From Crambe crambe (lineage: Eukaryota > Porifera > Demospongiae > Poecilosclerida > Crambeidae): a stretch of DNA of 64,000 nt. The stretch is taken from the NCBI GenBank assembly GCA_963924555.1, contig OZ004588.1, positions 4,960,001 to 5,024,000 of the forward strand, read 5' to 3'. Below the pieces are notes generated by a model that saw nothing but the letters and a program-made list of their open reading frames with translations, did no database searches and was not told where the DNA came from. Positions 1-64,000 of this stretch are shown here, in pieces (the first letter of the stretch is position 1; each line of letters begins with the position of its first letter). A program made the position numbers and the translations under genes.

Positions 1-147
1 GTCGGCGCTGCTCTTAAAGTTTCATCATTGACCTCACTACAGTCATCATACTTGCTTACCTTAGGATTATGTGTTCACTGTTTGTTTACCTTGGCATACA
101 ATAATTCACTTAAACCTTGGTGGTTGACTGTTCACTGTTTTCTTTAG

Positions 148-758
148 AATTCTAATGGTGATATACTGCTGGCTCTGACATATGACCCAACTCTATCTAC
201 AATCAAAGGGATACTGCTGAAAGCTACAAATCTTAAGAAACAAGATGTGGTTGGCTTGGCAGGTTCGCAGCTACGTATAAGAATAGAAATCTAGCTACTA
301 GCATGTGTACTATGGACTGAAGCTTGTCCCAAGTTGCAAGGAAGAACATTTATAATGGTTTTGTTAAAGTCAAAAGAAAAACAGTGATTTGTACTCTGGG
401 GAATTTCTGCATTTTTTTAATCATCATACCTAATATTTTAGATCCATATGTGAAGCTCCGGCTTTATGATGACAACAAGGTGATATGTAAGTGGAAATCA
501 AGTATCAAACGTAACACACTTGTTCCTATTTACAACGAAACATTCCAATTTGATATCCATGGGAGAGATATTGAGATTTTATCAATGGAGGTACTTGTCA
601 TGGACTATGATCGATTCTCAAGAGACGATATCATGGGTGTTTTGATGCTGGGAAGTAATGTGAAGAGACATTCTGAGGCCAGGCACTGGAAAGAGATGAT
701 TCTCCACCCAAACCAAAGCATAAGTCAGTGGCACTCATTAAGAAATGATAATAATTGA
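148..758 (+). CDS. Synaptotagmin-like protein, C-terminal C2B domain (partial, 5' end outside window)
   Basis: Two exons are visible: 148-262 (after TTTAG) and 442-758, ending in a TGA stop. They join in phase to give NGDILLALTY...KKQDVVGLADPYVKL...HWKEM...QWHSL, the hallmark order of a synaptotagmin C2B domain, including a polybasic strand (CKWKSSIKR) and the C-terminal WHxL motif used in vesicle docking. Calcium-ligand aspartates look present (KKQDVVG, ADPYVK, MDYDRFSRDD), so calcium-dependent phospholipid binding is plausible. The donor after 262 (GTTCGC) is weak. The N-terminus and C2A lie upstream of the window. The next gene has the same intron position in its C2B domain, so the two are probably tandem duplicates. 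Confidence 0.85.
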
Positions 759-1384
759 TCAACTTGTAATCATGCTGTCTGTTTAATGAATTTTTTTTTT
801 TTGTTGAGAAATGGTACATGTAAGAGCCCACTAATATAATTAATTTTATTCAATAGAGGCTATAATTATTATGATGTTGTAATTTGAGAAGGGATTGCTT
901 CAGGCAACATCTGGACATGGGGGAAAGCATAGCTAGCTAGGTGTTGTGTTTCACTATGCTGCAGTAAGGCCCTCCACACTAGTCTCCCTCTACACTAGTC
1001 TTACTAGTCTTGTAATTATAGAGCATTTGCAATGCATCCTTTTACCAGGCCATTTTGGTGCACAATTTGTATTATTCAATTGACATGTCAGCATTTATAT
1101 TGCTTGTTTAATATACTCATATACTGTGTACACAAGAAATCCTGCATTTTTAAATTAATTAATATGGCACTGATTTGTAACTTGAGCAATTTACATAGCT
1201 ACCATCGGGAATCGAAAGTATTCCAGGAAAAAAAAAATTGCACAATTGCAAGCTTGAGTGCCTAGCTAGTGCGCATGACGTGCGCGTGGGCAGCGCTGAG
1301 GTTTATTAACTTCCTGCTCGATCCACTGGAATGTATACAGCAGCTTTCTTTCCACTGTGGAATAGGTGTACAAAGATCGGTCCG
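759..1384. other. Intergenic gap between the two synaptotagmin-like genes
   Basis: Nothing gene-like is seen. The stretch should hold the 3' UTR of the upstream gene and the promoter and 5' UTR of the next one. A short T-run at about 791-801 and TAGCTAG words occur. Confidence 0.5.
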
Positions 1385-4252
1385 ATGAGTGAAGGTGAGT
1401 ATTATTTTCCAATTGGTAATAGCTTACCTTTTGCTTAGCAAATTTACTACAGAACGGACAGGAAGAGTTCCTTGAAATATTAATAGGATAGCTAGAATGT
1501 AGAATTTTATAGCTAGCTATTGGTGATCCTTTTGAGCTGATGAGTATGAGTGATCCTAACTGTTTATTTTTCGGTATGCTAATACAATAGAAAACCATCC
1601 CTGTGATTGCTGTGTATGCAAGTGCTGTCCACAAGCTATTGTGAGAATTTGCTGCTGTTGCTGCCTTCGTTCCTCTGCCAGTAATAAGCAAGCTTATCCA
1701 CACATACAGTATGGACAACTCATTGAGAATGAAGATTCAGTGCCTACAAGTCGGCGATCTTCAATTGTTCCAATTGAGAAGATATTCAAACACCCTCAAA
1801 AATACCGTGAATTCTCACTTATTCCACATATTGATGAGAGCGAAGGAAACCAGGAGGTTGTCATGGAGCAGCCTCATTCAAACAATCTAAATCCCGATCA
1901 TGACGAAGTTGATGGCTACCCTTCATATGATGATGATGATCACTCACAAGATGGCAGAGAATCTTCATCTTATGGGCAGGAGTCAATTAGCTCTAGGACT
2001 TTCAACTCTTCACAGTTTGAAGGAATGGATGATGACATTGGAGCTGACATCGGGTTCATCGACTATGGATCGAGTGTGTATAGTGAACCTCCAGAAAGCA
2101 GCTTGATGCGAAGGCCAACCTTTGATAAAATCGAGCGCTCACCAGAAGCTACCCTCAAGAGAGATGTCAAACCAAGCTACAGCAACCCAGAGCTAATGAG
2201 ATTGCGATCTAACACTGAATCTTCTGTAAAGATGAAGTTGAAAGAACTTAAGCCGCCAAAGAGTCCAGAGTTACCTGGTGTTCATTTTTCCTTGTATTTT
2301 GATGAGGCCAAACATGCACTCATTGTCCATATAAACCAAGCAATTCACCTCCCGACAAACCGACCAATCGAATCAAGCAACCCATTCATCCAAGTCTACC
2401 TTCTTCCCACGAAGAGAGAAATTCAGGTTTCTCATGCCATCGAAAGAACACACAATCCCGTGTTTGATTGTGTTTTCAAGTTCAGCAAGCTGACACTGGA
2501 TGTTCTGAAAAGGCAAATGCTTGTCATGAGACTCTATCTGAACAATTTAAGTCACTTTATTGGGGGAGTTGTTTACGAAATGGAAGAAGCTAATGTACAT
2601 GGAGAAAAAATTGTTGTTAGAGTGTCAGAGTTTGATGAAGATGAAAGTCAGAAGGTAAGCAGGAGCTGATTAGGTAGTTAGCTAATGATCAAGAATGTAT
2701 GAGCACCAAAGAACTATTAATTTTGGTACCAGTTTGGGGTGGGGCTATGGTGGCTACAAGCATGTCAAAAGCTTCCAACAGCTTGTAGGTAGCTCTTATG
2801 GGAATAATGCAGACAAAGTTGACCTTCTTATAAAAATCTTGTATTGATTGCAGTACTAAATAATGTTAACGACCATGATGGTTCTCGCTAAAATCGCTAA
2901 ATTAATACCTGCAATTCGCACTTATAGAACATGTACATCTGTTGAACTCCATTTTGACCTTCTTGTAAAAATCTTGTATTGATAGCGGGTACTAAATAAT
3001 GTTAACAACCAAGATGGTTCTCGCTAAAATCGCTAAATTAATACCTGCAATTCGCACTATAAAACATGTACATCACTGTGAAGCCATTATTGTCATCAAC
3101 AGGAGACTGCATGGTCCCCACTGATTAGCTCCCAATAATTGTTAGTATGTATCTCTTGTAGGGTGTGGGTTAGCAGTCATGTGAGTGATCTCACCACTTC
3201 AAGGAAACTGGCTGGAAGTTATGCTACCCACATTCCCACCACAAAAATTGTAGCATAGCAATTATAGTGTCCAATGAGAATGTATTGCTCAGCTGCTGTT
3301 CACACACAATATCATATTGCTTACACAGTACAAACCTTGAAAGCGTGGTATGTAAAGGATGCTTAAGAATCACATAACAGCAGTGATCCTATACACAATT
3401 TACTTACTAGTTTTACCATAATGTATATAGGACTCATTCCAAGGAGATATCCTGATCAGCCTTTGCTATCAATCAAGAACAAGTGTCCTGGAAGTTTTGG
3501 TCTTAGAAGCTTCCAACCTTAAAAAGCAGGACATTCTTGGAATGCCAAGTAAGTTGTACTTTGGCAGTAAGCCACCTGGAAAATTACCCATTAAAGCATA
3601 GTCCATGCAACGCATAGTTAAGACTCACTCCATCTATGACAAAAAAAAATTTTTTTTTTGAAGACAGTGATTAGCTAGGTATGATTCAGAGAAAGTCTTC
3701 CCAGAAGAGGCGGCACTTGCTTCTACAGTACTAATGTACATTCCAAACCACATGACATTAAAGAAACAGCAAACATCTCAGATAAAGACTTAGAGAATGT
3801 AATTTGTGGCCTAATATGATTTTGTTGTTCCTGTAGATCTCTATGTGAAGGTAAACCTGGTCTATCGAGGACAACGAATGTCCAAGTGGAAAACCACCAT
3901 GAAGAAGAGCACCCTGAATCCAGTTTACAATGAACTCTGTGAAATAGACGTATCCACAATGAGTATCGAAGATGTTCAAGTGGATGTGGTTGTGATGAAG
4001 TATGACAGGTTTGGTCACAATGATGAAGTGGGGAGTGTTTCCTTTGGTGATGATGTGTCCCATAAATCAGGACAGGAGCATTGGAAGAAGATAATGGTGA
4101 CGACTAATGCTCCAATCAGCAAATGGCATGTTCTATCACCGCCAACTATTACTGCAGGGTCTGGAGCCTCTGTCTCTTCACGATCGCCACGGAGATCTCC
4201 AATGCACATTACTAGCTGTATGAGCATGACTCCATCTGGTATGCAACTGTAA
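1385..4252 (+). CDS. Synaptotagmin-17 (B/K)-like double C2 protein
   Basis: Four exons (1385-1394, 1591-2654, 3431-3548, 3837-4252) join in phase to 535 residues. The first exon codes only MSE plus one base and ends at GTGAGT. Exon 2 then opens with a dense cysteine cluster (CDCCVCKCCPQAIVRICCCCC region), the kind that is palmitoylated for membrane anchoring in SYT17/B-K in place of a TM helix. An acidic, Ser-rich linker follows. C2A spans about residues 229-357 and contains SSNPFIQVYLLP, close to the SNPYVKICLLP of vertebrate SYT17. C2B begins GDILISLCYQ and ends in HWKK...SKWHVL. C2A lacks the usual calcium-ligand aspartates (NPF for DPY; LYLNNLS for DFDRFS), and C2B has NLYVK for DPYVK, so binding is probably calcium-independent. 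Assignment to the SYT17 class is inference from the cysteine cluster and the NPF motif. Confidence 0.87.
2821..3090. repeat. Two-copy direct repeat, unit about 135 bp
   Basis: A segment starting GACCTTCTTATAAAAATC recurs with few differences at 2956 (GACCTTCTTGTAAAAATC), including the shared stretch GGTTCTCGCTAAAATCGC. It lies in the large intron before the C2B exons. Confidence 0.8.
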
Positions 4253-4499
4253 GACAACCAAGCACCACTCAATACATAGTTAGCTAATTGCCGACTTAAC
4301 CACAACTACATTCCAGTAATCTTTGGTACAGTATGTTTGCTATTGATAAAACATGGACAGCTGCAGATAATAAATAGTAAATATAACAGACAAGTAGGGA
4401 TGGCTGTGTGTGAAGTTCATAAACAAGAAAGCTACCCCTCCTAATTTCAATGACCACACCACATATAATATCAAGTTGGTTCCATAAAAACAAGGGGGC

Positions 4500-4539
<40 letters not shown>

Positions 4540-4729
4540 AGTTGGATACAAAGGGTAAAGGATAAAAGTTTACAGGAATTTTTTTTTGCATTGATGCATC
4601 AGCTCATGCAGAGTTGTATTGTGATAAATTTCAAAAAAGGACGATTAATAATTAGTTATGTTTGAATAGACCAAGTGGCAAACTGGCAATGAATGGAGGC
4701 TGTGACAAAAATGCTAGTCATACTATTAA
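4253..4729. other. Convergent gap between the SYT17-like gene and METTL13, with microsatellite
   Basis: The two flanking genes end tail to tail here. Apart from the CA microsatellite no feature is seen. Confidence 0.5.
4500..4539. repeat. (CA)n microsatellite
   Basis: An uninterrupted AC dinucleotide run of about 40 bp. Confidence 0.95.
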
Positions 4730-7700
4730 TTAAAAATAAGATGTGACGTTCAATTCTCTCTTAAGCCCACCACTAGACTCTGCAACCATCCTTGATAATC
4801 TATCTAAGCCTCTCTGCACATGGTTAGTGATCTGACAATTCATAAACACATTGAGTTCTCCGTCACTTTCTTTGACACCCTCAGACAACAGATTGCTCCT
4901 CTTCTTTGCACTGGTGAGACACACAATCACCTCTACCGGTTCATCAGGTGAAGAAAGATTCAAGAGAGTATAAAAGTAACTGTGGAGGTAGGTAAGGGCC
5001 TGAAATCTCATGCTCTTGTTCTTTGCTGAGAGTTTAATTACGTAGATGCCTACACAATAATGATTACAAAAGATGATATGCTAGAAAAAGTCATTAAATG
5101 GCTAAGTTTATTAGAGACATGGCATGAACAAAGTATATTGGGTAAGGAATGGCTAAGTGTGAATGGCTTCACCAAGTGTATTGGGTAAGGAATGGCTAAG
5201 TGTGAATGGCTTCACTAAGTGTATTGGGTAAGGAATGGCCAAGTCAGTAGTATCTAATATATCATGAATGAACAAATGAGCATATATATTAACAGCCAGG
5301 AAATATTCCATACAAATCACTATTATAATACTTAATAATATTATCGTCTTTAATTTTGATTAGAGAATTAAGCTTTATTATTATGGCCCCCCCTCCCCCT
5401 CCCCGCCACCACCATTCTGAACATTTTGAGCACCTCAGAAAGTCTATAGCTCAAATGGTTCAGGAGATACAGCTAAATTTCCAATAGTATGCCTGAAAGA
5501 AGTGGGTGTGGTCATTTCAGGCATTTCGCGAATTTGGCACACATCCCAACTTATTCTTTGGGGTCTACTATAGCCACTGACCTGTAGGATTTATCAATGA
5601 TTCACAAGCTTGCAATATGTCCTCATCTAGATATTTCTCAGGTGGACTGTTCATTTGAGTCTCAGATCCTCTAGAGTCCATGTCAATCACCACTACATCG
5701 TAATAACCTGTAAGGAATAAGCCAACACACCTATTACTATATTCTCTGCACCAAACATAATTCTTATCACATTTGTAATTGCAGTTTCTACTAATAGTAT
5801 AGTGTAACAGGTTGCATGCATCTCTTCCCCGATAGTGATACATATACTCTCATAATAACCTTTCTTTCCTGAAGCACAAGCCTCTTGAATGAACTTGATT
5901 CCATCCTCAACATATATTTTCAATCTTTCTCCTTGAGTACACTCGAACCACTTTTCAGCCAGTGAGACTACTGCAGGGTCCTCCTCCACAACTTCCATAA
6001 TTACCTGTAGTTAACACCATAATCACACATTGCTAACCATGCACATCAATAGGACACACATATCTCCTATTAATATGTAGTAGCATGGTTAGCTGTGGTA
6101 TCTGGGATTAATAGCATGAGTAATGCAGGGGTAATAATAGTACAAGGTGAAGCCGAGTGCATTATAAGTGCTATTTATCCCAAAATACCACAGCTAACCA
6201 TGCATGCTATCACATGCTAATAGTATGCTGTTCATAATAGCCAAAGTAGTATGCTTCTGGCTAACTTAGCCCATCAAAGAATGACTATTGCTCAAAGAAG
6301 TTAGCACAATGGGGAAGCTTACTGTTTGATCATAGTGATGTCAATGGAGCAAAAAAAAAAAAGAAGCTAGCTATACATGTATGCACTTGAAATTTCTGGT
6401 ATAATAGTCATTTAGGGCTATACATGCATGTTTCATGTGTATACTACTTATGGGAGGGAGTTACCTATTATATGCTCATTTGTATATAGTGAAGTAGTTG
6501 TATAGTCAATTATATACTGTAATAGTTGGCTGGGTGCTTGAAATCCTGCTCTGTGCTAAGTGTACATGAAAAACCACTTAGCTATATAACCGACTAAGTA
6601 GTGGCTACAAGAAAACTTACTAGCTAGCCACTTATTCCTAGCTTCCCAGTTGGACTTGATATGATATCTGATTACCAAATTAGTGTCTGCCTACAATTGA
6701 TCAGCTGGTATACCTCCAATATGGCTGACATAATCATAATTATAGCTTATTTTAGAAATTTTCCAAACCTAATGACAAACTGTGGTGATATTAACTATAT
6801 CATACTATCTCAACCATTGCACCATTATACTGATATAAACCTATCCATTGTACATTGTGGAAGTGCTTGGTGATGAAAACAGGTAGGGGTCCTCCCCCTA
6901 GTCCTATCAGTAGAGTATTGACAGTCCTCAAGTTAGAGTCATCTTCTTCCTCACAGAACTGAGAGAGAAAAGCAAGTGCTGAAACGATAGTATTGTGGCT
7001 GTCTGAGTTCAGGTGGGAGTAGTCCAACTCATAGGAAGGCAAGTCAGGTTCTGTATCTTTCTCCTTGGACGATTTGGAAACTGTAATATTATAAGTATAG
7101 AGAATCTGAGTAATTTGGCATAACCCGTTTTCTTAGAAGGGTACAGCTGTGCAATGCTTACCATTAACTTTCATTCATACAGAGAACTAAAAGGCATAAA
7201 AATGATACAGTATTGGTGTGGCAATGGTGTTTCATTCAATAAACCTCCTTTGGTTATTTCAGTGACTCTGCCAGTGACTTAATTGTGCAGTACAATACAA
7301 TCTAATGCACTACATATCTAAGGAGTGCTCTCTCTAAACAGTAAAGTATAAACTGCACACCTTAAACTGTTTACAGGGAACCTTCCTTTGATTATAAAGT
7401 ACACACTCGTTTTTGCAGTGCATGCATACCTGGAATCATATTCACTTCAGCTTGAGGCACGTTTGGAGATTCTAGGAAAATCAGTCTTCGCACTCTCTTC
7501 TTTTCTTCATTTTCACACTCTTCCATCACGTACTTGCCATTTAAAAGGGATGAGCCTTCATCCAGTGTCACTCGAGATCCAAGTTCATCCCCCAAACTAA
7601 GCACAGGATACTACACACAAGAATGTTTTTAAATAAGCATGTCACAGTGAGTTCAATATATAGCAGTACAATGGAACCTCTACAGGTTATTTTTTTTTCA

Positions 7701-10700
7701 ATTTGTACTAGCAGTATATGGTTTGGCTCTTAAAAATTAATGTCTCTAATAGGGAGGTTCTTTTGTATTGCGTCCTGAATATAGAGAGTCTGTCATAATA
7801 ACATGGAGTGCAAAAAGTCTTTATGGGATAAAACTTTGTTTGCAAAAACCTTACCCATGCACTTCCATAATAGCTATTGATCCCTTGGGCCATTCACTAT
7901 AACTTCCTCAATTTTTAAAACCAAATTTCACATTTAAAACATCGCAGCAGAGAGCTGATCACCCATTCTATGAGCTGGTTTTCGAAGTTTGAAGAATTGA
8001 GAAAGTTATGATGAATGAGCAAGGGCAAACATAAACAGTTGCCATAGTTCCAGTTGTGCGTGCATGCAAGTACTGTTCATCCATCCATATTGTAATAAAC
8101 ACGACAATCTGACTGATCACTGTTCATCCACAGCAGAGAGCTGACCTCCCACTCTATGAGCTGGTTTCACAGTGTTTTTACATGTGGACCCATCAACTTA
8201 AGTCATCTTTCTATGTTGATATAGCTAAACTAATGTTGTTCACTTGGAGCATAGCTATGCACATTAGCTCTTCAAGTATAAAGGTATGCAGCTATATTGG
8301 ATTATTCTTTGTACAGAATTCAAGGAATTTATATTCTAAAATAATATTATGACAGTTGACCACCGCCAGAATCACCCTTCACCCTATACCTGAAGATAGC
8401 TGGCCACATCAACCAGGAGAGTCCTACAAGCTAATAGTAGTTGTACAAGTAGCTGTAGCTAAACATGTACTTGCACATGATTTGCTTCCCAATACAGCAA
8501 TATACAGTCATATGAATAAGCTAATATATCCCAAAAAGAACCACAGGATTGTACAGAAGTGAGTAGCTACAACTTCACACCATGAATGAATAGGAATGGC
8601 TGCATAGTGTGTAAGTCCATACAAGGCACTAACAGGCACTGAATACCCTCTCCAAGATGCACATAGCTACAGAGCATACATGTAATAAAAAGAATATCAT
8701 GAAGTTGATTTAGGACAACATTTTTTTTTATGTTTTGGTTGGTTGAGATTCACCAAATCCGGCTGATTTCTCTTGTTAGCAGCTGCAGTGGTTCTCATCA
8801 TGTCCATGGTGATCATTTCAAAGGCTGTCTCCACATTGATGGACATCTTTGCTGATGTTTCAAGAAAAGGGATGCCCAACTCCTGTGCCAAGGCAGCACC
8901 TCTTTCTTTGTCTATCACTTTTTGGGCTTCTGCTATATCACATTTATTTCCTATTAGAATCTTTTTCACGCTGCTGGGGGCATTCACATGGATATCCTCC
9001 ACCCACCTGGAGATGTGAAGGAAGGACTGTGCATCGGTCAAGTCATACAGGAGAATAATGCCGTGAGCATTGCGGTAATATGACGTAGCAATGCTACGGA
9101 ACTGCTCCTGACCAGCTGTGTCCCACACTTGAAGTTTGACTCTCTTTCCCTCGATGTCTATTGTCTTGATCTTGAAGTCAATGCCAATGGTAGAGATGAA
9201 TGATGCATTGAAAGTATTCTCTGAATATCTCAGCAGTAAAGCTGTCTTGCCTACTCCACTATCTCCTATTAGTACTAATCTAAATAAAATATCATAAGTT
9301 GTCTTAGGGTAGGCAGCTCTATCATCTTCAGAGAGAGCCATTTTCACTTCTATAGACCACTCCAGCCTTGCTATAAAAACATCCAGGAACTGCAGTGTAG
9401 CAATGAGTATGATGTAATCATCAAAATACCAGCAGTTTAATTAACTGCAGGAAAAGGGTCCAAATAAGTATCATGCAATGAGGAAGCCTTCATAGAGTGT
9501 AGACATGTACTATTATTAGTATCAGCTCTTCCTGACTGCATCAGCAGCAAGAGGTGTGGAGAGGAACTGTCATATGACCGATGACACGTAACACCCTTTA
9601 CCTACAACTACTAGAGTTCAATGCCCCGCTGTAATAAGCATGTACTCGTTCAGCTGTAGTAAGCCTGTACTCGTTCAGCTGGTAAGCATCATTAATTTCA
9701 ACGCGTAAATTAATATTTTAGCATGTGCATCTATATCCGATAGGATCGAATTAACTGATAGCCTTTGGAGGTGGAGCTAGCATAGAGCACCAGCATTATG
9801 GAGCATCAGCATTATGGCTCCAAGAAAACGTAAGTATGCTAGCAAAATAATTATGTCGAATAAGCGCATATTTCAAGTTTTCAGAATTTTTGGCCCCAGA
9901 CATAGCTATCTATTGTGAATCCCAACCAATTGCTGCTGTACATGCACAGTGGGGCAATCATAAGTTTTGGAATCATCTAGGATTTCACACAGCAGTTTGG
10001 TTCATCTGATGATGGTAACGGAGGCTTAATTAAGTCTTCTTTCATGACACACTTTTCATCTGCCATGATCAGTCTCACTAATGTATCAAAAGCTTCATTG
10101 ATGTTGATATCAGCTTTGGTTGATGTTTCAAAGAAAGGCACATCATACTCCTTTGCAAAACTCTCCCCCTTTGCTTTATCCACAACTCTCCGATTCTCCA
10201 AGTCACATTTATTCCCTACCATCACTACTTTGACATCCTCAGGAAGACAGCTGGTTTTTATAGTGTTCATCCAGTAGGAAACGCTTTCAAAACTCTGTTC
10301 ATTAGTAATGTCATATACAATCAAAATGCCATTTGATTTCCTGAGAGAGAGACTTGTGATGCTGCGAAATCGTTCCTGGCCGGCTGTGTCCCACACTTGG
10401 ATCTTGACTACTCTTCCTTCGATTTCAGTGTACTTCACTTTCAAATCTATACCAACTGATGACACAGTCTGAACGAATACATTGTCTGTATACCTCAGTG
10501 CTGTTGCACTTTTCCCCACACCACTGTCCCCAATGAGGATCACTTTGAAGACATAGTCAAAATGTCGCTCTTGATCTGACATAGCTACTTGGCAGCTTTA
10601 ATGTCCAATCCTAACACTCAATTCTTATAGTCTATTGATGCTGTGACCTTTTCAGATGCATATTCACCTTTAGCTAATTCACCTTATACTAGCTAGCTAG

Positions 10701-13361
10701 ATACCTAATCATTACTCAATCAGCTAGTAGAATTGCAATATACAAAGCTCATGTATATATGGAAATAGGAAGCACATATAAGGGATATAGGAAGCACATA
10801 TAAGGGATATAGGAAATGGTCATAGTATTAAACTGATAGAGTATATAGACTGCCTTAAGTGGCTTGTCAGCTGAGACACCATCAATCAGTGGAGCCTCTC
10901 AATGTGAAAAATCACAAACAGACATGCAAACATAATGAAATAGATCACAGATATGTATACTGCAAAAATATTGTTATTTTTATAAATATACCTGTTAGGT
11001 AAAACTAATCATCGTTGAAATACCCCAACAGTTTTGTTACATTCACCAAAAATATAGTGTCATTTTGACAGATTAAGCAAAATAACAATTTCTCTTTTGC
11101 AGATCCTCGACTCATTATTATGGTTATGGCAGGTGCATAGCTATTAGCAAAAGAAAACGCTATTATTGAAGGAGAGTTTTCATATTCAACTGGCAATATG
11201 CACAACACTGAATGGTATAATGAAAGCATTGCTTACATATATACTGGTACTTGTTATCTAGTATTGGGCTCATTTTTATAACAGAATGAAAAGTTTCATT
11301 GAAGTGATACAGAATAGCTATTATTGACGGCAACATTTGGATGATGACTTTTCTTCTCTGCCAGAATGATCGGCTACATCTACCACTCTAGCTCTTGAGT
11401 GAACTCTTTCCCTAACTCCAATGAGTGCGTTAGAAGCAATCTTCTTGATGATAGCTTTCATGAGTATGTAAAAAGCATCATTAACACAGCAACCATCTTT
11501 CGCCGATACTTCCAAAAATTGCACACCTATATCTCTTGAAAGTTCCTTCCCCTTCTCTGTGGTGACCGATCTTCCTTCTTTTAAATCAACCTTATTTCCG
11601 ATCATCATATAGCTCACATTCTCCTGGGTTTGTTCTTTTAACCTCTCAACCCACCTGACAATATTTTCAAAAGAGTTCTGACTAGTGACATCATAGACAA
11701 ATATGATTCCGTCAGCTTTGCGACAGTATATTGGAGTTATGCTATTGAATCGTTCCTGGCCTGCCGTATCCCACACCTGTAGTTTCACTATCTTTTCTTT
11801 CACTCTCACAGTCTTCACTCTAAAGTCAATACCAATCGTCTTAATCAAACAATCCCTGAAATCATCCTCCGTATATCTTGTCAAAATGGCGGTTTTGCCT
11901 ACGCCACTGTCTCCTATTAAGACCACATTGAACTTATAGTCGTAGTCAGCACTTCTATCTAGATTAGACATATCTACAGAACTTAGTTTAGTTGCTGCAT
12001 CAGCATTCTATAATGAACTTATGCAGACATAGTTTCAATATTACTAGTCATGTGCCATTCCTATAAAAGGAGTCCAATTGTAAGCAGTGTAAAAGGACTT
12101 GCTGTAGTAATTAACAGGATACATCCCCACAATGCAAAAGTGACCACATAAAGACTGGGTGGCTATATATAATGTAGTACACACAAAATATCTGGGGAGG
12201 TACTAAGGTGGACTTCAGTGCGCTGGCCACACATGCCCACTTTGCCCTGACATTGTAGCTATAAAGCTTATGGAATGGTTAACATTATAAGGAGATATTA
12301 AGTACCAAGGGTAACTATAGCATAACAAACTAGCGTGAGTATGTGTGTGTATGTTTTTGGTGGGTGCACGTGTGTGCGTGTGCATGGGTATTTAAAACTA
12401 ACAAAAAAAAAACCGTGGTACATTCATAGATGGAATACAGCATTCCATTAGACTTCTGGAAACTAAGAGCAGTGACGTGATTGCAATTGTAAAAAAGCAC
12501 ACCAATAGACACTAGTATGGGGGGGGGGGGGGGGGGGGGGGGAATAACACCATATGGCTGGTAAAAAAAGTGGTAGATTGCCCCGAGTCATCATGATGAT
12601 TATTGGTGGATATAGCGCATGCTCATTAAATGTGGGTTGCTGACAACTAAAAAAATGCTCCATAATTTATCTTGAGCTATAGCTAGCTCATTTTTCGTTG
12701 TAATAATGAAGTGGAGCTGCCCCCTCTCTTCAATCCTGTATCTTGAATTCAACATGAAGTCGTGAGTGACTTTAATGATCCTTTCCAGCTATTTTATAAG
12801 ATGATGGTTGGAGATTTTGATCACCAAATTGCCCCCAATTAAATTCTCTGGTATTTTTCCTGGTCATATGGTACATGATACAAGGTCCAGGATCTGCAGA
12901 TTGTAACATGTCTAAACCTACCAGCTCTCTTACTTCTAAATAACAACAACAAAACAAACAAACAAACGGTAGACAGTGCTACAGCAATGAATTTATGCAT
13001 CATGGTTTACATAATAACTTTACACAATAACCTTTTTCTTCTTGGGCGCATTATGCTGAATCAGTTCCAATGCTTTGGCAGAGACTTCCTCCTTCACTGC
13101 ATCGAGAGAAGCATAGACATGACCTCGATGCAGGGTCACTACCACAAGACGCTCAAACCCAACCGATTCTGCCAGCTGCATCAGCCCAGCATCCACAGAG
13201 AACAACTCTTCCAATTCCCTGGCACAAGTATGCACAGATTCATAGTTCATAGTGGACACATAATTTTCCCAATTATAATCTCTCTCTCCCCATGAAAAAA
13301 AAATTACATACTGTACATAATATAAGTAACATTCATGGGAAGGATTTTTTTGTGATATTTG

Positions 13362-13396
<35 letters not shown>

Positions 13397-16300
13397 TCAA
13401 ACTGACTCAGGTAATGTAAAGAGAGGGGTGGGCTAGTGCATTATACAGACATAGCAACTCAGATGAGACTGAAGTATGAACTATAGCAGTGGCTCTCTTT
13501 GGGGTAAAGACTGTATCAGATTGTATACTACTCTAACCTTCCCTGAGGGACAACAAAGATAGCAAAAGGTCCACGTTTTGCTTCACTTCTGGGAGCATCC
13601 ACAACAGCCAAGGAGTATCTTGGTTCATCTTGTTTGACGGAAGGCGACCACAAATCCAGCTGCAAGACCATTTCCCCTGCATGCAACCTGCAATATAAAA
13701 TTGTTGTCATTATAATGCGGCAAGTGTTATCAGTAATGAATTTGACCAGATTCTGAGAAAGTGTTTCCATTTCAGGAGTGATTGCATATGAACACTTCTT
13801 TAATTAAGGTGGTGGGCAAGAGAAAAAATTTCACGCGGTAAAATTAAAGTCACACCTACAAAGATAGCCAGATCGAGGTCTCTTTTCAGGATGCCTCAAT
13901 AGGAAGGCTGGCTGCTACAGTGAGTTTTACCCATCCAGTCACATCCCCAATAGTCGAATGGAGGGGAGACATAGACATCGGAGGGCGTATGGCCCTGAAA
14001 ATCGACTAAGACCTGGCCCTCCCTGCTCATAGTCACCCGGATCAACATAAACAACAAGTAAAAAATAATTTCTATATATTTAAGCAACGATAATGATCGT
14101 AGCCCCCACCGCAGTGTATTTTTAGCTAGCTTTGGGGGAAAAAAAGTGGTTGTAGCTTGCTTCGGGTGTGGATGAGATGTCCAGAAGTTCGATAAAATTC
14201 ACATGGATGTTGTTTGACACTGGCTTACTGCATGCTGACTTGACTCTGCTGGTAAATAAATATTATCACTATCATTCTACTACAGTACTAAATTTCTTTG
14301 ATATCATATACAAAATGATGAGTTAAGAGAGAGGAACAGATGACAACACTAATTTTTTTTTTACTAGCCCACCACCTTAAGTTAAGTGTAGCTCATCATG
14401 AAACTATGTAGTCTAAGAATGTGTGCTTGTAAGGTGCCTACAGTTGTGGTACAGGGTTTTGCAATATCTTTGCAACAAGACATAGAGCTCAGAGTGTTCG
14501 TTATAAGGAAGAGTGAGTAGCCTTGATCACTACTGTATAGCCTTATCATAATGTTATGGTTCTATTGCCCTGTACCAAGCCTGGAGAGTATTGTTGTCAT
14601 TATCACACAACAATGCCAGTGATGGATATCCAGAATCTCACCTGCTGGGTGCTTAAGTATATTCATGATTCAATTAGTGCCATAGACCCAGCCCACTTTC
14701 TTTGAAGTTCTATATTCAAACAGGATGCATTTAGTATAGCTATTGGGATATCACGAGACATGTAACTAGTGGTAGCTTTTCAGCATGGAGACAAAACAAT
14801 GACCCTTGATGCCATCACTACCACAAAGTCTTGTGACTGCTGAAGCTGTACAAGTCACTCTCCATAATAAGGAAAATGTGTAGTAACTTTTCTAATATGT
14901 TTACTGTACTAGTGTCACTCCATAATGGATGGATATGCATATATCACATGATACTTATTAAGCGTCACTCACAATGTTCGAGCTAGACTATGAGTAGTTG
15001 AGCATGACTCTAAGACCTGAGCAACAATTCGATTGTGTCTTCAAAATACTTCTAATTGGGGACAGCAGTGTGGGGAAAAGTGCAGCAACACTGAGATATG
15101 TGGAGCACAGGTTTGAAAGGACCACATCATCTGTCGGTTTGGACTTTAAATTCAAGATCTTTGAACTTGAAGGTAGGAGGGTGAAGGTCCAGGTGTGGGA
15201 TACAGCAGGCCAAGAACGATTTCGCAGCATTACATCTCTCTCCTTCCGAGGGTCTCATGGTGTTATGCTTTTCTATGACATAACTAACCACAAAAGTTTT
15301 GAAAATGTTTCGTACTGGATGAACACTATTAGAACCAGCTCTCTTCCTGATAATGTGAAAGTGATACTGATAGGGAACAAATGTGACTTGGAGAATCGAA
15401 GAGTTGTGGATTCAAAGAGTGGAGAAGACTTGGCAAGAGAACTGAATGTGCCTTTCTTTGAGACATCAACAAAGGCTAACATCAACATTGAGGAAGCTTT
15501 TCATACACTGGTGAGACTAATAATGGCAGATGAGGAGCATTTAGTGCGGGAAGACGTGATTATACCTGATAATAGCGCTCCAGTTAGCCACCATTGTTGC
15601 ATAAAGTCCTTATTTTGATTTGCTACATGTATGAATTGTTTGTTTAACTTATGGGAAAATAGTTATTCTTCAGGTTATAATTTTTTCATCAGTCTTAACT
15701 CCACCACGTATGCACACATACATTGCTGCTGCATGGCTCAAGCTCAAAATCTTGACAGTTCTGGACTGATTCAAACGAGTCTGTCTTCTTGCCTGCATTC
15801 TATGCTCTTCAAGTAGGCAATTTCAAACATATTGCTGTATCTAATACTATACGATTCCCTGCTCATATACCACAGCTCTGGGGCCTCCTGGACCAAAAAT
15901 TTGTGAGAAAGAAAAAAAATCAGAGCACACAGTACTATTTTTTATGGGTACTAAGTTTAGTAGCTTAGTTACTGTGGAAAAAATGTCCACATCAAACATA
16001 ACTAGTTGTGGTTGCTGTTAACCTCCATTGCAATATTGATCTTCTAGTAATCCAGGCCCAGCTTCAATTAGCTCATGGTAGAAAAGTTCAAAGTTCAGTG
16101 TGTGTAACTATACCAGCCAAGCACGCACGTTACCCTATAGGGTAAAGGGTGGCAGTACATACATACATACATATAGGGTGTGCTGTAAACAATAGTCACT
16201 ACAAGGAAGCTAATGCCACGTTCTGTTGCTGTAGTAACTGAGGCATGTGCTACTATACAAGCCACAAACACTACAGCGCTAAAATAAACATAATGGTAGA

Positions 16301-17542
16301 GATTCATGCCAGTATGAATAACTTGCTCAAAGTTAGATGTCTCTTCTATAGCAACCATGGGTGGGCGGAAAGTAATAATTCAGCACAATATGATCTTACC
16401 AAACAAAATTTGTCTATACCTGAGGGGTTATATACGTGTAGTAATTGCAGTTTCAGGCTTTACTTGCTAGATAGTTGACTGTTATTCTAACAACAAAACT
16501 TGTCTATCCCTAAGGGCTAGTATACATGCAGCATTTGCTTTTACTCACTTGCTAGCTATTTTAACACTTCTTCAATTTATCTGTATTACCAGTAGACTTA
16601 CTTTGATAAGTGATGCTGTATCATAGAGTATTGCTGATTATCTTTGATGAACTCTCCAATCTTCTCAACTTCATCACACCGTACATATTTTCCATCATTA
16701 GACACATACTCATATACCTTCAAAAATTTCATATACAATAAGAATCACTATAGCTGCAAGATAAGCCTCTCTCTCTCTCTCTCAAAATGTTCTGGAAAGG
16801 AGTTGCACGGATAGAGCATAAAACACTCATACAGGTCTCATTAAAAGTAGCCATGAGAACGACAATATTACTATCATCCAATTACCTTCATGAGAGGCTG
16901 TCCTTTTCTTTTCACCATTTTTGTACAGATAAAAATGAAAACAGGAAGTGCCCCACCCACCATTTCCGCATCTCTTTCCAGTTTGACCTTATGCACTCTG
17001 AGTATCCAGCCAGCACCGAAATATTTCAGCAAGTCCTCCATAATATGCTCTTGTGCAAGTGTGATGCAGATATAGCGACCAGCCACCTTCAGCACACGCT
17101 CAATCTCACTGAACATCCTTTCGATCTTCTTCTTAGTGACATCATCAGTGTTACTATAAATAGCATCAAGTGTTCCCTTGTCCAAAACACAATCAAACAC
17201 CATGTCACCAAAAGACATATCCAAGATGTCCATTGTAGCGAATGTCATCTCGCTCCGTTTCTTAGCATTTCTAGACTTCATCTGCTTAATAACGACATTC
17301 GATATGTCAATATTGTCAATAGCATGGAACCCAGCATCATAGAGTTCCTCACTTAACTTGGAGTTACCACATCCAGCCATGAGAATCTTGCTGGAAGGCT
17401 TGATATATTTGTGCAACACGTGACATAGGTCAGTGTACTCGCCATACCATTCGAAGGATGAGCTTCTCTTGGTGAAGAAGTTATCCCAGTATGTCTTTAG
17501 CTGAAACTCCTGAGCTTTAGATCTGGGGAGTAAGTTACTCAT
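4730..17542 (-). CDS. METTL13: eEF1A lysine and N-terminal methyltransferase (METTL13)
   Basis: Nine exons on the minus strand (17542-16886, 16717-16602, 13687-13538, 13218-13032, 7610-7430, 7080-6854, 6004-5860, 5707-5582, 5049-4730) join in phase to 702 residues; human METTL13 has 699. The N-terminal methyltransferase shows FEWYGEY, LHKYIKPSSKIL, the SAM-binding AGCGNSKLSEELYDAG and VLDKGTLDAI. The middle part has HRGHVYASLD and FAIFVVPQGR. The C-terminal, spermidine-synthase-like domain has TLLIGLGGGPLPVF, then EEDPAVVSLAEKWF and DVVVIDMDSRG. In vertebrates the N-terminal domain methylates Lys55 of eEF1A and the C-terminal domain its alpha-amino group, tuning translation in the cytosol. 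The donor of exon 6 (GTACAA) was chosen because it alone keeps the phase. Introns 2 and 4 contain four Rab genes. The start ATG gives MSNLLPRSKAQEF, close to the human start. Confidence 0.95.
5131..5241. repeat. 43-bp tandem repeat, about 2.5 copies
   Basis: The unit AAGTGTATTGGGTAAGGAAT... starts at 5131, 5174 and 5217. It lies in intron 7 / exon 9 flank of METTL13. Confidence 0.85.
7669..7765. mobile_element. MITE-like inverted repeat, mariner-type ends
   Basis: TA-flanked ends CAATGGAACCTCTACAGG and AGGGAGGTTCTTTTG are imperfect inverted repeats. They resemble the better preserved copy at 56515-56679. Non-autonomous; lies in the METTL13 intron that also holds Rab genes. Confidence 0.5.
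8697..9341 (-). CDS. Intronless Rab-family small GTPase, Rab8/10-like, nested in METTL13 intron 4
   Basis: A single open frame of 214 residues starts at the ATG giving MALSEDDRAAYPK; an in-frame GTG six bases upstream is not used as a start in animals. GTPase motifs are complete: P-loop GDSGVGKT, switch I FISTIGIDF, switch II WDTAGQEQF, base-binding NKCD and ETSAK. The YYRNAHGIILLYDLTDAQSF region is closest by eye to the Rab8/10/13 branch, which works in exocytic membrane traffic; that placement is inference. The C-terminus is basic and ends KKKCCPKSTS, so the presumed prenylated CC pair is followed by five residues, longer than the usual CC, CXC or CCXX tails. It lies on the same strand as the host gene. 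Confidence 0.9.
   Translation of the reverse strand: MALSEDDRAAYPKTTYDILFRLVLIGDSGVGKTALLLRYSENTFNASFISTIGIDFKIKTIDIEGKRVKLQVWDTAGQEQFRSIATSYYRNAHGIILLYDLTDAQSFLHISRWVEDIHVNAPSSVKKILIGNKCDIAEAQKVIDKERGAALAQELGIPFLETSAKMSINVETAFEMITMDMMRTTAAANKRNQPDLVNLNQPKHKKKCCPKSTS
9977..10582 (-). CDS. Intronless Rab-family small GTPase with divergent switch I, nested in METTL13 intron 4
   Basis: One open frame of 201 residues starts MSDQERHFDYVFKVIL. Motifs: GDSGVGKS, switch II WDTAGQERF, NKCDLENRR and ETSTK. In switch I the Mg/gamma-phosphate threonine is replaced by serine (TVSSVGIDL for ISTIGVDF). The protein ends NCCVKS, a CCXXX prenylation tail. It is clearly the closest relative of the + strand Rab at 15004-15618: both share SSVG, YWMNTI, CDLENRRVVD and ETSTKA. 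The Rab subfamily is not clear by eye. Confidence 0.9.
   Translation of the reverse strand: MSDQERHFDYVFKVILIGDSGVGKSATALRYTDNVFVQTVSSVGIDLKVKYTEIEGRVVKIQVWDTAGQERFRSITSLSLRKSNGILIVYDITNEQSFESVSYWMNTIKTSCLPEDVKVVMVGNKCDLENRRVVDKAKGESFAKEYDVPFFETSTKADININEAFDTLVRLIMADEKCVMKEDLIKPPLPSSDEPNCCVKS
11321..11971 (-). CDS. Intronless Rab-family small GTPase, nested in METTL13 intron 4
   Basis: One open frame of 216 residues starts MSNLDRSADYDYKFNVVL. Motifs: GDSGVGKT, switch I IKTIGIDF with the normal threonine, WDTAGQERF, NKVD and EVSAK. The tail after the G domain is long and rich in Ser and basic residues and ends KCCRQ, a CCXX prenylation site. It is less similar to the other three nested Rabs than the 9977 and 15004 genes are to each other. 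It shares strand with the host gene and has no visible intron. Confidence 0.9.
   Translation of the reverse strand: MSNLDRSADYDYKFNVVLIGDSGVGKTAILTRYTEDDFRDCLIKTIGIDFRVKTVRVKEKIVKLQVWDTAGQERFNSITPIYCRKADGIIFVYDVTSQNSFENIVRWVERLKEQTQENVSYMMIGNKVDLKEGRSVTTEKGKELSRDIGVQFLEVSAKDGCCVNDAFYILMKAIIKKIASNALIGVRERVHSRARVVDVADHSGREEKSSSKCCRQ
12519..12542. repeat. Poly(G) run
   Basis: About 24 consecutive G within METTL13 intron 4. It is a potential G-quadruplex and a likely length-error site. Confidence 0.9.
13362..13392. repeat. Poly(A) run (poly-T on the METTL13 coding strand)
   Basis: About 31 A in METTL13 intron 3. No duplicated flank was found that would mark a retroposed copy. Confidence 0.9.
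15004..15618 (+). CDS. Intronless Rab-family small GTPase, antisense inside METTL13 intron 2
   Basis: One open frame of 204 residues starts at the ATG giving MTLRPEQQFDCVFK. Motifs: P-loop GDSSVGKS, switch I TTSSVGLDF (Ser for the usual Thr), WDTAGQERF, NKCDLENRR and ETSTK. It ends HHCCIKSLF, CC followed by five residues. It is the sister of the 9977-10582 gene but lies on the opposite strand and in a different intron, so the pair arose by duplication with inversion. Confidence 0.9.
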   Translation: MTLRPEQQFDCVFKILLIGDSSVGKSAATLRYVEHRFERTTSSVGLDFKFKIFELEGRRVKVQVWDTAGQERFRSITSLSFRGSHGVMLFYDITNHKSFENVSYWMNTIRTSSLPDNVKVILIGNKCDLENRRVVDSKSGEDLARELNVPFFETSTKANINIEEAFHTLVRLIMADEEHLVREDVIIPDNSAPVSHHCCIKSLF

Positions 17543-17752
17543 TCTGAGCTAGCTAATTAGCACGGACATGCTAGCGATCCTTTACCTTTAACTTAGAATC
17601 TAAGGTTCAAAGGTCATGATTTAACACAATTATTGTAGCTGTTTCATAAATAATATGAGAAGAAATAAGAATGCCGTGTAGATAAGAGTCAGCAAGTTTA
17701 TTAAGTTTGTTGTGCACAATAAAGAGATGTGTAAAAGACTGTTATGTGATGG

Positions 17753-19877
17753 CTACTTCTCTTCACACCACTCGTTCTCCTTGCGAATCTGCAGAAACAC
17801 ATTGACAGCCTGGTGAAACTACAACCCTTTATAGTGGGAATAGTTTGACTACTGGTTGTGTCAGTTACCTGTTCTTCCTCTTCTGGTGTGAAATCATTCT
17901 TTATATTGAAAGTTTTTCTGATCTCTTCTGGTGTTTTACCTGAGTGATTGGCAAGTAATACAAAGCAGGATCCAAACTACAGTACAGTATATAAGTTATT
18001 GCTCTGTATACATTATCATGCTACAATCACTATAAGGGACTATATAATTTCATACACACAAAACTGTTTACTGACCTTTAATCATGTTAGCTACTGTCTT
18101 GCAAGTGACGTCAAGTAAACCCTTGATGTCCAGATAGTTGGCAGCCTAATGAAAAGATTACACATTGATTTATACAATACAACACAATATGATGTACACA
18201 TACACTGCAAACTGTTTGGGTCTGTACATATGCCCAAGTCAGAGTTCAAAGTTCAAGCTCTGAATGCAAGCTAGCCTCATCCCCAGGCCCACCTTTTAAA
18301 TTGTGGAGGGCCTGGTAGGCAAAAATATCGCAAAAACCATAGAAATCCACAGCATCCAAGGAAATGCATTCGTCACGGTGCTACAACCACGCACAAACAC
18401 ATGGCCAGGCCTGAGAAAAAAGAAGGGGGCGTTGAGCTGCCACTGAATTCGAGTGTTGCTACGCTTTACTAGCCTTGCAGCAGATAGAGTATTGGAGCTG
18501 CTTATCATTAGCTAGTAAGCTATCCCCTTTTAGGCCTAGCTGAATCATAGATTGACATCAGAATTCTTCATGGGTGTTAGTAAGTCCTTGGTTGTATGGT
18601 CGTAGTGAATTAGATCATTTTGTTGTAGCGAAACAGGAGTTCTTCTGAACATCTGGTGTCTTGAGTTGATCCAGTAGACTCCAGCTCAAATACATGGGAA
18701 GGGTCATAGTGCTCTTGTGCACTGCCCACGCCCAGTTCTATCCCCACTTGACTTCGCATACCACACCCTCCACAATCATAATTAAAAGGAGTGAGGCATG
18801 TACAATGGGACACTTTAGATAGTTCAGCATTTACTTTTCACCTTTACTACGCCAAATTCCAATGTGTGTCAGTTACACTCAATCAGGTGAAAAGTGAATG
18901 CATACTTTTAATATGAAACAACTGACCAAAATAAGCTCAAAGAGAGTGCCTTGGTCGACTTTGAGGAACTCCTGGTCCCAAGGCTCAATATCATCAGTCC
19001 TCTTCTCCTTGTTCTCATCATCTTCGGCAGGAGGTGAGTCATCCTTGTGATGGGTGGCCCATTCTATCACCTGAGACACACAAAAACAAAGGACAAGGTG
19101 AGCATTATTTCGTTGTAGTCTCAAATCCTTCAAAGTGGCTAATAACCATAAATAGAGGTGCGTATGGTTGTTTATGGCTAAGCCATAATGTACTTGAGAA
19201 AAGGGTCAAAACATATCTTGAAATAAAATTCTTGTGCACGAAACCTACTTGAGAACAAGGAGATACGCTGAACATACACTTAAGAGTCTCAGAACGATAC
19301 CTCCTCTGGCTATGACATACATAGTTAGCATTCACCTTTCTCATGATGGCTCCATTGACGTTGGGCAGAGGTACAGGCTCATCATCATCTGGATCCATTC
19401 CCAGGTCTAAATGGTAGGGAAATGACAGCAATGCATGCTAATAAGATTTTGAGGGGTTCCACAAAAGTACAATGGATAAAGTACCTCCTCCAATCCATTT
19501 CTGTCCACAGCACACACAAAACACTTAGGATCATAAAATTAATAAGTGTCGATACATCTAGCTGTATTGCTCCGGATGTCTTACTATTATGTGGCACACC
19601 CTCATAAGGATCTCTCAAGGGGAGGTTTCTAAGAATCCCCTCACCCCCTCCCCTTCCAATTCACTTTCCGTATGAATCAAGGGTTAGGAAGCTGTCACAA
19701 TTTCGGTGGTTTGAGCAAAACCTCTTACCCAAGAAAACTCCCCACCCCTGATGCTTGATAAAACATTGTAGCTATATCACCTTCTATCATAGTTTTAATG
19801 GTATTTGAAGCCTTGGCAATCTCGATGTCCACCTCAAAGACTTCCCCATCACTACTCTGGAGTTTGATCGCAGGCAT
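17753..19877 (-). CDS. SKP1: SKP1, SCF ubiquitin-ligase adaptor
   Basis: Six exons (19877-19781, 19406-19336, 19070-18927, 18145-18076, 17939-17869, 17788-17753) join in phase to 162 residues; human SKP1 has 163. The protein starts [17 protein letters not shown], contains [10 protein letters not shown], the near-invariant [19 protein letters not shown] and [20 protein letters not shown], and ends KENEWCEEK. It bridges CUL1 and F-box proteins through the BTB/POZ-like fold and C-terminal helices. An AATAAA signal lies about 50 bp past the stop (17702-17697 on the minus strand). The gene ends 211 bp from the METTL13 start. Its 780-bp intron 3 holds no recognised feature. Confidence 0.98.
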
Positions 19878-20106
19878 GGTAATTGAAGCAGAACCTGTTT
19901 CAATACCAAAAAAATGAGTAGTCTCAACTCCTTCAACTATTTTTAAAACTTACTTGTTTAATACCTTATGCCGCTGGCAAAATTAATTGTGAAGAAACGA
20001 TACTTAATTAATGCGCACCAAGATCACGCGCGGGCAAAGCAATCAGGGATTGACCGCGCGCGCAGTTGTAATTAAATTATAGAATAATAAAAAAAAAAAC
20101 AACAAC

Positions 20107-22182
20107 TTATATTCCTAGTGTCTTAGCTAGTTCAACACTGACTAATATCTGATCAGGGTCCAGTCTTTCTCGAATATCCAAAAAAGTATTCAGTTTTGGA
20201 AAAAAACGGTGGACCTCTTTTGAAGTAAGATTAAAATATTTCCCCCAGTGGATGCGAGGCTTAAAGCCTCTATCTGCAAGTGTTTGGAAAAATCCTGAGA
20301 AATAACGTAGCCGGTCAACATCTGATGGATTTTTTATGCATAAAGTGAGGTGGCAGCTGTCTCGATGGTAGTTGGGACTTAAGAAAATATCATCTTCTTG
20401 TACGAATCTTATCTGAGGGGCGATAACATGATTAAATGAAGGAAAACAGTACTATCAGCAAGGGGGAGAGAGTTAAAATGGTGACAGTGTAGAATATACA
20501 TACAAGCTATATACACACAGTATTATACCTCAGTGATGTAATTTAGTGGTATTTTCTCTCTCTCCACAAATCTCTTCAATTCTCTTATAGCAGAAGCACA
20601 GTCCTTCATGCCAACCACAAACTCAGCTTCATTATGTGTGGGGAAGTAAAAGGGGATGTTAAAAACTCTGTAGCTGACATCAACACGGTTGTGTGGTTGC
20701 ATCGGGTCTTGCTTGAAAAGCAATTTCATAAATACAGGTACAAGAGAGGGTACCCAAGAAAGGATAGAAATGTACACATCATACAATATACCCTCAACGA
20801 GCCCTTTTAGTGGATTAAGATTGTCTCTTGGTTTTTCTTTTGTTCTGTTGGTTCTATGGAGCACACATTTCTCGCTGAACACCTCTATCCACATCTTGAC
20901 ATGGTCAGCACTAGCCACCAGAGACTGCATGTTGCCAAGGCACTCATCAAGAGGCAAAATTGATCGCGTTTCCTCCAAATTGAACGATGGTTCACACTGA
21001 AAAGTAACTTCAGTCACCACTCCCAGCAGACCTAGATTCACCTAGATATTGGAGGTACAGATACTTAATCCTAACTCATCTCATCTCCTGGACAACATAA
21101 TTCCTTCACTGTAACTAACAGGATTCTGGAAAATGCAGGTGGCTGAATAGCTACTTACCTGGGCTGCTTTGAAGAGATTGTCATCTACACTGAAGGTAAG
21201 TAGTTCTCCTTTGCCACTGACAAGTTCGATTCTGGTTACAAATGTGGCCAGATTGCCAACTTTGATTCCAGTACCATGGGTGCCTACATATGAAGAGTCG
21301 AGTGTAGATACTTTGGGATTAGATAACACAACTAATTAGAAAGGCAATGTATTGTGGCGTACTACAAGGTTAGAATGTGTACAAGCTCCAGCTTCCTAGG
21401 CTGTGCACTATATTGCTGGTAGTCTCCTAATTCAGGGAGTCATTATTGCTAGCTACAGTATTAATGAGTCAGAATGACATGATGAGATACGTGTTAGTTA
21501 CCTGTAGCTATGGCTCCAGCTACAGTCTGGTCAGAAATTGAGCCAAGCTGAGACATAGCTAGACCATGGTCCTCCAAGAGAGCATTGACTTCTTTCAGAC
21601 TGGTTCCTCCTCTAAAAGTAGCCTGATGAGTTTCTTTATTCACTGACACTAGACCCTGCATCGAGGGAAACAAAGAACACAGATGGCGAGCAGCACTCTA
21701 AATGCCTTCAAGACTTTTTGCTTTCTGTCATACGTAACTCATAAATACAGAACCACTACACAACTCAAATACCTTATACTTATAAAGAGACATATGAAGG
21801 TCATCTGATTTTGCAATTTGAGACCAAGAGTGCCCTGATCCAATGACCCTCAACTTTCTAGACCGTTCCCCCTTGCCCTTTGCACTTCCCGCTATAGACT
21901 TGATGATGGTTATCAATTCCTCCTTTGACTGTGGAGCCAGGAATGTGTTCATTTCAGAATGCTCTGTGGTTTTGGGGACCATGAACAAAGGACCCAGGAG
22001 TGGAGATGGATCAAAGAAGACTTCACTATCTGTTTGAATGAACTGTTATCCTTAGAAGTGGGGCGATGAGATGCCTATCCCTTACCATAATTAACCAGGG
22101 GAGGTTTCCTAGGCGGGAAGCTGAAATCAAGCAGCCAGGCTAGCACAAATAGAGACAAGCTTAGCATCCACAGTTGGCCCAT
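20107..22182 (-). CDS. L-gulono-1,4-lactone / D-arabinono-1,4-lactone oxidase-like FAD enzyme
   Basis: Six exons (22182-22086, 22029-21773, 21655-21502, 21283-21159, 21041-20529, 20412-20107) join in phase to 483 residues. The start chosen (MGQLWMLSLSLFVLAWLLDF) gives an N-terminal hydrophobic helix; an upstream in-frame ATG at 22260 exists but would bury it. The FAD-binding PCMH domain has GSGHSWSQIA, where His99 would carry covalent flavin, then SQLGSISDQTVAGAIATGTHGTG and GLLGVVTEVTFQ. The C-terminal ALO domain has the conserved HWGK at about residue 437. Such enzymes make the last step of ascorbate or erythroascorbate synthesis. Animal GULO is anchored in the ER membrane, which fits the N-terminal helix. 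Substrate choice cannot be read by eye. Confidence 0.88.
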
Positions 22183-22297
22183 GACTTCTATTCGGTAAAG
22201 GGTCTCCAGAAAGACTGCGTGCGCGAGCGTAGTATATTTCGCACGCGCACTGCTTAGCATGAATTGTCAGCTCAGATACTAAACTTTAACCAGCTAG

Positions 22298-24184
22298 CTA
22301 TGAGATTTTAGCTCTCCAGTTTAGGAATTCATCAAAATCTACTTCGTCATCACTGCTACTAAGTTCCATTTGATTCTGGTCACTGGCATTCTTGGCTTCT
22401 AATCCGATTTGCTGTGCCTTTTTGTTGATCAGTTCTTCATGCTTTTGTCGGAGCTGTTCTGCTTTGGTGAAACATGTCCTAGAAGATTAATGCAGTCCTT
22501 AGATCAGTAGAACCCACATCAAGAAATTGACTTACACTTGCTGATTGACTTCTTCCAAGTCTCTTTCTTCCATTGTTTCCTCATCTCCTTCAAAGAGGAT
22601 AGCTTCAGATACCTATGCATGTATATCACACAGTGTGATACAGTCACCTGATAATTTATCGCCATATTCAGTTGAACTCCTCAACTCATAGTACTGAATA
22701 TAAATAATCACACCAGTGGCCATGGGGCAAAAAATGTCCATAAACTTAAATGTCTTATGGTGCATGACTCACATCGTCTTCCTTTTGCATACTTTTCTGG
22801 AAACGTTCCCACTCCTCTGTCATGGGATCTTTGTACTCCACCTTCCGTACCTTGGCATCCATCTTAGGATCATCGAAGAATCCCTCTGGGAGACTTCCCT
22901 TGGGGTTCTGAATGCTGAGTAAGAGAAAGTCTGTATGGTATGAGGATTCAACACAGAAGTATGTAGCTAATGTTATACATACCTCTTGCTTCCATTGGAG
23001 GACTTGCTTTCATCCCCTCTGTCAAAGAAATCTGTAATGTGTGTCACAAAACAACAGGTATCATCTTATGCCTCTTACAGTGCTATGCAATAAAAGCAGG
23101 TCTTGGTTGCAGGTAGAAAGTTATGAGGGGGAGGCATGCTACCATTTCCTTTAAAAATGACCAGTTGACCAAGTTATATTATTATTAGGTGGCCACTTAC
23201 ATGCGTATAATACAGTGACTACATAGTGTACCTGTTGGAAGACCAGATGGAGGAGGTATAGCTCCCACTGTTGCAACAGCCATTTTAGCTTCCAAAGTGG
23301 ACTTATCTTCATGTTGTGGTGGTGCCTCCTCTTCACTGTCGGATGAGACATACATCACTTCTTCTCCATCCGGATGAAATGTCTTGGACACACCAGCATC
23401 GAAAAAACCAGCAGGGAGACCTGAATTTGTGGGTGCTGGTGTGGCTGAGGGGACCAGATGCTTGGACTTCTTCTTCTTCTTTGTTGGAGGAGGAAGATCT
23501 CCATTATTAGAACCATCCTGAAATGTACGTAACATAGTGCCATTACCAAACCCTCCCAACTACATACAGAGGGGGTTCCCAACTACATACAGAGGGGGTT
23601 CCCAACTACATACAGAGGGGGTTCAGACAATAGATCTATACTTCTCTGTACATAATTTAAGAGGTGAGCTTTATTTTCACTATTCCTTCCCCTTCCCTCC
23701 CTCCTTTAATACCACTGACTCTATTGACATTACAATGGAGCGGTCATTTCTATCACTCACATTGGATTGATCTGGTAATTTTCTCTTTCCACTTGGAACT
23801 AAAGGTCTAGTAGTTTCCTCTTCCTCTACTTTTCTACTTTGAGGGACTGGTGCACTGGCTGGAGCAGATTTCTGAGCTTTAAGGGCAGCCACCGAGTCTT
23901 TGTGCTTGCGACTTTGCAAGTGAGTGGGCCAAAGAATTTTACTCTTGATATGAAGACCACATACCACGCACATTAGCTGATCCAGAGCGTTGTATCTATG
24001 GAAGCAGCAGAAATAATGGAGTTAGTTGCTGCATGTGCCGTGTAGCTAAAAAACAAAACAAAATACACACACACCTAGCTAATGGGTGATTGACTCTGTC
24101 TTGCTGACTTGAGCGTGAAGAAGCCTTCTGTTCCTTCATAAGCCTTCTGTAGTGTTGCTGCTTTGTGACTGTTGTGGAAGACAT
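22298..24184 (-). CDS. ZNF830: Zinc finger protein 830 (CCDC16/OMCG1)-like
   Basis: Seven exons (24184-24075, 23995-23761, 23517-23232, 23031-22983, 22914-22773, 22612-22536, 22478-22298) join in phase to 359 residues; human ZNF830 has 372. Shared blocks: YRRLMKEQK near the N-terminus, one C2H2 finger (CVVCGLHIKSKILWPTHLQSRKH), LPEGFFDDPKMDAKVRKVEYKDPMTEEWERF, and a C-terminal coiled region ending in an acidic SSSDDEVDFDEFLNWRAK. The protein is nuclear and associated with spliceosome (XAB2 complex) function in vertebrates. The GFFD motif also occurs in shortened form twice earlier (LPAGFFDAG, FFDRG). It is divergent from SDHAF3. Confidence 0.93.
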
Positions 24185-24317
24185 GGTGACACCCTCTGCT
24201 CAATGGCTCAACTGCAATTACAACTGTGGTGCTCTTTATGAAGATAGCCAACTTTAATTGATGCACACCAACACAGGTGACATGTGCATCAATTAGAGTG
24301 TGCTCACACACTGCACT
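24185..24317. promoter_or_regulatory. Probable bidirectional promoter of ZNF830 and SDHAF3
   Basis: Only 133 bp separate the two divergent start codons, so both 5' UTRs and promoters must share it. A short direct repeat, ATTGATGCACACC... / GTGCATCAATT, forms an inverted pair near 24255-24296. No TATA box is evident. Confidence 0.6.
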
Positions 24318-24810
24318 ATGTCATCCATCAGTCGTCAAGCAATTTTGACCCTCTACAAACGTCTTCTAAGACTTCATCAGAAACTTCCCACGGACATGAA
24401 GACGATGGGACTGCTTTTTATTCGAGAAGAGTTTAAGAAACACAAAGGAGCTTCAGATGAACATGCCAAGATGTTTATTGAGGAGTGGACGGTGAGAACT
24501 TATATTTTATGCAGGAAATTTAATAGTTTACAGTTAGGCACCTTCCTTATGGTTTATGGTACTTCACAAGGTAAATTTGAAGTGTTTTGTATAGCTCTAG
24601 AAATTATGCAATTGTTTATACAGAAGCTGTCCATGCATTTTAACTTTATTGCAGGGATTTGCTCGAAACTTAGAAGAGGACCTGGGCATCTCTGGAGATG
24701 ATGGTGTTGGAAAGACCCTGTCATCAAAGGAATTGAATTTTTTCAATGAAGAACAAGTACAACAATTGAGGGAGTTACACAGAGAGACTACAAAACCACC
24801 TCGAACTTAA
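24318..24810 (+). CDS. SDHAF3: Succinate dehydrogenase assembly factor 3 (ACN9/SDHAF3)
   Basis: Two exons (24318-24491 and 24655-24810) join in phase to 109 residues; human SDHAF3 has 125. The LYR-family motif is seen as LYKRLLRLH at residues 12-20, followed by LPTDMK, the EFKKHK block and EEW. Exon 2 holds the acidic stretch and the end motif FFNEEQVQQLRELHRETTKP. LYR proteins of this group act in the mitochondrial matrix and protect or deliver the Fe-S subunit during complex II assembly. A polyadenylation signal AATAAA lies at 25163-25168. Confidence 0.95.
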
Positions 24811-25228
24811 TCAAATTTCCTTCTTTGATGACAACTTCCTTTGTTGAATGGTGTGGTCAACATGGAATGTATGTAGCTGTAGACCCTCAGGGCGTCCTAA
24901 TGAAGTAACTACCAGTCACTGTTCGTTCTTTGACCAACAGTAATTCCAACAGTGATTTAATATCTCTGTACTAATTAATGGGCTTTGTAATAATAATCAT
25001 TCAAGTTATGACATTGACATTAACTCATAAAACTATCACATGATTTCAAACTGTTAATAATAAGATCATAAGCAATATTGTTGACTTTTGTAATCAGTAT
25101 ACCTGGAAAAGGGGAGTATGTGTACAACTAATGGATTTTTAAAAATGTTGGTTATTGACTGTAATAAAGTTAATGGTGAACTGATGAAAATCTGATCATG
25201 ATGAAAATTTGAGTATAAAAATAGAAAA
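24811..25228. other. Convergent gap between SDHAF3 and the Ig/Calx-beta receptor
   Basis: It holds the SDHAF3 3' UTR with an AATAAA signal at 25163 and the receptor's 3' UTR. Nothing else is seen. Confidence 0.6.
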
Positions 25229-28200
25229 TCACACCACTACTGCTGTTGATCTTACTGTTGTATGTTGCGCATCAACCTTGTCATCATGCCTTGGCTTAGT
25301 AAAATTGTCGTACATAAAAGAACTGCTATCAAACTCTAAATCTTGCATTGGGTAGCCAGAGTCCTCTGCTGGATAGCCAGAGTCCACTTTCTGAGAAGAA
25401 CCGATCACCATATCAGGAGATTCTAGAAGTTCCTCTGCAGGAAAACCAGAGTCAACTTTTTTCTGAGCCAACTTGTCAGGAGAATCTGCAAGTTCTTCTG
25501 CAGGAAAGCCAGAGTCCTGTTGAAGACCTTGTGGGTCCTGCGGTGGGTACTGTAGTGATTTCTGTTGTGCAATCGAGTCGTTGTCATCCTTTGGGTCAGT
25601 ATGAAGATCTGTGTGCTCTATAGTTGGACTGCTAGGACAGAGTGCACTGGCATCTGTTGTTTTTTCTGGTGAAGAACACAAACTAGACAATTTCATATTC
25701 AACTCGGACGGTATAATCTTTTGTGAAGCTGTATCCTGAGAATCTGGAGACAGCGTTCCTACTTGAAACAAATCAATATCTATACTGACGGACTGCTTTC
25801 TTGGAATGAAGTTTTCATCATTCAATCTATCCTTCAAATCCAGCTTGAGGTATCCTGCTGATGTGTTCTGTGATGATATTTGTGGTGTGAGGAATTCCTC
25901 AGGTGAGCTGGCTCCTAGTCCAATTGTCGATGTCGAGGCCAGGTTTGGTGTCTCAGTTTCGAACTCTCCTGAAGTTCTTGTTTGACACTTGGATGTTGGG
26001 GCGAGTGAGAGTATGAGACTGATGGAGTCCAGATTTTCATCGCTTTTATGAAATGGCTTCAAACTGAATACTGCTGTTCGGACAGAATCATCCTCACAAA
26101 AGGCGGTTATAGTGTCGTTCCTATCAAACTTCTTCCATATTATAGACATTTCATATCTGGAGGGTAAAATCATTATGATTTACTTTGCTACTGTATCTAA
26201 TTATTGTCATAAACTCCTCCTACACTGGAACCAAATTTTTAAAAATTCCTAAATTGGAACCAAAATTACAAAAACCGTGTACCTTTTTCTTCTCAATAGT
26301 GAAGCAACCACGACTAGAACCACACATGACGATATGGTAATCAGAAGTACCACGACAACAATAATTGCCATCTCTACTGGATCAGTGGTGCCGTTTGTGG
26401 CATCAATGTAAATGGTAGTGTCTGATGACAACATAACTCCACTTTCTGTAGTCCCCAGTCTTAGCTGGAACTGCTTCCTTGGCATACTTGAAAAGCCAGT
26501 GACAGTGACATTGAAGCACTTCACACTGATGGAGGTGGAATGCATCACGGGACTAAAGATTAAGTTCTCCCTGACAGTAGCAAAGTCTTCTCCAGCTACA
26601 CAATCAACAATCAACTTAGTAAATGTGTATAGTGCTAATAGGAAAGACCAAGATTATGTGTGGATGAGTTTATACTACACAGTTGACTGTTATAGTTAAG
26701 TTCAGTGCTCAAATGATAGTAAACCTACCAGTTTGGCCTATTGAGTTGACAGACACTTCAATAGTCTTGCCCAGCAATCCTTGCATTTCTACACACACAT
26801 TCAGTCCTTTATCACTTCTTCTGACAGTATATTCATTGCTAACAAAGCTCACCACAACATCTGGAGTAAAGAGTGGAGTGAAAGATGATAGGTATTTTAT
26901 CTAAGCCCTTTGGGCTTCTAAATCATAAAAAAACAACAACAAAAAAAACAACAACCTCCTGAAATATAGGATAGAACTACGCAAGTATTTTACGTAGATG
27001 TGGTAATTGTACTGAGTCTTACTGTCATCATCTTGTATATTGATGAAGGCATGAGATGTTCCTATTGACACTTGAGTGTCATTACTTGTCAGGAGCAAGA
27101 TAAATATCTTGTTACTATTCAGTATGATGTCATTGGTCAGGATGTCAATGTGGAAACAATAGGTGTTGCGACTGCCTGGGGTGAAAGTCACTTCTCTTCC
27201 TTCAAACGAGCTACCCACTTCACCTACGAAGGGAAAAATTAGACTGATGATATAATGATCCACTCCTATAGCCATTAATTTAGCTATCAAATTCCTGCCA
27301 TGCTACACCAAATTTCATGAGCCAAAGTTTAAAAATTGGCAAAAAATAATCACATTATTTACAGGGTTCTCCCCAAAGGGTGTTAGAGAGATGCAACACC
27401 TGATGGGGGCCCATTTTTCTTTCATGTGGTTAAAACAATGTATTTAATAGCCACAATCCTTTAATGTGATCAGTTTCACTGTGACATTATTATGAGATGA
27501 TAGTTAAATATTTCTTTGAGATCATCACACACAAGAAGTTTTTTTTTGACCTATTCTAGCACTTCCCCAAGTAGCTAGTAGCTATGAAATTGCTTCAACT
27601 TACTGATGGCAGTTTGATTGACAGGCTTCACCATCACTGACACACTCCTACCAAGTGTTCCTTCCAACTTGGTGCACACTGATACGTTAGTGCGTGACTC
27701 CGACACAGTAATGTTGCTTGGCTGGAAACTAGCAGTGGCATCTGAAGAAAATGTACATATGGCACTGTGAGATCAAGTTCTCCTTTAGTTCGATCAGTAT
27801 TACTATAGCTAGCTGTAACTACAAACATTATCCTCCAGGAAACCACACAACTAGTTAGCAGAGCTTATGATAACAGACTTTTTCCGCCCAATATTTTCAT
27901 ATGTCTGGTTATTAGTTGCTTGTCATGACAGAAGTACTGATCAAAATGCACACTGATGCAATGTCCAGTTAAATGTTAGGACAAACTATACTTTGTGGGG
28001 ACATCAATATCAATTTCTTATCATAAGCACTGAGTTAGTGACCTGACACACTACAAAAATACCTCTTTACTTTTTTCCCTACTGAGCCACTTTACAAATA
28101 CACCCTAAAACTCTAGAATTAATACAATGAGACAGAAGGACTTACTGTCGTTGCTCACTATTACAATTCTGCTGGTATTTCTCGTTACGACTACGTGTGG

Positions 28201-31200
28201 ATCAGCAGCAGTCAGAATCAACATGATGCTCTCGTTGGGCTCCACGATGGAGTCATCACTGATGCTAATGCTACCACAGACGAGGGAGTTATGAGGTGAA
28301 GAAATGTTCAATGTTATCAGCTCTGTCTGGTCATAATCAGATTCTGGAAAAAAAAAGGCTAAATTAATAATGGGTGGAGAAAGCTACTGAAAAGTGGGGG
28401 GAGATAGTGCTTAATGTTTAATTAGTAAAGAAACAAAGTGGGGGGGGGGGGTCAGTGGCCCCCTGCCCCCCCCTAGTTCTCCACCACTGAGTAATGCATA
28501 CTTTATCATGTACTGTTTACCTGAAGCTGTTAGAGAAATGACAGTGACATTCACAGTGAAACCAAAGCCTGAGGCCCTGACACACACTTCAGCACTTAGT
28601 GCTGATTCATCGACCATGCATTCACTTGCATCAAAACCAACTGATGCTGCAATACAAAACAAGATTAGTATCAATCATCATCTGAACAGGATATTTTGGC
28701 TAGCATGATACCTTTCACAAGGCAGGATACTGGTTCAGTGTAGTTGAGATACTGCGGATCATAGCAGGAATTGGTGTTATCTGGTGTGCCTGTATTGGCT
28801 GCAGAAGCGGTGCATCTAGTCCCCACTTGGAAAGTTGTACCGTTTTTGAAGGTGGTGCTATTGTCAAATCCTACACCTGAAGTCTGTAAAAATAGAAATA
28901 AGGTTGACATTTGGAGAATTATGCTTGACTGCCTTGATAAAGCACACTAATTTTGCTGAAATGTAACAACTTTACAAGAAATTCATCTTTTTGAATCTGA
29001 GTTCATCTTTACTGTACTCTTACTACTACTACTGATATTAATTTTGATTAGACATTATCACACCTGATATATTTTATGTCCATTCTCATTTCTGCACTCG
29101 CCTCTAAAGTAGTAGGTTTGTCCACTTAAAAATTGAATAAGATGGAGGAATTTTTGATTTGCTGTTGAATTCAGACGCCAGGATAACCTTGGCATACCCA
29201 TGTCGCAAGAAAAATGTACAATGGGTGGATTTAACCCTACAAAATTTCAAGTATGAAGTAAGACCACAGTACATGATATAAAACAACTTACTATGAAATT
29301 GACACATATCAGTGATATCATAAACAACTGGATCGTTTCTGTCGCTTAAAGTTTCCATCGACTCCTCATCATAGAGAGAGATCTCAATATTCAGTCTTTG
29401 AAACATTGGATAGAACACATCTGAAGTTCTGTTGGTTACGGCAGTAGTGCGACTGTCCACTTGAGCTTTGTAGCTGTACAAGGAGAGGTTTCCGGTGTAA
29501 AAGGGCGCTCTCCACAGAACAAGGACAGGAAGGTTAGGCCAGGGTAGTTCTTGCACTCTTATGTTCCCTGGAGGATTGCTCACACCTGCAAGGGAAAATG
29601 AATGAGGAGCTAGTGGCAATGCTGTCAGTTGAAGCATACACTTAGAATAAAAACAATCGAATCATTATGAATAATTATGTACTATATTCATCACATTAAA
29701 GGTCAGTGTTATTTGTGGCTATTGCATTATTCCAGTGTTCCTTATTCTATCCATGAAAATTTCACAGTGGACTCCTAGCTACAACCATGCAAGACACTGC
29801 ATCTCAGTCAGCACTACAATAAGCACTTAATACTGCCTGCACAAGTGTCCTTATTAATTAACAAAGTTCTACTAGTGTCTTTATTAATTAAGAAGTTCTA
29901 AGAGATTCTTTATCAGCACCAAGTGTCCTTATTAATTAAGAAGGTCTACTATAACATAAGGTTTGGGACACTTTCATCGGCCTATTGTGGCATACACAGG
30001 ACACTTTTTATTGGTCCCAAGAGGTTCTACTGGAACATATGTATGTAGTAACTAAAGATGTGTATACATACCATAGGGCATAACTCTGGTAACAGTCAAT
30101 ATGTCCCTACTCTCTAGCTCTGGAGATCGGACCAAGCATTGATACACACCATACAACATCGCCGGGTCTGAACTGGACCTGGACAGGTCTCTCTCGGTAG
30201 CATTGACCAGTCTTACTCCATTTCGGAACCAGGAGATAGTACGGAATGGAAGTTGCATGGGACATGAGATATGAATGGAATGGATAGTGTTGTTGTTCCT
30301 CCAATGGATGAACTGTTGGGAGGGACGTGGAGGAAGAGAAACTTCTAAAGGGACAAGAAGAAGAAGGAAAAATAACAACTTGTGCGTAAATTTCAGCAAT
30401 AGGATGAAGGTGCTGCTATGTACCAATATTAAGGAAGCATCTGGTCATTCATCAAAATAATATCTCACACACTATTATGTAGAGAAGAAATCATACAGAG
30501 ATAGCTATTGGGACAACCATTGTACTCCTTATTAAAGTCCATTTAATTGATACTAACTACTTGGTAAAATCTGTCTTTCAATGTTGAGCTGTGAAGATTA
30601 TAGGTTGGGGAGGGATGTGGTACAGGATTTCCCTGAAGATCAAAGGCATTACAATCAAATCAATTTTAGCAAATCAGTCTAATAATTAATACTTTGGGGG
30701 GGGGGGGGGGGGCTCCAGTTCAGGATGATACTTATCCTTTCTGAAATCCTAACCTCTTTCAGTGACTTGTAGCTGAATGCAATCTGCTTGTAATGGGTCC
30801 GCCTTGCAGCAGTACCTTCCACTATCAGTTGCTACCACTTCCTCCAGTGTCAACACAAGTCCATACAGATCAGAAGCACCCATGCCTGTCCTCAAAGTGA
30901 CATTGGTTTCCCCCATGGTCTTTGTCCAGGAGACATTCAGGGCCTGTCGGGCAGTGACAGAACAGGTTAGTTCCACCTTGCTGCCAGTGTAGGCAACTCG
31001 ATGAGTGGATGAAATGGACAAGCCACCAGGAGTTCCTACAGTGTCACGAAAAATTAATTCAATCATGAAAATTAGAGCTATCTTACAAAAAAAATCTGAT
31101 CACTCACTGGATAATAGTTCTCAGGGCTGCATTTAGCTATTAGGATTCATTAAGGGGGGACAAAATACATAGATGCTTTGGTATTTCGGGGAGGTGAGGC

Positions 31201-34200
31201 TTGGTACAATTCTGTGCTCCTGGTTGAGAGGTTTAGAGCTCCATAACACAATTATAGTACCACCAGGTCGAGAGGTTTAGAACTATAGTACCTACGACCC
31301 CAATAGCTAGTACTTACCTGATTGAGAGGCTTGGAGTCTGTATGACTGGTAGTGGACCAACCCATCCTCCAAAAACAGGAAACAATCATACAAAGTGCCC
31401 ACTGGTCCACTGCTAGTATAAACCAGCAAATCTCCATTGGAAAGCACCATTTCCTGCAGCAATACACATCGTAACAGCTGGAGAGGACTGAGTGGTGGGG
31501 AAAACCATCTCACAGATGGATGAATGCAAAAGGGCTCCATATTGGTAGTAAGTATTCCACATTGACAACAGTGAGGAAGAAAAGAAAGAACAAATACACT
31601 AACAATTAAACTAACTAATAAAGAAAGTGTGCTACTAGCTGACCCCACTGCCCTGCAGAGTAAACATGATGACCACTGATCCAGACACACTATGATAACT
31701 CCTATGGAGTTCTGTTGTTATTACATGTGAATATTCATGACCCTGAGCTCAAATTTCAACAGGTGGGATAGTGCTAATTGAAATTAGGTGTCAACATTAA
31801 TTTTGGTTCCAAACTGAAACATCACAATGCTGCAACTCAGGAAGTTGCTCATCATAGAAAGTATAGCTAAGTACCTAAGTGTGTGCCTAACTTGATGGGT
31901 TTGGAGTGGTTGAGAAACAAGTAGTACATAGTTCACAACATAAAACTCACTGAGATCTGTTGTCACTTATTAAAGCTAGTATGTGTAGTGTAGTGCTAGC
32001 TAAGTACTGCAGAATGGTGATGGCAATTACAAATCAATTAAAATTGGCATTCTGGGAAAAACCTCTTACACCACATCTCCCCTTACACCCAGACTACCTG
32101 GTAGAACCACTTGACATACTGTCTAGACATCTATGAATACTTTCTAACTTTACACAAATGAATTACCTCATGGTTTGATGCACCACTGCTAATATCGGTG
32201 CCATTTCTGCTCCAGTTTATTGGAATTTGATCCAGGCCAGCTGACAGGGATATCCTGGATCCACATTGTAGCAAGGCAGAACTGTAGACTGAAGTTTCAA
32301 CTGTCCTGCTGGCACTCACATTACCTGAATCACAAAGAGGGAGGGTAGGACAGTAACATAATGATGGATAGTGAAGACAGTAGCTAGGATATGGTAATTG
32401 CCTAGTATGTACAATACATAGGAGGGTTCTAGCCAGGATGAATGCAAAGAGTGGGGGGTTTGGTCCAAAAACGTGAAATACTAGGGAGTGTATATTCCAC
32501 TATACTAATTCAGTAACAGGGAAGGGAGAAATAGAGTGGGGGAGCACCACTCTTCCACTCTTTGGCTAGAACACTAATAAATAGTCATATTTAGTGACTT
32601 CTATGGCAATGGTCTTTCCATATGCTGACCATTATTTTTTTATGCACTCTTTTTCAGTCAACTCAAGTCCATGGTGCTCTACTGACTATTTATTGCCTTG
32701 TTAATATTGAAGTGGCACACATTTGAATGACTGATGAACACATTGGTACAGGGATAAGCTATTAAATTTTTGTTCAAGCTTGTTCTCTCATCAGAGGTTG
32801 TATAAGTGCGTATGCACTGCAGGAAAGCTATTAGAAAACTGGAATTTCCTATTTGGCAATTATGTTTGTAAGGGAAATGGAATCTCAGAGGAACTTATTA
32901 CTTTTCTTGCGTTCATTCAGTCACTTACTAATGACTTGAATCCAGGCAGGACTGCTTAGTGTGACGGTGGGGACGCAGCCATGTACCACATTGGAACAGG
33001 CAGCCATGTCTGAACCATCCAACGCACGACACTGGTACCTACCACTGTCAGCAGAAGAACTCAACCCAATCACTAGCCGAGAAAAAATGTGCGTCTCATT
33101 GGATCCACGTTCAACATTTCTACTTCCTGCACCCTGAAGTTATAATTTGAATATAAAGTGTCATCATTACAGTTGGTAATGACCTGTCCCGTGTTCTATT
33201 CATTAACCTATCGGGACTAGAGCTTTGAAGGTTGGAAGGTACACATATATTATGTATGTTATTTGCTGCTGTTATGCTTTGAAAGCTTACACTTGTGAAC
33301 TCATAAGCTAAACCTAGGCTAGGCTCATGGAAATAAAAACAATAACAGCATAATGGTTCATCAGCATATCCCATTGTGCACGCGTGGGGGATTTTGAAGA
33401 CGAATCCTCCCCCCCCCCAATGTTGCGTGTATTGTTATGTCTAAAATGGAGCATCACAATGCTAATAATAAAGTCTCCAATGCTAATAATAAAGTCCCTG
33501 ACAACTCCCAGAGGAACTTAAGCCTGTCACCTCTGTTTAGAGAAGGGAGATGGACCTAGACTATGTGACTACATGCTATGCATACATCAGTTATAAGAGT
33601 GTCATTCAACAGCCACTGGATTTCAGGATGGGGCAAGTTTGCACTTGTGTTCTGCTTAGGAATTACACAGGTGAGCTCCAATCCGCATCCATCACACACC
33701 ACCTGATTCCTAGGGGACCTGCTGAACACCACCACATCAGGCTGAACATAAAAACCTGCACATGGAGGAAGATAATGGAGCCATTTAGATTGGGTGGGAG
33801 CCTCTCAATGTGAACTACATAGCAACAGGACATGTAATGGAAAAGTGTCCTGATTGGAGAATGTATACCAATGTCAATAGCAACCAGATAAGTGTCCTGA
33901 TTGGAGAATATATATCAATAGCAACTATGTAATTAATTACGTATGGAACTGATTTTTTTTCTTTTTAAGTACCTCTACATAAGTGATGCTTAGCTATTGT
34001 TAGAAAAGATAACAACTTTATACTCTGGACCTTATAGCTGTATTGTGGTTGAATTTAGCAGATGAAATGACAGAGCAGTTATGGACACCTGACTACCCAG
34101 TGGGCACAGTATAGCCACGGTACAATTCTCAATGACTTTTGACCTTTCATACATTCATACTTCAGAGATGCATAGATGGAAGACAGGGTCAAACAAATAA

Positions 34201-35834
34201 CCATCTTACGTAGCTACTCCATGTGAGGCAGCCACGACACAATCAATTCAACCTGACAAAAACTTCCTCCATAGTTGGTGCTGTTTTCCCCATCATACTG
34301 TAATCAAACACCTTTGATGTCAAGTTTGACTCGAATGGATGATGATCTACTGATCAGATACACACTACCTTGACTAAACTCTAAATAGATTGCTCTGGTG
34401 GTGAATAAAGAGAAGAATAAAAGATTTATACTATTTCCTATCCATAGTCAAAGAACAGGGGATGTATGTAGATCAAAATCTCCTTTTCCACTGTCCTGAT
34501 AAATGTTAGGGCAAAATGTAAGCTGATAGCTAGGACAAGTGAATGATAAATAAGAAGATACAGGACACAAGATATTCACTTATCCCTAACTACCTAATAC
34601 TGCCAGCTTATTTGTCTATCAGTCCTAAACTGTTAGCCTATTTTGTCCTGTAATTGTCAGCATATTTTTATCATTCACTTGTCCTAACCATCAGACTAAT
34701 TATCAGCTTTACTTTTTCCAAGTAACATTTTAACTATCAGCCTATTTTGATAGCTATGAATCACCTACACATTATTCATCAATTCCAGGAAAAGGTTAGA
34801 AATACTCTCATGAATATATTTTGCAGTGAATATTATAAGAGAGAAACCATAAGGAAATAAGTTCAAAGTTAATTAGGAATGTGTGGATATTTCAGCATAG
34901 TTAAAAGGGCATGAAATAGGACTACAAAATGATTCCTGTAGGCTTATAATATTATTTGGGAGTACTCTCTAAATAGGGATGGCACGGATTCCCCATGCTC
35001 ATTGGACTAGTACACATGCAGTCCCAAGCATGATAGGAAATGCTGTTCATATGGCATTTTCCTTTAAGTCTGTTAGACTGTTACCAGTAAAAAAAAAAAA
35101 AAAAAAAAAAGAAAAAAGAATTACCCATAACGACAAAAATAAATTAACAAAAAAAATTGCAAACATGAATTATTAGATTTCCCAATTATGATGGCAAGGC
35201 TAGTTAGTTTCCACACCATTAAATTTTTCAAGTCAGATGTTTAAGATTTAAAAAAGAAAAAGAAAAAAAGAAAAAGATTCTATGCAACCAGGTGTCTGCA
35301 TGTGACAAACACCAAAGCTAAAGTCAATTTCTACCATATGTGACCAGGTATGTATTTTGCATGTGATAAAATAAACACTGAAAATTTTATGAATAATCAT
35401 GCATGGGAGAATATCTTATTATAATAACTATCAGAGGCAAAATCAAAACCATAAGGATGATTTTTTTTCTCATGGTTAAATACAGTTATGCATGCTATAA
35501 TACATGCGGGAAAAGAAACCGAAACTTAAGCTCTTTTTGATTCTATAAACCTTTTGAATATGCACAGCTGCTAGCACTCGTCAGTCAGTTTATTAACAAC
35601 AGGATTGGATAATTACATTTTTTTCTTCAAGTTTACTACATACAGGTTCTGACTTGTATGGATAAAGTTAAGTTTGAGTAAGTATTTTTCTAGCTATTCG
35701 GTTTAGCTAATTAGAAAAAGACACTATTAATGTACAGTACTTCGTAAGTATTTTCATATCATTGCAAATCACATTATACCTGAAGCAAAAGTGGAGCAGA
35801 ATAATAGTAACAAAGCGATCATCTTATCCTTCAT
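25229..35834 (-). CDS. Single-pass receptor with Ig, Fn3, Sushi-like and Calx-beta-like domains
   Basis: Seventeen exons join in phase to 1317 residues (35834-35780, 33755-33586, 33133-32929, 32324-32167, 31453-31318, 31035-30754, 30344-30072, 29585-29292, 29236-29064, 28883-28712, 28646-28521, 28343-28146, 27741-27604, 27223-27023, 26860-26729, 26595-26283, 26156-25229). Exon 1 is a signal peptide (MIALLLLFCSTFAS). Residues 19-241 form two Ig domains, each split over two exons; 242-335 and 336-426 are one-exon Ig domains; 427-524 is Fn3 (WRAPFYTGNLSLYSYKAQV). A Cys-rich Sushi-like stretch (583-640) and three Calx-beta-like units (for example DDSIVEPNESIMLIL) follow. A TM helix (MAIIVVVVLLITISSCVVLV region, about 977-1003) with RRKR stop-transfer precedes a 310-residue Ser/Pro-rich tail. 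No kinase or other enzyme domain. Role in adhesion or recognition is inference. Confidence 0.85.
25345..25520 (-). repeat. Coding repeats DSGFPAEEL in the receptor's cytoplasmic tail
   Basis: Within the last exon the tail reads DSGFPAEELADSPD, then VDSGFPAEELLESPD, then VDSGYPAEDSGYPMQD. The unit is about 20 residues, with Phe replaced by Tyr in the last copies. Confidence 0.85.
27361..27500. repeat. Partial copy of a dispersed repeat (see 63499-63656)
   Basis: GGGTTCTCCCCAAAGGGTGTTAG and CCCATTTTTCTTTCATGTGGTTAAAA match the copy at 63.5 kb. It lies in an intron of the receptor gene. The far end is degraded. Confidence 0.65.
29848..29955. repeat. Degenerate tandem repeat around GTGTCCTTATTAATTAA
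   Basis: The words TGTCCTTATTAATTAA and GTTCTA recur three times with spacing of about 40 bp in an intron of the receptor gene. Confidence 0.6.
33756..35779 (-). other. Long first intron of the Ig/Calx-beta receptor
   Basis: This 2.0-kb intron separates the signal-peptide exon from the first Ig exon. It contains A-runs near 35090 and 35250 and an imperfect inverted repeat at about 34515-34700 (GGACAAGTGAATGATAA versus TTATCATTCACTTGTCC). No further exon is recognised. Confidence 0.6.
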
Positions 35835-37708
35835 CTTCTTTTGCAAAACATGGTCTGTAATTTCCTTGAATTAATACAGGATAATCATCAGACTCTGAAA
35901 AAAACAAGAAAAAACAACAACAGGAAAATAAATTAGAAAAATTATTTTGGGAAGTTTGAATGGTCTTTGAACATGTGTTCTTGCAGTAATTTAAAATCAT
36001 CACTAGAAACATGTTACATAAATCACAGAATCCCAGGGCTTGAATAAACAATGCAAACTAACTGCTAACTTCTAAAATCCCTTACCTCTTAAGACATCCA
36101 ATGACAAATCCTATAATACAAAAAAGAAATATCTGTTATTACCGATTCCAAAATAAGATGGATGTCTTCTGAATTTCAATCAGCGATTTTTATTTTTATA
36201 GCTGCAAGTAAGATACATATCTCTCGATTGTTGTAAACATGCGATAAGAAAAATAACTGTTACAGCAATCAGTGCGTCATTTTAGCATGATATTCCTTCG
36301 TGAAAACCACTTGACACCTTAAAAAGGAAGTTATTTTGTTATTTCTCCAGTATCCAGTGTTAGGATGAGAGGGCTTGCCTATATTATTGTTTTTATTTAA
36401 TGGCAACATCCAAAGGTTGAAATACTCAAACTTTGCAGATTCTCAGGAATAGAAAACATGACTTGCTGTAGCTAGTTAAAATAGAATTTTCCTGCTATTT
36501 TTAAAACTGAAGCATCACATTTATAGTTTACTATAATGGTAATGATCAAAGTTTCAGACTTTATTTAGCACTAATTAAGGAACTGACACTATGTTCAATA
36601 AGGTCATGGCTGTTAGTGACAGTTAAGTGAAAGTAACTTAGATCATCCTGTGCAACCTGGATGCATTAAATGAGTCATGTGATCATAATACTTTATCGCA
36701 TGACCTACAGAGTTTCTACTGGTATGCATTATGAACAGAGAGCAGCAAATATTGTTTCTTCAACTTCAGTGTATAACACTTATTGACTCATAGTGTGGAG
36801 GAATTAAAAATCTCCACAGCAACCACACTATGCTAACATCTTGACCAAAATGTGGCTACAAAAGAAGTATGTTACCAAGGGGACTTCCACCTAGAGTCCA
36901 CAAACTGAAGATAAGATTATTGGTGGTATTGAACTTTGCCATGGTCAAAAGAGATGCTTCATTCAGACAGAACTAGCTACATATCATAATAGCACAGGGA
37001 ACAGATACACATGCCCCTTACATTCGATCTGTTTACTACACCATAAACAGAAATGTGTTGCTATTTTACACCTTATGATAGTGTGTTTTGACTGTATACA
37101 ATTTATTTTCGAGAGAAGTACAGGAGTATTAAATCACCAGTCAATAGATTCAAGGAATTGACTCATCTAGCTAGTTTATTAAGCCAAATCTAACAGCACT
37201 ACATGACTAAGGTTGCAGCATTTACATTCCATCAGTTTTACATTACAGGACCTAGCTAGGCCCCACATCTGGCTATACATTAGTATCTTAACAAGAGCAT
37301 GCTTTAGCTAGCTAGCCAGCTAGCTGCACGTACATGTATCTAGTAATATAAATCAAATCCTCACCTTGACTTCACTCCTGTCTGTGTCACAAACTAAGGA
37401 AGCTAGAAAACAAGGTTTGCAGGACATGCGCTTTTCTTCTGCATGCATGCCCCTCCCACAATCCGAATTCCAGTACGCAGTTCCAATTCCAGGGGGGGAG
37501 GGGGGGGGGGGGCGGTCGTGATTATTATTGCATGCTTGCTGAGTAAGCACACTCTGGTAGCCATCCTGATTTGGAGATTCAGATTGCTACCTGAATTTCA
37601 AAGCCCAGCTAAAACTGGTTTGCTTTAGCTGGAGAAACAGCCAAATATCAGGTTAATTATACAGCATGCATAAATTTACCGCGCGCCTAGTCTGGCGGCG
37701 AACTAAAC

Positions 37709-37755
37709 AAGGGCGCATCGAGCCGCTACTCGATGCAGCAGCTCGATGCGCCCTT
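37709..37755. repeat. Perfect 15-bp-arm hairpin
   Basis: AAGGGCGCATCGAGC and GCTCGATGCGCCCTT enclose a 17-base loop that itself repeats CTCGATGCAGCAGCTCGATGC. It is GC-rich compared with its surroundings. TAGTCTGGCGGCG lies just upstream and matches the end of the foldback at 44462. Confidence 0.8.
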
Positions 37756-37779
37756 GCTGGTATCCATTTATAAAGCAAG

Positions 37780-38065
37780 TCGGCATGTCTCTACTACAGA
37801 GTCCACATGCTTGGAGAACTCGGAGGTAGCATGGCTAGTCATGAGCAACACCGTCGTAGACTTGTCACTAAAGACACTCTAGCTAATTATTCTATTGCTC
37901 TACACCACTACACAGAGCAGATCAGCTCATCATCTTGAAATGTATCATCTTGTAGCTTCACACAGGCCCTATAACATATAAAAGTAGGTAATGGTCGGCA
38001 GCCTAGAGTGTGTGTATACGACGTACATATACGTACGTACCTATGCTATAATTTACGGAGCTGGT
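37780..38065. repeat. Dispersed repeat, copy A (LINE inserted in or beside it)
   Basis: GTAGGTAATGGTCGGCAGC, GGAGAACTC and CGTCGTAGACTTG occur in the same order as in copy B (44425-44820). The copies are diverged. The LINE at 38083 starts at its end. Confidence 0.6.
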
Positions 38066-38100
38066 AATGGAATACGGAATCCTCCAGCCTCCCAAATCAA

Positions 38101-40402
38101 ATGACTATTTCTCATGATATTGTGTTTGACAGCCTGGATGCAAACCTTATTCAAAGAGCTGCTATAAGGACCAGTGGTGCAGCTGGTCTCTCTGGGCTTG
38201 ATGCATTTGCCTGGCGCCGTCTGTGCACATCTTATAAATCTGCCTCCACCAATCTATGCAAGGCCATGGCTGCTGTGGGCCGCCGGATCTGTACCTCCCC
38301 TATTGATCCTCTATCTATATCTGCTTTTGTTGCCTGCCGTTTAATTCCTCTTGATAAATGCCCTGGAGTTCGCCCCATTGGCATAGGTGAAATCCCACGG
38401 CGTATTATCTCAAAGGCCATCCTATGGATTCTCTCAATTGACATCGAATCAGCAGCCGGGCCCCCTACAAACATGTGCAGGACAGGTGGGAGGCTGTGAG
38501 GCAGCTATTCATGCAATGAAGAAGATATACCAGAACCCCGAGACTGAGGGCATTCTGCTGGTAGATGCTGAAAATGCATTTAATCGCCTTAATAGATCTG
38601 CTGCTCTCCACAACATCAAGTGCCTGTGCCCTCAATTCAGTACCGTCCTGTCAAACACCTACTCAGATCCAGTTCGAATGGTGATCCCCGGCAGTGGTGA
38701 GATATGTTCAAGTGAGGGTACCACTCAGGGTGATCCCTTGGCAATGGCCATGTATGCATTAGCAGTCACCCCTCTGATAGGTAAACTATACCACCTCGTG
38801 CCAACTTGCAAACAAGTATGGTATGCAGACGATTCCACTGCAGCAGGCTCCATAGGTGATCTCAGGAAGTGGTGGGATGAGATCTTCATATTAGGCCCAG
38901 GATATGGGTATTTTCCAAATGGTATTAAAACCCATCTCATTGTGAAAGCAGAATATGCAGAACAAGCCCATTCTCTCTTCTCTGGAACAGGCATTGAAGT
39001 GACAACAAGAGGCCACAGACACCTTGGAGCAGTTGTGGGATCAGCAGCCTTCAGGGAAGAGTATGTAAGGAAGCGTGTTGATGAGTGGGTCAATGGAGCA
39101 GTTGTGGGATCAGCAGCCTTCAGGGAAGAGTATGTAAGGAAGCGTGTTGATGAGTGGGTCAATGAAATTCGATGCTTATCAAAAATCAGCCAAACACAGC
39201 CTCATGCAGCTTATTCAGCTTTTGTACATGGTCTAACGGGTCACTGGTCTCACGTAATGCGTACAATTCCTGACATCAGCCACTTACTAACCCCCCCTAG
39301 AGAATGTCATCCATCAAGAATTTATACCCTCACTCTCTGGCAGACCCGCCAGCTCTTGGAGAGGAAGATTTTTGCACTGCCAGCAAGACTGGAGGGATTA
39401 GGTCTCATGAATCCTGCTACTTGTTCAGACTGCACTTATCAGTTTTCAATCAAACTAACAACCCCAATGGTGGACTTAATAGTTTCTCATCTGGTGAGGT
39501 AGATCTGGAGAATACACTATCAGCCAAGAAAGAAATCAAAGAGCTGACTAGACTATCTGCCATTCAACAGGCAAGTGATCTTGACGAGGTTTTGGATCAG
39601 TACCAAAAAAGACTCCTGACCTCGTGCAGGGATAAAGGGTCGTCCATTTGGCTCACCTCCTTACCCATTGAGGAACATGGTTTCCACCTACATAAAGTGG
39701 AATTTAGGGATGCACTTTGTTTGCGATATGGATGGACCATCCCCAACACTCTTCAATTCTGTATTTGCGGAAACAAATTTGAAATTGACCATGCTCTAAG
39801 CTGCAAGAGAGGTGGCTTCATGATCCAGAGGCACAATGAACTTCGTGACTTTACAGCTACCCTCCTAACTGAAGTGTGTCATAATGTATCCACAGAACCC
39901 CACTCCAATCATTGCAAGGAGAAATTTTCAATTATCGAACTGCTAACACTGACTCTGAAGCGAGGCTTGATATTAAAGCTAGAGGATTCTGGAACCGAGG
40001 CCAGGATGCATACTTTGACGTTACCCAAATGCTCCCAGTTATCGCTCCCAGGATCTGACACATTTATATCGAAGGAATGAACAAGAAAAGAAGAGAGAGT
40101 ACAACCAGAGAGTCCAGGAAGTAGAGGCCAGTGTGTTCACCCCCCTCGTTTTCTCCACCTCAGGCGGCATGGGGAAAGAGAGCAGTGTGTTCTACAAGAG
40201 ACTAGCTGATTTTTTATCCACGAAAAGAGACATGCCATACTCAAGGACAATGGGATGGCTTCGATGCCGCCTCAATTTTGCCCTACTACGCTCTGCCATT
40301 TTATGCATAAGGGGTTCTAGATCAACAAGAAAAAATCCACTTCTCGAAACTGACATTAATCTTGCCTCAGCAGAGAGCAGACTGTCATCAGACCCTGATT
40401 GA
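38101..40402 (+). pseudogene. Reverse transcriptase / RLE polyprotein of the LINE, frame-disrupted
   Basis: Coding similarity runs from TISHDIVFDSLDANLIQRAA through the RT domain to the C-terminal block GGMGKESSVFYKRLAD...WLRCRLNFALLRSAILCIRGSR. It shifts between frames about three times, so no single full-length product can be made. A 69-bp in-frame tandem duplication (39026-39163) adds 23 residues after the RT domain. Confidence 0.8.
39026..39163 (+). repeat. 69-bp perfect tandem duplication in the LINE coding region
   Basis: The unit coding GAVVGSAAFREEYVRKRVDEWVN minus its last residues is present twice, at 39026-39094 and 39095-39163, without visible difference. Confidence 0.9.
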
Positions 40403-40468
40403 CTATTGTGTTTTGTTTTTATAACCTTACATTCTCATTATCCTTTGCCATCAAATTTTATCTCATCA

Positions 40469-40509
<41 letters not shown>

Positions 40510-40664
40510 AATACGGAATCCGGCCCGCCTCCATCGATCCGATTACGTGTTTCGCGCGCGCTATTCAAAAAGTGATGCGCTGTATTAATATTGATGCGGA
40601 CAAACTCTAGAGAAAGTGAAAATTGAGTTAGGAGTTGCAAATGATGTCTTATATTATTGAATAA

Positions 40665-42500
40665 CTACTCACTTTGAAATGAGTCATTTTGACCACTTCT
40701 TCGTCCATTTTCGATATGGTGTGCATGTTCCCGATCACTGTCCACACTTATCGACTCATCCCCATATTCTTCAATTTCAAAGTAACCTCTACGTCTCCAG
40801 TGACAGATGGATCGTATATCAGTGGCCTTTGCCCACTTCACTAACACAACCAAGACTCTTATAGTAGCATAGAGAAGAGGCAGTCCCATGATAGCATATA
40901 TGACTGAAAACAGAAAATATGTCCATGGAGCCGTATGATTATTAGTCGCCACTACTGAGAATAGACTTGCTACTCCAAAGCTGATAAAGAAAGCGATATC
41001 AAGATAAGTGTAACAATTTTGTTTGTATGGTCGGAAGAAGCATAAAATTCCTATTGCCAATCCATGAAAGACTGCCATTATAACATGTGCTTTTACCATG
41101 GAGTCTAATTTCGTAAAGATAAGGAGCATGATAATGCGAAGGAAGAGATAGAAGGTGGAAAAGAGACGGTGATCACGATTTTCCTTAGAGCCATCATTGA
41201 AACAGTCGCAAAATGCTTCAACAAACATTTGGACGTTGTTTGACCTCACAGAGATCAAATTCAGCTTATCTTGAAAAAATGTTATCTGGTAGAGAAGCAG
41301 CAATAATGTAGGCGCTACTACAAACAGAGTTAGCATGATCAGAGATAGAACAGCAACTGGAGCATGGTCTTGATCGAAGTATTTCACATCTGGCTGCAAA
41401 TACAAAACACTGGTTGGATTTGATTCTTTACAAAATTCATGTACTGTCACCTTCTTGAACACATTTGCGAATACAAAGACAACCTTGGTGTATGATAGTA
41501 TTATTAAGGTAGCTAAGAAAGAAATAATGGTTCGCTTTGGGTCATTGGTGACTGGGAAATGTGAAAGGCATCTTTTAAATGGTCGCCATATCAACACTAT
41601 AGGCTTAAATCCCCTCTCATGTAATTCAATAAAGAGCCATGCGGACAGAGTTAGCATTGCTGGATAAATGACAGACACATACTGCAGTGCCATCACTTCT
41701 AGATTATTGAGGTTAGTGTCAACACAAAAGGACGGTAGTGCACTTCGAAAGAAGTCTAGATTCCAAAATCCATAACAGGTCTTTATTAGCCTGATGTAGT
41801 ACTCGGCCCCATTGCAGGCATGGCTGTATATCGACTCTGACCCCAGTGATAATATTGAAGTTGTTAATTGTGAATGAAACACAAATGCTTTCATATTTGC
41901 TTTGGTGGGTGATACTTGGAGAAACATAATGATGATAAGGAAAACGGTAAGAGGAACCAGTTCAAACAGGAAGTACAAGAACCAGCCACTGTATAGAGTA
42001 TCGTGGCAGGGATAGCAAGCCATATCCAGAGTAAATACACTTGGACCATAATTCTCATTGGTACACTGAGAGCAATACTGACCTGTTCTATGTAGTTGTG
42101 AACATGTAAAGTTGTTCACTTCCCCAAAAGTTACGCCACTGAAGTTGATACTTTGATAGTAATGCACCAAGTGGTTTTCACGATCTTTAGCTATGTCATA
42201 AGGACAGGGGACAATGTTTATGTTCTCATCATCAGAAGTCATACAGTATCCAAGCTGTAACAATGAATAGCTACTTTTCTCAATGACTGGACTATCTTTG
42301 CATTTACAAAATGAACACCGATGATTACTAGTCTCATTGTAGAACCACAGAGGACAATGAGAGTCTTCTGGTACGAGAGTTTTGCCTCGACAATTGTGGC
42401 CAGCTGAACAATGATTCAAAGTAGTCAGGAAGACACAAAGTATGAAGAACACCGGTGACAACTTGAGAGCAGAGAAAAATAGACCCATTATCAGATTCAA
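40665..42500 (-). CDS. Cys-rich multipass membrane protein, unnamed family (member 1)
   Basis: One open frame of 611 residues without introns. A signal peptide (MNLIMGLFFSALKLSPVFFI start, ending near HCSA) is followed by an extracellular Cys-rich part with GYCMT, PCPYD and the module RTGQYCSQCTNENYGPSVFTLDMACYPC. About eight TM helices follow, the first being GWFLYFLFELVPLTVFLIII. A loop before the later helices reads FVEAFCDCFNDGSKENRDHRLF. The cytoplasmic tail is acidic and His-rich. The same layout is seen in the genes at 53729 and 57082. I recall similar uncharacterised proteins in sponges and cnidarians but know no function. A possible donor (GTGAGT) just before the stop leaves open a short further exon. 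Confidence 0.85.
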   Translation of the reverse strand: MNLIMGLFFSALKLSPVFFILCVFLTTLNHCSAGHNCRGKTLVPEDSHCPLWFYNETSNHRCSFCKCKDSPVIEKSSYSLLQLGYCMTSDDENINIVPCPYDIAKDRENHLVHYYQSINFSGVTFGEVNNFTCSQLHRTGQYCSQCTNENYGPSVFTLDMACYPCHDTLYSGWFLYFLFELVPLTVFLIIIMFLQVSPTKANMKAFVFHSQLTTSILSLGSESIYSHACNGAEYYIRLIKTCYGFWNLDFFRSALPSFCVDTNLNNLEVMALQYVSVIYPAMLTLSAWLFIELHERGFKPIVLIWRPFKRCLSHFPVTNDPKRTIISFLATLIILSYTKVVFVFANVFKKVTVHEFCKESNPTSVLYLQPDVKYFDQDHAPVAVLSLIMLTLFVVAPTLLLLLYQITFFQDKLNLISVRSNNVQMFVEAFCDCFNDGSKENRDHRLFSTFYLFLRIIMLLIFTKLDSMVKAHVIMAVFHGLAIGILCFFRPYKQNCYTYLDIAFFISFGVASLFSVVATNNHTAPWTYFLFSVIYAIMGLPLLYATIRVLVVLVKWAKATDIRSICHWRRRGYFEIEEYGDESISVDSDREHAHHIENGRRSGQNDSFQSE

Positions 42501-43984
42501 AATGTGAGCAATAGTAGATAGTTCAGCTCTAAGAGCATAGTTCTATAACCAGTAGCTGTATAGTTATGAAGCTGAACAGAACATAGAAGTACTCTGATGA
42601 TCCCAGTATTTTGGGTAATGTAGCTTGCTAGCTATAGCTATAACCTCTGTATAGAGTTACTTATCAGAATACCCAGGAGCTATACTAATAGTGTAGCTAG
42701 CTGATAGCTATAGCTTTTCCTCCAGGTATTATCTACTGCTTACATTGAGTGAATTTCCCAACTGATTTGTTTACACTATGAGAAAGTCCCCTAACACTGA
42801 AAGTTTTTTTTCCTTGAATACAGATGCACTAAAACCAACATTCAATGAGTATTCAGAGAAATCCCCCTATTCTCTGGGTCTCTATATATAGACTCGATGG
42901 TATTAAAATAGAAGACACACAGCTACCACATTAATTCCATAGTTACCAGCACATACATGGTTTCTATGGTTAGTTAGCTAGCAAGCTCTAGCCATTATAC
43001 TGAGTAGCTATTGGCTATATTATTATTATCTACTTTGTAATCAAGAAAACTGAAACCATCATTAAAGTCATCACATGCATTGTGTGTGTATGCGTGTCGT
43101 ATGCCATGTGTGTACACAGCTGTCTGATCATGCATGGTTTGACTGCATGGAAAATCCCTTGCATCACAGTATTTTGATTTAGGAGACATCATAATGACTC
43201 ACAGGTCAACTAGCTAGACATTACAATCACCATAAATCAAGGAACATCATAGACCCTCTGAATAAAGAAACATGATCCATTGAACTTTTCATTGTTTCGA
43301 GTTTTGCCTTACCTCCGTATGAGATAAAAAATAATATCGTCCATTGCAAGAGGATGTCCAGAGGTTGTGAGGTTTTCAGGTGGATTGATATAGCAATTCA
43401 TGTTCAGTCATGCACATCTAGAATTCATGATTAAATTGTTAGAAAGTGATGGAGCATTCACAGAAGCACAATAGTTATATATTGCTCTATCAGTGTTGGA
43501 TACAATTCCGAGTTCAGTGTTAAACTCTTAGAGTATGTGTGTCATATTATCAACCAGCCTGACAACCTCAGTAGTAGCTAATCTTGATAATAGCTATAGC
43601 CAATAGCTAGTACAAATACCAAGTCTCCAAGTGATGTTTTCATGGTCATGCAGTCACTGTCTATGCCACTAGGTAGCTATAATAGTCTTCTTTGTCTTCA
43701 AGGTGAGACCTTTTAATGCCAGATTGCCTTTAAAGTATGTTTAGAAGAAATTATGATCAGCTTTGAAGGAAACTTAGTGGACTAAGCTTTCAGGAGTTCT
43801 AACCAGAAGTAGTCTAGTATGAGGTAAGGGAATGACCATGAGAAGAGAGAAAGTGAGTTTCGGTTGACAGAGGGAGAAAGTCTTATCGACTGATCTCAAT
43901 TCACTTCTAAAAATCGTTTTTGTACTGTTATAGCTAATTAAAATGAAAAGCACTGAAGTGCTAACTCTCAGTGCACACTAAGAG

Positions 43985-44351
43985 CATAGGCTCCAACTGT
44001 CCTTAAATCTGAAGGACAGTCCTTAATTTTTAGACTCTGTCCTTCGTCCTTCAATGGCTTGCTACTGCCCTATTGTTTGTCCTTAAAGTTGTCTAGCCAG
44101 CAAACTATGCAAGCTTGCAGTTGTAGTTACAGCACATTATAATTATTATGGGCCTGGCAAATATGCTCTGCTGGACATGTGCAAGGTCATCTGCTCTATT
44201 TATAGCTATGAGGTCAGCTGTGCATACTTATTTATTCCATTATTGTGGGTGTGGTTGGGGCACGGTTATGTTAATTAGGGGCGTGGTGATTAAAGTATAG
44301 ATGGGTGTGGTTTGTGTCCTTAAAGGATTTTTAGAAAAGTTGGAGCCTATG
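43985..44351. mobile_element. MITE with 14-bp terminal inverted repeats
   Basis: Ends CATAGGCTCCAACT and AGTTGGAGCCTATG are perfect inverted repeats, flanked on both sides by TAAGAG (43979-43984 and 44352-44357). Inside are several GTCCTTAA/GTCCTTCG words. No ORF; non-autonomous DNA transposon of unassigned superfamily. Confidence 0.8.
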
Positions 44352-44424
44352 TAAGAGTCAATAATATAATTGTGTGCTTGCAGATGTTGAGCAGATCATC
44401 AATGAGGATACTCCACTGTTGAGC

Positions 44425-44820
44425 TAGCTAGCAGTGTCTGTACTACAGAATCCACATTATCTAGTCTGGCGTCGCCAGCCCAGCTTTTCTTCTTTTTTTT
44501 GGGAGACAGGGAAGAAGCTTTTCTTCCCCGTCCCAAAAAAAAAAAAGAAAGAAGAAAAGCTGGGCTGGCGACGCCAGACTACACATTATCATCAGTGCCA
44601 TGTTAAAATAAACTGTTTGGAGAACTCCACGGATATGATTAAGCATGCAGGTAAGACATGCATAAAGCCGTCGTAGACTTGATACTCCAGCTAGCCATGA
44701 GATTTATCCTGTTGCATGCTCTAATCAACTCAACTCAACTTGAGCGAGCCTAGCTGGAGTAGGTAATGGTCGGCAGCACAGTGTGCATTATATGGAGTAA
44801 GCCTACATGCTATAACCCTT
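44425..44820. repeat. Dispersed repeat, copy B
   Basis: GTCTGTACTACAGAATCCACAT, TTTGGAGAACTCCACGG, CCGTCGTAGACTTGA and GTAGGTAATGGTCGGCAGC match copy A (37780-38065) in order. The foldback at 44462 is inserted in it. Confidence 0.6.
44462..44581. mobile_element. 120-bp foldback element with 9-bp target-site duplication
   Basis: Arms TAGTCTGGCGTCGCCAGCCC and its complement GGGCTGGCGACGCCAGACTA extend into AGCTTTTCTTC / GAAGAAAAGCT, so nearly the whole element is a hairpin. CACATTATC flanks it directly on both sides (44453-44461 and 44582-44590). Confidence 0.88.
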
Positions 44821-45003
44821 GCGCATGCGCAGAGGTGATAGCGTACTATTCACAGTATTTGTGAAACTACTATGTATGATATCAGACCATCAGACATGGA
44901 GAACTTTTTGCAGCAGCTACGGGTATACGGATGTTATTATAGCTATGATGATTATTCAACCAATAATTTTTTTTTTAAATTCAGAATCAGCACTCTGTCT
45001 CAT

Positions 45004-48000
45004 AAGACCCAATGGTGAGTAGGCATTCACTTTTGTTGGACAGCTTTAAACGAAGCATGTTGTAGAGGAAAGCACCTTTAGTTTCGAACCAGTTATCAAT
45101 GTGTTCCATGACTTGATCAGTGGTAAGGAAGTCAGTGGTTCCATTGACAGTGGCTCGATAAATGGAATAGGTAGGTGGACTGGCATCTGAACTCCCCAGA
45201 GTAGATGGACCTGGAGGTGAAGTTACAATTACAACGCTCCCTCACACACTCTCCCACTCTCCAGTTCTCTCTGTATGGATTCTTCCACAAGTAGAGCTGT
45301 CCTCACCTGTAAAAGTAAAAGACAAGCTAAAAGTAATAACATTCTACAGGCAAGCTTGTAGCTGTACCCAATTACATCATTCAATAAATGTTATAGCCAT
45401 GAATAGAACTGCAAGTTGCTATTCATGGTATGTAGCTATTCACTCACATCCAGTGGTACGGCCATAGCTACCATCTGGGGAAAGCCCTCCAGTAAAATTT
45501 GATTCAATTTCAATCTGGTATGATCTAGGCAATGCCATGTACAACTTATAAGTCTTCAAATTGCATACACATACATGTACACACACACAAAACAAAACAA
45601 AAACTCTGAATGGTGGTACGGCCATGGCCGTACCAGCTGTAGCTGTCCATGAGGTATAGTGGATATATCTTCAGCTGAAAAATAGTTTGACCTGTGAGTC
45701 AGTGTGTCATATATTACAGGTACCCAGGCCTATTCTATATAGCTAGGGCCTCCCCCTTCTCTGTAATGGCCTGGAGCTATTGTGTGACTTGGTTGTGTCT
45801 TCATCCATGGGATGTGGGACTGCTGCCTTGTATAGCTAGCCCTTTATCAGAGTTCAGTACTGAGGGAGACAGTTGACGTATTTCCTTGGGTCCTTACCAC
45901 ACCCACAGTCACATTCCTTCCACTTGTCAGGACAGTTCCTTTAGGCCCCACCCACTCCACTGAAGGGGGGAGTTTCATTCCAGGAATCGTTGTCATGGTG
46001 CAGAGTAAGATATGGTTGTCGAGGTGGAGAGCAGCCTTGCCAGTTTGATTACTGACTCTAATTTTACACTAATCATCACAAGTTAATATAATGTGCTGTG
46101 GCCAGCTAGTCACCCTTGGGATCTGGGACTGGGACTAGTAGGTGGCCCTTTTACCTAATAAGGTTTAAGTTCTCTCCTGGGACTTTTATCTTGACCAAGT
46201 GCCTCCAACCTGTTTCAGTGTATAAAGTGCATGCTCCCATTTTCAGTTTTACCATGAATTTCAGTCATTTTATAAGTAGCTATAATGTTTGTATATAGTA
46301 AATTTACCTTCTTTTTTTTTTGCAGTATTTTCAGTCAAATTTCTAAAAAATACAGTATAGTTGGAGGCTCTGTTGACCAGTGGACTGCTAACTCAAGGTG
46401 ACCGCTAAGTTAGAGCTGTACAGTAGCTAGAGATTACCTTGAGGGTGTTGTATGGTAACCGAGTTGTTCAGAGTAGCACACTGAGAAGTAGTTACTTGAC
46501 ACCAATAAACTGTTTCTTCTGTAGTTATTGGAACCGAGATGGATGTGAGAAAAGAGTTGATATGACTTTCAGAATGCCACTCAATTGATGAATGATAAAA
46601 AGCACTTGAACATTTGCAAGTGAAATCTTCTCCAACAATAAAGTCATCATAATCACATTCAATCCATACAGCTACACATACACAAATAATAGGGATAATA
46701 TCAGAGAGTGCACTAGCACTCTCTATGTTTACTACTATTATTACTATTTTGAGGCTGAAAAATTTGTGTCATCTCTACATCAGTTATTGTCATTTAAGAT
46801 TTCCATCATTACAGAGAAGCAATATTATATTCTATATTATATGCAGTGATAATATTATTATAGCTAATAATAATTCCAGCTCTCAGACTTCAGCAAGCTA
46901 ATTACATCATATTGTTGCTGTTTACTAGAAGTCTCAGTGATTTACCTTTAATAGTGTCTCTATTGGTTCCAAAAAAAGTTTCCAACTTCACAAGTAATAT
47001 TTTTTGGACAATCAAATTCTGATGTTGTTAGTCTAAGAGTAATTTCATAATGAGAAGCTAGTCTATCTGTGACTTTTGTAGTCATTTTAATGGCATCTCC
47101 ATCAATTTCCAACCTCTCACCATCTTTGAACCAATTGATATTTGTAGGAGGAGCATTTTGAGTCTTGCAAACAAATGTCGTTGTGTCACTTTGCTCCAAT
47201 TGGTATACGGAAGGGAAACCTATTATGCATAATAATACACCACTACGTACATCATCATAACAATGGCTATCAAACTATGACGTTATATAGCCCATTATAG
47301 CAATACTATCCTTGCACTAGCTGATGGGACTTACTTCACCATAGAGTCCAATATTAGTAGATATACGGTTGCCATTGGTGTCTGATGTGGTACATGTGTA
47401 TATCACTGGGTAATAAATAAAAAGGAACGATGTCATATATAGTTTCAGTTTGGTAGGATAATTCACTGCAGCCGGCATATTTCCGACTGGTATGTTGAAT
47501 TATATCCACTATACCAGCTCTTGTATCATAACGACCACTACTTCGTACATGACCATTAGGAAATGTGAAATTTCCCTTAGAGAGACTTGAGTTGGAGCAA
47601 CATATCATTCTAAGCCTGAAGTATCTATCAGTGTCGGAGTTTGACTCTCCTAGATCAACAATATCATAACTGTTCTGTGGTTGTGCTCCAATTGTGCTGC
47701 CATATAACGGCTATTTAACATCAAAATTAGCTCTTTTTATACTCACCAAATACATTCATTGTAGTACTATTACTCCCTGTATTGCCTGCTTCATCTCTCA
47801 CACTACAAGTATGCACTCCAGTAAAATGACCTCTCAGTATCCTTATTAAAATACTGTTGAGTGATCGTCTATGAGCATAACAGTCGATCTCTACAAGTGG
47901 AGGTCCATTTTTAAGTGACAGAACCAGTGGAACCAGAGACCACACAGGTAAGACGGACTGATGAGCAGCACGATAGTTGGGAGGAGAGTAGTCAGGGTAC

Positions 48001-48876
48001 TGATCAGGAGGTGTGTAGGAGATTTATTTATCAACAAAACAAACTATAAATGGATGGGACAACAAGCATACATGCCAAGTTCATAGCTACCCCACCATTA
48101 TGAACTTGCTTGGGATGCTGCTGCATATAGCTAGGTTAATAACCTGTTTTGAAGGTAGTATTTGCATTCAATTCACTGCCACACACAGACAATGAAGAAT
48201 GAATGGATCGTGCAGAAGAGAAGCAAGTGTATTTCCCAGAGTCAGATGATTGTAAGGAGTTAAAATGGAGAACAGAGCTGTATTGGTTCCTAGAACCAGT
48301 GACTCCACTGATTATTCTGCCATTACTGCCTGAAGTAATCACACCAGAGGGTCCCTCCCACCTGTGGGTCACGATCACTGGCGTATCCACTGCTGGATCC
48401 AGGTAGGTGGTGCATGTAAGGTTAAGCTGATTGGTAGTGAAGAGTTGTTCATCATTTGGATTGTGTGTTATGCGAACATTAGTGGAATTTACTATAAGAA
48501 AACAAGAAAAATTCCATGGTGCTTAGCTAGCTGTCTAATAAATTCTTACTCCTGACTTTGAGATGCTTAATGATTCTCTTAGAAGAGAAACGAGTTGAGA
48601 TGCAAGTATAGACTCCTTCATGTGAAGTCTTGAGAGGTTTAAAGTTCAAAACTAGTCTATAGTTATATTCCCAACAGTGACTGAATCGTCTGTTCTCACG
48701 TCAGTTCCTGTAGTCAGTACTTCATTATTGTTGGGATCAACCCACTTGACCATTGGGGTGAGGTGAGAAGTAACAGTACACACCAGGAAAGTATTTCTGC
48801 CTGCTTGTAAACAGGAGTCCTCAGGACCATCGATACTCATTATAGGCTCCAATTCTGAAAGACAGAGCAAATACAT
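45004..48876 (-). pseudogene. 3' exons of an Ig-superfamily gene, with several frame disruptions
   Basis: Ig-like exons continue from the 48989-52675 gene: exon 6 (about 48856-48550), exon 7 (48491-48144, intact; HRWEGPSGVITSG, SGKYTCFSSA), exon 8 (about 48010-47752), exon 9 (about 47705-47338), exon 10 (about 47213-46941), exon 11 (46671-46438, intact; ITTEETVYWCQV), one near 46020-45893 (LLCTMTTIPGMKLPPSVEWVGPKG) and a last exon near 45210-45004 (YSIYRATVNGTTDFLTTDQV). Exon 6 shifts frame near 48656; exon 8 shifts around the YRAAHQSV / RLTCVVSGSTG boundary and has a stop before KWTST; exon 9 shifts before YTCTTSDTNGN; exon 10 shifts at a T7 run before GTNRDTIK. Exons 8-10 mirror exons 2-4, so a tandem unit is present. 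Either a decaying gene or assembly error. No TM helix seen. Confidence 0.65.
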
Positions 48877-48988
48877 TACACAGCCACTGCAAGTGCAGAT
48901 ATTATTAGGCTGATATTATGGCAAGAAACTACATAGTTATAGCTAATGATTACTAGACAGAGATAGACAGACAAACAGGAGTTCATAC

Positions 48989-51900
48989 CCTTGACTTCGA
49001 GAGTAATAGTCTCTTCAAAAACTTCCCTACCACTGGTTACAAGTCTACATGTAAAAATGGTTCCATTTAAAGTGGTGTCATTGAGATTGAATGCAATGCT
49101 TAGACTCTGTCCTCCATTTTGTCTCTTCTCCACTTCCATCTCCCCAACTCGTACCCACTCCATCTTTGTGATAATAACATCACACAGAGTGGTGGTGCAG
49201 GTGATGTCTCTTGGCGTACCAACTATTACTGGGGACTCATGACCACTCACTTTAAGAGCTGAAATGATATTATAGTTTGTTTTATGATAAGTATCCTAAT
49301 GGAGGATGCTATTTAGGGTACAGCTGTTTATGACTATGCTTAATGGAAGATAATTGCTGTTGTGTTAGCGAACTATGTAGTTGGGCATACAGAACAGAAT
49401 TGACTGATATAATAGCTAGCTATACATGCGCCCACACATACAGTGTAATCTTGGTTATCTTACTCTGGATTTGTACATTTGTAATGGATTTTAACAATTA
49501 TTTTCTTGAGTGGTTTGCACAGGCACATAATAATTAGCAACTAGCTATAAGTAGTATCTACACTGTTCTAGGTTTACTAGCCCATAATATTAAACTATAC
49601 AACACAGCATAACCACAACACATTACTTCAATGCAGCCTGGAAAAAAAGTTTGGACAAAGGTGCCTGGATAGCGGGTGTCTTGATTCGGTGGAATGGACT
49701 AGTGGAATGGAATAGTGGAATGGAATACTGGAATGGTGGAATGCTCTAAAACTTAAAGGCTTATTTCATCATGATCGTCCAGCGCGTTCAACTTTGGAGA
49801 CTTCAGTGGCTTGCTCGATTTGCATGCTAGCCCCGTTCCCTGGCACGTACATGCATGCACTTTGCAGGCAGATCGAAAAAGGTACGCGTGGGAGGAAGAG
49901 AAGAAGAAGAAGAAGAAGAAAATTTAAGCACGTGGCATTTGGTTGTTGTGTGAAGTTTGGTAACAGTTAGGCTAATCATGGTGTATCTATGGGCTGATCA
50001 TAGCTTGACTCTTAAATCTGTTGACTCTTAAATCTGTGATTGCTAGCAACAATTGTACCAATTCAGATGCATCAGTGTGATGCAGTTAAAGGTGGATATA
50101 GCTAGCAGCTTTGTGTTAAATATAACCATGAAAAAATTGCTTTTGCAGAGGGTTGGAGTGCACAACACAAGAGATGTGATTATGTTGATCACCTATAGTT
50201 CCCTGAGGATGTTTGCTGAGTAATGAATGAAAATACATATCTACATATCACTTGAAGGTAGCTAATAGGCATGCAGCTCTTGAGTATTGTATCTGTCATA
50301 TGCTGAATCCCACATCCACATTCCATATTACCATCTGGTCAGACTGATACTGTAGCTATAAACTAATATTACTCAACATTTCTAGATATATAGCTACTCA
50401 AAAAAATGATGCCAGCATTATTTATCTGGGATCTTACAAGTTCTATATTAGGTTTCAGTAATAACAATCACTTAATTAGCTATCATACATGCAATTGTTG
50501 GTACGGGCATGTTTGTTAGCATTGAAGAAATGAATTATAGGTTAACTGGGCCTAATAGCTAGCTAGCTACTAGCTAGATCAATAGTATTGGTAGTATTCT
50601 AGTCCAGTATTCCATTCCACTGTTCCCAATCCATGGCCCTACTAGCTACCTTCAAGTGATATGTAGATATGTTACTCAGCAAACATCCATAGTAGTAGTC
50701 AACATTATCAACATGATCACGTCTCCTCTTGTGCACTGTATTCCAATCCACAGGCCTATAGCTACTAGCTACCTTCAAGTGATATGTAGATATATTACTC
50801 AGCAAACATCCATAGTAGTAACAGGTGATCAACATGATCATGTCTCCTCTTGTGCACTCCAACCCTCTGCAAAAGCAATTTTTTTCATGGTTATGTTTAA
50901 CACAAAGCTGCTACATCCACTTTTAATGCTGATATATGCTATAGATTCCTGCATCTGAATTGGTACAATTGTTGCACAGATTTAATACCCATGCAATAAT
51001 AGAACATGGAAGCCAAAGTCGGAACATGTGTTAATAATCTAAATCTTAGATTCCAGTATATTCCCATTCCACCAATCTAGACAATAATGTGCTGGATGAT
51101 CTTGATAAGGTATGCCCTCTGAAGCATTCCACCATTCCAGTATTCCATTCCACTATTCCATTCCACTAGTCCATTCCACCGAATCAAGACACCCCTGGAT
51201 AGCCGAGGTTCGACTGTATTGTTGCATGCAGGAAAGAACTCTGTACTCTAAATAGCTACGTATTATGATCCCATACTAGCTATTAGGGTAATAATCTCAC
51301 CAGTTACAACTTTCCCAAGTGAGTTAGAAGTCCCTAAACTGTTAACTACAGTGCAGTTATACTTTGCAACCACATTATCAGTGGTACTCTTAATGGTAAG
51401 CATGTTATTATAGGTTGAAGTGGTACGATTCACGAGTGTCTGAGTGACTTGGTAGCCATTATGGGATTTGTTTGTGAGTCTCTCATCATCTTTCTCCCAG
51501 ATGATTTTGGTAGGAGGAGAACCGTGGGACAAGAAGGAGATAGTGAAGGGAATGCGAGGAGGAGAGTGGCAGAAATTAGTTAAGAGAGGAGGTTCTGAAA
51601 GATAATTAGAAACAGAATCAATAGAAGTTAGTTAGCAGGAATGACACTATTTAATATTATATAGCTAGCTATACCTGATTCAGAAGCACGATAAAGCCCA
51701 AAGTTAAAGTCAACTATATTTCCGTTCTCATCTGGTGTCCGGTAGGTGTAGATTCCAACATCATCGGGCTTTAATGGCCTCACACTACGAACATACAGTG
51801 ATCCTGGGTGGTGTGATCCTCCTCGAATAACTAAGAAGGGGTCAGAGTTTGAATGAGTGAGGTCATTCCCAAGAGGACCAATCAAGTTCCCAGTATTAAA

Positions 51901-52675
51901 AATGGAGGATCCCGAGAGACAGTAAAAATTAGGAATCACAAATCTTGAGTTAGTAGTCATAAGGCTGTTATTGGGGAGAACCTGTCCACCATCTGAATCC
52001 ACATAAATGCCAGCTCCTGAAAGAATAATACAGCTTTCCATAATGTGGCTGGTAAAAAATAGAGCAAGTTTCATTCCTAAGCATTAAACCTTGCTACTTA
52101 CCTACAACTCTGACAGTGATGTTAGCATTTCCACTGCAACCTTTTACTGTATCATATACTGTGCATGAGTGGACACCATTGTCTGTGGACTCGAGATATC
52201 GTGCAAAAACGGTCTTTGTGATCAAATTAGTCACAAAACTGTTGCCAGTGGAGGTCCAATGATAAAGGAGGCTATCATTGTTCTCTACTCCTTGCACTTC
52301 ACAGGTGAGAGAGAGGGAACTGGCAGCACGATAAAATGGGGGGTCAAGAGAAAAGGATGATGGTGGAGTGTACTTTGGCTCAATGTTAACTTCCAACTCT
52401 GCATATTAATCATCAATTGCATCATGCTACAACTATAGCATGTAAGCATCAGTATTATTTGCATGACGGGAGCTTCATGCAATATTAGTTCTAGTTAGTT
52501 ATAATTATGGTCAGTTATAATAGCTGTAGCTATATTATAGCTATAGTAGCTAGCTAGCTTGTTAGCTAATGATATTTTTGTAAAGACCTGTACTGCATGG
52601 CTGAGCTGCAGCTGGGAGCACTCCAGAAATCAAGATCAGAACAAGAACAAGGCTAAGTATCTCTGGTTTCATCAT
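48989..52675 (-). CDS. Ig-superfamily surface or secreted protein, intact 5' exons
   Basis: Five clean exons: 52675 to about 52588 or 52594 (signal peptide MMKPEILSLVLVLILISGVL; two donors fit), 52398-52102, 52016-51675, 51594-51301 and 49258-48989. All join in phase. Exon 2 is a classic Ig domain (YRAASSLSLTCEVQG, GVHSCTV). Exon 3 is an unusual Ig-like unit: RFVIPNFYCLSGSS, then PGSLYVRSVRPLKPDDVGIYTYRTPDENGN and FGLYR. Exon 4 is Ig (KIIWEKDDERL, AKYNCTVV), and exon 5 is Ig (MEWVRVGEM, TIFTCRLV). The transcript should run on into the exons at 45-48.9 kb, which carry frame disruptions. A 2-kb intron (51300-49259) holds a large foldback element. No named family recognised. Confidence 0.75.
49674..51194. 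mobile_element. 1.5-kb foldback (Mutator-like) element with 9-bp target-site duplication
   Basis: The first about 70 bases (GGGTGTCTTGATTCGGTGGA... with repeated GGAATGG words) are matched perfectly as inverted repeat at the other end (...CCGAATCAAGACACCC). Imperfect pairing continues for roughly 600 bp per arm, for example CACTTGAAGGTAGCTA near 50250 versus TAGCTACCTTCAAGTG near 50645, and AACAATTGTACCAATTCAGA near 50050 versus its complement near 50960. CTGGATAGC flanks both ends (49665-49673 and 51195-51203). No transposase frame. Confidence 0.85.
50640..50860. repeat. Direct duplication inside one arm of the foldback element
   Basis: AGCTACCTTCAAGTGATATG, ACTCAGCAAACATCCATAGT and GTCTCCTCTTGTGCACT occur twice (from about 50643 and 50767), offset about 124 bp. 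The other arm has this segment once. Confidence 0.8.
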
Positions 52676-52679
52676 GTTC

Positions 52680-53728
52680 AGTAGCTGTATCTCAGCGGCT
52701 TCTCAAATATTTATGGGGGAGGGGGGTGGTTCATGTAGCTATGCCTATTATTATTAACATTTCCTGTTTTCAACAAAACACGCACCAATATTAAGGGTGG
52801 TGGCACACATGGTTGCATATCTCCAAAACTACTTGCACCATAGACTTTAAACGGCTATAGCTAAGTAGCTTAGTAATGCTACACACACAGAAAAAGGTCA
52901 AATCCTTGAACAGTATTTAAACTACTTCTCACCAACCACTAAACTTCACTGGCTGATTTTTGGCACTACTCTCTAAAAAATTACAGAAGGATTTGTTGAT
53001 ATCTATTTTACTTCTCAATTTAGCCCAGGAACTTGAATACTCACTTTTGGGAAGTCAAAAAGTAAAGTAGATACCTTCTGTAATTTGTGGAAGGGGCTAC
53101 TAAGAAGCTTTAGGCCAAAAATCAGTCACTTAATTCCAGCAGTTGGTGAGAAGTAATGTTTTTTATCTCTAAAGAGTAAAAAGACTCAAAGCACCTGTAA
53201 GAATCAACCTTTTCCCTTCATTTTAGTGTGTGTAGCTATTTACTAGCTACCTTATAGCTCAGTGCAATTTTGAAGTCCATAGCTACAGTAATTTTGGAGA
53301 TTTACTTGTTAGCACGTGTGTTGCTATGTGGCACCACTCTTTGAAATCATTCAATGGCATTTCAACTGCACCATATCCTGCCACTTATGGAGAAAAAAAA
53401 ATTAAGTTTAGGATAAAACTTTCAAACTAAGCCATACCATACTGGATCAGCTATTAATTTTAATAACCTTGCTAGCTATTACTAAACATTTATGACAACA
53501 CAAGGAATAGCTATGGGGTAAGTTTATAAAAAAAGCATGAAATGGAGAAATGTCACTGATAGATTCTACATTATTAATAGCTAGCTACATAGAAAGAGCT
53601 ATATATTGCTCTTCTGATGCCACTTATTTAATATTGCTTGTTGATACGTACAGTATATTGATATCACTCATTGTAATAATTACAATAACAAATGCAAGTT
53701 GAAAATAATTATTGTTACAAAAAAAATC
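52680..53728. other. Gap between the Ig gene start and the next multipass gene
   Basis: It holds the Ig gene's promoter side and an inverted-repeat element. The remaining AT-rich sequence shows nothing. Confidence 0.5.
52790..53346. mobile_element. Imperfect foldback/MITE, about 0.55 kb
   Basis: AAGGGTGGTGGCACACATGG at the left pairs with CCATGTGGCACCACTCTTT-like sequence (GCTATGTGGCACCACTCTTT) at the right. TATCTCCAAAACTA pairs with TAATTTTGGAGATT, and ACTTCTCACCAACC with GGTGAGAAGTAA nearer the centre. The arms are diverged, so it is old. Confidence 0.7.
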
Positions 53729-55522
53729 TTAATATGGAATAGTATCATATGTGAGCATATCATGTCTTCTGTCATTATCAGTTCCATGTCTTAGCAAAGG
53801 AGTGTAATTGTTATTGATTTCTTTGTGGCAACACTGCTGGCATTTCCTTTGAAACAGCTGCACAATATCAGTGTTGGTTTTAATCCAGCAAAAGGAGTTG
53901 AAGCTGATATATGCAGTCATGAATATTGTAGGGAGCAAAGTAATCACTTCAGCAATCATAATGTAAATGTCTCCCATGCCAACTAACATAAGGAAAGACA
54001 CACCAAGTAACCAAATCAGAACTGCGTCAAAATGGTTCATGATTGCTCTCTTATATGGCCAAAAGACTGCAAAAAATAAGCCAGTTACTTGAAAGACCAT
54101 GCTTGGGAGAAGCCACACATGAGAACCTCTATATAGTATCCCTGTAAACACCAAAACCCAAACTGAAACTGCCACTTTGAGAATGGGAAATATTGCAGAT
54201 ACAAACCGATAATCGAGTGATGTCCCTTCGACACCGTTTTTGAACCAACCTTGGAAGATGTCCATGAAATAGTTTAAGGAATGCCACTTTGAGCGCAGGA
54301 TGAATTTCAAGAAGAGGACAAATGGCTTAAAAGGATACAGGACAAAAAGTATGATGGGAAGAATCACAAATACGGAGAGAATAAGCATGGCTGTTATGGC
54401 GTATGGAATGTGTTCATGCTGGAAATATTCCACAGTTGGATCGTAATAGAGAGTCCACTTTTCAATCACCTGGTCACCCCTGACTTCATACACCTTGTTT
54501 GGGATGAGAAGATTGAGAGAAATAAAGAGTATCTTTGTGTAGATGAGGTTTAAGAATGCTGCAAATGTATTGGCTATGTTGATGTATGGATCTGCTCTTC
54601 TTAGACACCTTTGGGAACACAAGGAGGTGACCATTCTCCGTATTAAATTCCAAACAAAGACAAAGGGTTTGAAGTTTCTGTTGTACAAGGAAACACTAAC
54701 ATAGACAATGATAATCAGAAACAATGGAATTGCAGCTTCTACATATTTCAGCATCATCAAATGGATTCCCTTAAGTGATGAGGAATCGATACATAAATTT
54801 GTACTGAAGAGATCAATTCTGAAAATCCCATGATCCAAACTAAAGAACCCAAAGAGAGTAATTAAACTATCATACAATACTACATTCGATACTCTAATAG
54901 TGTCCCTTCGTAATGTAGAATCGTAGTCGATTCCATAAAAAATTACTTGGCAGAAGAGAATCCAAACATTCCAAGGGCTTTTAGAAAACTGGACATTGAA
55001 TATCATAATGATAAGCAGCAAAATGATGGAAGGGAAAGTCTGTATCATAAAATACTTAAACCATCCAAGTGGACACTTAATGCACTGTAAAGTACTCGAC
55101 ATTGATGGTCCATATCCATCCATGCATAGCCCACACAACCTTCCCCTACGCTTATATCGTCCACACATGTTTTCTTGCATCTCTGATAAATTTGAAGAAA
55201 TAATCAGTTTGTCACATTCTCTGAAAAAATTATATGGACATCTCCCTCCAAAAATAGAATTTACTTTCTGATTGTAACTTATACAGTAGCCTTCAAGGAC
55301 AGTTATCCAATCTTCACTTTTATTGTAGCAATGAATATGTTCCTCAAGTTCAGGGAAAAAATCACACCCACTATTTTTTGTTGGGGTATGGTTGAAAATG
55401 TTCTGAGGATAAGATCCCACAGAATTTTCTTTTTCTTCAGTACGTGCCTGCTGGAGGCTTTTACACTGAAGAATTGCTGCATAAAGGACACTAGTAATGG
55501 TTAGCAATGCTGAAATCTCCAT
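53729..55522 (-). CDS. Cys-rich multipass membrane protein, unnamed family (member 2)
   Basis: One open frame of 597 residues without introns. A signal peptide (MEISALLTITSVLYAAILQC) leads to an extracellular part with NxS/T sites and cysteines ending in NMCGRYKRRGRLCGLCMDGYGPS and LQCIKCPLGW. Then come TM helices, the first around FPSIILLLIIMIFN. Conserved loops read LYNRNFKPFVFVWNLIRR, YDPTVEYFQHEHIPYAI and FMDIFQGWFKNGVEGTSLDYRF. The C-terminal tail is short with Cys/His (KCQQCCHKE). It is a close tandem copy of the gene at 57082, with whole blocks identical, and a distant relative of the gene at 40665. Function unknown; topology suggests a receptor or channel-like protein. Confidence 0.87.
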   Translation of the reverse strand: MEISALLTITSVLYAAILQCKSLQQARTEEKENSVGSYPQNIFNHTPTKNSGCDFFPELEEHIHCYNKSEDWITVLEGYCISYNQKVNSIFGGRCPYNFFRECDKLIISSNLSEMQENMCGRYKRRGRLCGLCMDGYGPSMSSTLQCIKCPLGWFKYFMIQTFPSIILLLIIMIFNVQFSKSPWNVWILFCQVIFYGIDYDSTLRRDTIRVSNVVLYDSLITLFGFFSLDHGIFRIDLFSTNLCIDSSSLKGIHLMMLKYVEAAIPLFLIIIVYVSVSLYNRNFKPFVFVWNLIRRMVTSLCSQRCLRRADPYINIANTFAAFLNLIYTKILFISLNLLIPNKVYEVRGDQVIEKWTLYYDPTVEYFQHEHIPYAITAMLILSVFVILPIILFVLYPFKPFVLFLKFILRSKWHSLNYFMDIFQGWFKNGVEGTSLDYRFVSAIFPILKVAVSVWVLVFTGILYRGSHVWLLPSMVFQVTGLFFAVFWPYKRAIMNHFDAVLIWLLGVSFLMLVGMGDIYIMIAEVITLLPTIFMTAYISFNSFCWIKTNTDIVQLFQRKCQQCCHKEINNNYTPLLRHGTDNDRRHDMLTYDTIPY

Positions 55523-57081
55523 AACTAGCCTTTTCTGTTAGCCATCTAGCTACTGCAGTCTGCAGGACTTTTATAAGAATAAAATTACTGATGACATAAT
55601 CATGCATGATAATAATTAGCTAAGCTTATTCTTTATTGATTTTTGGATGTGTTCTCCAAATTTTGTGTGGTAAATTATTTTGTTATTATAGCTAAATTAT
55701 GAATCCCAACATCACGGTATTATCTACAGTGGGTGGACTATTTCTTGATATTATTCCCCACAAAATATTGCATTATATAGTTATGGTATGTAACTGAAAT
55801 GGAATACATGGTCTATATAACTATATAATGTTATATAGAGGGTCATGGTGTACGTGCCCAGATTGATTGGAGTAGCTATTTCCTCTGCAGTATTACACAA
55901 TTAGCTACAACTCTGTTTGTGTATATAGCACAAATCACCACCATTCATGGTACTTTAATGTTACATTATAACCACACACGAACAGCCACCTGCATTCCTC
56001 CAACTTTCCTTCATAAACCTGCACAAATGCGGAAACCATGCATGCAGCTATTTCAACAAACAAAACTTCACTATAGCCATCACCACCTGCACTGTATGCA
56101 TGTGAACTAGCATGAGGCTCTGTAATAGTGTGATAGTAGCACGCATGGTGAATTCAGGCCTCCATGCATGCATACAAGAGCAACCAGCATCCTACAATAA
56201 TATATGGTGGATAAATTAAGCCTGTGCACTCTATGCAATGCAACACACACATACGTAGCCATGCATATAGCCTTTCTCCAGCCATTAAATGTATGATAGC
56301 TAGCTACGTAAGGATTATTGCAGGAGTGAATGATGGAGATAATTTTATGGTTAAATCGATAATGCATATTATCCATAGCTAGCTAGCTATTTGCAATGCT
56401 TGGTTGGATTGTGGCGTACTTTTCATCCACTTGTGTCCCTATCGTTATATTGTTCTATCTGCAGCGCTTGTTCCAACCTTCATAGCTACTGTACACACCC
56501 TTTTCCCCTTAATACAGTGGAACCTCCGATAAAGGACCCTCCAAGAAAGGGACAGCCTCTCTACAAGGGACACCTTTCATGTCCCCAAAAGTTAACTCCC
56601 TATAGTGCTAATACATTGAGAGAGGACAACCTCCTTACAAAGGACATCCCAAAGCGTCCTTTATTTGGAGGCTCCACTGTATGCCCAAAAGTATAGCAGC
56701 TCTGCATGTATAGCTCCAGATGTCACAGCCTTGTTTAAATTTGTTGCCTGACATGCTCTGTATTCAAGTTCAAGGAAAACACTAGCTGTACGATCAGCAA
56801 TAAATTAATAGCTCATGCACATGCAGTCTGTAGTTATATTGTGGCAGGATCAGTAGACTAGGTATGTAGCTAGTTACCCCTGGAAATTTGAATCATTCCA
56901 ATTTAGAGTTAAAAAAAAAATAATTAAGCAAAGGGTCCATATAAAGATATCTGGACAAAATAATAATCAACTGTAGCAATCATCAACTCATTAAAATTAT
57001 AGCTACAAAACTCACATAATGAATACATACAAAAGACTTAGTAATAGCAATACAAAAGAATAAGCAATAGCTACACAAGAG
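55523..57081. other. Intergenic gap between the two tandem multipass genes
   Basis: Apart from the MITE at 56515 no feature is recognised. The sequence is AT-rich with TAGCTAGCTA words (56378-56389). Confidence 0.5.
56515..56679. mobile_element. MITE with TA target duplication (mariner-type)
   Basis: Ends CAGTGGAACCTCCGATAAAG and its imperfect complement near CTTTATTTGGAGGCTCCACTG form terminal inverted repeats, flanked by TA at 56513-56514 and 56680-56681. A diverged relative lies at 7669-7765. Confidence 0.82.
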
Positions 57082-58887
57082 CTAGTGTATTATGGCATCA
57101 TAATCACGTGAGCATAGCATATCATCAGCTCCATGTGAAATCAAAGGAGGGAGATTATCGTCATCATGATTCTTGTGGCAGCAATGTTGGAACTTACTTT
57201 GAAACAACTCCACGATATCAGTGCTGGTTTTAATCCAGCGAAGAACTTTGAAGCCAATACAAACAGCCATTAATAGTGGAGGGAGCCAAGCAACCACTTC
57301 AGCAGTCATAATATAAATGTTTCCTTTTCTATTTAACATAAAGGGTAACAAACCAAGTAACCAAATCAAAACAGCATCTAATTGGTTCATGACTGTTTTC
57401 TTGTATGGCCTAAATATTGCAAAAAATAAGCCAGTTACTTGAAAGACAATGCTTATAAGAAAACATGCATGGGAACTATCTGTGAATGCAAAAAAAACAA
57501 CTAAAGCTGCCACTTTGAGGAGGGGAAAAATTGCAGACACAAATCGATAATCGAGTGATGTCCCTTCGACACCGTTTTTGAACCAACCTTGGAAGATGTC
57601 CATGAAATAGTTCAAGGAATGCCACTTTGAGCGCAGGATGAATTTCAAGAAGAGGACAAATGGCTTAAAAGGATACAGGACAAAAAGTATGATGGGAAGA
57701 ATCACAAATACAGAGAGAATAAACATGGCTGTTATGGCGCATGGAATGTGTTCACGCTGGAAATATTCCACAGTTGGATCGTAATAGAGAGTCCATTTTT
57801 CAATCACCTGGTCACCTCTGACTTCATACACTTTGTTTGGGATGAGAAGATTGAGAGAAATAAAGAGTATCTTTGTGTAGATGAGGTTTAAGAATGCTGC
57901 AAATGTATTGGCTATGCTGATGTATGGATCTGCTCTTCTTAGACACCTTTGGGAACACAAGGAGGAGGTGACCATTCTCCGTATTAAGTTCCAAACAAAG
58001 ACAAAAGGTTTGAAGTTTCTGTTGTACAAGGAAACACTAACATAGACAACGATAATCAGAAACAATGGAATTGCAGCTTCTACATATTTTATCATCATCA
58101 AATGGATTCCCTTAAGTGATGAGGAATTGATACATAAAATTGTACTGAAGAGATCAATTCTAAAAATCCCATGATCCAAACTAAATAACCCAAAGAGAGG
58201 CATTAATATTTCACAGGATACTTCATAGAATGTGACATTAGATACGTTAGCAGTTTCTCTTCGTAATTTAGAATCGTAGCCGATTCCATAAAACATTATT
58301 TGGCAGTAGAGAATCCAAGCATTCCAAGGGCTTTTTGAAAATTGGATATTGAATATCATAATGACAAGCAGCAAAATAATGGAAGGGAAAGTCTGTATCA
58401 CAAAATACTTAAACCATCCAAGTGGACACTTAATGCACTGTAAAGTACTCGACATTGATGGTCCATATCCATCCATGCATAGCCCACACAACCTTCCCCT
58501 ACGCTTATATCGTCCACACATGTTTTCTTGCATCCCCGATAAATTTGAAGAAATAATCAGCCTGTCACTTTCTCTGAAAAAATTATATGGACATCTCCCT
58601 CCAAAAATAGAATTTTCCTTCACATCATAAGTTAAACAATAGCCCTCAGAGATATTTAGCCAATCTTCACTATTATTGTAGCAATGAATATTTTTCTCAA
58701 GTTCAGGCAAAAAATCACACCCATTATTTATTATTGGGTTATTGTTGGAGGTATTCTGAGGATGAAATCCCACAGAGGTTTTTTTACTGATCAGGCTTTC
58801 TTCAGCAAGTGGCTGCTGGAGGCTTTTACACTGAAGAACTACTGCACAAAGGACACTAGTAATGGTTAGTAATGCTGAAATCGCCAT
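57082..58887 (-). CDS. Cys-rich multipass membrane protein, unnamed family (member 3)
   Basis: One open frame of 601 residues without introns, a tandem duplicate of the 53729-55522 gene. It starts with signal peptide MAISALLTITSVLCAVVLQC. The Cys module NMCGRYKRRGRLCGLCMDGYGPS is identical to its neighbour's. The TM core and loops (RNFKPFVFVWNLIRR, FMDIFQGWFKNGVEGTSLDYRF) are nearly unchanged. Differences cluster in the N-terminal ectodomain before the Cys module, in the loop after the second TM helix, and in the last third with the C-terminal tail. Confidence 0.87.
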   Translation of the reverse strand: MAISALLTITSVLCAVVLQCKSLQQPLAEESLISKKTSVGFHPQNTSNNNPIINNGCDFLPELEKNIHCYNNSEDWLNISEGYCLTYDVKENSIFGGRCPYNFFRESDRLIISSNLSGMQENMCGRYKRRGRLCGLCMDGYGPSMSSTLQCIKCPLGWFKYFVIQTFPSIILLLVIMIFNIQFSKSPWNAWILYCQIMFYGIGYDSKLRRETANVSNVTFYEVSCEILMPLFGLFSLDHGIFRIDLFSTILCINSSSLKGIHLMMIKYVEAAIPLFLIIVVYVSVSLYNRNFKPFVFVWNLIRRMVTSSLCSQRCLRRADPYISIANTFAAFLNLIYTKILFISLNLLIPNKVYEVRGDQVIEKWTLYYDPTVEYFQREHIPCAITAMFILSVFVILPIILFVLYPFKPFVLFLKFILRSKWHSLNYFMDIFQGWFKNGVEGTSLDYRFVSAIFPLLKVAALVVFFAFTDSSHACFLISIVFQVTGLFFAIFRPYKKTVMNQLDAVLIWLLGLLPFMLNRKGNIYIMTAEVVAWLPPLLMAVCIGFKVLRWIKTSTDIVELFQSKFQHCCHKNHDDDNLPPLISHGADDMLCSRDYDAIIH

Positions 58888-59279
58888 AATCTAGTTATAA
58901 ATGCACTCTGCATGACTCCAAGAACTCTTATAAGGAAGAGCTACTGATGATATAATCATGCACAATTATTATGCTCACTCTTTATGTGCATAGCTAGCTA
59001 CTTGTAGGAAATTTTGAAATTTGAACCTTACTCCACACAATACAATACTTCTAATATTTATTTCACTGAGTAGGGCTTTCTATTACATAGCTAATAATGC
59101 ATAATGCACGAGTATAATTATGGCAAACAGCTGCTTTCCTTCAACTTTCCTCCACAAACATGCAAGAATGTAATGCAGAAACCATGCAGCTGTTCCAACA
59201 AACAAAACTTCACTAGCTATAGCCATCACCCACCCACATTGTCTCAATCCTACAATCTAGCTATATTTATACATTGAGG

Positions 59280-59332
59280 TAACCTCGTATCCATGGAGGC
59301 TCTAAATTAGAGCCTGCATGGGTATGAGGCTA
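59280..59332. mobile_element. 53-bp mini foldback with 9-bp target-site duplication
   Basis: TAACCTCGTATCCATGGAGGCTCTAA pairs imperfectly with TTAGAGCCTGCATGGGTATGAGGCTA in reverse. ACATTGAGG occurs directly on both sides (59271-59279 and 59333-59341). Confidence 0.75.
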
Positions 59333-59441
59333 ACATTGAGGCTGCACAGTGCAATAGTGTAATAATAGCAGAGACCACAGGAGTTTAAGTTATCATAACA
59401 AAATTAATTATGGTGGGCTTGACCAGATGCATGACAGCAAC

Positions 59442-59633
59442 TACAGTGGGTGGATTGCAGTGATCTTGCAACATGAAATCCAGAACACCAAACCAAATTC
59501 ACATAGCTTCCTTTTTAATTAAGTACAGCTCAATTATATACAAAGCCACAATTAGGTCATGTGAAAGGAGGCTATGTAAATTTTGGTTTTGTGTTCTGAA
59601 TTTCATGTTGTAAGACTACTGCAATCCACTGTA
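59442..59633. mobile_element. MITE with TA ends, family X copy 1
   Basis: TACAGTGGGTGGATTGCAGT...CTTGCAACATGAAAT at the left pairs with ATTTCATGTTGTAAG...ACTGCAATCCACTGTA at the right. The inner parts ACATAGCTTCCTTTT and AAAGGAGGCTATGTA also pair. Confidence 0.82.
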
Positions 59634-60431
59634 TAGCTACCGCTATACTATATAGCTGTGGTTAATTTAGATACATTGTAGTGATAGGTAGGGTGTGTAC
59701 ATGTAAGAATAGTAGCTATGGCATATAGCTAAAATAAACACTGAAAATAATTTTGAATGGCTGTTATTATAATGCGCATGATATCGTGACACTGGAGGTG
59801 CATCATGATAATTATGTAAGGGTTATAGCTAAAAATAGAATGGTATCCTGGTAGCATGAGTGCTTATGAAATGGGTAGCTAATTCAGCTATGAAAAGTTA
59901 ACAGTTTTAGCTATCGAATAAAACCCTTGTAAGATTACTCACAGTGTTTGAGACAGGAAATTATTTCTTAGGGAAGTAGATGTTTTGTGATAAAGCTTTG
60001 TGGAATGCAACTAAATATTTGTCTTTAGCTAGCTATGTTACTATAATCACTTACTCCTGTTAATAATGTTGTCTAAAAATACCATACTGATTTTAATACG
60101 TACCTGCATGCTGACAAGAATTAACTTCTCAATCTGGCTGGCTAAATCTAACTATAGGCTACAGCTTTGTTGGCATCAAGAAAGAAAAATGTTCCAGTGA
60201 TAATTTGTGGATGGGTGTTACTTATAGGGTGGCAGTTTAGATAGGCATATAATTACGTATGGGCAATCAGTCTTGCTGAATAATCAATCAAGGTATTATA
60301 GCTAGCCTAGCTGTTGAGGTGAAATGTAGTCAATATAGTTAGCCACTGAAGACTATGAAAGCTGAGAGGGGCATATATTAAAGTTCTTCAGATAAGACTT
60401 GTGGCTTCCATAGTAGCCTGTCAACAGGATA

Positions 60432-60880
60432 TACTCAAATCATGATTGGGCAATTACCACTACCCACAGATAGCCTAAAAACAGCAGCTGGCATGTATGC
60501 AGCTAGCTGCAGCTCACCTTAGAAGTGAATAATAATAAACACTAGGGTAACAAGGTTCCATTTGTGTAAGGAATGGTCTGGCAAGGGCTAAATGAAATGA
60601 ACAATTCAATTAATGATTAGTGCTTAACAAGTAATATTAAGGAGGGGTTGAAGCATTCCAAGCTACTTCTCTCCTAGCCATAAATATACGCTGGGAGGTG
60701 GAGATGGCGATTTTCCCTGAAGCATCCAACAACAATTGGGAACAGTTTGTGTAAGCAGGACAGAGTTTCAGGTTGGTGGTGGCCCAAAGCCCCGATTACT
60801 CAAATCATAACTGGGCAATCAGCACTGCCCACAGATAGCCTAGATAGTTTAGAAACAGCAGCTGGCATGTACCAGCAGTC
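60432..60880. repeat. Two-copy direct repeat of about 80 bp
   Basis: ACTCAAATCATGATTGGGCA...CCCACAGATAGCCTA...AAACAGCAGCTGGCATGTA at about 60432-60500 recurs at about 60798-60870 with small changes. Confidence 0.75.
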
Positions 60881-60898
60881 ATGTAGCTAGCTAGTAAC

Positions 60899-61118
60899 CA
60901 GGGCCGCCGGAACCGCTCCGGCTGGTCAGGCCAAAACCGGACCACTCGTCGATCGAACAACATTGGTAATGGTCGTCAACATTAAAAAATTGCCCACGTG
61001 TTCAACCGTTAATATAGGCGGGTGTGGTTATAAAGTGGGCGTGGTCAGTAAAAATTTTCCGCGCGCTGACGCGCGCATATTCAGCCTGACCACCTCAAAA
61101 TTGCTTCCGGCGGCTCTG
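60899..61118. mobile_element. hAT-like MITE
   Basis: Ends CAGGGCCGCCGGAA and TTCCGGCGGCTCTG are 14-bp inverted repeats with one mismatch. The 7-bp TAGTAAC flanks both sides (60892-60898, 61119-61125), close to the 8-bp duplication usual for hAT. The next bases also pair (TGGTCAGGC versus GCCTGACCA). Confidence 0.82.
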
Positions 61119-61168
61119 TAGTAACTAAGGTACTTCAATCATAGCTATCAGTTAGACCCTTTCTTAAA

Positions 61169-61201
61169 CAACAACAACAACAACAATAACAACAACAACA
61201 A
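61169..61201. repeat. (CAA)n microsatellite
   Basis: AAC/CAA triplets with one interruption. Confidence 0.9.
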
Positions 61202-61402
61202 TGTATCAAATCAAAATTATTGCACGGGTTAACAATCGTCTCAAAAGAGAGTACACTGCTTAATATTATTAAGTTCTAAATTCAAACTGAATGTCATGAG
61301 ATTAGGCCTTGGCAGATTATCATAATAGGCACTCAAGAATTATGCTGGTGCTGCTGATCAGATGACCATAGTCATCTTCACAAGTATGACAACACACAAA
61401 AG

Positions 61403-61433
61403 TACACACACACACACACACACAAATCCACGT

Positions 61434-61512
<79 letters not shown>
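61403..61512. repeat. (CA)n microsatellite, interrupted
   Basis: A short AC run (61403-61424), a short unique spacer, then an AC run of about 76 bp to 61512. Confidence 0.95.
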
Positions 61513-61514
<2 letters not shown>

Positions 61515-61689
61515 TGCACGCACACATTGATATACGTGCATGTACGCCAAAAGGGCACACTATAATCACAGACTAAATCCTGTGGTCCAGCTATACTCGG
61601 CTCTCTGACTGGACAGTGTTATTGTTAGTTCCCCCAAGAAATTCCCCAGAAATTATCTCATCTGCCCATGATTATAGTCCTCACACAGC

Positions 61690-61970
61690 TACAAGGTTTG
61701 CAACAGAACATTTACATAGCTTCCTTTTAAGTGTAGCCCAACTCTAAAGCCATAATTAAGTCCTTTGAAAGGAGGCTATGTAAATTTTGGTTTTGTGTTC
61801 ATGTTCCTTAGGTTTATCAGCTACAGGGTTTTGCAGAATCTTTGCAACGGAACTGCTTTAGCCAGTAGTGGTCAAGGCTATTGTACTCAACTATTCACTC
61901 TTTCTTACCTTATAAGGAACACTCTAGCTCTGTCTTGTTGCAAAGATACAGTGGATTGCAGTAATCTTGC
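61690..61970. mobile_element. MITE, family X copy 2 (diverged)
   Basis: GGAGGCTATGTAAATTTTGG and TACAGTGGATTGCAGTAATCTTGC match the element at 59442, here in a longer arrangement that contains TTTTGCAGAATCTTTGCAAC and a complement TGTTGCAAAGATAC. A third relative lies near 14450-14500 in METTL13 intron 2. Confidence 0.65.
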
Positions 61971-63054
61971 TACATTTTTCACTGTAATTCTCTTGTCCCA
62001 TTACCCCAGTCTGGTTCTATAGTTCTCTAGTCAGTGTAACTAATGGAATGGTATAATTCCTGGAATTAAAAATCCTGGATAATAATTTGCAACATTGGCC
62101 AGCAAAATGTGGTACAGCCATGGCCGTACTGGTCTTATAGGTAGCACTGGCCATTATAATTAAGTTTTCAAAATGAACTATGCTGTACCAGTAGTCACAT
62201 GAATTAAGTAAGCAGCTCCTTCCAGTTATTTCAGCAACTGGTAGCTAACCACAAATGACTATACTGACCACAATGTAGCTTCATAATAACTTGGTCATAA
62301 TGAGCAAAAACCTGGAGTCAGGACAAAATTCCTGGACAGCCGAACATACCTTGAATTGGGAAATTTATTATCAACAATAGCATGTTACATGGATCCAAAT
62401 AATACGTAGGTGTGTAGTGCATATTGAAACTTCAATTAGCTCCATCATTACTTAAAAAACAAATAAACAAAACAATAACAACAACAACAAAACAAAGCAA
62501 AATTTAAAAAAGAAAAAATAAACTAAAAAAAAAACAAAAAACAAGCAAAAAAAAATAGCAACAACATTAATACAAGAATTTAAAAAAAATCTTTTGGGAA
62601 TCTTGGGAACTATTAATATATTCATAGGCTATCTGGTAGATTTAATTGGCCAGTCCCAAAATTGAAGCTCTAAATCCCACTTTCTTTTATGACTGAATAA
62701 CAATTAACTTAACCTAGTTGGTCAGGCCTGCATGTAGGCCTGACTGGCCTGACCTGTTCCAATGCCTATACAGTTATTAAGTGTTGCAGGAGTAGCCAGA
62801 TACAATCATGTCACAGTCATGCAGTGATAATCTGGTTGAGCTAGCTAATAAGAGAAACCAACAGAGACAACTTAGTAACATATGCAAGCAGCTTGTCTGC
62901 CTGGCTACCTTATGATATACCATCACAACCTGACTAGAAAGTCAATTAAATGGAGTTCAGTGTTCTCCCTAGCATCTAGTATCCCCCTCCCCCCCTTTGC
63001 TGTATACCTGGGTATAAGCCATGCCATATTGCCACTATGTATGCCACCTGTGTC

Positions 63055-63167
63055 TACACTGTAAAAACAAAATTAATGTGTAAAAACAACCCATTTTTAT
63101 GTTATCTGTAGTTGTAAATTGGAACTCAGATAACCTAAAAATGGGTTGTTTTTCTTTTTACAGTGTA
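63055..63167. mobile_element. 113-bp palindromic MITE with TA ends
   Basis: TACACTGTAAAAAC at the left and CTTTTTACAGTGTA at the right are inverted. AACAACCCATTTTTATGTTA pairs with TAACCTAAAAATGGGTTGTT inside. Confidence 0.88.
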
Positions 63168-63498
63168 CTATCCTAATGGTCAGGTTCCTTTATGTTGCTG
63201 CCTATTGTCACTTGAATGCATGCACATTAATGGACCTGACCATACTGGACTGCTGGACTGATGTCCAGTGGGGCACCTGCACGACCTCTACATACTTTCC
63301 TGCAGAGCTACACAGCTGTAAGATAATAACTTTAATGAGCAACTTCCCAGTAAGATTGACTCATAGAGCCTCACTAAGCAATTAAATTAAAGCTTCAGCC
63401 ATGTTCAAAACTCCCTGCTAAGCTCCCCTGCCAGCTACCCATAAAACATTATGTACGCCTAGTTGATTATTACCATCTACAGGGCTATCCAATCTATG

Positions 63499-63656
63499 CA
63501 GGGTTCTCCCCAAAGGGTGTTAGCACCACTCTGATGGGGCCCATTTTTCTTTCATGTGGTTAAAATGATGTAGCTATTTTATAGCCATAAGAATATCAAA
63601 CTTCTTTAATGTGGTATTCAAGCACCACTCTGATCAGTGTCACTGGGGAGAACCTG
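63499..63656. mobile_element. Small hAT-like inverted-repeat element
   Basis: CAGGGTTCTCCCC pairs with GGGGAGAACCTG at the far end. TCTATG is found directly on both sides. A related partial copy lies at 27361-27500. Confidence 0.7.
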
Positions 63657-63754
63657 TCTATGCCTATGATGGATGTATCTGCATTGATTGAACTTATCTC
63701 TTCTGCTATTTCCTGACTGTTCTAGCATGAGCTGGCCTAATGCCCCTGCCTCTG

Positions 63755-63834
63755 CAATGTTGCCCGCTACAGCCCCAACGATCCAGCTCCGCTCGCCGAT
63801 GAGTTCTACCTGGATGACGGTAACATAGTCTCGT
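63755..63834 (+). pseudogene. Possible reverse-transcriptase remnant with YLDD box
   Basis: One frame reads CNVARYSPNDPAPLADEFYLDDGNIV, which resembles the FYLDDG catalytic-box context of retroelement reverse transcriptases. It is far too short to assign to a family and is treated as a fossil fragment. The stretch is more GC-rich than its surroundings. Confidence 0.35.
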
Positions 63835-63877
63835 GAGCCAGCCCCTTCTTCTGCAATACGTCTGGCTCGCCAGACTA
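63826..63877. repeat. 52-bp short foldback with TAGTCT ends
   Basis: TAGTCTCGTGAGCCAG pairs with CTGGCTCGCCAGACTA. The ends match those of the element at 44462 and the fragment at 37689. No target duplication is seen. Confidence 0.65.
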
Positions 63878-64000
63878 AGTGTGGGGCTCACTCAGGCTCA
63901 GTCACCCCTATTATTTTGATCATCATCAAAGGGACTCTTCAACATAAAAATGCCTGCAAAAAATAACTTCCATAGCTATAGCACTTGCCTTTTTCATATT

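Follow-up and report, generated by a model that had tools for sequence, protein, structure and literature searches.

The closest described architecture appears, by analogy, to be that of the CRMPs of apicomplexans and ciliates, which are proposed contact sensors (PMC9815656, PMC9670195, both as excerpted). In the excerpts of PMC9815656, the CRMPs of Toxoplasma and Plasmodium are described as having nine membrane passes together with EGF/ephrin-receptor-like Cys modules; parallel beta-helix repeats appear in the legend to the architecture figure, and homologues in Dictyostelium are noted whose predicted membrane part is similar. The same paper terms the family apicomplexan-specific. CRMPs of apicomplexans and ciliates function in exocytosis, and PMC9670195 (in excerpt) describes CRMPa as GPCR-like. 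In sponges, tandem clusters of surface receptors are known from the Rhodopsin and Adhesion GPCR expansions of Amphimedon, but these were found, according to the accessible part of PMC4302439, by family models which the genes described here do not match.

Here we analyze three genes, W1, W2 and W3, from a 64,000-nucleotide stretch of the Crambe crambe genome (the window). Wnt genes and the mitochondrial code likewise point to a sponge. Our best explanation, to which we give an even chance, is that the three genes belong, as members with a short ectodomain, to a very large family of nine-pass surface sensors that has expanded in this lineage; the sensing role is a best guess. Compared by described architecture, as far as the excerpts give it, they resemble the CRMPs of Toxoplasma, Plasmodium and Tetrahymena in having a probable signal peptide and a Cys-rich module adjoining a multipass C-terminal part. 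CRMPs differ in their few copies per parasite genome, larger ectodomains and, in Tetrahymena, five predicted passes, whereas Crambe crambe, an animal, has intronless genes of this family by the hundred.

Structure and Relationship of the Window Genes

Each of the three genes consists of one open frame (Table 1), as the sequence-only reading had proposed. For W1, a start at ATG 42488 (607 aa) is more likely than one at TTG 42500. The genes belong to one family: W3 finds W1 by tblastn with E 1.7e-37, and 24 columns are invariant across 28 aligned members. The identity of W1 to W2 and W3 is 22-26%. The proposed shared signal peptide agrees with the hydrophobic N-termini of all three proteins, and the Cys module was confirmed immediately ahead of the first membrane helix.

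W2 and W3 are tandem copies, but the earlier description of them as near-identical is too strong, since they share 79% identity in protein and 86% in DNA, the latter across 1.87 kb (window 53774-55606 vs 57121-58962). With the exception of one 107-nt patch, similarity extends no further than about 80 bp upstream, and at the other end it breaks off 45 nt short of where the W2 frame ends. Likewise, the D-x-F-x-G-x-F-K-x-G loop reported for all three genes is exact in W2 and W3 (DIFQGWFKNG) and degenerate in W1 (EAFCDCFNDG). No Rfam match was found within the window.

Table 1. Window genes and features along the protein (W3 numbering).
Feature	Position in window	Strand	Description
W1	40665..42488	(-)	Single-exon gene, 607 aa; divergent short-form member; long tree branch
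W2	53729..55522	(-)	Single-exon gene, 597 aa; tandem copy of W3
W3	57082..58887	(-)	Single-exon gene, 601 aa; reference for residue numbering
W3 residues 1-22	58822..58887	(-)	Hydrophobic N-terminus, probable signal peptide
W3 residues 23-156	58420..58821	(-)	Short ectodomain; invariant Cys 57/84/99/124/134/137/151/154
W3 residues 347-372	57772..57849	(-)	Probable extracellular loop between passes 4 and 5; sequons 13 vs 3
W3 residues 346-455	57523..57852	(-)	Most conserved core; omega 0.10 (W2/W3), 0.18 (nine pairs)
W3 residues 430-446	57550..57600	(-)	D-x-F-Q-G-x-[YF]-K-x-G motif; putatively cytosolic, between passes 5 and 6
W3 residues 456-553	57229..57522	(-)	Last four probable passes; fastest-changing membrane part
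W3 residues 554-601	57085..57228	(-)	Probable cytosolic tail, variable

Membrane Topology

The multipass body was confirmed, with nine passes as a better fit than the eight or so helices first suggested. The distribution of hydropathy, sequons and charge fits nine passes with the N-terminus outside and the C-terminus inside, and this is the topology that we infer. An N-terminal 12-residue stretch with mean hydropathy of at least 2.0 is present in 36 of 42 family proteins (1.59-1.98 in the remaining six), and the ectodomain region of residues 23-156 carries 67 sequons forward vs 32 reversed. One observation counts against placing the motif loop in the cytosol unless the site is unused: a K-N-G-T sequon lies at the motif (13 vs 4 in residues 405-446). 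AlphaFold2 gave no confident fold for the three window proteins (pLDDT 32.6 for the whole proteins and 35.8 for the membrane part only), and a hairpin at residues 347-372 is seen only in these low-confidence models.

Size and Distribution of the Family

We count at least 408 loci of the family, spread over 21 contigs of the 143-Mb genome (merged matches, including truncated copies and W1, which was added separately). This is a lower bound because only the best candidates of each genome search were scored (73 of 829, 34 of 841, 150 of 589, 150 of 241 and 150 of 454). The merged list took all places from the first four of these searches, 28 of the best 150 from the fifth, and 53 of 100 listed places from another search, the remainder of which were judged by eye to be repeats. 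Two further searches, compared with the list, yielded three more places; one (C118) could be a chance match or a contaminant.

A neighbour lies within 20 kb for 321 of the loci, against a random expectation of 43. The family has the large, clustered organization of chemosensory or recognition receptor expansions; the sequence-only reading had recognized the clustering and missed the size of the family and its long relatives (below). Among the best 150 matches of 589, 42 had open frames shorter than 450 aa (hand count), and many copies may therefore be dead or intron-bearing. A retrocopy artefact is rejected in view of complete frames, hundreds of copies and omega below 1. Pattern-based scans gave 36 matches in viral contigs and 21 in prokaryote genomes, none confirmed as a relative. 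Among the open-licence papers in the matches listed, no description of the family in sponges was recognized, which is weak evidence of absence.

Comparison with Known Families

The earlier reading of a clustered, intronless, multi-copy multipass family is supported, and the family matches none of the Pfam models for GPCRs, TRP channels and polycystins. Neither 7tm_1/2/3 and Frizzled nor TRP, PKD_channel and Ion_trans were matched at E<=1 by a single one of the 28 members, or at E<=10 by their consensus. On these grounds we reject membership in the seven-pass GPCRs or the TRP family as modelled. Could the genes still be divergent, otherwise ordinary seven-pass GPCRs? Their clustered, intronless, receptor-like character would suit this, as would the PANTHER name 'G protein-coupled receptor-related' given to related proteins (PTHR11319, an identifier found in none of the open-licence papers searched); we nevertheless find it improbable, given the absence of 7tm matches and the better fit of nine passes than seven, and such a family is not described in the accessible parts of the GPCR surveys for Amphimedon and choanoflagellates. 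Another possibility is a kinship with fungal TRP-like/Flc channels or with polycystins, in which a signal peptide and a Cys-rich luminal domain likewise precede 8-9 passes. The resemblance is a general one; with the channel models unmatched and the consensus without a PDB match, a relationship of this kind has little probability.

Profile searches of PDB, including one with the consensus, gave nothing below E 0.97. Against Pfam the consensus returned DUF7630 (PF24633) alone, at E 1.9; the likeness is a Cys stretch directly ahead of the first membrane helix. This model scores above cut-off at five long-frame places in a genome search and below it (21.8-25.1 vs 27 bits) in four long proteins scanned whole. 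Short members stay below cut-off: nine of 28 reach E<=1 (best 0.0033), and W3 residues 127-154 are weakly similar (E 0.31). The Ephrin_rec_like/EphA4 Cys-rich module shows similar Cys spacing before the first helix and was the best PDB profile match, not significant at E about 1. No Ephrin_rec_like or EGF Pfam match occurs in the 28 members; across the genome Ephrin_rec_like has four matches, in frames of 66-105 aa, none at listed family places, and it was dropped as a link to CRMPs for this reason. The weak matches of single members (DUF1218 at E 0.0071, RIG-I_C-RD at E 0.025, Na+/H+ antiporter subunit G against W3 at E 0.72, and others) are taken as chance because none recurs in a second member. 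PHROGs gave no match for W1 and W3.

Long Relatives with a Beta-Helix Ectodomain

Seven long relatives of 1,220-1,382 aa carry a right-handed beta-helix ectodomain with Pmp-type repeats, followed by the Cys module and membrane part. A profile built from 28 short members matches these two parts in all seven (E 4.4e-19 to 5.4e-126), and none of the reversed copies or 20 shuffles of each long protein was matched at E<=10. Conversely, of 36 short members only 12 were listed at E<=10 when the search was made with a profile of the DUF7630-type long proteins. Since the long relatives share module and membrane part with the window genes, the latter are short forms, which have probably lost the beta-helix. 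The tree places 36 short forms on one side of a branch and seven long forms on the other, with weak support (88/72) and long branches flagged.

The ectodomain repeats resemble those of chlamydial Pmp proteins (POMP_repeat TIGR01376, Chlam_PMP PF02415) in their FxxN and GGA-type motifs; FxxN and GG[AG]h are enriched relative to shuffles in most of the seven. Pfam Beta_helix is above cut-off in two of six long proteins and POMP_repeat in one of two. In contrast to the autotransporter barrel of Pmp proteins, the membrane part here is helical and multipass. The window genes have no Beta_helix, Chlam_PMP or POMP_repeat match (Pfam for W1-W3, NCBIfam for W1 and W3), and a PDB search with one long form gave no match.

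By analogy, the family may be an animal branch of CRMP-type proteins, that is, contact sensors triggering regulated exocytosis and not chemosensory receptors. We regard this as possible though rather unlikely. The Cys modules, nine passes and listed beta-helix repeats of CRMPs, the nine passes inferred here, the Dictyostelium homologues and the exocytosis role with a GPCR-like CRMPa agree with it; the label apicomplexan-specific, the absence of Ephrin_rec_like from the 28 members and listed family places, and the low number of CRMPs per parasite genome, although many are reported in Chromera (PMC9815656, in excerpt), speak against it.

Possible Mode of Action

If the genes encode surface sensors, the signal peptide would export a small Cys-rich module seated directly on the first of nine membrane helices, with the N-terminus outside and the C-terminus inside. 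The Pmp-type beta-helix that long forms carry on this same module and membrane part would probably bind extended ligands outside the cell, for example surface glycans or microbial envelopes. Contact with a ligand or partner may rearrange the membrane bundle, a change that the conserved core and the D-x-F-Q-G-x-Y-K loop would relay to the inside; as effector one may guess at a G protein, ion flux or an exocytosis trigger. The family probably grew by tandem birth-and-death with gene conversion.

Divergence Between Members

Which regions have changed most since duplication? The earlier reading placed the differences between W2 and W3 in ectodomain and tail. The tail indeed retains 59% identity, but the last membrane block, which that reading omitted, is the most divergent large region at 55% (residues 456-553). 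The ectodomain is 77% identical overall, with 53% over its first 34 residues and 84% over the Cys part, and residues 346-455 are 97% identical.

Nine other paralogue pairs were drawn from 46 pairs above 55% identity, with each gene used once and W2/W3 excluded; region borders had been fixed on W2/W3 before these pairs were scored. Members were the best W3 matches plus chosen regions, so that distant subfamilies are under-sampled. Over these pairs dN was 0.049 for the ectodomain, 0.114 for the last helices and 0.139 for the tail. This contrast may partly reflect conversion of the 5' half, as silent divergence also increases toward the 3' end (0.117 for the ectodomain, 0.240 for the last helices); omega differs little between ectodomain and last helices (0.42 [0.32-0.54] vs 0.48 [0.38-0.59], respectively). 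In eight of nine pairs dN was greater in the last helices than in the ectodomain. Point estimates of omega are below 1 in every region, and no clear positive selection on the ectodomain was seen, though a recognition role would often show such a signal. Diversification driven by the ectodomain, as suggested earlier, is largely rejected by these dN and omega values.

This pattern also bears on the view that the proteins serve adhesion or self-recognition (allorecognition) without transmembrane signalling of their own. The adhesin-like beta-helices of the long forms, the many copies and the Ig-domain exons located between W1 and W2 would suit such a role. However, conservation is strongest in the membrane core and not outside, a nine-pass body would be superfluous in a pure adhesin, and little ectodomain is left in the short forms, so that we give this view only a slight chance.

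Returning to the surface-sensor explanation, a broader form of it seems doubtful: in nerveless sponges a non-GPCR nine-pass superfamily of at least 400 genes would be the main surface sensing of microbes, food or self, with capture by the beta-helix of long forms, short forms tuned mainly via the last membrane helices, and a fold common to the exocytosis sensors of parasites and ciliates. If the surface-sensor explanation holds, a very large gene family of this sponge would constitute a class of surface sensors, which domain-based surveys would overlook because its membrane part has no Pfam match here. Such a class would be informative about the way in which filter feeders without nerves discriminate microbes, and about where the CRMP contact sensors of parasites came from.

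In W2/W3 alone, omega is 1.10-1.31 in four small stretches: the signal peptide, ectodomain residues 23-56, and residues 183-240 and 521-553. For residues 23-56 the value is 1.31 with few changes, and over the nine pairs 0.59 [0.28-1.41], which leaves room for a short fast-evolving stretch at the N-terminal end of the ectodomain.

Three genes and a large family

Three genes of the window, W1, W2 and W3 (the last is our reference for residue numbers), share one layout, in which a hydrophobic N-terminus is followed by a Cys-rich stretch and a multipass body. In an alignment of these genes with 25 further ones of the same genome 24 columns were invariant, among them eight cysteines of the ectodomain (residues 23-156) and C252 in a later loop. 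The W2 and W3 proteins are 79% identical, and W1 has 22-26% identity with them. The W2/W3 DNA similarity (86% across 1.87 kb) ends upstream about 80 bp before the coding region, except for one 107-nt patch. What is probably a multi-exon Ig-type gene lies inside the cluster; two of the exon-sized frames carry ig and I-set above cut-off. Elsewhere in the window four Ras-family genes occur within 7 kb.

Features of the window
Feature	Position	Strand	Description
W1	40665-42488	minus	single open frame, 607 aa
W2	53729-55522	minus	single open frame, 597 aa
W3	57082-58887	minus	single open frame, 601 aa
Ig-type frames	48136-52396	minus	exon-sized frames between W1 and W2
Ras-family small GTPase	8697-9347	minus	single open frame
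Ras-family small GTPase	9977-10582	minus	single open frame
Ras-family small GTPase	11321-11971	minus	single open frame
Ras-family small GTPase	14998-15618	plus	single open frame
Reverse-transcriptase remnant	38387-39502	plus	27.5 bits, just below Pfam cut-off of 29.6
C2 domain frame	1641-2669	plus	domain match
Methyltransferase-like frame	16874-17542	minus	domain match
D-arabinono-lactone-oxidase-like frame	20523-21041	minus	domain match

The 143-Mb eukaryotic assembly containing the window was searched. W3 as sole query gave 73 scored matches (the best of 829 candidates) and a 78-residue core segment gave 150 (the best of 589). With queries taken from two long relatives, the best 150 of 241 and the best 150 of 454 were scored. 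The exact DNA pattern for FQGCYK occurs 108 times in the genome and its reversed control not once. Merged by position, the lists define at least 408 family loci on 21 contigs; 321 of the 408 lie no more than 20 kb from another, where random placement would give an average of 43. The cluster of intronless Cys-rich multipass genes described in the sequence-only reading is real, but it was partly mis-read, and the size of the family was underestimated. Among the 150 core-segment matches (best of 589), 42 lie in open frames shorter than 450 aa, which suggests turnover by birth-and-death. Among the matches to the loop pattern of the long forms, a GC-rich one at G000:C118:7353, where the contig is small, may reflect chance or contamination.

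Long relatives

The frames that hold two of the W3 matches are 1,335 and 1,412 aa long, and five more long frames (1,227-1,306 aa) were located through DUF7630; counted from the first Met, the seven proteins have 1,220-1,382 aa. A profile of 28 short members matched every one of them across the Cys module and membrane part (E 4.4e-19 to 5.4e-126), beginning at residues 696-788. At E<=10 it found nothing in the same proteins reversed, nor in 20 shuffled versions per protein. In the reverse test, a profile built from the DUF7630-type long proteins listed 12 of the 36 short members, at E values between 1.4e-18 and 2.5e-30, and none of the reversed copies. This reciprocal test with its controls strengthens the case for kinship of the short and long forms.

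Judging by sequence, the N-terminal 700-790 residues of the long forms resemble a right-handed beta-helix. The Pfam model Beta_helix passed the cut-off in two of six long proteins scanned and NCBIfam POMP_repeat in one of two, while L040, one of those six, had no Pfam match. The FxxN motif exceeds shuffles in all seven (at most 48 of 500 as high) and GG[AG]h in six (at most 11 of 500), the exception being the long protein L050 (111 of 500). DUF7630 appeared in four of six long proteins at E 2e-5 to 2e-4, below the 27-bit cut-off in the whole-protein scan; unlike there, it passed at five long-frame places in the genome search. When 36 short and seven long proteins were placed in one tree, with long branches flagged, all short forms fell to one side of a weakly supported branch (88/72). 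Provided that the tree is rooted within the long forms, the simplest reading is that an ancestor of the short ones lost the beta-helix.

Membrane topology

Sequons and charges were counted in 19 non-redundant members of 36. The ectodomain holds 67 N-glycosylation sequons against 32 in the reversed control, and residues 347-372 hold 13 against 3; Lys+Arg content peaks at 19.9% in residues 291-322 and 16.6% in 491-504. Together with the hydropathy profile, these distributions lead us to infer nine passes, N-out and C-in. However, the conserved KNGT of the 405-446 loop also scores as a sequon (13 against 4 in the reversed control) and counts against this topology, in which the loop would be cytosolic.

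Divergence along the proteins

Where have recent duplicates diverged? The W2 and W3 proteins share 77% of their residues in the ectodomain, 97% in the core (residues 346-455), 55% in the last helices (456-553) and 59% in the tail, and dS likewise rises towards the 3′ end. Their overall omega is 0.60; it slightly exceeds 1, on few changes each, in the signal peptide (1.28) and residues 23-56 (1.31), 183-240 (1.12) and 521-553 (1.10).

Nine further pairs of recent paralogues, W2/W3 left out, gave omega of 0.42 (0.32-0.54) for the ectodomain, 0.28 for passes 1-4, 0.18 for the core, 0.48 (0.38-0.59) for the last helices and 0.42 for the tail. For dN the ectodomain gave 0.049, compared with 0.114 for the last helices and 0.139 for the tail, and the last helices exceeded the ectodomain in eight of nine pairs (the exception being the paralogues L013/L015). 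The proposed concentration of divergence in the ectodomain is therefore not supported, and the receptor-type interpretation is supported in part. A short fast-evolving stretch at the ectodomain start is possible (residues 23-56, omega 0.59, 0.28-1.41).

Over the nine pairs dS climbs from 0.117 (ectodomain) to 0.240 (last helices), and in recent pairs among family paralogues L013-L047 silent divergence is about 0.10 close to the 5′ end and reaches about 0.25 close to the 3′ end. This gradient suggests that the 5′ half has undergone gene conversion, and some of the dN contrast may have the same origin. Fast change in the last helices beside a fixed core makes these helices a candidate tuning region; relaxed constraint fits the data equally well.

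Known families and possible function

The 28 members have no Pfam family in common, be it GPCR, TRP, polycystin or another, except for a weak DUF7630 match; isolated weak Pfam matches occurred in single members only. The family consensus matched DUF7630 alone in Pfam. Solved structures gave no match; the best profile hit was EphA4 at E about 1. In the available portions of GPCR surveys of Amphimedon (PMC4302439) and choanoflagellates (PMC12716839) no such family is described.

The nearest described architecture that we found is that of cysteine repeat modular proteins (CRMPs). These have Cys-rich EGF or ephrin-receptor-like modules and, in Toxoplasma and Plasmodium, nine passes; parallel beta-helix repeats appear in the legend to their architecture, and Dictyostelium homologues have a similar predicted membrane part (PMC9815656). 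They are proposed contact sensors in exocytosis, and CRMPa is termed GPCR-like (PMC9670195). Against a link, they are termed apicomplexan-specific (PMC9815656); those of Tetrahymena have five passes, and CRMPs are not regarded as bona fide GPCRs (PMC9670195). By its likeness to the described architecture the family may belong with the CRMPs; if the link is true, the protein class is not wholly new.

A nine-pass surface sensor is the best-supported account, of which only the anatomy and divergence pattern are observed. In long forms an extended ligand would be captured by the beta-helix and coupled to the first helix through the Cys module; for the short forms the Cys module and the membrane bundle would suffice. 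Relay of the signal inward would fall to the conserved core and its D-x-F-Q-G-x-Y-K loop. The expansion in a sponge-like genome, the short/long split and a membrane part without a matching family model merit specialist attention.

Other observations in the genome

On a 19.5-kb contig with five tRNA genes in 4.3 kb, cox1 reads TGA as Trp; all ten of its AGR codons stand at what we take to be Arg sites, and ATA at presumed Ile sites. Mitochondrial codes and tRNA content of this kind argue against bilaterians, cnidarians and ctenophores and agree with a sponge, while placozoans are unlikely on contig size alone. Wnt domains were found at 14 places on three contigs. At G000:C18:6387639-6396259 (regions L053 and L054) several Wnt-domain exons lie near one another, possibly as a tandem cluster.
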